Positions 1-33,992 of a stretch of 33,992 nucleotides of DNA are shown in pieces. This stretch comes from an uncultured Methanobrevibacter sp. (lineage in GTDB: Archaea; Methanobacteriota; Methanobacteria; Methanobacteriales; Methanobacteriaceae): positions 1-33,992 of the forward strand of contig NZ_CACYJE010000013.1 of NCBI RefSeq assembly GCF_902774605.1, written 5' to 3'. How positions within the stretch are numbered: position 1 is the stretch's first letter; each line of letters begins with the position of its first letter. A program made the position numbers and the translations under genes. A model generated the notes under the pieces. The model was not told the DNA's origin. It did not search any database and was given only the letters and a program-made list of their open reading frames with translations.

Positions 1-2
1 CA

Positions 3-1040
3 ATGCAAAAAAATATAAATGAAATAGAAAATAGTATAGATAACATTTTAAAAGATTTGAAAAAGGATGATTTTGACGCTTACCTGCTCACACAATTCAC
101 CAACGTTGAGTATATTTCAAATTATAAGCCGACCAGTTTCGCATTCTGCATAATAAAGGAAAATCCAATAATATATGCTTCAGGAATGGATATAGAGTTG
201 GCAAATCGTGATTCAACAATTGAAGTTAAGGAATATGAATCATATGATGTCATGATTGATGAACTTAAAAGGGAGGGTGTCAAAAACCTTGCAATCGAAC
301 CATCCCTGCCGTTCAGCACTTATGTTAGGTTTAGGGACGATTTCACAATAGATTCCAAAACATACATTGACAAGCAAAGGATGATCAAGACACCTGAGGA
401 AATTGAAAAAATAACTCGGGCAACTGAAATTGCCCAGAAATCATTCCTTCAATTGGACATATTAAACAATACTGATACGGAAAAGGAAGTTGCATTTGAC
501 TTGGTGCGCTACATGATCGAGAATGGTGCTTCAAAGGAATCATTCGACACTATAGTTACAAGTGGAGCTAATTCCAGTCTTCCTCATGCAATACCTGAAG
601 CTAAAAAACTGGAACGCCCTATACTTATTGATTGGGGTTGCATTTTTGAGGGATACTGCTCCGACAATACCCGAACAATGGTTTATGGTGAAAAGCAGCA
701 GGAGATATGGGATATTGTGGCTGAAGCACATGACAAGGCAATCAAGGCAATTAAACCTGGAATGAAATGCTGCGAGGTTGATAAGGTTGCAAGGGATATC
801 ATTGCCGATTATGGTTATGGTGATAAGTTCATTCACTCAACTGGTCACAGTTTAGGATTGGACATTCATGAAACTCCCGGTTTTTCAATGCGCGACGAAA
901 CCATAATTGAAGAGGGCATGGTGATAACGGTTGAACCTGGAATATATCTTGAAGGGGAATTTGGAGTTCGTCTGGAGGATACGGTTGCAATTTCCAAAAA
1001 AGCCAATGTCATTGGAGATTTGCAGTTGGATATAGTGTAA
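3..1040 (+). CDS. M24 family Xaa-Pro aminopeptidase-like metallopeptidase
   Basis: The 345-residue protein has the two-part layout of Xaa-Pro dipeptidases: an N-terminal creatinase-like domain (about 1-125) and a C-terminal pita-bread catalytic domain (about 130-345). All five metal ligands of the M24 family are visible: D210 (IDWG), D221 (SDNTRT), H282 (GHSLGLDIHE), E311 (VEPGIY) and E325 (RLEDT). H195 in SLPHAIP matches the conserved substrate-side His. It should remove N-terminal residues ahead of proline in cytosolic peptides. The ATG lies two bases from the window edge, so no ribosome site can be seen and an upstream start cannot be excluded, although the N-terminus looks normal for the family. 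A DUF4013-like membrane gene follows 40 bases later on the same strand and may be co-transcribed. The family call is firm; peptide specificity is inferred. Confidence 0.9.
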   Translation: MQKNINEIENSIDNILKDLKKDDFDAYLLTQFTNVEYISNYKPTSFAFCIIKENPIIYASGMDIELANRDSTIEVKEYESYDVMIDELKREGVKNLAIEPSLPFSTYVRFRDDFTIDSKTYIDKQRMIKTPEEIEKITRATEIAQKSFLQLDILNNTDTEKEVAFDLVRYMIENGASKESFDTIVTSGANSSLPHAIPEAKKLERPILIDWGCIFEGYCSDNTRTMVYGEKQQEIWDIVAEAHDKAIKAIKPGMKCCEVDKVARDIIADYGYGDKFIHSTGHSLGLDIHETPGFSMRDETIIEEGMVITVEPGIYLEGEFGVRLEDTVAISKKANVIGDLQLDIV

Positions 1041-1080
1041 GTTACTTTGTTAATGATGGAATATAGTTTGGGGGTTTATC

Positions 1081-1860
1081 GTGCCGCATGTTATATTGAA
1101 GAGAGTATGGGATTATTGCGCTTACAGCAAGAAATTTCTTGCATTTATCTTCTTGTTATTGTTCATATCCTCCATGTTGCAAAAATACATTCTAACCGTT
1201 GGTGACGTTTATGAGATTTATGTCCTTCAGGTTTTAGTCGCCATTTCAGTGGCGGGATATGGGATGGTAATTACTCGTGATAGGATTAATCATGGTAAAA
1301 GACTGCCGAAAATAGAGATAATGGACATTATTGTTTTAGGCATTAAATCAGTCATTGTCATAACTATTTATCTTGAAGTTCAAGGGCTGATATTGGATTT
1401 TGTTTGCTCCCCATTCAATTTTCCAGCTTTCGACTTGGAGGAAATGTTGCTGTTGTGGCCTGAGACAATTCATATGATATACACTCACAATCCTGTCAAT
1501 ACAATAATTTTCCTGGTGGTGGGTGCGGTTCTATTTTATGTGTTTTCGTTTTTCATGGAAATTGGATTGGCTAAACTTGCAGATACTAACAGTTTTTTGG
1601 AGGCATTTAATTTTCCATCGATTAAACGAAGCATTGATGTTATAGGTTGGAGGAATTATGCAAAGGAGTATACATTAATCATCTTGACTATTGTATTACT
1701 GTCATATTTGACGGCTTTTCAGACTTCTTTCACATTTGTAGACTCATTGATTGACATGACATTGTCGTTTTTCATATTTGCAACTCAGTTTTTAGGCATA
1801 GGTGCGGTTTACTGCAGGATTAAGGATTTGGAAAATGAGGAGAATATGCCTGCTGAGTAA
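1081..1860 (+). CDS. DUF4013-like multi-pass membrane protein
   Basis: This 259-residue hydrophobic protein has about five or six membrane segments (roughly 17-35, 48-62, 85-108, 138-160, 195-212 and 222-245). The section GYGMVITRDRINHGKRLPKI and the later AFNFPSIKRSIDVIGWRNY match the pattern I recall for DUF4013 proteins, which are common in methanogens: a glycine-rich helix, a charged loop ending in LP, and an Ile/Trp/Tyr stretch. The start is GTG at 1081, preceded by a TTGGGGG ribosome site six bases upstream. It differs from the clearer DUF4013 protein at 4799-5509 and is the more diverged of the two. No function is known for the family. It may form a unit with the upstream peptidase (40-base gap). 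Confidence 0.6.
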   Translation: MPHVILKRVWDYCAYSKKFLAFIFLLLFISSMLQKYILTVGDVYEIYVLQVLVAISVAGYGMVITRDRINHGKRLPKIEIMDIIVLGIKSVIVITIYLEVQGLILDFVCSPFNFPAFDLEEMLLLWPETIHMIYTHNPVNTIIFLVVGAVLFYVFSFFMEIGLAKLADTNSFLEAFNFPSIKRSIDVIGWRNYAKEYTLIILTIVLLSYLTAFQTSFTFVDSLIDMTLSFFIFATQFLGIGAVYCRIKDLENEENMPAE

Positions 1861-1883
1861 TATGTGGAGAATAATTTTGGAAG

Positions 1884-3782
1884 TTAGTCAATTTTCAGAT
1901 ATAATAATGTCATATCATCAAATTGCTCTTCATCTCTTGTAAAGTTATGGATATCATTTAATAATGGTCTTATAGGGTCTTTTTCACTTCCATATTCATT
2001 AAAGAAGTTCAATAATTTGTCCTCGCCATACATTTCCTCGTTTGAATTATTTGCATCGGTAATTCCATCAGTATATAAAACAATTTCCTCTGATAGGATA
2101 ATTTCTTCTGTTTGGAACTTAAAGTCTTCCATGATTCCTAAAACGATTCCAGTGTCAATACTCTGATATTTGAACTTTTCATTTTCTTTAATTAATGGTG
2201 GATTATGACCTGCATTGGAGAAAATTAATTCATGAGTTGTTTTATTGTATATTCCAAGCCATAATGTGATAAACATTGATTCCTGATTATTTTCACATAA
2301 CTGATTATTTAAAATGTATAAAATCTCTGAAGGATCCTGATTTTGCTTTAGAAGTTGTTTTATCATTACTTGGGTAATCATTGCAAGAATAGCTGCTGGA
2401 ACGCCTTTTCCTGAAGCATCTCCGATCACAATGACTAAATGTTCATCATCTAATTCATAATAATCAAAAAAGTCCCCTCCAACTTCCTTGGCGGGTTTGG
2501 AATAACCATTGACTTTATAATATTCGCTGACAAGAGGTTCAGTAGGCAGGTTTGCCGCTTGGATTCTAGTTGCAATGTCAAGTTCAGCTTTAATGCGCTC
2601 TTTTTCCCCCTCAATTTCACGAATATTTTCAATGTATCTATTGTTAAAGTTAATCAGGTCAGTATATGAACGGGCAAGGGTTCCAATTTCGTTTTTTTCA
2701 TTAATATACCTTGAGTAAATGTCTACTAATCCCTCGGATTCGATTTTTTCATGTTCATGGATAAATTCCTCAATTTTTGAGAATGATATGATAGGTTCAA
2801 TCACTTTAATTTCCACGTGTCTTAAAACCGCCAGTGATGGGATTAAAAATATTATTAGCAACGCGTCCATTATTGCCATCATCGAAATCATGATTTCGGT
2901 TCTATTTATTGGAAGTAAAGAATCGATGGCAGTGATGAGGAGATGGTCATAAGATATTATTACTCCAAGAATCATGATGACTAATATTGTTAAATGGAAG
3001 ATGTTCATTATCTCTTCTGGAATGGACCGGGTATTGGAAGTGACTATATTTGAAGTGATAGGCTTTGTCAAATAAATGAATAAAAGCAAACCAATGATTA
3101 TTAACTCAATAATTATGATTGAATGATTCACATTAACGGCAAAATCAGTTATTAATATTAAGATTAATAATGTGATTAAAAGGATGCCTAAAGATTTGTA
3201 GAGTTTTTTATTGAATCCTTTTTTTGATGTTTTTGGAATGTGGGCGCAATCTAGCTTATTTGATAACCAAATTCCGATTATTCCAAAAATGAATGCGGAA
3301 TTAATAAAGTTCAGGAAGTATCTAGTCTCAATAAGGCTAGTAATAGGGGATGTTTCAGGATTGATTAAGCAAAATAGCTTCCCATGCATTGATGAGTATA
3401 GCAGGCCGCAGAGAATAATGATTCCTATGAATAAAATCACATTGAATGTATTGTTTAATTTTGGTCTTGTAACTGCTGGTCTGTATTTAAAATCTGTATA
3501 CCATAGTTTATATCCTAAATATGATATTCCAAGGCCAACTATTGCGGACAATGATGCTAAGGGCAGACCATATCCTCTAATAATGTCGCATAAGAGATTA
3601 CCGGCAACTGCTCCTATTGTGCCGTAAGGTCCAAAGATCAGTCCGGAAATTAATAATATTCCTACATGGGGGCTTAATCCTTCTCCATAATTATGTCCAT
3701 AAGTCAAATAGTATGTTCCTAGATTGAAAATTAGCATTAATGCAAATGGAATTACTATCTTTTTTATTTTATCATTCATCAT
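1884..3782 (-). CDS. Membrane-anchored SpoIIE/RsbU-type PP2C serine phosphatase
   Basis: The 632-residue protein has a membrane N-half and a cytosolic phosphatase. Residues about 10-175 hold hydrophobic helices with glycines and a charged pair (GPYGTIGAVAGNLLCDIIRG) that recall the substrate-binding subunits of ECF transporters. Further helices lie at about 197-240, 262-285 and 297-320. A HAMP-like and coiled-coil linker follows (about 325-402). The PP2C core is at about 403-632, with metal-binding acidic residues in GGDFFD (435-440), GDASGKG (454-460), YTDGITD (570-576) and DDMT (622-625), plus the NAGHNPPL turn (523-530). It should dephosphorylate the STAS protein of the same operon. Its ATG overlaps the upstream kinase's stop by four bases, so translation is probably coupled. 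The sensed signal is unknown. The phosphatase call is firm; the ECF resemblance is tentative. Confidence 0.9.
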   Translation of the reverse strand: MMNDKIKKIVIPFALMLIFNLGTYYLTYGHNYGEGLSPHVGILLISGLIFGPYGTIGAVAGNLLCDIIRGYGLPLASLSAIVGLGISYLGYKLWYTDFKYRPAVTRPKLNNTFNVILFIGIIILCGLLYSSMHGKLFCLINPETSPITSLIETRYFLNFINSAFIFGIIGIWLSNKLDCAHIPKTSKKGFNKKLYKSLGILLITLLILILITDFAVNVNHSIIIIELIIIGLLLFIYLTKPITSNIVTSNTRSIPEEIMNIFHLTILVIMILGVIISYDHLLITAIDSLLPINRTEIMISMMAIMDALLIIFLIPSLAVLRHVEIKVIEPIISFSKIEEFIHEHEKIESEGLVDIYSRYINEKNEIGTLARSYTDLINFNNRYIENIREIEGEKERIKAELDIATRIQAANLPTEPLVSEYYKVNGYSKPAKEVGGDFFDYYELDDEHLVIVIGDASGKGVPAAILAMITQVMIKQLLKQNQDPSEILYILNNQLCENNQESMFITLWLGIYNKTTHELIFSNAGHNPPLIKENEKFKYQSIDTGIVLGIMEDFKFQTEEIILSEEIVLYTDGITDANNSNEEMYGEDKLLNFFNEYGSEKDPIRPLLNDIHNFTRDEEQFDDMTLLYLKID

Positions 3783-4156
3783 TCCACATTTTTCATAATC
3801 TTTAAGTGATTTTCACCATTCACATGATTGTATGTTATTTCATCAGCAAATTCTTTTGTTAAAAAGATTCCAAGACCTCCGATTTGAGCATCCTCAATAT
3901 TTTCAGGAAGTTCTGGTTTTTCTTTTAAAAGCGGATTGAATTCAACTCCATTGTCAATAAATTCAATTGTTAATAGGGCATTATCAAATTCAATATTGAC
4001 TTTGATAAACTTGGTTTTAGAGTAATTAACAATATTGACAAATATTTCTTCAACAATAAAATTAACTTGAATGTTCTCTTCGCCAAGTTCACTTAAAACA
4101 AACTCGTTTAATGTATATAATTCATTTAATTCAGGTTCTAATGAAATAGATTTCAT
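3779..4156 (-). CDS. RsbW/SpoIIAB-like serine kinase (HATPase_c_2 domain)
   Basis: This is a 125-residue single-domain GHKL ATPase of the anti-sigma-factor kinase type. The N box is at 36-44 (E36, E37, N41, N44). The G1 box is D68-N69-G70 followed by FNPL, a hallmark of the RsbW group. The G2 box is G93-G94-L95-G96 followed by IFLTKEFADE. All ATP-binding elements are present, so it is probably active. In bacteria such kinases phosphorylate a STAS partner and sequester a sigma factor. Archaea have no sigma factors, so the second partner here is unknown. It overlaps the STAS gene upstream (ATGA) and the phosphatase downstream by four bases each, giving a compact operon. The same FNP-containing G1 signature recurs in the C-terminus of the MATE protein at 15161-16888. 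Confidence 0.9.
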   Translation of the reverse strand: MKSISLEPELNELYTLNEFVLSELGEENIQVNFIVEEIFVNIVNYSKTKFIKVNIEFDNALLTIEFIDNGVEFNPLLKEKPELPENIEDAQIGGLGIFLTKEFADEITYNHVNGENHLKIMKNVE

Positions 4157-4452
4157 TCTATCTTTAATATTTTGTCAAAACCTGACATTCTGAATATTTC
4201 GCCAATGGTATCATTAACGTTTTTGATAGTCATTGGAATGTCTTCAGGTTTTAATTTCTTTTGGGTTGCAATTAAAACACGTAAACCTGCACTGGAAATG
4301 TATTCTAAATCTGAGAAATCTATGATTAATGAATCAAACTTGCCTATCTCGTCATTTATCTCATTTTCAAAATCCGGTGCGGTAACTGTGTCAATACGGT
4401 TTCCAACTTTAACAGTCAATTCTTTTTCATTATAATTTTTCACAATATCCAT
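4153..4452 (-). CDS. STAS domain protein, anti-sigma factor antagonist-like (RsbV/SpoIIAA)
   Basis: The 99-residue protein is a lone STAS domain. The segment YISSAGLR (51-58) aligns with the FMDSSGLG segment of Bacillus SpoIIAA; by that alignment Ser54 is the phosphorylation site, and the usual preceding Asp is replaced by Ser53. It should switch between phosphorylated and free forms under the kinase and phosphatase encoded downstream. It is the first gene of the operon. Its ATG at 4452 follows a GTGAT ribosome site, and its stop overlaps the kinase start. The operon is read away from the second DUF4013 gene, with a 346-base divergent region between them. What the free form binds is not shown here; the exporter-linked ATPase domain at about 16530-16888 is one candidate. 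Confidence 0.88.
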   Translation of the reverse strand: MDIVKNYNEKELTVKVGNRIDTVTAPDFENEINDEIGKFDSLIIDFSDLEYISSAGLRVLIATQKKLKPEDIPMTIKNVNDTIGEIFRMSGFDKILKIE

Positions 4453-4798
4453 ATTTAATCACTATTTTTATATTATGTAATGTTATTTAAAATATTTTGT
4501 TAAATATTGGCAAGAGTTTCTAAAAAAGACATATTGATGTCAAATTCATTAAAGAAATGGGACGGTTGTATGCCCATAATTCATAAATCAAAAAGGCATT
4601 TAAAAAAGATAATAATTTCATGTATGGGGATTTTAAAAATAACTCTAAACGCAATTGGTTCATCTTATCTAATATTTTTTCCATTTAATGAAAATCATTC
4701 TTTTTTAATTAATTTTTAAAAATATTTAAATATTTCTTATTACTTAAATTAAACATAACTCATTTATTGGAGTTTTAAAAAAATAAAGGTGAACAAAA
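4453..4798. other. Divergent intergenic region, two AT-rich promoters
   Basis: This 346-base gap separates the partner-switching operon (leftward) from a DUF4013 gene (rightward). I see no convincing gene. A 70-codon open frame at 4507-4719 starts with TTG, has no ribosome site and has unremarkable composition. A perfect 16-base palindrome, AAATATTTAAATATTT, lies at 4720-4735 and may hold the TATA element of the rightward gene, about 64-79 bases before its ATG. On the minus strand an AT-rich TATA-like stretch lies just upstream of the STAS ribosome site. The promoter placements are inference. Confidence 0.45.
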
Positions 4799-5509
4799 AT
4801 GGAATTAGGCGAAATCATAACTGATGCTTTAACTTATCCACTTCAAAATATTAAAGCATTAGTGATATATATTATTTTAGGTATTATTTTAGGACTTGCA
4901 GTCGGAGGAACTGTAGCAGGTGTTGTTGTAGGTTCTCAAGCTAACAACGCATTGGCAGTTATTGGATCAGGAATCCTCGGAATAATCGTTGCTCTTGTAC
5001 TGGGATTTTTCATTTCTGGTTATCAATTAGACATTACTAAATATGGTATTGAAAGAAGCAGTGCCGGTCCTGAAATCGATTTTGTAAGGCAATTCATCAA
5101 TGGGATTAAACTTTTTGTTGTAACCATTGTTTATATGATTGTACCAATCATTATTAGTGCAATATTGGCAGTTATCTTCCAGCACTGGTTATCTACTGTA
5201 ATCACAGCAATCTTAACTATTATATTTGGTTTAGCATTAATAATGGGTCAATGCAGATTGGCTAAAACCGAAGATTTAGGATTTGCATTAGCTATTGGCG
5301 ATGCTATTGGAGATATTTCAAGAATAGGAATTGTAAAACTCCTTGTTTTCATTATTCTCATATTCATAGTATACTTCATAATATTCTTTATTTTAGGTGC
5401 AATTTCCCAATGGAACGCTACTGTCGGCGGAATATTGATGGGTATCTTAGGAGTTTACCTTACATTCTTCACTGGTAGAGCAACTGGTTTATTATACTCT
5501 GATGTATAA
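4799..5509 (+). CDS. DUF4013 family membrane protein
   Basis: This 236-residue protein begins with ELGEIITDALTYPLQN, the usual entry of DUF4013 proteins. About six membrane helices follow (around 21-45, 55-75, 103-128, 132-152, 176-203 and 207-225), with a charged loop ITKYGIERSSAGPEIDF between helices two and three. The start is fixed by an AAAGGTGA ribosome site eight bases upstream. The family is widespread in methanogens and has no established function. The gene stands alone, with divergent regulators upstream and a T-rich terminator downstream. It is a distant relative of the protein at 1081-1860. Confidence in family membership is good; a role cannot be given. Confidence 0.8.
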   Translation: MELGEIITDALTYPLQNIKALVIYIILGIILGLAVGGTVAGVVVGSQANNALAVIGSGILGIIVALVLGFFISGYQLDITKYGIERSSAGPEIDFVRQFINGIKLFVVTIVYMIVPIIISAILAVIFQHWLSTVITAILTIIFGLALIMGQCRLAKTEDLGFALAIGDAIGDISRIGIVKLLVFIILIFIVYFIIFFILGAISQWNATVGGILMGILGVYLTFFTGRATGLLYSDV

Positions 5510-5517
5510 ATAAACCT

Positions 5518-5547
5518 TTATTTTTTTTCTTTTTTTTCTTTTTTTCT
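5518..5547 (+). terminator. T-rich archaeal-type terminator
   Basis: Three runs of 7-8 T separated by single C residues begin about nine bases after the DUF4013 stop codon. Oligo-T tracts without a strong hairpin are the usual archaeal transcription stop. There is no competing structure here. Confidence 0.6.
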
Positions 5548-5673
5548 AGCAAGTGAATAATATTGCTTGCATTATATCAAAAATAAAATTAAATGTTTTT
5601 TACAGTAATTTAGTGAAATCGAAATAATTTCATTTTAAACATAAAATTAAAATACTTGTTTGGGAGAGATAAT

Positions 5674-7077
5674 GTGAAGAAGACAAAAATTATCTGCAGC
5701 GTAGGTCCGGCATCCGATTCTGCTGAAGTCATGAGTGAAATGGTCAACAATGGAATGGATTGTGCCCGCATCAACCTCAGCCATGCTACATATGATGGAA
5801 TATTGGAAACGATTGAGGTGGTCAGGCAGGTTCGAGAAGAATGCAATGCTCATATAGCAATCATGTATGACACTAAAGGGCCTGAATTCAGAACATTGGA
5901 ATTCTCTGATGGAGGCGTAAGCCTTCAAAAGGGAGATACAATTAAAATGAGCAAAACATGCATACATGGCAATGAAAAGGAATTCGGAGTCAATCATAGC
6001 GAAGCAATAGACCTTATTCAAGTTGGAGACAAGGTGCTAGTGGATAATGCATTGCTTGAATTGGAAGTCATAGACAAGAATGACAATCATGTTGTCCTTA
6101 AAGCATTGGGCAATGGTGAAATCCAAAATCACAAAACAATCAATGTTCCAGGAGTGGACTTGAAGTTGGATTTCATGAGTGAAGTTGACAAAAAGGACAT
6201 CACATTTGCGGCCAAGCATTCCTGCGATTATTTGGCGTTATCATTCGTAAACAGAAAGGAAGATGTGATCAGCGCCCGTGAAATAATAGATGAGGCTGGA
6301 GGCGACGCTTTAATCATTTCCAAAATAGAAAGTCGCATGGGCATTGAAAATATAGATGAAATCATCGATGAATCCGACGGCATCATGGTGGCTAGAGGGG
6401 ACCTGGGAGTGGAGGTTCCTATGGAGAAGCTGCCAATGCTTCAAAAGGACATCATTAAAAAATGCCGTGAAAAGGGAAAGTTCGCAATTGTCGCTACAGA
6501 AATGCTTGCCTCAATGTATGAGAATCCTCGCCCTTCAAGAGCGGAAGTTTCAGATGTGGCCAATGCAGTATTGGACGGAACCGATTGCGTGATGCTTTCA
6601 GGTGAAACCACAGTTGGAAAGTATCCGATAGAATCAGTTGAGATAATGAGCAAAATATGCAAATATGTTGAATCAACCATTGATTATACAAAACACCCAG
6701 TTTACAAGGGGTCAATCGGAATCAGCGACACTATTGCAAAACTTGTTGTTGAAGCAGTTGAACATTCAGACATTAAGCTAATAGTCGCCCCTACCATGAC
6801 TGGGTTCACCGCCCGTAAAATCAGTAATTTAAGGCCGAACTCCATAATTTTGGCTTGTTGTCCATCAAATCATCTTGCTCAGAAGGTTGCATTGAACTTT
6901 GGGGTCAAACCGGTCCGCACTGACATATATGAAAGCACTGACAATGTAATTGAAAATGCCAGAAAAATGGCTCAAAATGAATTCAATCTTAATGAAGGAG
7001 AATTAATAGTTATCACTGGAGGATTCCCGTTGGGTGAAGCGAAAAAAACAAACTATTTAAGAATATTAGCGATTTAA
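5674..7077 (+). CDS. pyk: Pyruvate kinase
   Basis: The 467-residue protein converts phosphoenolpyruvate and ADP to pyruvate and ATP in the cytosol. It opens with KKTKIICSVGPAS, the standard pyruvate kinase N-terminus. It carries the MYDTKGPEFRT loop, the active-site block ISKIESRMGIENIDEI followed by DGIMVARGDLGVEVP, and the MLSGETTVGKYP motif. The C-terminal domain (about 350-467) is complete and ends in the usual ITGGFPLG-type segment. I place the start at GTG 5674, behind GGGAGAGAT; an in-frame TTG at 5656 would add six residues but lacks a ribosome site and would put the ribosome site inside the gene. The gene stands alone between a T-rich terminator and the NRPS leader. The operon relation to the NRPS is probably nil, given the 266-base gap. 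Confidence 0.95.
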   Translation: MKKTKIICSVGPASDSAEVMSEMVNNGMDCARINLSHATYDGILETIEVVRQVREECNAHIAIMYDTKGPEFRTLEFSDGGVSLQKGDTIKMSKTCIHGNEKEFGVNHSEAIDLIQVGDKVLVDNALLELEVIDKNDNHVVLKALGNGEIQNHKTINVPGVDLKLDFMSEVDKKDITFAAKHSCDYLALSFVNRKEDVISAREIIDEAGGDALIISKIESRMGIENIDEIIDESDGIMVARGDLGVEVPMEKLPMLQKDIIKKCREKGKFAIVATEMLASMYENPRPSRAEVSDVANAVLDGTDCVMLSGETTVGKYPIESVEIMSKICKYVESTIDYTKHPVYKGSIGISDTIAKLVVEAVEHSDIKLIVAPTMTGFTARKISNLRPNSIILACCPSNHLAQKVALNFGVKPVRTDIYESTDNVIENARKMAQNEFNLNEGELIVITGGFPLGEAKKTNYLRILAI

Positions 7078-7343
7078 TGGTAGATTGTATCGATAATTTC
7101 ACTTAATCATTAGTAAGTGTATTTTCATGCCTACTAAAGTTTAAATTTAATTCAATCCTATGTAAAATATTCATATGGTTGGGACTTTTAAGGAAGTGGG
7201 AAGCGAAGTGACTTGTATGATATATGCCGATTTTTTTTTACATTTTACTGTTATTCATTGAAAATGCACTATTTAATAAAATAAAATATATTTAGTCTAA
7301 ATGATAGACTTTTATTATATTTGTCAATTAGTAGGTGGGAATT
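7078..7343 (+). promoter_or_regulatory. Leader and promoter region of the NRPS operon
   Basis: This gap holds no supported gene. A TATA-like AAAATATATTTA at 7283-7294 lies 50-61 bases before the NRPS ATG. Directly after it is an inverted repeat, AGTCTA (7294-7299) and TAGACT (7305-7310), which falls between the TATA box and the expected transcription start and could be a repressor site. A weaker 6-bp repeat, CACTTA/TAAGTG (7100-7105 and 7114-7119), sits just after pyruvate kinase. A 28-codon open frame (7175-7261) lacks a ribosome site. A run of nine T at 7231-7239 could end a short transcript. Confidence 0.4.
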
Positions 7344-10300
7344 ATGCACAAGTTTAATCTATCATCATCTCAGAAGATGCTGTTGTTCTCTGAGGTAAAC
7401 AATCCTAACAACGACTCGTTTTATCTCAAATTCAGAAAGGATTATGATTTGAAGAATTTTGATGACGTAAAACAAGCTATTGAATGTATTTCTAGAAATA
7501 ATTTAAACTTAAAAATTAAATATGATGAAAATGGTGATTTCAAGCAATATTACGATGATTTTGATGTAAATGTAGAATCATTTGAAGTTGCTGATGAAAA
7601 TTTGAATAAATTCATTGCAGATTACTTGGATGAACCTTTTGATGATGTTTTCGATTCTCCCTTGTATAAATGGGCAGTATTAAAAACAGAATCATCAGCT
7701 ATCCTTATCGGGGTTGTACAGCATATCCTATTGGATGGAACTTCCTTATTTTCATTAATTCCTCAGGAAATTGAAAAGTATATCGGTGATGAGGAATATG
7801 TTCCAGAGGATTATTCTTACGAAACTTATGTTAATGATGAAATGGATTATTTGGAGTCACCTGAATCCAGTGAAGATAAAAAATATTGGTTAAACACTTT
7901 AAAGGATTATTCGCAGGATTGGTATTCATTCGTCAAGTCCGAACTTGGTTATTATGAAGTGCTTTTGGATCAAATCCCCAACTTTGAGTATTCTCCCTTT
8001 GTCACTGCACTTGCACTTGAGTTTTTATACTTTGCAAAATCCAAAATGAACAACAAATTGTTTAGGGACATTGTGATGAACACTTCCGTCCATGGAAGAT
8101 ACTTCGGGCAAGGTGATGCTCTTGGAATGTTTGTAAATACAATTCCATTAAGGCTTGCCTATAATGAGGATTTAACCTTTGATGAGTTGCTGGCGTATTC
8201 AAAATCAGTTCTAAAAGAGGGATTGGCACATGCCAAATTGCAGTTCAGTGAATACACAACTGATTTGAGAAATGTAGGCATTGACCCTGACTGCATTTCA
8301 ATGTTTTCCATCGTGTCCAATTCCACAGACTATGATTCAAAATTCCTGACTTTGCAAAAGGATATCAAGTTCCCATTGCACTTCAGGATAAATAAGAACT
8401 ATTCAGATAAAAATGGTCTGCAATCCATATTTGTGGAATATGACAAATCCTGCTTCAGCCATTATGAAATTGAATCAATTGCAAATGGTTTAAGGGATTT
8501 GCTAAGGCAGATAATAGATGATTCATCCAAAAAATGCAGGGATTATTCTGTTGAAGTGGTTGATTTCTTCAAGGCTGAAAACTACTACAATAACATGATA
8601 AATTCATTTGACAATCCGACAGCAATCTCTCCAGATATGAGTGGAGACAATGTAAAATTCTGCGAAATTTCCAAACCAATAGATGATGATAAATTAAAGA
8701 ACTTGTCAAAACAATATAATCTGTCTAAGGAAAGAATTCTGTTGTCCGTGTTCATGTTTAACTTGACAAAATTCTCATTTTCAAAAGATATTCTTGTTGC
8801 CTACAATAAACAGGCTTGCGGATATCATTTCAACACAGATTTATCTGTTATGGAATACTTAGATGACTTTAAAAAGTATTTCAAGCATTACTCAAATTAT
8901 CCTTTGTTAAACAATAAAAAACTCAATTTTAAAAGTGAAATATTGTTTTTCACTAATGAATACGATGCCCAGGACTATAAATTCGTATTAAATTATGAAA
9001 GTGGTAAAATCAACATCAGCTATGACGAGTCATTCTACTCAAAAGCACTAATTGAAACATTTCTGGAATCAATTGAAGTTTTATTGGATAGATTTGAATC
9101 AAGCGACAGTTTATTGAAAGACATTTCCATAAGAAGAGAACTTGAATATGATGAGGACTTTAAGATTGAACTTGCAAATGAAGGAGTTGTCAACAAGGTC
9201 TTTGACAGGGCTGTAGCTCAAAACCCTCAAAAAACAATACTCATTGCAGAAGACGGGGAATTAACATATGATGAGTTGAACAAAAAATCCAATAGGATAG
9301 CTAATGCATTAATCAAAAGAGGAGTGAACATTGAAGACAGAGTAATGTTCATGATGAGAAGAAACAGTGACTTGATAGCTGCAGTTTTAGGTATTGTCAA
9401 GGCGGGAGCCGCTTTCATACCAATTGATCCGAAGTATCCTATAAACAGAATCAATCAAATCCTGGAGGACAGTGATTCCAAATTCGTCATAACAAGTTCG
9501 GAAATAGGTTATGATGGAGAAAACAGAATAGATGTTGATGATTTGCTCGATGAAAGTGATGATTCCAATCCAGAAATTGAGTTAATTCCTGATAACTTGT
9601 GTTTCATGATTTATACCTCAGGTTCAACCGGAAAGCCTAAGGGTGTAATGATTACCCATAGGGGAATCACAAACTATGTTGCAAATGTTGAGGAGAATGT
9701 CCCGATTTATGAGTTGAATCACAAGTGTAACAAGTTCATTTCAATTTCAACAGTTTCCTTCATTGTATTTCTGAGAGAGGTGTTTGGTACAATACTCAAT
9801 GGATTGCCGGTGGTGTTTGCAAACGATGAGGAATCAATAGATCCATTGAAATTGGTTGAATTGTTCAAAAAAACAGAAGCTCAAGGATTTGGTTCCACTC
9901 CGACAAGACTGCTTGAATACCTGCAGCTTGAAGAGATTCAGGATGTTGTTAAGGATTGTAATGTGATAATTGTGGGCGGGGAAGGATTCCCTCCTATATT
10001 ATATGACAGACTGTCAAAATACACTGATGCAGACATCTACAATTCTTACGGTCCGACAGAGGTCACCATTGCATCACACTACAAGTTGATTGACTCACCT
10101 CAAGTCTCCGCAGGATGGAAAATGCTCAATGTGGTTGATAAGATAATGGATATCGATGGAAATCAACTGCCTCCATATGTTGCGGGTGAAATCTATGTTG
10201 GGGGTGCAGGAATTGCAAGAGGATATCTGAATAATAATGAGCAAACCCAAAAGGTCTTTTTAACAGTTAATGACATTCCATATTACAATACTGGAGATTT

Positions 10301-13300
10301 GGGTAAAAAAGATGCTAACGGCGAGCTATATGTTCATGGAAGAAATGATACTCAAATCAAACTTAGGGGCTTAAGAATAGAATTGTCTGAAATTGAAGGG
10401 GCAATTGCCAATTATGAAAATATTTCCCTTTCAAAGGTTGTTGTTAAAAAAATCAATTCAGTTGAGCATTTATGCGCTTACTTTACAGCAATAGCTGATA
10501 TAGATATTGATGATTTAAGGCAACATTTAATAGATTCAATTCCTGAGTATATGGTTCCATCTTATTTCACACAACTTGACGAGTTTCCTAAAACTCCAAA
10601 TGGAAAGACAGACTTCAAAAACTTGCCTGACCCGGAAATTGACGTTGATGATTTTATAAAACCAAGAACTGAAATCGAACAGGAGTTATTCAATATTGTA
10701 TCTGAACTCCTGAACATTGAGGAATTTGGTGTGAACACTGATTTATTCAGCATAGGATTGACTTCATTGTCTGTAATCAAATTAACGTCTGCAATTTACA
10801 ATAACTTGAATGCACAGTTAAACGTTACTGAAATACTTAATTATAAGACAATTGAAAGAATCGCTTCAGAAATTAAGATTGAAGACGCATCATCAAGTGA
10901 TGTGCAGGAATTATATCCTTTAACCTCAAATCAACTTGGAGTTTACTTTGACTGCATTAAAGACCCTGAAAACACTGCATATAATCTTCCAAAGAAAATA
11001 GAATTTGATGAAGGCATTGATGCAGATAAACTCAAGTTATCAATTGTTAAAGCCATTGAAAATCATCCATATCTAAAAACAAGAATTATAATGGAAAACG
11101 GTGAGGTTTACCAAGAAAGAAGGGATGACCTTAAAGTTGAGGATTTAATAGAAATGGTTGATGATGCTAATGTGGACGAGTTTGTAAAGCCGTTCAAGCT
11201 TGATGAGGGGCCATTGTTCCGCTTCAAGATAGTTGGAAATTCAATGCTGCTTGCTGATTTCCACCATATCATCGTTGATGGAACTTCATTAAACATTCTA
11301 TTTGATGAAATAGCTAAAATCTATGATGGGAAAGATTATGATCTTGAAGAGCTTGATGGATTCGAATACTCCTTGAATGAAAAGAAAACAGAGCAATCCC
11401 GCTTATATGAAGAGGCTAAACTATTTTTCTCCAATAAGATTAAGGAATTTGATGATGCCACATTGATTCCACAGGACATCAATGGTGATGAGTCACAAGG
11501 CAGTGCTGCAATGGATGATATCTTCTTGGATAAGGAATCCATTGATGGGTTCTGCGCCAAATCAGGCATATCTCAAAATAACTTATTCCTGGCTGCAACT
11601 TCATTTGTCATAAACAAGTTTGTTTACAATCGTGAAATATTGATTGCAACAATCACTAACGGCAGATTCAATCCAAACCAGCAAAAGACATTGGCAATGA
11701 TGGTTAAGACATTGCCTTTAGCATTGAAATTGAATTCAGATTCAAATATCAAGGAATACTTTGACTACATTAATGGTGAATGGTTAAGCGTATTGGGTTA
11801 CTCCTCATATCCTCTAACAGAAATTTCAAACGAGTTCGACATCACTCCTGAAATATTGTATGCATATCACGGAAAAATCATAGAGGACATTGAAATCGGG
11901 GGAATGAATGTCGAAAGGCAATCAATCGATTATGAAGGATTGAAATTCAAGATAAACATTAATGTTGTTGATATCGGAGACCAATACAGGATTTTCTGCG
12001 AATACAATGACCAATTATACTCTAAAACTTTAATTGATACATTCCTTAACTGTATTAGGGTTGTTCTGAATAAATTCCAAAAATTCGATGAAAAAACCTT
12101 GATGAAGGATATTTCAATAATCGAAAATGATGATTGGGGAGCTGACGATTTAGAATATGATGAAATTCCAGAGGAAAGATTAAACAAGATATTTGAAAAT
12201 CAGGTGGAAATGCATCCGGACAAGGTTGTTTTATATGCCACCGATGGGGAATTCACATATGGGCAATTAAATGAAAAGGCCAACCGGATTGCACATAGTC
12301 TTATCAAAAAGGGCGTAGGTCCTGAAGACAGGATAATGTTCATTCTCAACAGGGACAGTAACACAATCGCATCAATTTTCGGTATCTTGAAATCAGGCGC
12401 TGCATTTATTCCGGTGGACTCAGAATATCCTTCTGAAAGAATTGAGCACGTATTGACCGACAGCAAGTCAAAATACATAATTGTGGATGATGTGATTGAG
12501 AAAAAATCCATAGACCTGTCCCAATATGGGGACAATCTATTGGATGTCCATGAACTTCTAAAAGAGGAGGACACTTCAAACCCTGACCCTGACGTTCATG
12601 GAAATAACATGGCTTATCTCATCTACACTTCAGGTTCCACGGGACTTCCGAAAGGAGTAATTCTCGAACATGGAAACATTGCAAACTTCGTTTATCCTGA
12701 TCCTAGAAATGTCTGTACCTATGAACTGGTGCACAATCTTGAAAAAGAGGATTATAAGGTACTGTCCACCACAACAGTTGCTTTTGATGTATTCCAGCAA
12801 GAGATTATGGGATCCCTATTGAATGGGGTGCCGATGGTATTTGCTAATGACACCGAATACAAAGACCCAATCGAAATGATGAGCCTGATTCACAGGACAG
12901 GCGCCAATGTCTACATTGCAACTCCATCACGTTTGCTGCAATACCTGGAAATCGAAGCGATGCAGGAGACAATGTACGGATTCAAGGTATACATTCACGC
13001 TGGAGAACCATTCTCCGCCAGATTATATGAACTACTTTCACAAAACTCCAATGGAAAATTATTCAACATGTACGGACCAACCGAGACAACAGTCTACTGT
13101 AACGGTCAATTGCTTGAAAGTTCAGACATTCACATTGGAAAAGAGCTTTTCAACGTACATGAAATGGTTATGGATTTCGATTCAAACCCATTGCCTCCAA
13201 ATGTCATTGGGGAATTGTACATTGCAGGGAAAGGTGTTTCAAGAGAATACCTGAACCGTCCTGAGAAAAATGAAGAGGCATATGAAACAATTAACGGAAT

Positions 13301-15149
13301 CCGGTTCTACCGCTCAGGGGACTTTGTCAAAGTCACTGAAGATGGGGACTATTATGTGTTCGGAAGAATGGATAACCAAATCAAGCTCAGAGGATTAAGG
13401 ATTGAAATAGGTGAGATTGAAGTTGGTCTTTCAAAATTCCCTGGAATCAAATCCGTTGCCGTTGTAGTTAAAAAGATTAAGGGCAATGATCACTTATGTG
13501 CATATTTCACTGTTCATGATGATTACAAGGATGAAAACCGTGAGGAGAACGGATATTCAATTGATATTGATGAGTTAAAGGCTTCACTTGCTGAAAAATT
13601 GGTATATTACATGGTTCCAACAGTCTACATGGAACTTGATGAAATGCCTCAAACTGCAAACGGTAAAACCGATTTGAGGAATTTGCCTGAACCAGTTCTA
13701 ATCACTGAATATGTTGCTCCTGAAAATGACATTGAAGCATTCTTTGCAAGCCTGTTTGCAGAAATTTTAGGACTTGATGAAGTAAGCGCTACGGACAACT
13801 TCTTTGAAATCGGTGGAACTTCACTTCTAGTTACTAAAATTACCATGGAGGCTATTAACAGAAATTATAACCTTAATTACGGGGATGTATTCTCAAATCC
13901 GACTCCAAGGGCATTGTCAGACTTTATATTATCTGATGAGTCATTAGAGAAGAAATCAGAATTGGCTTATGACTATTCTGAAATCAACAGGCTGCTTGAG
14001 AAAAACAATATTGAAACAATCATTAATGGTGAAATCCAAGACAGCTTAGGTAATGTGCTATTGACCGGAGCCACAGGATTTTTAGGAATACATGTATTGC
14101 GAGAATTACTTGAAAATGAAGATGGTGAAATTTACTGTTTCATAAGATCCAATAAGGTTCTAAGCGGCGCTGAAAGATTGAAATCACTTCTATTCTATTA
14201 TTTCTCAGATGAGTACAATGAGGCATTTGATGAAAGGCTGCACATTATCGAAGGGGACATCACAAACTTTGAGGACTTTGAAAAGCTTGTGCATGAGAAA
14301 ATAGATACGGTATTCAACTGTGCTGCTAACGTAAAACACTTCTCTTCAGGAACAGACATTGAAGATATCAACCTTGGCGGTGTAGTCAATGGACTCAAGT
14401 TTGCTAAAATGAAGAATGCGAAATATGTTCAGATTTCAACTTACAGTATTGCGGGCGAAAGTATTGACAACTATCCTCCAGTTGACGTTAAATTCACAGA
14501 AAATGATCTTTTCATCGGTCAAGCAGTGGATAACCAATATTTAAACAGTAAATTCCTTGCGGAACGTGCTGTATTGGAAGCTGCCGTTAATGATGATTTG
14601 GATGTCAAGATTATGCGTGTAGGTAACCTGATGGCCAGAAGTTCGGACAGTGAATTCCAAATCAACTTCGTATCAAACGGTTTCATCAACCGTCTTAAGG
14701 CGTTCGTGACAATAGGTAAAATGCCATATTCCATGCTTATGAACCCTGTTGAATTTTCACCGATTGACATTACCGCCAAAGCTATTGTGGGGTTGTCTAA
14801 AACTCCTAAGGAATGTACTGTTTTCCATCCATATGATTATCACAATATCTATTTTGGAGATATAATTAATATAATTAGACCGTTAGGATTGACAATTGAT
14901 CCTGCTGAAGAGGATGATTATCAAAAAGCATTGGATGAAGCTCTTGCAGACAAAACAAAACAAGAGGGAGTTTCCGGCTTAATCACATCTATTGGTTCAG
15001 GTAAGGTTAAAAAGATATGGCTTCCTGTAGACAATTCCTATACAATTCAGGCATTATATCGTTTAGGAATTACATGGCCATTCCTTTCAGAGGAATATGT
15101 TTATAATTTTGTAAAATACTTGGATGAACTTGATTTCTTTAGTGTTTAA
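7344..15149 (+). CDS. Two-module NRPS with terminal thioester reductase
   Basis: The 2601-residue enzyme assembles a dipeptide-like product on carrier domains. By eye the order is: C1 (1-430; H127, D131, G132 in QHILLDG); an extra C-terminal half of a C domain (about 430-605); A1 (about 605-1110; YTSGSTGKPKG from 757, SYGPTE near 901); PCP1 (Ser1141 in GLTSL); C2 (about 1190-1630; HHIIVDG, H1308); A2 (about 1640-2120; YTSGSTGLPKG from 1761); PCP2 (Ser2160 in IGGTSL); reductase (about 2225-2601; TGATGFLG, Y2399, K2403). No thioesterase is present, so release should be NAD(P)H-dependent as aldehyde or alcohol. The start is ATG 7344 behind GGTGGGA; GTG 7335 is part of the ribosome site. A MATE exporter follows by 11 bases. 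Archaeal NRPSs are rare and this one probably came from bacteria, although its AT-rich codon use now matches the neighbours. The product is not predictable from this alone. Confidence 0.95.
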   Translation: MHKFNLSSSQKMLLFSEVNNPNNDSFYLKFRKDYDLKNFDDVKQAIECISRNNLNLKIKYDENGDFKQYYDDFDVNVESFEVADENLNKFIADYLDEPFDDVFDSPLYKWAVLKTESSAILIGVVQHILLDGTSLFSLIPQEIEKYIGDEEYVPEDYSYETYVNDEMDYLESPESSEDKKYWLNTLKDYSQDWYSFVKSELGYYEVLLDQIPNFEYSPFVTALALEFLYFAKSKMNNKLFRDIVMNTSVHGRYFGQGDALGMFVNTIPLRLAYNEDLTFDELLAYSKSVLKEGLAHAKLQFSEYTTDLRNVGIDPDCISMFSIVSNSTDYDSKFLTLQKDIKFPLHFRINKNYSDKNGLQSIFVEYDKSCFSHYEIESIANGLRDLLRQIIDDSSKKCRDYSVEVVDFFKAENYYNNMINSFDNPTAISPDMSGDNVKFCEISKPIDDDKLKNLSKQYNLSKERILLSVFMFNLTKFSFSKDILVAYNKQACGYHFNTDLSVMEYLDDFKKYFKHYSNYPLLNNKKLNFKSEILFFTNEYDAQDYKFVLNYESGKINISYDESFYSKALIETFLESIEVLLDRFESSDSLLKDISIRRELEYDEDFKIELANEGVVNKVFDRAVAQNPQKTILIAEDGELTYDELNKKSNRIANALIKRGVNIEDRVMFMMRRNSDLIAAVLGIVKAGAAFIPIDPKYPINRINQILEDSDSKFVITSSEIGYDGENRIDVDDLLDESDDSNPEIELIPDNLCFMIYTSGSTGKPKGVMITHRGITNYVANVEENVPIYELNHKCNKFISISTVSFIVFLREVFGTILNGLPVVFANDEESIDPLKLVELFKKTEAQGFGSTPTRLLEYLQLEEIQDVVKDCNVIIVGGEGFPPILYDRLSKYTDADIYNSYGPTEVTIASHYKLIDSPQVSAGWKMLNVVDKIMDIDGNQLPPYVAGEIYVGGAGIARGYLNNNEQTQKVFLTVNDIPYYNTGDLGKKDANGELYVHGRNDTQIKLRGLRIELSEIEGAIANYENISLSKVVVKKINSVEHLCAYFTAIADIDIDDLRQHLIDSIPEYMVPSYFTQLDEFPKTPNGKTDFKNLPDPEIDVDDFIKPRTEIEQELFNIVSELLNIEEFGVNTDLFSIGLTSLSVIKLTSAIYNNLNAQLNVTEILNYKTIERIASEIKIEDASSSDVQELYPLTSNQLGVYFDCIKDPENTAYNLPKKIEFDEGIDADKLKLSIVKAIENHPYLKTRIIMENGEVYQERRDDLKVEDLIEMVDDANVDEFVKPFKLDEGPLFRFKIVGNSMLLADFHHIIVDGTSLNILFDEIAKIYDGKDYDLEELDGFEYSLNEKKTEQSRLYEEAKLFFSNKIKEFDDATLIPQDINGDESQGSAAMDDIFLDKESIDGFCAKSGISQNNLFLAATSFVINKFVYNREILIATITNGRFNPNQQKTLAMMVKTLPLALKLNSDSNIKEYFDYINGEWLSVLGYSSYPLTEISNEFDITPEILYAYHGKIIEDIEIGGMNVERQSIDYEGLKFKININVVDIGDQYRIFCEYNDQLYSKTLIDTFLNCIRVVLNKFQKFDEKTLMKDISIIENDDWGADDLEYDEIPEERLNKIFENQVEMHPDKVVLYATDGEFTYGQLNEKANRIAHSLIKKGVGPEDRIMFILNRDSNTIASIFGILKSGAAFIPVDSEYPSERIEHVLTDSKSKYIIVDDVIEKKSIDLSQYGDNLLDVHELLKEEDTSNPDPDVHGNNMAYLIYTSGSTGLPKGVILEHGNIANFVYPDPRNVCTYELVHNLEKEDYKVLSTTTVAFDVFQQEIMGSLLNGVPMVFANDTEYKDPIEMMSLIHRTGANVYIATPSRLLQYLEIEAMQETMYGFKVYIHAGEPFSARLYELLSQNSNGKLFNMYGPTETTVYCNGQLLESSDIHIGKELFNVHEMVMDFDSNPLPPNVIGELYIAGKGVSREYLNRPEKNEEAYETINGIRFYRSGDFVKVTEDGDYYVFGRMDNQIKLRGLRIEIGEIEVGLSKFPGIKSVAVVVKKIKGNDHLCAYFTVHDDYKDENREENGYSIDIDELKASLAEKLVYYMVPTVYMELDEMPQTANGKTDLRNLPEPVLITEYVAPENDIEAFFASLFAEILGLDEVSATDNFFEIGGTSLLVTKITMEAINRNYNLNYGDVFSNPTPRALSDFILSDESLEKKSELAYDYSEINRLLEKNNIETIINGEIQDSLGNVLLTGATGFLGIHVLRELLENEDGEIYCFIRSNKVLSGAERLKSLLFYYFSDEYNEAFDERLHIIEGDITNFEDFEKLVHEKIDTVFNCAANVKHFSSGTDIEDINLGGVVNGLKFAKMKNAKYVQISTYSIAGESIDNYPPVDVKFTENDLFIGQAVDNQYLNSKFLAERAVLEAAVNDDLDVKIMRVGNLMARSSDSEFQINFVSNGFINRLKAFVTIGKMPYSMLMNPVEFSPIDITAKAIVGLSKTPKECTVFHPYDYHNIYFGDIINIIRPLGLTIDPAEEDDYQKALDEALADKTKQEGVSGLITSIGSGKVKKIWLPVDNSYTIQALYRLGITWPFLSEEYVYNFVKYLDELDFFSV

Positions 15150-15160
15150 GGGGTAAAACA

Positions 15161-16888
15161 ATGTATGAACGTAATTATGAGTTATTAAGAAGTAAGTTTG
15201 CAGAGTTTTTTCTGCCTACATTATTCACTTCCATGGCAGGAAATATTTGTCTTTTTGTAGATGGTTTGATTGTGAGTTTTTTGCTCGGTGCAGCCAACCT
15301 GTCAGCAATTCAGATTGTTGCTCCCATAATCACTTTTGTAAATCTCATTTACTGGATGATTGGATTGGGAGGCAGTGTTCTCTGCTCTGTTGCAAAGGCG
15401 GAATTCGATGATGAAAAGAGCAATAGCTACTTTTCGGTGGCAATAATATCTCTTTTAACAATAGGGATAGTGATAGCAATTGTAGGTCTTATATTTTCAG
15501 GCTCAATTGCCCAGTTTTTATGTGCTTCACAGCCCGAATTGATTCCGGATGTCACTAGCTATTTCCGTTCATTGGTTATTGGAATGCCGTTTTTATGTTA
15601 TATGATGAGTTTATCATACTTTATAAGGGCAGATGGAATTCCTACCTTGCCTTTCAGAGCAATATTGTTGGCTAACATTATCAACATCTGCTTTGATTTC
15701 ATATATATTCAATTCTTTAATTTGGGAATAGGGGGTGCCGCATTGGCTACCTCAACAGGGTATTTGACAGGTTCAATATTCATTTCATATTATTTCTTCA
15801 AGTCAGAGCGTACATTACAATTCATAAAATTGAAATTAAGTTCGTTTTTATCTTTCCTTAAGGGGATTGTCACTTCAGGATTTTCATCTGCATCGACCCA
15901 ATTGTACTTGACATTAAAGCTATTGATTATAAACTCCTTGATTGGAATATATGTTGGAAACGCAGGTCTTGTAGCATTTGGTATTTGTTATAACAGTTTG
16001 TTCATATTGTACATATTTTTAATTGGGACATCTCAGACAATGTCTCCAATTGTGTCAGTTTACTATAAGGAAGAGGATTATTCCGGTGTGAATTACATTA
16101 TTCGCAGATCATTGAAAATAGTGTTTGTTTCAAGTCTTGCATTGGCGGTTTTATTCATCATTTGTCCTCAATCCTTGTTGATGTTGTACAGCGTTAAGGA
16201 CCCGGCTTATGTTCCTGTTGTCTTAAATGCTGTAAGGATATTTGCAATAAGCTATGTGGGAACTGCAATAACATTCTTATATACGTTCTATTCTCAGGCA
16301 ATACAGAAAAATCAATTGTCTACAATCATTTCATTGCTTGAAGGATTGATATTTCCGATTGGATTTGCAACAGTATTGTCCTTTGTGTTTGGAGGAAATG
16401 GAATCTGGATTTCATTTGCATTGGCAGAACTCTTTACAATACTGTTCATATTTGCATATTCAAGATACCTCAACAGGAAAACCAATGGGGAGTTCTCAGG
16501 ATTTTTTATCAACAAGCATAATGACGATACAAAAGTATGCGAGTATACCATACATGGCAATATTGAAGAGGCTGTTGAATTGTCACAAGAGGTTCAAAAT
16601 TATTTAGAAGGCAACAAATCCGCAATGGTGGTAAGTATGGCCATTGAGGAAATGATTGTGAATATTATCAACATTAATGATGAGGTCGACACAATTGATG
16701 TGATTGTCAGAAATAATGATGACAATATCACGATTTCAATCAAGGATACAGGAATCGATTTCAATCCTATGACTGAAAATGATAATTTGGAATTTGACAA
16801 CATTAGTGTCCTAAACAGAATAGCCGATAAAATCGATTATTCCAGGGTTTTGGGATTGAACAGTACAGTTATCACAATCAAAAATTAA
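15161..16888 (+). CDS. MATE-family exporter fused to an RsbW-like HATPase domain
   Basis: Residues 1-440 form a MATE transporter with about 12 helices, with MATE-like features such as LPTLFTSMAGNICLFVDGLIV near the start and a second half beginning near 225. A charged linker (about 440-457) leads to a cytosolic domain (458-575) that resembles anti-sigma kinases. It has an N box, E496-E497-x3-N501, and a G1 box, D529-T530-G531 followed by FNPM, as in the kinase at 3779-4156. The G2 glycine box is not recognisable: the equivalent stretch reads NISVLNRIADKIDYSRVLG, so ATP hydrolysis or kinase activity may be lost. The ATG follows TAAGGGGTAAAACA, 11 bases after the NRPS stop, so the two genes are almost certainly one operon. 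Likely role: export of the NRPS product, gated or localised by the ATPase domain (inference). A general drug-efflux role is the alternative. Confidence 0.9.
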   Translation: MYERNYELLRSKFAEFFLPTLFTSMAGNICLFVDGLIVSFLLGAANLSAIQIVAPIITFVNLIYWMIGLGGSVLCSVAKAEFDDEKSNSYFSVAIISLLTIGIVIAIVGLIFSGSIAQFLCASQPELIPDVTSYFRSLVIGMPFLCYMMSLSYFIRADGIPTLPFRAILLANIINICFDFIYIQFFNLGIGGAALATSTGYLTGSIFISYYFFKSERTLQFIKLKLSSFLSFLKGIVTSGFSSASTQLYLTLKLLIINSLIGIYVGNAGLVAFGICYNSLFILYIFLIGTSQTMSPIVSVYYKEEDYSGVNYIIRRSLKIVFVSSLALAVLFIICPQSLLMLYSVKDPAYVPVVLNAVRIFAISYVGTAITFLYTFYSQAIQKNQLSTIISLLEGLIFPIGFATVLSFVFGGNGIWISFALAELFTILFIFAYSRYLNRKTNGEFSGFFINKHNDDTKVCEYTIHGNIEEAVELSQEVQNYLEGNKSAMVVSMAIEEMIVNIININDEVDTIDVIVRNNDDNITISIKDTGIDFNPMTENDNLEFDNISVLNRIADKIDYSRVLGLNSTVITIKN

Positions 16889-17073
16889 TCTCTATTGCGG
16901 ATAATGTTAATGCGTTATCTGCTCTATGTATCCTCCACACCTAAATCCAATAGACAAATATGTGATAAAATTTACAAAAAAATTATCACTTGAAATAAAT
17001 AGTGTTTTCATATTGTAAAATTGATTTGGGCGATAACCAAGTCTTTATATTATTGGAAGAATAAGATTATTTT
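16889..17073 (+). other. Intergenic gap with two small hairpins and a promoter
   Basis: Two imperfect inverted repeats follow the MATE gene: GATAATG/CGTTATC (16900-16906 and 16913-16919, one G-T pair) and GTGATAA/TTATCAC (16962-16968 and 16983-16989). They could end the NRPS operon or serve as operators. A TATA box, TTTATATTA, lies at 17044-17052, centred 26 bases before the next ATG. Confidence 0.45.
17044..17052 (+). promoter_or_regulatory. TATA box of the pilus platform gene (leaderless)
   Basis: TTTATATTA is centred 26 bases upstream of ATG 17074, and no ribosome site lies between. Archaeal transcription starts about 25 bases after the TATA centre, so the mRNA should begin at or next to the start codon. 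Confidence 0.6.
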
Positions 17074-18000
17074 ATGAATCTGAAAATAATTGATAATTTA
17101 GTAGTTGTCATTGACAATATTGTTCCTGCAAGATATTTGTCCAAGTTTCAGGAATTTTTGTTGAGTGGAGCCATTTTTACAGATGCGAGTAAAGTTTTAG
17201 CTATTCTTGTAATTTTTTTATTATTGTCAGAAACTGCTTTAGCATCATCATTGATGTTTCTAAACCTTCCTCTATCTGTGTTGATTATACCACTTTTTTC
17301 AATTCCTGGACTGTTCACATATGTCATTGTTCAGCAGGAAAGAAGGGCACAGGAAATAGAGCGGACGGCACCTGACTTTTTAAGGCAACTCTCCAGCATG
17401 CTCCAGGTAGGATTGAGCTTTGAAAACGCAATGGAGGACATGTCACAGTACGGCGAAGGTCCATTATACGATGAGATGCGAAGGACGATCATTGAGATTA
17501 GAATGGGTCGCAATTTCGATGAGGCATGGATTGCAATGAGCAAGCGACTGAAATCCCGTGAACTGGAGAGGATATTCGGAATAATACTTGACGGTCGTAA
17601 AAGCGGCTCAAGCATCTCAAAGGTGCTGTCTGATGTGTCAGATGACTTAAGGGATTTGATGGCATTGAAGCGTGAAAGAAGATCATCGGTGATGATGTCG
17701 GTGATGTTCCTTTTAATCGCAGCAGTCATAGCAACCCCGTTCGCCATAGGAATGGTCAGCGTCTATTCAAGCTTCATGCAGGGATTCGGCATGGAATCGG
17801 AAATCATCATGACCGCACCGATAGCGGGGGAAATATATTTAATCATCCATTCGATACTTGTCGGTTTCATAATCAGCATCATAATGGATGGTGAGGTTAA
17901 AAAGGGAGTGAAATACTCATTGCCGTTGGTTGTTGCTTCATTCGGAATATTCTATTTAATATCAACATTCGGCGGAACATTGCTAATGGGAGGTTTTTAA
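17074..18000 (+). CDS. TadC-like type II secretion/type IV pilus platform protein (T2SF)
   Basis: The 308-residue inner-membrane protein has two N-terminal helices (about 40-58 and 65-90), a cytosolic T2SF domain (about 95-200) and three C-terminal helices (about 207-232, 245-268 and 275-305). The T2SF domain shows the typical pattern: APDFLRQLSSMLQVGLSFENAM, then GPLYDEMRR and GRNFDEAWIAM, then the second-helix-hairpin GIILDGRKSG. Such proteins form the platform on which an ATPase drives pilin assembly. No ATPase or second platform gene is present nearby, so partners must be elsewhere. The gene has no ribosome site and appears leaderless. A class III pilin-like gene starts on the base after its stop codon, pointing to an archaeal pilus or adhesion system. 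Confidence 0.88.
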   Translation: MNLKIIDNLVVVIDNIVPARYLSKFQEFLLSGAIFTDASKVLAILVIFLLLSETALASSLMFLNLPLSVLIIPLFSIPGLFTYVIVQQERRAQEIERTAPDFLRQLSSMLQVGLSFENAMEDMSQYGEGPLYDEMRRTIIEIRMGRNFDEAWIAMSKRLKSRELERIFGIILDGRKSGSSISKVLSDVSDDLRDLMALKRERRSSVMMSVMFLLIAAVIATPFAIGMVSVYSSFMQGFGMESEIIMTAPIAGEIYLIIHSILVGFIISIIMDGEVKKGVKYSLPLVVASFGIFYLISTFGGTLLMGGF

Positions 18001-18183
18001 ATGGATAATAAGGGACAGGCATCATCGGAATTCATATTGCTTTTCGGCGGAATTGTGGTTGTGGTGATTCTTGCAATCTACTTGTACAATAATTACATGA
18101 GTGATTTGAGTGGGGAGATATCCTCCAGGGAGGTGAGTGAATTCAACAATGAGTTGAAAGCATTGGGTAAGCTTTTTAAATGA
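18001..18183 (+). CDS. Small class III signal peptide (pilin-like) protein
   Basis: The 60-residue protein starts MDNKGQASSEFILLFGG, which fits the archaeal class III signal peptide (QxSxExxxL). Cleavage by an EppA-type peptidase would fall between Gly5 and Gln6. A single hydrophobic helix (about 12-28) and a short charged tail follow, as in tiny type IV pilins. It starts directly after the stop codon of the TadC-like gene, with a GGGAGG ribosome site inside that gene, so the two are co-translated. It is probably the structural subunit or a pseudopilin of the same machine. It is short, but the signal motif and position are convincing. Confidence 0.85.
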   Translation: MDNKGQASSEFILLFGGIVVVVILAIYLYNNYMSDLSGEISSREVSEFNNELKALGKLFK

Positions 18184-18210
18184 TGAAATTTTCCCATTCA
18201 TCATCACCTT

Positions 18211-18219
18211 TTTAAATAA
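18211..18219 (+). promoter_or_regulatory. TATA box of the BASS transporter gene (leaderless)
   Basis: TTTAAATAA is centred 25 bases before ATG 18240, with no ribosome site between. A leaderless transcript separate from the pilin pair is likely. Confidence 0.55.
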
Positions 18220-18239
18220 TGTAAACAAATATTCACAAT

Positions 18240-19181
18240 ATGAAGAGAGTGTTCAAAGCGGTTGAAAAATATTATTTCATAATTATCATATTGTTCGTCA
18301 TATCATCATTAATTTATCCGGTGGCTTTCAATTGGGTTTTAAGTGAAGTCAATGGGGTAAAGGTAATCAATCTGCTTTTAAGCTTGGTGATTTTTACAAT
18401 GGGTACCACATTGGAATTTGATAATTTTGCCAATGTGTTCAGGCATCCCCGCGAGATAGCGGTTGGAATCTCTGCCCAATACATTATCATGCCCGTTTTG
18501 GCTTTTATTATTGCAAGCATTTTCTCCTTAGACACTGCCCTGACAGTAGGTTTGGTGCTGGTCGGCACTGTACCTGGAGGAACCGCTTCCGATGTCATAA
18601 CCTTCCTGGCAGATGGTGATGTGGCATTGTCAGTTTCCCTGACTGCAATATCCACTATTTTATCCCCGCTTTTAACTCCAATAATCACATTGCTGTTAAT
18701 AGGCAATCTGATACATTTCAATCCTGTGGACATGTTCATTTCAATTGTGCATATAGTGCTTATTCCAATTGCTTTAGGTTTGCTTTTAAACTATAAGTTC
18801 CCAAGCTTTTGTGAAAAGCTAAAGGATTACTTGCCGGGTTTGGCTTCCCTGGTTGTTTGTGTGATTGTTGCAGGAGTAATCGGAGCCAATAAGCAGGCAA
18901 TCTTGACATCTTCCGTGATTGTGATTGTCGTGATTGTCTTATTGTATTTCTTAGGGATGCTGCTTGGATTTGTCGCAGGCTACCTGACCGGTATGAAAAG
19001 GAAACAAATCATTACCGTAGCCATCGAATTGGCATTCCAAAATTCAGGATTGTCCACCAGTCTTGCTAAAACTCATTTCCCAAACCTTGCTCAGGCAACA
19101 GTTCCAGGGGCATTATATTCAGTTTGGCAAAACCTGGCGGGGTCCATTCTGGCATATCTGTTTAAGAAGTATCATGACTGA
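18240..19181 (+). CDS. Bile acid:sodium symporter (BASS) family transporter
   Basis: The 313-residue membrane protein has about nine or ten helices and the BASS/SBF signature: LVGTVPGGTASDVITFLADGD near residues 106-126, followed by the helix rich in small residues that carries the sodium site, and a late block ELAFQNSGLSTSLAKTHFP with the second conserved Asn-Ser pair. Length is normal for the family. It should couple sodium entry to uptake of an organic anion. In archaea the substrate is unlikely to be assumed a bile acid; pantoate, pyruvate and other small acids are known for relatives. It appears to be transcribed on its own from a leaderless promoter, 56 bases after the pilin-like gene. 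Confidence 0.9.
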   Translation: MKRVFKAVEKYYFIIIILFVISSLIYPVAFNWVLSEVNGVKVINLLLSLVIFTMGTTLEFDNFANVFRHPREIAVGISAQYIIMPVLAFIIASIFSLDTALTVGLVLVGTVPGGTASDVITFLADGDVALSVSLTAISTILSPLLTPIITLLLIGNLIHFNPVDMFISIVHIVLIPIALGLLLNYKFPSFCEKLKDYLPGLASLVVCVIVAGVIGANKQAILTSSVIVIVVIVLLYFLGMLLGFVAGYLTGMKRKQIITVAIELAFQNSGLSTSLAKTHFPNLAQATVPGALYSVWQNLAGSILAYLFKKYHD

Positions 19182-19274
19182 TTAATGTCTGATATATTTG
19201 CCAAAATTTTAATATTTTTAATGATAAACATTTGATCCAGCTGAGCATTTAATGAGAAAATCAATGGTGATAAG

Positions 19275-19490
19275 ATGCAATCTGATGCAATAGTTAACGC
19301 AATACTATCCTTCATTATTCCAGGTGTGGGTCAAGCAATAAATGGATATAAGAAAAAAGGTATCATAATGTTTGTAATCGCACTAATTATGGGCATTTTG
19401 GTTTATTATTTCCATATTCGAATAATCGGAAACATAGTGACTATACTATATTCATTATATGCTGCGTATGATGCATATAGTACATACTAG
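19275..19490 (+). CDS. Small TM2-like membrane protein
   Basis: The 71-residue protein has two membrane helices (about 5-18 extending into the loop, and 29-62, which may be two short helices). It contains PGVGQAINGYKKKGIIMF, which matches the Pro-Gly-x-Gly-Gln-x-x-Asn-Gly-x-x-x-x-Gly pattern of TM2/DUF5683-type small membrane proteins. A GGTGATAAG ribosome site touches the ATG. It is a single gene, closed by a strong hairpin. The function of this class is unknown. Confidence 0.75.
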   Translation: MQSDAIVNAILSFIIPGVGQAINGYKKKGIIMFVIALIMGILVYYFHIRIIGNIVTILYSLYAAYDAYSTY

Positions 19491-19496
19491 ACTGAT

Positions 19497-19526
19497 TTTA
19501 GATTTTCTCACATGAGAAAATCTAAA
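19497..19526. terminator. Bidirectional hairpin terminator, 14-bp perfect stem
   Basis: TTTAGATTTTCTCA (19497-19510) and its exact complement (19513-19526) flank a two-base loop between convergent genes. The hairpin overlaps the stop codon of the minus-strand channel gene. It should stop transcription from both sides. Confidence 0.7.
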
Positions 19527-20091
19527 TGTGTCCTTTAAGCTTAGGAATAATCCACATTGTCACTATTGAAAGCAGGCAGCAAATGATGACTGCCGGAGGA
19601 TATGCGAAATACCCGATAACCATCCCGATGATGACCAGAACAATGGTCATTAAGTAAATATAATCTTTTTGTAAAACCAGCTGCAATGCAATATTTGCCG
19701 GATCGGAATCCTTCAGGAACTTGGAAATCAGCTTTGAAAGCAATGCGGTTACAATGAAACTCAAACCATAGAGGAATTGCGGGAAGAACACATAGAAATT
19801 CTCCGCAACAAAAGTTGTAAGGTATGGCAGGAGTGAGAACACGAACAATGTGATTCCCATTGTCCAGATGACCTTTGAGTCAACCTTGTTCACGATGCTG
19901 AACAGGTTATTGTTGAAATTCCAGAAGTTGAAGCATACAATGAAACTGATTGCATAAATGATGAATTCATATTTCAATGCAAACAATGCTTCCCAGGAGC
20001 CGGATGATGCAAGAGGTATCTCCAGAACAATGATTGTTATGATGATCGCTAAAATGGCATCAATCAAGGCTTCAAATCTTTCAGTTTCCAT
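19522..20091 (-). CDS. TMEM175/DUF1211-like potassium channel subunit (second of a tandem pair)
   Basis: The 189-residue protein has six hydrophobic helices and opens with ETERFEALIDAILAIIITIIVLEIP, the first-helix pattern of prokaryotic TMEM175 (Arg followed by a Phe-Ser-Asp motif). Here the Ser is changed: the motif reads L-I-D. Prokaryotic TMEM175 proteins form tetrameric potassium-permeable channels in the cell membrane. I start at ATG 20091 behind a GGGAGGGTGA ribosome site; an in-frame start at 20118 would add nine residues and lie inside the neighbour. The upstream paralogue overlaps this gene by 11 bases, so the two are translated together and may form a mixed channel. The family call is good; ion selectivity is not readable given the altered motif. 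Confidence 0.8.
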   Translation of the reverse strand: METERFEALIDAILAIIITIIVLEIPLASSGSWEALFALKYEFIIYAISFIVCFNFWNFNNNLFSIVNKVDSKVIWTMGITLFVFSLLPYLTTFVAENFYVFFPQFLYGLSFIVTALLSKLISKFLKDSDPANIALQLVLQKDYIYLMTIVLVIIGMVIGYFAYPPAVIICCLLSIVTMWIIPKLKGHI

Positions 20092-20659
20092 TTTCACCCT
20101 CCCTTGTAAATCTGGCAATCAAAATCCATAAGACAATTGACAACAGGCAGGTAATGTAGATTCCCGGTATATAAACGGTATAGGTCAGGATAAAACCAAT
20201 CGCCATCACTATTAACGGGATGTTATGCATTGGGTTTGTGATTTGAAGATCATGGATGTTGCTGTAGGGATTGCTCTTGACAATGGTCCAATTCGCAGCA
20301 GTGTTCAGGATATGTGTTGCAATGAATATCACTCCAAACATTGTCTCGGCAGGAATTGAATAAACATTATTCGCAATCCAAATGGTGAAATAAGGAAGCA
20401 AAGAAATGACAAATGTCATGACTCCATAAATCCACAATGTGATATTGTCGATATTGTCCACAGCCCGGAACAGGTTATGGTTGGCATACCAGATATTATA
20501 CAATATCAAAAAGCTAATCAAATAGGCAATATAAATGTTCTGCAGCTCCAAAATTCCAGCCAAGGTAGGAGTTGTCGGCTGGGGGATTTTCAAAACCAGA
20601 ACCGTTATTATGATTGCAATGATTGCATCAAAAAATGTTTCAAATCTATCGGTTTCCAT
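20081..20659 (-). CDS. TMEM175/DUF1211-like potassium channel subunit (first of a tandem pair)
   Basis: The 192-residue, six-helix protein begins ETDRFETFFDAIIAIIITVLVLKIP and is a clear paralogue of the next gene. The canonical FSD motif of the first helix reads F-F-D. The start is ATG 20659. A longer reading to 20899 exists, but the added 80 residues lie antisense to the dehydrogenase gene and do not look like protein from this family. A TATA-like element at 20681-20689 (minus strand) is centred 26 bases upstream and there is no ribosome site, so the transcript is probably leaderless. The 3' end overlaps its partner by 11 bases. It shares a 52-base divergent region with the dehydrogenase gene. 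Confidence 0.8.
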   Translation of the reverse strand: METDRFETFFDAIIAIIITVLVLKIPQPTTPTLAGILELQNIYIAYLISFLILYNIWYANHNLFRAVDNIDNITLWIYGVMTFVISLLPYFTIWIANNVYSIPAETMFGVIFIATHILNTAANWTIVKSNPYSNIHDLQITNPMHNIPLIVMAIGFILTYTVYIPGIYITCLLSIVLWILIARFTREGENGN

Positions 20660-20680
20660 AAGATAATATTTATAATTTTT

Positions 20681-20689
20681 TAATATAAA
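20681..20689 (-). promoter_or_regulatory. TATA box of the channel pair (minus strand, leaderless)
   Basis: The minus strand reads TTTATATTA, centred 26 bases ahead of the ATG at 20659. The 52-base gap must also hold the promoter for the rightward dehydrogenase gene, so the two promoters probably overlap. Confidence 0.5.
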
Positions 20690-20711
20690 AATATTAATAA
20701 CAGGTGATAAG

Positions 20712-22124
20712 ATGGACATGCTAATAGGCGGAAAATATGTTACAAGCGAAGACAGGCAGGATGTGAAAAATCCTTTCAATGGTGAAGTAATCGACACAGT
20801 GCCGATAGCACACTTGCAAACAGCACAATTGGCAATTGATGCGGCTAATGATGCAAAGGAATCATTGACTGAAATGTCAGCATTCAAAGTATCAAACAAA
20901 CTCTATAATGTTGTTGAAAAGCTAAAGGAACATAAGGAGGAATTTGCCGAACTGTTGACAAGGGAGGTTGGAAAACCAATAAATGAATCCCTGGTGGAAT
21001 TGGACAGGTCAATAGAAACACTTAAACTGGCCGCTGAAGAGGCAAAAAGAATCTATGGTGAAAGCGTACCATTGGATGCAGGATTGAACGGAAAGGGATT
21101 TTTTGCATTCACACAACGCCTCCCATTAGGGGTGGTGGCTGCAATAACTCCATTCAACTATCCCCTAAACCTGACAATCCATAAAATAGCACCTGCAATA
21201 TCATGCAAAAACACAGTGATAGTCAAACCACCAACAGAAGCGCCCCTGACAGTGATGATGTTCTGCGAACTGCTTAACGAGGAATTCCCCGACGGGGTGG
21301 TGAATACTGTGACAGGCTACGGTTCGGAAGTTGGAGACTACCTTGTAACCTCGCCGGAAGTTAATAAAATATCATTCACAGGAAGCGTAACAACCGGATT
21401 GATGATATCCCAAAAGGCAGGGATGAAAAAGGTGACACTTGAGCTTGGCGGAAACGACCCGATGATTGTTCTGAAGGATGCAGATATTGACAAGGCAGTC
21501 AAAGGAGTGATCAACGGAGCATTCCTAAATGCCGGCCAGGTCTGCATGGGCGTTAAGAGAATAATCATTGAAGAGGAAATCGCTGATGAATTTGCACAGA
21601 AGCTTGTTGGGGAAACCGAAAAGCTGGTGATGGGAAATCCTCTGGACTCAAAAACAACTCTTGGAACATTAATCTCTGAAAATGCCGCCAGACAAGTTGA
21701 GGAGACAGTTAACAATGCAGTTGAAGATGGTGCAGAAATATTGATTGGCGGAGCGCGTGAAGGAGCATTCTATCAGGCAACAGTAATTGATAAGGTAACT
21801 CCATGCATGGATCTTGTGGTCAATGAAACATTCGGTCCGGTGGCACCAATAATCCGCATAGATTCAGTGGAGGAAGCCATTGAAGTGGCAAACGATACTG
21901 AATATGGTCTTCAGGCAGGAGTATTCACTGAAAGCTATTCGAATGCAATGAAATGTGCACGGGAAGTCGAGGCAGGAACAGTATTCATAAATAAGCAGTC
22001 AACATTCAGAACAGACAACATGCCTTTCGGAGGATTTAAAAACAGTGGCGTTGGAAAAGAAGGAATTAAATACGCCGTTGAAGAAATGACAAAAACAAAA
22101 TTAATAGGGTTAAATTTAAGATGA
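20712..22124 (+). CDS. cofA: Aldehyde dehydrogenase, CofA-like lactaldehyde dehydrogenase
   Basis: The 470-residue NAD(P)-dependent aldehyde dehydrogenase is complete. Glu244 (LELGG) and the catalytic Cys278 (GQVCMG) are in place, along with PFNYPLN, FTGSVTTG and the late FGPVAPI motif. Methanogens of this group usually carry one such enzyme, proposed to oxidise lactaldehyde to lactate for coenzyme F420 side-chain synthesis, as described for a Methanocaldococcus enzyme; length and start fit that subgroup. The gene symbol rests on that resemblance, and a different aldehyde is possible. A GGTGATAAG ribosome site precedes the ATG. The gene is divergent from the channel pair and ends at an 11-bp hairpin. 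It could in principle act on an aldehyde made by the NRPS reductase, but nothing in the layout demands it. Confidence 0.88.
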   Translation: MDMLIGGKYVTSEDRQDVKNPFNGEVIDTVPIAHLQTAQLAIDAANDAKESLTEMSAFKVSNKLYNVVEKLKEHKEEFAELLTREVGKPINESLVELDRSIETLKLAAEEAKRIYGESVPLDAGLNGKGFFAFTQRLPLGVVAAITPFNYPLNLTIHKIAPAISCKNTVIVKPPTEAPLTVMMFCELLNEEFPDGVVNTVTGYGSEVGDYLVTSPEVNKISFTGSVTTGLMISQKAGMKKVTLELGGNDPMIVLKDADIDKAVKGVINGAFLNAGQVCMGVKRIIIEEEIADEFAQKLVGETEKLVMGNPLDSKTTLGTLISENAARQVEETVNNAVEDGAEILIGGAREGAFYQATVIDKVTPCMDLVVNETFGPVAPIIRIDSVEEAIEVANDTEYGLQAGVFTESYSNAMKCAREVEAGTVFINKQSTFRTDNMPFGGFKNSGVGKEGIKYAVEEMTKTKLIGLNLR

Positions 22125-22147
22125 AATAGCTAAATTTTTAGCTATTT
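22124..22147. terminator. Bidirectional hairpin terminator, 11-bp perfect stem
   Basis: AAATAGCTAAA (22124-22134) pairs exactly with TTTAGCTATTT (22137-22147). It lies between the convergent dehydrogenase and tRNA-binding-domain genes and touches the stop codons of both. Confidence 0.7.
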
Positions 22148-22864
22148 TAAATAATTTTCAACAAGGTTACGTGTTTCATTAAGGGATTCCATAGGTATTC
22201 CCTTTGGCATTTGGCCGAGTTCGCCTTCAACATCCTTTAGGATGCTGCCGTTCATACCAAGGAACATTCCTTCGCTCACAATGTCGCTGAATGACTGTGG
22301 GGGAAGCAGGGAAACTCCTACTCTATTGTCATCTTTAACGTTCAGGTCATTTGTGACAACGGTTATTGCACGCTTTCCAAGATTGACATTGCATAACATC
22401 AGCTTATCATTTTTAGGATGCTGTGTAACGCTCATCACTTCACCGACCTTGATGTCCACTCCCATAATCGGATCATTTATCGGGCCTAAGGCCAGACGGT
22501 CTTTTAAGCCGATTATAGTGTCTAGGAAGAATCTCACCTTTGCAATGTTTTCCTGGGTTTTCTCCTTGTCCTCTTTTGGAGTGTTGCTTAGGAACTTCTT
22601 GTTCCAATCGTCCCCTCCCAGGTATTCGATGATTTTTTCAGCCTTTTCTTTTAATGAAGCAACATCAGGAGAGTTCACCAATTCATCTCCTTCAAGGTAA
22701 GAGTAAGTTAATGATTGAAAATCACTGTTCATTTGTTTTCCTAAATCAATAGCTTGTTTCTTGTTCCAACTTCCTCTGAATGATGCTGTTGGAATGAGAT
22801 TCAGGTAGTTTTCTCTTGCCTTGCTTGCTACTAGAATTCTATAATCTTTAGTTGTATCCCACAT
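22142..22864 (-). CDS. tRNA-binding OB-fold domain protein
   Basis: The 240-residue protein has an N-terminal helical and charged region (1-130) and a C-terminal EMAPII/Arc1p-type tRNA-binding domain (about 135-235). The domain is recognised by VDIKVGEVMSVTQHPKNDKL, then a central VTNDL strand and a late segment SEGMFLGMNG, in the order seen in the C-terminus of methionyl-tRNA synthetase and in Trbp111. No catalytic domain is attached, so it is a free tRNA-binding or synthetase-assisting factor. The N-terminal part resembles no family I can name. The ATG follows an AGAGGACTTCAA ribosome site. The gene is single. Confidence 0.82.
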   Translation of the reverse strand: MWDTTKDYRILVASKARENYLNLIPTASFRGSWNKKQAIDLGKQMNSDFQSLTYSYLEGDELVNSPDVASLKEKAEKIIEYLGGDDWNKKFLSNTPKEDKEKTQENIAKVRFFLDTIIGLKDRLALGPINDPIMGVDIKVGEVMSVTQHPKNDKLMLCNVNLGKRAITVVTNDLNVKDDNRVGVSLLPPQSFSDIVSEGMFLGMNGSILKDVEGELGQMPKGIPMESLNETRNLVENYLK

Positions 22865-22961
22865 TTGAAGTCCTCTTTTTAGTCTAAATTATATTTTAAA
22901 TTTATAATTTAATAAATTTTTTGTTAAATAAGCGATTTTAAAGTTTAAAAAACAAAAACTA

Positions 22962-22970
22962 TTTATATTA
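22962..22970 (+). promoter_or_regulatory. Probable TATA box upstream of the PRC-barrel gene
   Basis: TTTATATTA follows a purine-rich stretch (AAAACAAAAAC) that could serve as the TFB-recognition element. It is centred 55 bases before the ATG and would give a leader of about 30 bases containing the GGTGTAATC ribosome site. Confidence 0.5.
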
Positions 22971-23020
22971 ACAATAAAATAAATTTATACATATTTATTT
23001 AATTATTATGTGGTGTAATC

Positions 23021-23425
23021 ATGGTAGAAGTTTCAAAATTACGCAGTTTAGATATTTATACCAACACAGGACACTATGTTGGTCGTGTAGAAGACGTCAT
23101 TCTTAATATTAGATTAGGAACTATTTCAAAATTACAAGTAAGGGCTATTGAACAACAACCAAAACCAGCAGGTCTTTCCAGGTCATTTATGGGTATGCTC
23201 CGTGGAGAAAGTCCTGAAGAAAATGAAATGAGGTCATTCCAAAGCGATTTATTGACCGTGGATTTTGATAAGGTTCAGGCTATTGGAGACATTATGTTAA
23301 TTAACCCTAGGGATATGAAAAAAATCAATCCGGAACCTCAAATCCCTGAAGTTCAAGTTCCAAAACCAGAAAACCCAGAACCACAAGTTGAAACCCAAAC
23401 CCAATTCGATGCTGAAAGATTATAA
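23021..23425 (+). CDS. PRC-barrel domain protein with Pro/Glu-rich tail
   Basis: The 134-residue protein has a PRC-barrel fold at 5-107, typical in the line LRSLDIYTNTGHYVGRVEDVILN and the closing VDFDKVQAIGDIMLINP. A low-complexity tail rich in Pro, Glu, Gln and Val follows (about 108-132). Stand-alone archaeal PRC-barrel proteins are abundant and small; roles in RNA handling, and in cell division in some archaea, have been reported for relatives. The ATG follows a GGTGTAATC ribosome site. It is a single gene with a T-run after the stop. The fold is clear, but the role of this copy is unknown. Confidence 0.85.
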   Translation: MVEVSKLRSLDIYTNTGHYVGRVEDVILNIRLGTISKLQVRAIEQQPKPAGLSRSFMGMLRGESPEENEMRSFQSDLLTVDFDKVQAIGDIMLINPRDMKKINPEPQIPEVQVPKPENPEPQVETQTQFDAERL

Positions 23426-23482
23426 TCAAAAAATCTTTCAATTAAATTCTTTTTTTTATAAAACTCTTTTTACGTGATAACT

Positions 23483-24247
23483 ATGAAAGTAGGTATTATA
23501 GGCTGTGGAGCCATTGCTAACATTATAACAACCAGTATTGTTCAGGAAGAAAACAATATAGACATTGCATACTTCTTTGACAAGGATATTGAAAGAGCGG
23601 AAAACCTTGCAAGCTTGGCTGGAGGCGTGGCGGTTCTTGACTTTGATGACATGCTGAATGATGTTGATCTGATTTTGGAATGTGCAGCGCCGGTTTCAGT
23701 AAAGGAATATGCTCCAAAAGTGCTAGGTCATGGAATTGACATGATCGTGATGAGCATCGGCGCATTGATGGATTTTGATTTTTATCATGAGTTAGAATCC
23801 CTTGCAAAGGATAACGGTGCCAAGATACACCTTCCATCAGGAGCCATCGTCGGCTTGGATGGAATAAAGGCTGTTGCCAAATTCGGTCTTAAGGAAGTTA
23901 GTCTCGTTACTAGAAAATCACCAAAATCACTTGGCAAGAACATTGATACTGAAGAGGTGCTGTTTGAAGGAAAAGCATCCGATGCCGTAAAGGAATTCCC
24001 ATTAAACATCAATGTTGCGGCAACCATCAGTATCGCATGCCAAAGAGACATTGACGTGAAAATCATTGTTGACCCGAAAGTTGACAGGAATGTGCATGAA
24101 ATCACCGCCAAGGGGGATTTCGGTGAGTTCAAGACAACAACCATGAATTATCCATGTGCGGCCAATCCGAAAACAAGCATGCTGGCGGCACTTTCAGCAA
24201 TTAGATTGCTTAAAAGTTTCAATGAAACCATTTGTGTGGGTATGTAA
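23483..24247 (+). CDS. nadX: L-aspartate dehydrogenase
   Basis: The 254-residue protein has an N-terminal Rossmann domain starting VGIIGCGAIAN and the C-terminal NadX domain, with blocks such as LECAAP, PSGAIVGLDGIKA, ATISIACQ and the conserved His in VHEITAKGDFGE. It oxidises L-aspartate with NAD(P)+ to iminoaspartate, the first step of de novo NAD synthesis, replacing aspartate oxidase in anaerobic archaea. The start is ATG 23483 behind GTGAT; an in-frame GTG at 23474 overlaps that ribosome site. Its stop codon overlaps the ATG of the Thg1-like gene (TAATG), so the genes form an operon. Confidence 0.92.
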   Translation: MKVGIIGCGAIANIITTSIVQEENNIDIAYFFDKDIERAENLASLAGGVAVLDFDDMLNDVDLILECAAPVSVKEYAPKVLGHGIDMIVMSIGALMDFDFYHELESLAKDNGAKIHLPSGAIVGLDGIKAVAKFGLKEVSLVTRKSPKSLGKNIDTEEVLFEGKASDAVKEFPLNINVAATISIACQRDIDVKIIVDPKVDRNVHEITAKGDFGEFKTTTMNYPCAANPKTSMLAALSAIRLLKSFNETICVGM

Positions 24248-24969
24248 TGAAGGATTATGAAGTTTATTCATCTCTAAAAGTTCCGAAAAACTCAAAGATT
24301 GTCATTCGTCTAGATGGCAGAAGTTTCCATAAGCTGGCTAGCGATTTAAAATTGGTCAAGCCATATGACGAGAATTTTTACAAGGTAATTTCAATGGTAT
24401 GTAGGGATTTATTTGAGGAATTCTCTCCATTGTTCGTCTACACTTTTTCAGATGAGATAAGCTTGATACTTGATAATGTTCCTTTTGAAGGCCGTGTTGA
24501 AAAGATAGATTCCGTTGTTGCAAGTTTCACCGCAAGTTCATTTGTAATGCATTATGATGTTGATTTCACAAAGCCCCCTGCATTCGATTCAAGGATAATT
24601 CCGATTGCGGAGGGGGACATTCTTAAATATTTCAGGTGGAGGCAGGACGAATGCTGGAGGAATTGCGTCAACTCCCACGGCATCACTTACCTCAAATCAA
24701 AGTATTCAAATTCTGAAGCAAACGATAAAATAAATGGGTTGAAGTTAAATGAAATCCATGAATTATTGTTCCAAAATGGCATTAACTTAAACGATATCGA
24801 AACCTATAAAAAAAGAGGGATAGGAATATATAGGAAACATAAGGAAGTGGTCGGTTTCAACAAAAAGGAAAACAGGAACCAAACATCATACAGGAGTTAT
24901 GTTCACACCGACTGGGAGCTTCCAAAATTCACTGAAGAATTCTTTAAGAAAATCGGAGTGATTAAATGA
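24247..24969 (+). CDS. Thg1-like 3'-5' nucleotidyltransferase (tRNA-His guanylyltransferase family)
   Basis: The 240-residue protein matches the Thg1 superfamily. The catalytic metal residues are visible as Asp23 in RLDGRSFHKL and Asp69-Glu70 in YTFSDEISLIL. The FDSRI and YFRWRQDECWRNCVNSHG segments are also typical. Archaeal members add nucleotides to tRNA 5' ends in the 3'-to-5' direction, for tRNA-His maturation or 5'-end repair. The start is ATG 24247, whose A is the last base of the nadX stop; an upstream in-frame TTG lies inside nadX. The next gene overlaps its end by four bases. The operon pairing with NAD synthesis has no evident mechanistic link. Confidence 0.92.
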   Translation: MKDYEVYSSLKVPKNSKIVIRLDGRSFHKLASDLKLVKPYDENFYKVISMVCRDLFEEFSPLFVYTFSDEISLILDNVPFEGRVEKIDSVVASFTASSFVMHYDVDFTKPPAFDSRIIPIAEGDILKYFRWRQDECWRNCVNSHGITYLKSKYSNSEANDKINGLKLNEIHELLFQNGINLNDIETYKKRGIGIYRKHKEVVGFNKKENRNQTSYRSYVHTDWELPKFTEEFFKKIGVIK

Positions 24970-25703
24970 GCTTTATATCAAGACTGTTCGGAAACAAAAA
25001 CGAGGATGAATTCAATGAAGTAAGGGTTGACCGTGAGGTTCTTGAATCCGTAATATATTATGCTAAAAAATCATACCCTAATGAATTTCTTGCATTCTTC
25101 GATGGGGAAATAAAGGATAAAATCCTATACATCACAGGATTAATATTCGTTCCGGGAGAAACATGCGAAACAGGGGCTGTGGTTCATACTGAAAGGCTTC
25201 CAATGAATACCAAGTACATGGGATCAGTCCACTCACACCCAGGGCCAAGCGCAATGCCCTCCGATGCGGATTTAAAGACATTTTCAAAAAACGGATTCTT
25301 CCACATGATTGTATGCCTTCCATACTCCCTTGAAACTTTCAGGTCATATGATAGGTACGGTCAGCATCTGGACTACACAATCGGGGACTATTCACACTTC
25401 AACGACAACAATCCCGATGACTTTTTCGATGAAAGCGACGTAATCACAGACGACGATGATTTCAAACCGGGATTTTTCGATGAGGAGGATGATGAATTCT
25501 TCAAGACCCTTGATGAAACCCGCAAAGACCATTATGCGGAATATGAAAAAAGACACCAGATAAACAACCGGCCGGATATACACATACCTCTTGATCCGAT
25601 CAATATCATATCAAATACTCAATTGCCTCAAAACCATCAAGTAATCAGAATTGAGTTAAATTCGGATGGCAGTGTTAAAAAAATTAGTAAAAATAAAAAA
25701 TAA
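24966..25703 (+). CDS. JAMM/MPN metalloprotease-like protein with acidic C-terminal half
   Basis: The 245-residue protein has an N-terminal JAB/MPN domain (about 20-135). The zinc site is intact: Glu40, His89-x-His91 and, after seven residues, Ser99-x2-Asp102, exactly the JAMM pattern. Archaeal JAMM proteases cleave ubiquitin-like (SAMP-type) tags or act in sulfur transfer. Residues about 140-180 are rich in Asp, Glu and Phe and probably disordered; the remaining tail (200-245) is polar. The acidic half is unusual next to the short archaeal JAMM proteins of about 120-140 residues. The gene overlaps the Thg1-like gene by four bases (ATGA). The catalytic fold is secure; the substrate is unknown. 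Confidence 0.88.
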   Translation: MSFISRLFGNKNEDEFNEVRVDREVLESVIYYAKKSYPNEFLAFFDGEIKDKILYITGLIFVPGETCETGAVVHTERLPMNTKYMGSVHSHPGPSAMPSDADLKTFSKNGFFHMIVCLPYSLETFRSYDRYGQHLDYTIGDYSHFNDNNPDDFFDESDVITDDDDFKPGFFDEEDDEFFKTLDETRKDHYAEYEKRHQINNRPDIHIPLDPINIISNTQLPQNHQVIRIELNSDGSVKKISKNKK

Positions 25704-25732
25704 AAAACAATTATGGTGAAAAATTGTTTTTT
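25702..25732. terminator. Bidirectional hairpin terminator, 11-bp stem
   Basis: AAAAAACAATT (25702-25712) pairs with AATTGTTTTTT (25722-25732) across a nine-base loop. It sits between the convergent JAMM and serA genes, with T-runs on both strands. Confidence 0.65.
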
Positions 25733-27305
25733 ATAATTCTAATCCGTTAGCTTCATAAACATTGTCTAAAGCTTGGATTTCTTTAATTACATCTTTTGGA
25801 ATTTCTTTATCTAAGGTTAAGACCATAATGGCTCTTCCGCCTTTTATGTCTCTTCCAACTTGCATGATTCCAATGTTTACTCCATGTTCGCCTAGTTTTG
25901 TTCCGATTTTACCAATGCTTCCTGGCACGTCTTCGTATTTGGCGATGAACATGTGTCCTTCAGGAATGACGTCCACCCAGTAACCGTTAACCTTCAGGAT
26001 TCTTGCTTCGTGCAGGTGTGTTCCTTCAGCAGAGAAGGTGTCCTCATCACTTTTTGCAATAACTTTGATTAATGATTCGTAACCCTTAGCGTTATCTTTT
26101 CTTCCTTCAGTAATGCTGATTCCTCTTTCCTTAGCAACAAGGGAAGCGTTTACCGCATTGACCGGGGAGCTTAAGAATGGGTTTACTGCACCTTGGATAA
26201 CTGTTCTGGTTAATATTTCAAGGTTGTCGATTTCTGCCAATTCTCCACTGTAGACGATTTCAATCTCTTTGATTTTGCCGTTGATTCCTTGTGAGATGAA
26301 ACTTCCTAATTTTTCACATAATTCCATGTACGGTGCAACTTCCTGATAGGTGTTGTTGTCGATGCGTGGCATGTTTAAAACGTTTTTAGGATTGTTTCCT
26401 TTAATCAAGTCAATGATTTCATCAGCTACTATGATTGCAGCGTCTCTTTGTGCTTCTTTGGTTGAAGCCGCAATGTGTGGAGTTAAAACAATGTTGTCTA
26501 ATTCGAATAATTTTGAGTCGCTTGCAGGTGGTTCTTCTTCATACACGTCCAATGCTGCACCGCCGATTTTATTGTTGACCAATGCGTCGTATAAAGCGTC
26601 TTCATCAATGATTCCACCACGGGCACAGTTCACGATGTATGCTGTGTCCTTCATCAAGTCAAACTGTTCAGCGGATATTGAATGTTTGGTTTCCGGGGTG
26701 AGAGGCACGTGGATTGTAATGAAATCGGAGTTCTTAAGAACTGTGTCTAGATCTGTTAAGTCAACGCCCATCTGCTTAGCCACTTCTTCAGGCAGGTATG
26801 GGTCGTAAGCCATTGCATCCATTCCAAATGCCTTACATCTGTTGACCACTTGTGAACCGATTCTTCCCATACCGATTACACCGAGAGTTTTGTTTCTGAG
26901 TTCAACACCCATGAACTGTTTTTTCTCCCATTTGCCGTCTTTGACTGATTTGTCTGCAATTGCGATTTTACGGGCCATGCTTAAGATCAATCCCATTGTG
27001 TGTTCCGCTACGGTCACGGAAGTTGATTCCGGTGAGTTGACAACCATGATACCCTTTTCGGTTGCAGCGTCGAGGTCGATGTTGTCCACTCCGACACCTG
27101 CTCTTGCGATGATTTGCAAATTGTCAGCTTTTTTAATGATGTCTGCGGTTAATTTTGTCCGGCTTCTTACAATGATTCCATTGTATTCATGTATGGTATC
27201 TGCTAATTCTTCAGGAGTAATGCTAGTATCTACAACGACTTCTGCTACTTCCTTTAAATTTTCAATACCTTTTTCGTTAATAGCATCAGCAATAAGTACT
27301 TTCAT
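25731..27305 (-). CDS. serA: D-3-phosphoglycerate dehydrogenase
   Basis: The 524-residue enzyme starts serine synthesis by oxidising 3-phosphoglycerate with NAD+. It has a split substrate domain, a Rossmann domain with G145-x-G147-x2-G150, and the catalytic set Arg229 (NCARGG), Glu258 (YEEEPP region) and His277 (LTPHIAAST). An intervening ASB-type domain lies at about 310-445, and a C-terminal ACT domain at about 450-524 ([19 protein letters not shown]). This long form is usual for methanogens and many bacteria, and serine feedback through the ACT domain is likely. The ATG follows GGTGAAA. It is a single gene. Confidence 0.95.
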
Positions 27306-27487
27306 ATTTTCACCATAATTTTTCTTGAATATTTAATAATAAATATTAGTTAAATGTATGTTTTTTATTATATTTAAAAGATGTTCATATACTTAAATTT
27401 TAACATATTCATTAATTTCATTTCCAAATATTTTCCTGTGAAACAATTAAATAACATTTAAATTAATAACTATTAATTGGTGATATA

Positions 27488-27826
27488 ATGGTATCAGTAG
27501 ATGAATATGTAATTTCAACCGCAAATGATGTGCCAGGATATAGAATCGTTGAAACAAAAGGCTTCATATATGGATTGACCGTTAGAAGCAGAGGTGCCGG
27601 GGGCCAAATCGGCGCAGGCATCAAATCTCTCTTCGGAGGCGAAATCAAGCAATATGTGACCATGATGGAAGAGTCCCGTGACGAAGCATTGTCAAGGGCA
27701 ATTGAACATGCCAAGGAATTGGGCGCCAACGGAATCATTGCAATCAGATTCGATTCAAATGAAATATCAGATGTCATGCAGGAAATCCTGGTATATGGAA
27801 CCGCAGTGGTTGTTGAAAAGGAATAG
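27488..27826 (+). CDS. YbjQ/UPF0145 family protein
   Basis: The 112-residue protein carries the whole YbjQ-type fold: the entry VISTANDVPGYRIVETKGFIYGLTVRSRG, the IGAGIKSLFGGEIKQYVTMMEESRDEAL helix with its conserved Gly-Gly-Glu, and the closing GANGIIAIRFDS and VYGTAVVVE strands. The family forms small pentameric shells in solved structures and is called a putative metal-binding domain, but no firm role exists. A GGTGATATA ribosome site precedes the ATG. The next gene begins six bases downstream, so an operon is likely. Confidence 0.88.
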   Translation: MVSVDEYVISTANDVPGYRIVETKGFIYGLTVRSRGAGGQIGAGIKSLFGGEIKQYVTMMEESRDEALSRAIEHAKELGANGIIAIRFDSNEISDVMQEILVYGTAVVVEKE

Positions 27827-27832
27827 GTATCC

Positions 27833-28627
27833 ATGTTTTTTGAGGATTTAAACTATAAAGGCAAGACAATACCTCAAACCATACTGGGCTACGGGCCGTT
27901 CATGGCCGAGCTATATTACGGCCATAGGTCCAGACTGTATCTGGATGATTTATACAATAATCCCCAATACGCTTGCGAAGTCATCATGGAATCCTATGAC
28001 CAGGGCGTGCGTGCAATCAACCTCGTCAACGATGACAACCTGCTTAAGGCATATGATTTGGCGGCTGATGCGGGCTGTGTGATGAAAGTCATTGCGACAA
28101 TAGGCAAGAGTGACGTTGATTATCTAAACCCTAACTATGAGGTCGCAAAGGAAGTTGACTGGGATGAGGATATAGAGCTGTTCTCAACATATGACTGTCC
28201 GCTGATGCTTGTTGATGAGTTCATCACAGATGCTTACGACTGGAGATTGACAACCAAGATGCTGAACAGGATAAACGACACTGGGGCACTGTCAGGCCTT
28301 GTCACAGCATTCCCATCAAGAACAACAGACCTGCTTGGGGATAACATTGATCTGGATTTGTTTGACTTTTACATGATGCCTTTGAACAGCTTATCCTACA
28401 TGATGGACATCAATGCATTCAATGCTTCTCAAAGACAGGAATTCGTTGACAGGGTGTTGAAATTAAACAAAAAAATAATAGCCACCAGGACATTGGCGGC
28501 AGGGGTATTGAAACCAAGGGAAGCATTCACCTTTTTTAAAAGTGTTGATTATGTGGATGCAATATCAATTGGTGTTGCAAAAATAGAAGAGGCTCGTGAA
28601 GACTTTGAATTGTTGAAGCAATTCTAA
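27833..28627 (+). CDS. Unrecognised TIM-barrel-like (aldo-keto-like?) protein
   Basis: I do not recognise this 264-residue soluble protein with confidence. It shows alternating hydrophobic strands and amphipathic helices consistent with a TIM barrel: GVRAINLV, CVMKVIATIG, CPLMLVDEFI, GLVTAFPSR, FDFYMMPLN, KKIIATRTLAAGVL and VDAISIGVAKIEEA. The last two segments resemble the end of aldo-keto reductases and related methanogen proteins, where a barrel-end ATxTLAxGxL-type strand is followed by a repeat-avoiding helix. The Tyr/Lys/His catalytic set of aldo-keto reductases cannot be placed. It is co-transcribed with the YbjQ gene, six bases upstream. Its stop codon overlaps the stop of the convergent gene by three bases. 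Confidence 0.55.
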   Translation: MFFEDLNYKGKTIPQTILGYGPFMAELYYGHRSRLYLDDLYNNPQYACEVIMESYDQGVRAINLVNDDNLLKAYDLAADAGCVMKVIATIGKSDVDYLNPNYEVAKEVDWDEDIELFSTYDCPLMLVDEFITDAYDWRLTTKMLNRINDTGALSGLVTAFPSRTTDLLGDNIDLDLFDFYMMPLNSLSYMMDINAFNASQRQEFVDRVLKLNKKIIATRTLAAGVLKPREAFTFFKSVDYVDAISIGVAKIEEAREDFELLKQF

Positions 28628-29010
28628 AGTTTCACAATTTCATATTCTTCAAATGGAACATGCCCGTCCTCTTCAAGGGATTGGTTCAAGTCAGCCAGTC
28701 CATTGATCAGGTCCTTGATGTTCTTGTTGGATGGTTTCTTGCCGGTTATCTGCAGGTATTGTCTTGGTGAGATTTCGCACAGGTCGCATTCGAAATTGCA
28801 GCACCTGTCCTTTTCTTCGCATCCGTATCCTTCCTGAGCCTCATCGGTTCCGATTACAATATCGTCAAGGATTCTGGATACTCTTTCATCTGATGCAAAC
28901 ATTGCTATTTTTTGAGTTTTGCCACATATTCCAATGGCTTTCTGGCCTTTGAAATTGCAAACCCATTTTATCGGATAGTTTTCCATTCCAGTTATCTGTA
29001 AGTTCTCCAT
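28624..29010 (-). CDS. Small cysteine-rich protein, unknown function
   Basis: This 128-residue acidic protein has seven cysteines: C18, C29, and a cluster at C64, C70, C71, C75 and C78 (GCEEKDRCCNFECDLCE). The cluster could bind zinc or an iron-sulfur centre. The region before it (12-60) looks like a small beta domain and the tail (80-128) is helical. I cannot name a family. The gene lies nine bases after the stop of the HTH regulator gene on the same strand, so the two probably share a transcript. The start is ATG 29010, preceded by GTGTGGTAAT. Confidence 0.6.
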   Translation of the reverse strand: MENLQITGMENYPIKWVCNFKGQKAIGICGKTQKIAMFASDERVSRILDDIVIGTDEAQEGYGCEEKDRCCNFECDLCEISPRQYLQITGKKPSNKNIKDLINGLADLNQSLEEDGHVPFEEYEIVKL

Positions 29011-29019
29011 ATTACCACA

Positions 29020-29952
29020 CTAGTTTTCCTTTCTCTCTTTTATCATCTTCAATAGTTCTTTTGAATTTTCAAATTCCTTAAGCTCCCAAGACTTAATCAC
29101 TGGCACCGTGCCGATCGATTCCTTGATCTTGTCATTGTTGATGATGAAAACAGGCTCGGAGGTTGTCACCATTGATAAGTCCTTAAGAGGTATTGCCATT
29201 CTTTTAAGTGTTTTCTCACTTCTGTTCTTTTCAACATTAGCCATTAATGGGGAATGCTTGTCTGAACTTTTCATTTTAGCCACTGCATCAAATGGACTTT
29301 TATTGGTGGATATGACTCCATATCCTAGTTTTGATAAGTCATTAACATCATCAGTGTATTTGATGGCATCGTTTTGAGGCTGCTTTAACAGGTCAATGTC
29401 AAGGGTCACCTTGGTATTCAGTATTTCCTCCAGAATCATTGCTGTTTCGGTGTTGGCCCTCACAATGCCGTTTTCATACTTGTACATTGTTGCACGTGAA
29501 ACATGGGCCAGGTTGGCCAGGTCCTTAAGTGACATTGAATACTCTTCACGGTATTGCTTTATGACATTGCCGTCGATTTTAACGAAGTATCCTCCACGGT
29601 CAGCCAGGATTTCAGGGTATTCGTTATACACAATCATGTTTTTCAATGTATCGAAGCCAATGGCGGGAATGTCATATCTCTCATAAATCACGCCTTCCTC
29701 CAATGCTCCGTTTCGGGATTTTTCACCTATTATTATCGGGGAGGCTAGAAATATGTTCGCCAATTGTTTCATTTCATGGGCGTTCTGCTCATTGATGCTG
29801 TCAATATTCAAAAACGTTTTCAGAAGTAGTATTAATAGGTTTTTTCTCGCCACAATATCGAATGAGCCCTGGTCGTAAATGTCAGAGGTTTTATAGCCCT
29901 GTGATGTTAGGAGATTCTCGATATTGTGCAGCATTTGGCTTCTTGTCAACAT
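29020..29952 (-). CDS. Archaeal HTH-type transcriptional regulator (MTH967-like family)
   Basis: The 310-residue protein has an N-terminal domain (1-118) resembling an inactive endonuclease-like fold, a Xre/Cro-type helix-turn-helix at about 130-185 (SLKDLANLAHVSRATMYKYENG from 141), and a C-terminal domain to 310. This is the arrangement of the conserved euryarchaeal putative HTH regulator family. It should bind DNA as a dimer; its targets are unknown. The ATG is behind a GAGGTAACC ribosome site. It diverges from tiaS across a 56-base gap that must hold both promoters, so autoregulation or control of tiaS is possible. The small Cys-rich gene is downstream in the same unit. Confidence 0.85.
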   Translation of the reverse strand: MLTRSQMLHNIENLLTSQGYKTSDIYDQGSFDIVARKNLLILLLKTFLNIDSINEQNAHEMKQLANIFLASPIIIGEKSRNGALEEGVIYERYDIPAIGFDTLKNMIVYNEYPEILADRGGYFVKIDGNVIKQYREEYSMSLKDLANLAHVSRATMYKYENGIVRANTETAMILEEILNTKVTLDIDLLKQPQNDAIKYTDDVNDLSKLGYGVISTNKSPFDAVAKMKSSDKHSPLMANVEKNRSEKTLKRMAIPLKDLSMVTTSEPVFIINNDKIKESIGTVPVIKSWELKEFENSKELLKMIKERKEN

Positions 29953-30008
29953 GTTCGGTTACCTCTATTAAACTATATATTCTTTTAACTTTAATATATT
30001 TTAAGTAG

Positions 30009-31271
30009 GTGATTGAGATTAATTATTTGCATATTGGAATAGATGACACTGACTCTCCCGATGGGATGTGCACCACATTTCTCGCCAGCCAAATCATTAA
30101 CCTATTTGAGGATAATGGCATTGAACTGGTGGATTATCCGAAATTGATTCGCTTAAACCCTTTTGCTCGCTTTAAGACAAGGGGCAACGGCGGTGTTGCA
30201 TTGAAAATATTGAATGACGATAAGGCGGAGTTGGCCCGCAGTATTGTTCTTGAGGAAGTTGAAAAGCTGTCCATGTTTGACTGCGACAATACCAATCCAG
30301 GGGTAATCTTCTATGAGGGTGAAATCACCCGTGAAATGCAGGATTATGCATTCAGGGCAATCTATGAATTCATAACCATTGAGGAGGCTGAAGAGTTTGG
30401 AGAGTCCATAGGATGTGAAATCCATAAGTTCAAAAAGGGAAGGGGAATAATAGGATCCATTGCGGCCATCAGTTTGCCCCTGGCGGATTACACCTTTGAA
30501 TTGCTGGCATACAGGGATTCTGAAAATTATGGTACTGAAAGGCAGATTGACCATGCATCAGTCTACAGGATGGATAAGGAAACCTATCCCGACACCTTTG
30601 AAAATATTGACTATTCCGAGGATTACATTGCAATAGAGCCGAAAACCCCATGTCCGGTATTGTACGGCATCAGGTCCAACATTCCCGAAGCATTGCAAAG
30701 GGCCAAGGATATAGTTCAGGTTAATGAGCCGATTGTTGACTGGTGCATATTCAAGACAAATCAGCACACTGACATGCACATTCAAAAGGCTTCAAGAATT
30801 TCCGACATGAAACAATTCGGATGCTATGAAGTGGTTGGAACCGTCAAGAATAAGCCCACAATCATTGATGGGGGCCACATGTTCTTTTATATATCTGACG
30901 GGTCCGGCGAGATTGAGTGCGGGGCGTATGAGCCAACCAAGAACTTCAGAAAAACAGTTTCACATTTGCGCCCAGGTGATGTTATCAGGGTTTACGGCGG
31001 GATTGGCGAGCAGAAGACTTTCAATATCGAGAAGTTCCAGGTCATTGAACTTAATGATGTTGAGTATAAAAATCCTGTTTGTGAATGCGGCAAGAGAATG
31101 ACTTCGGCGGGTAGGAACAAGGGTTTCAAATGCAAGAAGTGCGGCAGAAGAATCGAGTCTGGCAAAAAAGTTCCTATTAAAATTTCTCGTTCTTTAAAAA
31201 ATCATTGGTTTTATGAAACACCGGTTTCTGCTAGGCGTCACTTGTCAAAACCCCTTTGTAGGATGTTTTAA
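30009..31271 (+). CDS. tiaS: tRNA(Ile2) 2-agmatinylcytidine synthetase
   Basis: The roughly 420-residue archaeal enzyme attaches agmatine to C34 of tRNA-Ile2, using ATP, so that it reads AUA codons. It opens with LHIGIDDTDSPDGMCTTF, followed by the RFKTRGNGG segment and the central GRGIIGSIAA motif, all typical of TiaS. An OB-fold (about 275-345) and a zinc ribbon (CECGKRM, then CKKCGRR, about 357-380) follow. The start is unsettled. GTG 30009 sits inside an AGGTGATT sequence that looks like the ribosome site. The codon at the normal spacing is ATT (30018), and a TTG lies at 30027 just before the conserved region. A TATA-like TTAATATATTTT at 29990-30001 would place the mRNA start close to 30015-30025. 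Confidence 0.93.
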   Translation: MIEINYLHIGIDDTDSPDGMCTTFLASQIINLFEDNGIELVDYPKLIRLNPFARFKTRGNGGVALKILNDDKAELARSIVLEEVEKLSMFDCDNTNPGVIFYEGEITREMQDYAFRAIYEFITIEEAEEFGESIGCEIHKFKKGRGIIGSIAAISLPLADYTFELLAYRDSENYGTERQIDHASVYRMDKETYPDTFENIDYSEDYIAIEPKTPCPVLYGIRSNIPEALQRAKDIVQVNEPIVDWCIFKTNQHTDMHIQKASRISDMKQFGCYEVVGTVKNKPTIIDGGHMFFYISDGSGEIECGAYEPTKNFRKTVSHLRPGDVIRVYGGIGEQKTFNIEKFQVIELNDVEYKNPVCECGKRMTSAGRNKGFKCKKCGRRIESGKKVPIKISRSLKNHWFYETPVSARRHLSKPLCRMF

Positions 31272-31471
31272 GATTTTTTAAATTATTTTATTCCTTATTT
31301 TTTAATTTTAATAATTTTCATATAAAATAATTAGTTCACTTTTTAGGAAATAAATTAATGTTTTTAATAATTTTTATTCATATTATTAGAACTTTTGAGA
31401 ACTAAGTCATACTAATTTATATACTAAAAATTTGAAAGTATAAAATAATTAGCATGATAAATTTATAGTGA
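31272..31471 (+). promoter_or_regulatory. AT-rich leader and promoter of the DUF3100 cassette, copy 1
   Basis: This gene-free stretch has T-runs at 31265-31315 that could terminate tiaS, followed by a TATA-like TTTATATACTAA (31416-31427). The matching segment upstream of copy 2 (about 32973-32984) reads ATTGTATACTAA, so the promoter seems to have been duplicated with the genes. Confidence 0.45.
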
Positions 31472-32377
31472 GTGGGAGAGGATATTATAACTGATAAAAA
31501 TAATCCTACGAATGAAATTCAACATATTTACCGTGAAAAAACTGATAAGCGTATCTTAAAGAAAAATCCGTGGAAGGACTATGGATTGCACTTTACTGTA
31601 CTCGTTTTAGTGATAATTGCCGAATTAATCGGTCCGATTAAAATCCCAATTACCAGTGGGGTAGAAGTATCCATAATGCCTCTACTATACACAATGGTTT
31701 TAGGACTGGTATTTTACCTAGCAAAGCCGATCAAATGGATTCAAAGAAAACAATCCAGGGTTGCAGAAGGGGCAATGATGCTGTTTATCGGCATATTGAT
31801 TGCTAAACTCGCTGTGTCCAGCGGACAATCAATGCACCTATTGTTTGAAATGGGTCCTGCATTGCTGTTGCAGGAATTAGGACACTTGGCAACAATTTTA
31901 ATCGCTCTTCCGGTAGCATTGCTTTTAGGATTTAAACGAGAAGCCATCGGTATGACCAATTCAATCGGTCGTGAACCGGAAGTGGCAGTAGTTGTTGATA
32001 AATATGGATTCAATTCCCCGGAATCCCGTGGAATATTTGCATTATTCATTGTCGGAACAATAATCGGTACTGTATTCATCAGTTTCCTAACCAGTATCAG
32101 TGTTTCACTAATTCCGTTCCACCCATATGCATTCGCTATGGCAAGTGGAGTGGGCAGTGCAAGTATGAATGCGGCTTCCTTAGGACCTACTCTTGCGGCA
32201 TTTCCAGGATTGGAAACCCAAATCGAGGCGTTTGCAGGATTCAGTAATCTATTGTCATTCTCCATAGGAATATATATTGTAATATTCCTTGCATTGCCAT
32301 TGACTGAAAAGTTATATTACTTTTTGGAGCCAAAAATTGGAAGAAAGGCAATTGTTGAAGAAAAGGAGGGTGAATAA
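31472..32377 (+). CDS. DUF3100 family membrane protein, copy 1
   Basis: This protein of about 300 residues has a charged N-terminus (EIQHIYREKTDKRIL) and about eight membrane helices. The segments LAKPIKWIQRKQ, IGREPEVAVVVDKYGFNSPESRG and FAMASGVGSASMNAA match the DUF3100 pattern I know from methanogens and some bacteria. The function is unknown; a transporter role is plausible from the helix count and the small-residue-rich motif. The start is unclear. GTG 31472 has no ribosome site, whereas GGGAGAGG points to ATT 31484 or ATA 31487. The partner gene starts three bases after the stop with a strong AGGAGGGTGA site. The pair is duplicated directly downstream. Confidence 0.82.
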   Translation: MGEDIITDKNNPTNEIQHIYREKTDKRILKKNPWKDYGLHFTVLVLVIIAELIGPIKIPITSGVEVSIMPLLYTMVLGLVFYLAKPIKWIQRKQSRVAEGAMMLFIGILIAKLAVSSGQSMHLLFEMGPALLLQELGHLATILIALPVALLLGFKREAIGMTNSIGREPEVAVVVDKYGFNSPESRGIFALFIVGTIIGTVFISFLTSISVSLIPFHPYAFAMASGVGSASMNAASLGPTLAAFPGLETQIEAFAGFSNLLSFSIGIYIVIFLALPLTEKLYYFLEPKIGRKAIVEEKEGE

Positions 32378-32379
32378 TT

Positions 32380-32868
32380 ATGCCTGATTTGATCGATGGG
32401 TCTGAAAACATTACCGTGCATGGAATTTTCAATTGGATATTGCTTCTTGCAATCTTTTCAATAATTACTGTAATAGGTAACTATATCGGCTACAAGCATC
32501 CCATTACAGATTCCCTAATTGGAATGTTCATATTGTCCCTGCTCACGCTTGCGGGCGTGTGGATGGAAAGGTATCTGCCTTTCAACATTTCTTCAATTAT
32601 CTATATCAGTGTAATGGGTATAATATTGGCTTTCCCAGGAATGCCGACATCCGAATTCGTTTCATATTATGTTTCAAAGATTGAACTTCTCTCAATCGTT
32701 ACCGTATTCCTTGCCTATGTGGGTATTGGAATGGGTAAGAGTTGGAATGAGTTCAAGGCACTTGGTCTGCGCGCAATAATCGTTACTGTCCTGGTTATTG
32801 CTTCAACTTATCTTGGTGCGGCCGTTGTGGCACATATTGTTTTAGTTATGACTGGTGTTCCAGTATAA
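32380..32868 (+). CDS. Small membrane protein paired with DUF3100, copy 1
   Basis: The 162-residue protein has about five membrane helices: 18-36, 43-62, 69-88, 103-120 and 130-155. Motifs include NYIGYKHPITDSLIGM and IVTVFLAYVGIGMGKSW. I know no name for it. It starts three bases after the DUF3100 stop, so the two are co-translated and probably form a two-component membrane complex. A T-rich tract follows the stop codon. A second copy begins at 33931 with nearly the same first 20 residues. Confidence 0.8.
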   Translation: MPDLIDGSENITVHGIFNWILLLAIFSIITVIGNYIGYKHPITDSLIGMFILSLLTLAGVWMERYLPFNISSIIYISVMGIILAFPGMPTSEFVSYYVSKIELLSIVTVFLAYVGIGMGKSWNEFKALGLRAIIVTVLVIASTYLGAAVVAHIVLVMTGVPV

Positions 32869-32988
32869 CTTTTTTTCTTATTTTGTGAAAATCAACACCA
32901 CTTTCTATTTCCTATTTAGTGAATTTCATCGTGCCAAATGTATATACTTTAAATAATCCATCATACGAAATATTAAATTGTATACTAA

Positions 32989-33022
32989 CTTTTGATATAT
33001 TAAATTTTAATATACATCAAAA
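32989..33022 (+). repeat. Imperfect palindrome in the leader of DUF3100 copy 2
   Basis: TTTTGATATATTAAA and TTTAATATACATCAAAA form a 33-base AT-rich imperfect palindrome that overlaps the likely TATA element. It lies about 10-40 bases upstream of the coding start. It could be an operator. Copy 1 instead has TATACT/AGTATA at 31420-31425 and 31437-31442. Confidence 0.45.
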
Positions 33023-33028
33023 TATTTC

Positions 33029-33928
33029 TTGGAGTGGATTACAATTCCGGATAAAGATCCAAACGCTCAGCTTGAACATATCTATAGGGAAAAAACGGAT
33101 AAGCGTATTTTAAAAAGAAATCCATGGAGAGATTACAGATTACACATTACAGTACTAATTTTAGTTGTCATCGCTGAGTTGATAGGCACTATCACCATTC
33201 CAATCGCAAAGGACGTGGAAATCACGATAATGCCATTGATATACACCATCATCCTGGGACTTGTTTTTTACCTGGCAAAGCCAATCAAATGGATTCAAAG
33301 AAAACAGGCACGTATTGCTGAAGGGGCAATGATGCTTTTCATAGGAGTGTTGATTGCAAAATTAGCTGTGTCCAGCGGACAATCCATAAGCCTCATCTTT
33401 GACATGGGTCCGGCATTAATCCTGCAGGAACTGGGACACCTTGCAACCATTCTGGTGCTTCCGATAGCATTGTTATTGGGATTCAAGAAAGAGGCAATCG
33501 GAATGACAAACTCAATCGGAAGGGAGCCCAACGTTGCGGTAGTGGTTGACAAGTACGGTTTCAACTCTCCTGAATCAAGAGGAGTGTTTGCAATATTCAT
33601 CATAGGTACCGTAATAGGCACAATATTCATAAGCTTCCTTGTGACATTCTCACTGTCATTCCTGCCGCTGCACCCATATGCGTTCGCAATGGCTAGTGGA
33701 GTGGGCAGCGCAAGCATGAATGCAGCTGCCATAGGACCTACCTTGGCGGCATTTCCGGGAATGGAGACTCAAATCGAGGCGTTTGCAGGATTCAGCAATC
33801 TATTGTCATTCTGTGTGGGAATATATATTGTGATATTCGTAGCACTCCCATTGACTGAGAAAGTGTATGATTTGTTGGAGCCTAAAATCGGAAGAAAATC
33901 CATAATGCCCAAAAAGGAGGATGAATAG
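33029..33928 (+). CDS. DUF3100 family membrane protein, copy 2
   Basis: This protein of about 299 residues is a close paralogue of the protein at 31472-32377. Nearly all motifs are kept (LAKPIKWIQRKQ, VVVDKYGFNSPESRG, FAMASGVGSASMNAA, TQIEAFAGFSNLLSF). The differences are mostly conservative, apart from a one-residue deletion near the middle. The first possible start is TTG 33029. A GGAGTGGATT ribosome-like sequence sits just inside it, so the real start may be ATT 33044 or an adjacent codon. It is followed two bases after its stop by the second copy of the partner gene. The upstream leader also keeps a TATACTAA element seen before copy 1. Confidence 0.8.
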   Translation: MEWITIPDKDPNAQLEHIYREKTDKRILKRNPWRDYRLHITVLILVVIAELIGTITIPIAKDVEITIMPLIYTIILGLVFYLAKPIKWIQRKQARIAEGAMMLFIGVLIAKLAVSSGQSISLIFDMGPALILQELGHLATILVLPIALLLGFKKEAIGMTNSIGREPNVAVVVDKYGFNSPESRGVFAIFIIGTVIGTIFISFLVTFSLSFLPLHPYAFAMASGVGSASMNAAAIGPTLAAFPGMETQIEAFAGFSNLLSFCVGIYIVIFVALPLTEKVYDLLEPKIGRKSIMPKKEDE

Positions 33929-33930
33929 TC

Positions 33931-33992
33931 ATGCCTGATTTGATTGACGGGTCTGAAAACGTTACCGTTCACGGTATTTTCAATTGGATATT
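33931..33992 (+). CDS. Partner of DUF3100, copy 2 (5' part, cut by window end)
   Basis: Only the first 20 codons are in the window. They read MPDLIDGSENVTVHGIFNWI and differ from copy 1 (32380-32868) at one residue (Ile to Val). The ATG follows AAAGGAGGATGAATAGTC, the same strong ribosome site as copy 1. The gene continues past the window edge, so whether the duplicate is intact cannot be told. Confidence 0.85.
   Translation, partial: MPDLIDGSENVTVHGIFNWI

Follow-up and report, generated by a model that had tools for sequence, protein, structure and literature searches.

An archaeal synthetase encoded in the window, the 33,992-nt stretch of an uncultured Methanobrevibacter sp. genome analyzed here, is almost certainly a two-module nonribosomal peptide synthetase (NRPS) with reductive release, and its first adenylation domain (A1) very probably takes a substrate other than a standard α-amino acid. 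By sequence the gene is a known object, an ortholog of the mru_0068 type, which has been known from Methanobrevibacter since 2010. Three of its features, namely the missing Asp235 of A1, a half condensation domain and an exporter fused to an RsbW-like domain, are apparently unreported and change the product prediction: the product is probably not the dipeptide or pyrazinone guessed in the original prediction. For these three features, and for the product itself, no report on archaeal NRPSs was found in open-licence PMC papers.

Domain organization and integrity of the synthetase

The reading frame on the plus strand is open over 2604 codons from a GTG at 7335, or 2601 codons from an ATG at 7344, up to 15149. 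The ATG, which the earlier reader had chosen and which yields a 2601-aa protein, is the better start because a GGTGG ribosome-binding-like sequence lies about 8 nt upstream; residue numbers of the NRPS are nevertheless counted from the GTG at 7335. The Pfam profiles Condensation, AMP-binding (twice), PP-binding (twice) and NAD_binding_4 all score far over their cut-offs, and NCBIfam also recognizes NRPS domains. The full order reads C1-halfC-A1-T1-C2-A2-T2-R with intact catalytic motifs (Table 1), so that the simple predicted string C-A-PCP-C-A-PCP-R needs correction, as it lacks the half-C between C1 and A1. Motif inspection of 18 full-length sequences found QHILLDG of C1, HHIIVDG of C2, the carrier motifs GLTS and GGTS, the GATGFLG/ST/YxxxK signature of R and the A-domain cores with Lys517 to be nearly invariant; the active-site residues, whose absence on alignment would have told against the original prediction, are thus present.

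Table 1. Features of the NRPS locus, in window coordinates
Feature	Position	Strand	Evidence
SpoIIE-type PP2C phosphatase	1884..3782	-	Pfam
RsbW-like HATPase; N-box, G1, G2 intact	3779..4156	-	Pfam; motif inspection
STAS (anti-sigma-factor-antagonist-like) protein	4153..4452	-	Pfam, NCBIfam
C1, complete condensation domain	7344..8519	+	Pfam Condensation; QHILLDG invariant in 18/18 sequences
Half-C, condensation-domain C-lobe without N-lobe or HHxxxDG (aa 396-612)	8520..9170	+	Match to C2; kept in orthologs
A1 adenylation domain, code IVRGIGSIAK with Arg239 and without Asp235	9171..10649	+	Pfam AMP-binding; code extraction
A1 core IVFLR, Ile810 (position 235) to Arg814 (position 239)	9762..9776	+	Alignment with A domains of LgrA; no variation among orthologs or between genera
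T1 carrier domain, Ser1144, GLTS	10650..10880	+	Pfam PP-binding; motif
C2 condensation domain, HHIIVDG	10881..12170	+	Pfam; motif; PDB search
A2 adenylation domain, code DVQIIAMVYK, Pro-like	12171..13694	+	Pfam; Val236/Gln239
T2 carrier domain, Ser2163, GGTS	13695..13943	+	Pfam PP-binding; motif
R, terminal thioester reductase (SDR), GATGFLG, Thr2369, Tyr2402, Lys2406	13944..15149	+	Pfam NAD_binding_4; PDB matches
MATE exporter fused at its C-terminus to a degenerate HATPase_c_2 (RsbW-like) domain, aa ~441-575	15161..16888	+	N-box and G1 retained, loss of the glycine-rich G2

Against the closest ortholog (L008), dN/dS is about 0.04-0.20 across the domains (0.04 for A2, 0.10 for A1, 0.15 for C1 and about 0.20 for the half-C), with T1 and T2 below that range. 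C1 and the half-C are the fastest-evolving parts, yet they too are under purifying selection, and since this holds for every domain a chance ORF is excluded. The orthologs, at 79-95% identity, comprise 19 named loci, two of them truncated fragments. No further condensation domain exists elsewhere in the source genome assembly (2.14 Mb in 108 contigs, 96% complete); the AMP-binding pieces on small contigs, considered as a second NRPS, were rejected because they resemble fragments of other AMP-forming ligases.

Leahy et al. reported this layout in 2010 for mru_0068 of M. ruminantium M1, to which they ascribed a bacterial origin, and listed a MATE protein, a phosphatase and an anti-sigma antagonist among its neighbours; they name the release domain a "thioesterase" in the text and a thioester reductase in the legend of Figure S8 (PMC2812497). 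M. millerae SM9 carries the ortholog sm9_0755 (PMC4987999), and a rumen survey counted 687 NRPS clusters in 125 archaeal genomes (PMC8241843); these papers confirm the earlier statement that NRPSs are reported in Methanobrevibacter with undefined products. Both named orthologs resemble the window enzyme in their two modules, leading C domain and terminal R domain, and the presumed M1 copy (L086) has A1 and A2 codes identical to those of the window.

C1 carries QH instead of HH in its motif and retains the second His. In phmmer searches of the PDB, all with low scores, 8f7h and 7c1k were matched by C1 only and CDA by both C1 and C2, and starter-type C structures were either missing from the C2 search or weaker there than for C1. 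We take 8f7h (surfactin synthetase) and 7c1k to be starter C domains, and C1 is thus a possible starter-type, N-acylating domain. As C1 is intact, N-acylation of the first unit, which had been predicted as an option, is plausible, and we rate its chances as even. Three relatives (L038-L040) lack C1, probably through loss, and begin with the half-C, so acylation would not be essential to the family.

The half-C fills the gap of about 217 residues between C1 and A1; it matches C2 by BLASTP (E 1e-14) and the C2 profile by hhalign (99.7%, E 9.7e-26, C2 columns 185-425). It is present in the full-length orthologs, and a match of C-lobe length occupies the same place in distant genera (L088-L091). 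That it is an overlooked full C domain was rejected, the N-lobe being absent; it has probably been kept as a structural support on which A1 rests. The structure model of C1-halfC is of low confidence (pLDDT 53). In another relative (L042), C1 and most of the half-C form an ORF of their own (14822-16588) that overlaps the remaining synthetase (8518-14880), either a natural split or a frameshift.

Substrate prediction and reductive release

Asp235 is the residue of an A domain that binds the α-amine of the substrate. Together with Lys517 it is conserved in A domains that activate α-amino acids (PMC11355689, PMC12283262). Alignment with LgrA places Ile at this position of A1, and the pair Ile235/Arg239 recurs in every ortholog checked as well as in several further genera of Methanobacteriaceae (L088-L091, L095-L098). 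The same extraction returned the canonical Val code DAFWLGGTFK from a Staphylococcus epidermidis NRPS with an adjacent phosphopantetheinyl transferase (PPTase), taken as AusA. From plasmid NRPSs it returned DFWNIGMVHK, DILQLGLIWK, DVWHVSLIDK and DGEDHGTVTK, a set that comprises canonical codes for Gly, Ser, Thr and the Lys/Orn type. A related clade with the code IARSxGSIAK occupies internal positions of synthetases with three to four modules (L043-L045, L048, L049, L099-L101), and the Ile235/Arg239 domains cluster together in the tree (support values not read). Module 1 of a further synthetase (L047, 5304-12161) has an Ile235/Arg239 A domain with the code IMRTIGAVPK; it sits in a different clade, outside the main one, which suggests that the Ile/Arg pair arose twice. 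The relatives of A1 on plasmids are at most 37% identical, and all six highly ranked ones inspected carry Asp235; on viral contigs the A-domain relatives reach only 23-37%, besides one 24-residue stretch at 67%. In the three-module synthetases L043, L049, L099 and L100, the first A domain is highly divergent, with an A4 region (positions 235-239) that cannot be aligned.

Because Asp235 is missing invariantly, including at the internal positions of longer synthetases, A1 most likely loads a non-standard building block. The unit can sit inside a chain, so it should carry a nucleophile besides the activated carboxyl, and Arg239 suggests a second carboxylate on the substrate. Arg occurs at position 239 in the domains for aminoadipate (ACV synthetase), D-Glu and MeAsp (microcystin), all of which activate a side-chain carboxyl. 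The connection between Arg239 and a distal carboxylate is a lead drawn from the codes of ACV synthetase and microcystin, and by this analogy activation of the A1 substrate through its side-chain carboxyl is possible rather than probable; a reference A domain of this kind (PvdL, microcystin, ACV synthetase) was obtained neither from open-licence papers nor from the PDB, which was searched with part of a Pseudomonas A domain.

For A2, the code agrees at only seven of ten positions with DVQLIAHVVK, which we take to be the Pro code. In a survey covering 71 Pro domains (PMC12283262), Val236 with Gln239 is characteristic of the group that activates Pro. Activation of proline by A2 is accordingly a prediction to which we give an equal chance of being right or wrong. 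Codes at the A2 position drift among relatives (DMQ-, DVH-, DLH-, DAI- and DPQ-types), and in L036 and L046 the dN of A2 (about 0.26 and 0.46) stands against 0.10 and 0.15 for A1. Module 2, being far more diverged in these two, appears to have been exchanged among relatives while module 1 was kept. An M24 prolidase/Xaa-Pro peptidase-like gene lies near this synthetase with its Pro-like A2 (window 3-1040), probably by coincidence.

The reductive release in the original prediction is borne out by the PDB matches of R, with the intact ORF and the Pfam domains: R matches the PCP-R didomain 6vtj (E 7e-104) and the R domain of AusA, 4f6l (E 4e-51). We assume 6vtj to be the archaeal structure of Deshpande et al. 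2021. The crystal structure that these authors solved for a PCP-R didomain from an archaeon is cited in PMC12783407. 6vtj and 6vtz hold the same kind of didomain as T2-R of the window, at about 45% identity (estimated by eye from the alignment), and thus probably come from a different methanogen synthetase.

Exporter and partner-switch genes

Of the 48 related loci that have room downstream, many of which are orthologs and not independent, 46 have a MATE gene no more than 500 bp from the NRPS; in 43 of these 46 it has a recognizable C-terminal HATPase-like domain, and this fusion stands downstream of most of the Methanobacteriaceae NRPSs examined. The Pfam HATPase_c_2 profile matches the MATE protein weakly in 15 of 15 orthologs scanned (best E 2e-4; 5e-4 in the window, below the curated cut-off). 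The domain keeps an N-box (EEM..N) and a G1 box (KDTGIDFNP) and is missing the G2 box of the separate RsbW; the structure model of the fusion is of low confidence (pLDDT 50). We predict that the MATE protein is likely to be the exporter of the NRPS product.

The minus-strand genes upstream form an operon with a complete partner-switch set in one cluster: a phosphatase, a kinase with N, G1 and G2 boxes and a STAS antagonist. All three components of the bacterial SpoIIE/RsbW/STAS switch thus stand beside the NRPS with the RsbW motifs intact; unlike in the bacterial switch, a G2-less RsbW-like domain is fused to the exporter. To our knowledge, archaea lack bacterial sigma factors. That partner switching acts on the transporter is predicted from this arrangement, and we consider it doubtful. 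Among loci with more than 4 kb upstream (n=30), STAS is found in 22, RsbW in 18 and SpoIIE in 17, and where a STAS gene is close by, the distance from it to the NRPS start is about 10-150 bp in most relatives. In the window, the SpoIIE-RsbW-STAS genes lie about 2.9 kb further off, since STAS and the NRPS are separated by genes for pyruvate kinase and a DUF4013 protein (4799-7077), a difference from the mru_0068 type; in L008, RsbW and STAS are found downstream, at about 8 kb. The MATE, STAS and SpoIIE neighbours are shared with the mru_0068 type. In the presumed M. ruminantium M1 locus, however, the MATE-HATPase gene is split into ORFs of 486 and 92 aa (L086, 12818-14553), and the stretch between SpoIIE and STAS yielded no RsbW.

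The only PPTase gene found in the genome encodes a 210-aa Sfp-like protein (PF01648 and AASDHPPT_N) on another contig (G000:C48:13079-13363) and adjoins another STAS gene, like the M. ruminantium cluster mru0513-0516; in the mru_0068 type, too, the PPTase is elsewhere, near partner-switch genes. Elsewhere in the window are two overlapping tandem ORFs for a TMEM175-type potassium channel (19522-20899, minus strand) and two DUF3100 genes close together (31472-33928, plus strand).

Proposed pathway and alternatives

We propose that A1 loads an invariant building block that would differ from an ordinary α-amino acid held by its α-amine and would probably still bear a nucleophile: either an iso-linked acidic amino acid, whose side-chain carboxyl would be activated while Arg239 holds the other carboxylate, or a β- or aryl-amino acid. 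C1 would N-acylate this unit and C2 would couple it to the Pro-like residue that A2 supplies; R, with NAD(P)H, would then free the product as an aldehyde (or alcohol) unable to cyclise to a pyrazinone. The product would be an N-acyl-X-prolinal-type peptide aldehyde in which X is non-standard, exported by the adjacent MATE-HATPase protein, and the SpoIIE-RsbW-STAS partner switch may tune export or expression. For the proposal as a whole, from a functional mru_0068-type enzyme and its acylated A1 unit to aldehyde release and MATE export, we hold the chances to be slightly better than even. Protease inhibition by the putative product is plausible, as for any peptide aldehyde.

AusA and the gut dipeptide-aldehyde NRPSs share two modules, a terminal R domain and aldehyde release with the window enzyme, and an AusA-like route would join an α-amino acid to a second residue, release the product reductively and let it cyclise spontaneously to a dihydropyrazinone or pyrazinone. 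The resemblance of the R domains fits this route, as does the NCBIfam AusA model, which aligns to aa 539-1501 far under its cut-off. That chemistry needs an α-amino acid with a free amine at position 1, and the cyclised imine or pyrazinone of the original prediction is therefore disfavoured: every A1 ortholog checked lacks Asp235, whereas A1 of AusA is a canonical Val domain with Asp at 235. The N-terminus of AusA is a degenerate, motif-less C remnant that still includes the N-lobe, in contrast to the intact C1 and the C-lobe-only half-C of the window enzyme; the two proteins are only 27% identical, and the PPTase gene adjacent in AusA is on another contig here. We find this route highly improbable. 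Little more credit goes to the idea of a degenerate, relic enzyme whose A1 has no catalytic activity or loads in trans, although the unusual A1 code, the half-C remnant and the relatives that are split or without C1 could be so explained; A1 has 86% mean identity among orthologs, keeps Lys517 and all core motifs at a dN/dS of about 0.05-0.10, and its class persists at internal positions of other synthetases.

Two readings accept a non-standard A1 substrate of another kind. Aryl-acid A domains also lack Asp235, and an aryl-amino acid joined to Pro and released reductively would give a pyrrolobenzodiazepine-like or benzodiazepine-like imine, in agreement with the Pro-like A2, the terminal R and the presence of the A domain of NpsA (tilimycin) as one of many PDB matches. 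The ring closure, however, needs a free aryl amine, yet an intact C1 precedes A1; moreover, the A1-type unit is chain-internal in four-module relatives, Arg239 has no obvious role for anthranilate and no anthranilate-tailoring genes were seen nearby, which leaves this imine unlikely. Domains for α-hydroxy or α-keto acids are likewise without Asp235, and such a substrate would lead to a depsipeptide aldehyde. Keto-acid A domains have been described (PMC11355689). Module 1 has no ketoreductase domain, however, and Arg239 would go unexplained, so to a depsipeptide aldehyde, too, we assign only a slim chance.

A wider and more speculative idea, which we think unlikely to hold in full, is that a Methanobacteriaceae A-domain class (Ile235/Arg239, I[VA]R[GS]xGSIAK), otherwise undescribed, installs a fixed non-α unit in exported peptide aldehydes, that module 2 is swapped to diversify them, and that export is gated by the RsbW-like domain on the MATE protein, with the transporter rather than a sigma factor as the target of partner switching.

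Methanogen NRPSs are found widely among archaea of the rumen and gut, yet no product was found described in open-licence PMC papers. The A1 code narrows the product away from the pyrazinones suggested by analogy-based annotation, and because it is invariant and non-standard the chemistry is directly testable with one purified domain. The transporter-fused RsbW-like domain leads to a testable idea on what role partner switching may have in an organism without sigma factors.

Follow-up and report, generated by a model that had tools for sequence, protein, structure and literature searches.

A MATE exporter with a C-terminal RsbW-fold domain lacking the G2 box, encoded beside a nonribosomal peptide synthetase and a partner-switching gene set in Methanobrevibacter

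Introduction

Partner switching is known mainly as a means of switching sigma factors. In Bacillus (RsbV/RsbW/RsbP(U) and SpoIIAA/SpoIIAB/SpoIIE) and Mycobacterium (UsfX-RsfB), the systems comprise a STAS protein with a conserved serine, an RsbW-type kinase and a SpoIIE phosphatase. The methanogen locus described here likewise encodes these components, but it has no sigma factor, and a second RsbW homologue that lacks the ATP lid and G2 box sits on a membrane exporter. That archaea lack sigma factors is well established, and this makes a sigma target impossible in this organism. A non-sigma output has a precedent, since SiaC of the partner-switch-like SiaABCD system of Pseudomonas aeruginosa acts on an enzyme, SiaD, and not on a sigma factor (PMC8457831). 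SiaABCD differs from the present locus in that its output is a diguanylate cyclase and a transporter is absent. We know of no RsbW homologue carried by the SiaABCD target.

SulP/SLC26 transporters carry a C-terminal STAS domain. They likewise join a transporter to a cytoplasmic partner-switching domain, but there the domain is STAS itself, whereas the exporter described here carries the kinase-like fold of the partner of STAS. In the colibactin NRPS-PKS pathway, a nonribosomal product is served by the MATE protein ClbM, which matches our exporter in fold and, to our knowledge, has no kinase-like domain. The aureusimine synthetase AusA and the gut nonribosomal peptide synthetases (NRPS) for peptide aldehydes and pyrazinones combine two modules with a terminal reductase, as does the synthetase of this locus. 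Guo and colleagues reportedly described gut NRPS that make peptide aldehydes in 2017.

Part of the literature describes NRPS clusters as common in rumen Methanobrevibacter and considers a bacterial origin by horizontal transfer likely. In M. ruminantium M1, the cluster mru0066-0071 contains an NRPS gene (mru0068) and genes for serine phosphatases, an anti-sigma factor antagonist and a MatE protein, and the passages of the genome paper on this cluster propose environment sensing, NRPS regulation and export (Leahy 2010, PMC2812497). Those same passages do not mention an RsbW-like domain on MatE. According to the text of that paper mru0068 ends in a thioesterase, but the legend to Figure S8 gives a thioester reductase (PMC2812497). 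Searches of the open literature, which takes in few subscription journals, led to this account of the cluster and to no description of a MATE-RsbW fusion.

Results

The window, i.e., the whole stretch of DNA that was analysed, comprises 33,992 nucleotides of contig NZ_CACYJE010000013.1 from an uncultured Methanobrevibacter sp. Positions 15161-16888 (+) form a single unbroken frame of 575 codons, and a frame break between the two parts of the product was looked for and not found there. We reject a frameshift artefact, since both parts share one frame in this window and also in archaeal and bacterial relatives. The helical transport part (15161-16480, approximately residues 1-440) is matched by MATE models over residues 19-416 (PF01554, 91 bits in two stretches; TIGR00797, 121 bits), and a full-length AlphaFold model (pLDDT 89.9, pTM 0.83) matches PfMATE (E 1e-14) and other MATE structures, with PfMATE and DinF-BH as the nearest solved folds of the transport part and ClbM at a lower rank. 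Given a MatE profile above its cut-off, two repeats and a modelled MATE fold, we assign the predicted product to the MATE (MOP) exporters.

The C-terminal part (16532-16885, residues 458-575) is an RsbW-like domain, and the fusion that a first-pass annotation had reported from the sequence is thus borne out by reading frame, profile and fold. The N box E496-E497-x-x-x-N501 lies at 16646-16663 and the G1 box D529-T-G531-x-x-F-N-P536 at 16745-16768, where the motif DTGIDFNPM starts at residue 529; the residue numbers given in that annotation are correct. Its further claim that the G2 box is absent also stands. Aligned with the freestanding kinase of the window, which reads IGGLGIF, the fused domain reads EFDNISV and is shorter by some 10 deleted residues, so that the ATP lid and the GGLG (G2) motif of the kinases are missing from the site at 16769-16810, a low-confidence loop in the model. 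A GLN motif near the C-terminus (G565-N567, 16853-16861) is conserved across the MATE-borne domains.

HATPase_c_2 (Pfam) scores 20.6 bits with the whole 575-residue protein, and the search of residues 450-575 alone that the annotation had called for gives 24.9 bits (E 2.1e-5). This match falls below the gathering score of 27.4, and default Pfam annotation therefore overlooks the domain. It spans positions 29-89 of the 127 in the profile, i.e., the N and G1 boxes, and leaves the ATP lid and the G2 end unmatched. The fold is clearer. A model of the domain built from 85 homologues (AlphaFold; mean pLDDT 82.1, pTM 0.75, with 63-67 in the lid region) retrieves UsfX, SpoIIAB and RsbW at the top ranks of Foldseek (E 6e-7 to 2e-4), and VIA-align gives Z of 13.7-15.9 to these three proteins, 11.7 to SiaB and about 8 to histidine kinases. 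The structural model proposed as a check thus shows an RsbW/SpoIIAB fold, and an ordinary histidine-kinase CA domain is rejected (Z of about 8 versus 14-16). By sequence, a profile of the MATE-borne family retrieves RsbW (6m36) and SpoIIAB (E 6e-5 to 3e-4), and phmmer searches of single domains against PDB sequences gave no convincing match. Chance resemblance is rejected because profile, fold and tree (see below) agree, and because 151 such domains occur on MATE proteins across archaea and bacteria. The domain combines a Bergerat fold with the N-box E and N and the D-x-G of G1; it falls short of the curated HATPase_c_2 cut-off and has no ATP lid or GGLG, and for these two reasons we do not file it as an RsbW kinase despite its RsbW fold. 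Loss of the lid and G2 makes kinase activity unlikely, and we reject the reading of the domain as an active second kinase. Nucleotide binding is uncertain, since the N box and G1 are kept here but lost in many relatives.

The gene upstream (7335-15149, +) encodes a two-module NRPS of 2604 residues with the order C-A-T-C-A-T-reductase, and its stop codon lies 11 bp upstream of the MATE start codon. It contains PF00668, PF00501 (two stretches), PF00550 (two stretches) and, at residues 2243-2484, the NAD-binding reductase domain PF07993 (NAD_binding_4), which places it among the reductase-terminated NRPS. Among NCBIfam models it scores highest against that of the aureusimine synthetase AusA, at 1047.6 bits and below the equivalog cut-off of 2500. 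This protein is the homologue of mru0068, and it ends in a reductase.

On the opposite strand, three overlapping genes at 1884-4452 encode an RsbV/SpoIIAA-type STAS protein (4153-4452) with the phospho-acceptor motif YISSAGLRV (PF01740, 58.8 bits; TIGR00377, 64.8 bits, above cut-off), a freestanding RsbW-type kinase (3779-4156) with an intact IGGLGI (HATPase_c_2, 54.3 bits), and a membrane-anchored SpoIIE-type PP2C phosphatase (1884-3782; 154.8 bits). Judged by their sequences, a conserved-serine STAS, a GGLG kinase and SpoIIE together make this region a partner-switching gene set. The first-pass annotation had overlooked both this set and the NRPS, although they lie in the same window. The only two HATPase_c_2 matches of the 2.14-Mb assembly are the freestanding kinase and the MATE-borne domain; the only SpoIIE match and one of three STAS domains are likewise in the window. 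A DUF4013 protein and pyruvate kinase, encoded between the two gene groups, are not claimed as parts of the module.

The two remaining STAS domains of the assembly lie on other contigs. One is a stand-alone protein with an SSAGL motif at a contig edge (contig C48, L205 7689-7973), directly beside a frame that we read by eye as a putative Sfp-type phosphopantetheinyl transferase (L205 7023-7655), and the pair resembles mru0513-0514 of M. ruminantium. The other is C-terminal on a protein whose remainder looks, again by eye and not by profile, like a methyltransferase (contig C12, L206 6055-7326), and it keeps the SSAGL serine motif. Elsewhere in the window, two closely similar membrane proteins are encoded nearly in tandem (31472-32377 and 33029-33928), an apparent duplication.

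A domain search over 138 genomes of the family Methanobacteriaceae gave a match in 83, and by profile and frame length the fusion is present in 72, one of which (G102) was added by hand after direct inspection of a locus that the profile had missed. Counted over the 138 genomes with kinship ignored, the fused gene and a GGLG-type kinase occur together in 64 genomes, the fused gene alone in 8, the kinase alone in 15 and neither in 51; for SpoIIE, the corresponding numbers are 66, 6, 18 and 48. We scanned 84,980 species genomes for two peptide patterns, the first or second of which falls on the G1 box, a design that gives no fused fraction of MATE proteins, and obtained 188 confirmed loci. Among the 80 listed, 9 are archaeal and 71 bacterial, the latter mostly from Lachnospiraceae, Oscillospiraceae/Ruminococcus, Erysipelotrichaceae and Selenomonadales, and one Spirochaete and one Bacteroides MAG also appear; all 80 listed matches extend into the C-terminal domain (to at least query residue 577 of 590), where one of the search patterns lies. 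Two plasmid searches for fusions gave 31 records, none covering at least 80% of the query, and 74 records, two of which reached that coverage but extended no further than residues 481-483. The first-pass annotation had suggested regulated transport or a scaffold, perhaps a pseudokinase. This is most likely the right class of explanation, but the fusion had been treated as an isolated oddity, whereas the architecture is widespread.

Two kinds of altered copy were seen. Genome G019 shows the gene order of the M1 cluster, with the RsbW-like domain in another frame than MatE (L207 13815-15550; 487 + 109 aa), by decay or sequence error; a split of this kind may explain why the domain was overlooked in M1. 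In a further NRPS-linked subfamily of MATE proteins, of 556-565 aa, so little of the domain is left in the tail that it can barely be recognised (L200 7373-9064, L201 7479-9173, L202 7068-8735).

The loss of G2 is nearly general. In a deduplicated set of 151 MATE-borne domains (73 archaeal, 78 bacterial) and 56 kinases (free, GH3-fused or SpoIIE-fused), none of the 73 archaeal and 5 of the 78 bacterial MATE-borne domains (5/151) have GG[LFIM]G close to the C-terminus, versus 55 of the 56 kinases, a count that retains one of the 26 archaeal 'kinases' (L089), which has no GGLG and resembles a loose MATE-borne domain. The median G1-G2 spacing is 10 residues in archaeal and 14 in bacterial MATE-borne domains, compared to 20 in kinases, and bacterial copies often retain a GG[I] remnant. 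Counted residue by residue, the catalytic E is present in 50 of the 73 archaeal and all 78 bacterial MATE-borne domains, the N in 50 and 67, and the G1 D in 53 and 68, respectively. In a domain tree thinned to 84 MATE-borne and 42 kinase rows (L088, L089 and L117 dropped), the two classes fall on opposite sides of one branch (SH-aLRT 97). The archaeal NRPS-type domains form one group, and the archaeal GH3-type domains join a Lachnospiraceae sequence; this separate grouping points to repeated transfer between methanogens and bacteria.

The fused genes have recurrent neighbours. Of 72 archaeal fused genes (42 + 30), 37 have an NRPS gene at a distance of no more than 10 kb, 28 STAS, 22 the kinase, 21 SpoIIE and 8 GH3, numbers that lean upward because the regions were picked partly for a kinase match on the same contig, and that retain near-identical genomes (e.g., L044-L047). 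None of the five neighbours lies near 26 of these 72 genes within the stretch read, some contigs being short. For 52 bacterial fused genes in loci of at least 14 kb, the counts within 10 kb are NRPS 41, STAS 34, SpoIIE 32, kinase 31 and GH3 12, and for all 79 bacterial fused genes they are 56, 39, 37, 34 and 14, respectively. A control in five single-contig genomes is, like the whole-genome co-occurrence, free of kinase-based region selection: with kinship ignored, a SpoIIE or kinase gene lies within 15 kb of 0 of 30 plain MATE genes (frames of approximately 396-515 aa) versus 5 of 8 fused genes, and the degenerate MATE of G043 (L200; 564 aa), a direct neighbour of SpoIIE and STAS that would raise the linked number, is not among these eight.

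A second type of synthetase shares the arrangement. In four loci (L073, L074, L113, L114), the MATE-HATPase gene accompanies STAS, a GH3-kinase fusion and two SpoIIE genes; other GH3 clusters (L085, L086, L102) contain STAS, two GH3 genes, MATE-HATPase, kinase and SpoIIE; and in several Lachnospiraceae and Eubacterium loci (L142, L152, L154, L158, L181) a single stretch runs from NRPS-MATE-HATPase into STAS-MATE-HATPase-GH3-SpoIIE-kinase. Two further fusions were observed among these proteins. GH3 amide synthetases are fused to an intact RsbW-type kinase in proteins of 712-720 aa (L073 5304-7463, L074 6482-8617, L113 11766-13901, L114 7734-9869), and SpoIIE phosphatases to an RsbW-type kinase, which puts opposing enzymes in one chain (L075 9352-11643, L076 7577-9955; also L162, L167, L168, L172, L178, L184, L190 and L194).

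The phospho-acceptor serine is kept in all 68 of 68 STAS proteins. Over 49 loci, STAS and kinase coevolve strongly (Mantel analysis, r 0.74). Over the same 49 loci, STAS and the MATE-borne domain showed no coevolution once the transport part was partialled out (partial Mantel, r 0.03, p 0.29), nor did the kinase and the MATE-borne domain (partial r -0.12). Intact N and G1 motifs showed no association with linkage to the module (55/15 versus 15/2, p 0.51); when this test was split, archaea alone gave p 0.08 and bacteria the opposite direction (p 0.048), where 11 of 11 degenerate copies are linked to the module.

Discussion

We propose, at a level of confidence close to but short of an even chance, that the exporter is an arm of a sigma-free partner-switching module in which the disabled RsbW homologue docks STAS and thereby gates export of the NRPS product. 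Between them, SpoIIE in the membrane and the RsbW-type kinase with its intact GGLG would determine whether the single STAS serine is phosphorylated, and the catalytically disabled homologue on the exporter would be a docking site for one of the two STAS states, most likely the unphosphorylated one. By docking, STAS would change how active the MATE pump is in removing the NRPS product, presumably a peptide and perhaps an aldehyde, so that export would follow the same signal as the partner switch. This mechanism is supported by the complete STAS/kinase/SpoIIE set in the window, the neighbourhood counts, the control and the co-occurrence across genomes. It is supported further by the split in the tree, the GG[LFIM]G contrast, the invariant STAS serine and an arrangement common to NRPS and GH3 loci. 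Direct contact between STAS and the exporter is put forward as a hypothesis, because STAS and the MATE-borne domain show no coevolution, motif integrity is not associated with linkage, and module genes are missing from some genomes with the fusion.

The same gene linkage would be expected if information flowed in reverse, with the exporter as a sensor whose pseudo-RsbW domain holds or releases STAS according to transport or cargo occupancy and so reports product load to synthesis or to other targets. The fusion of kinases to a synthetase (GH3) and to phosphatases implies that signals may converge on synthesis, and the second STAS protein of this genome is encoded beside a putative phosphopantetheinyl transferase that would activate an NRPS. 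The missing coevolution signal between STAS and the MATE-borne domain over 49 loci counts against this reading too, and we regard it as unlikely, though worth keeping in view.

RsbW-family domains dimerise, and the domain could instead pair two exporters or an exporter and a kinase, or tether the exporter near the synthetase, in which case STAS phosphorylation would be irrelevant. Degenerate relatives that have lost the N box and the G1 D persist, also in genomes lacking the kinase or SpoIIE (G007, G008, G025, G032), so that neither nucleotide nor the module seems to be required for the fold to be of use, and conserved core residues are retained in the domain. Such a role leaves the linkage with STAS, SpoIIE and kinase unexplained, however, and the kinase does not coevolve with the domain (partial r -0.12); we consider it unlikely.

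A nucleotide-responsive gate, in which ATP or ADP bound at the N box and G1 would make pumping depend on energy charge, is improbable in our judgement. The E, N and D that it would use are kept here, in 50-53 of 73 archaeal and in 67-78 of 78 bacterial domains, and the GG[I] remnant is frequent in bacterial copies, but the elements that close over the phosphates, namely the lid and GGLG, have been shortened or lost altogether, and the key residues have been lost repeatedly, even in the module-linked degenerate copies of bacteria. That the domain is a functionless vestige is very improbable: some lineages show progressive decay, as in the 556-565-aa proteins, and G019 has a frame break, but the domain is retained across phyla with conserved core columns and, across 126 residues, shows 89% identity to that of the nearest relative.

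STAS docking on the exporter, our preferred reading, may be extended beyond this locus, although here we think the balance lies modestly against being right: NRPS and GH3 pathways of gut anaerobes and methanogens would be controlled post-translationally by a partner switch that targets the exporter, with the dead RsbW competing with the kinase for STAS and one serine deciding export. A MATE protein of approximately 575-620 aa with a sub-threshold HATPase_c_2 tail, which default Pfam annotation overlooks, would serve as a genomic marker of such loci. If the mechanism is true, partner switching also gates membrane transport, the switch has moved together with synthetase genes between gut Firmicutes and methanogens, and a regulatory logic is in hand for many uncharacterised NRPS and GH3 pathways of the gut. 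The role of SpoIIE-, RsbW- and RsbV-like proteins in archaea that have no sigma factor, a long-standing question, would thereby become directly testable.
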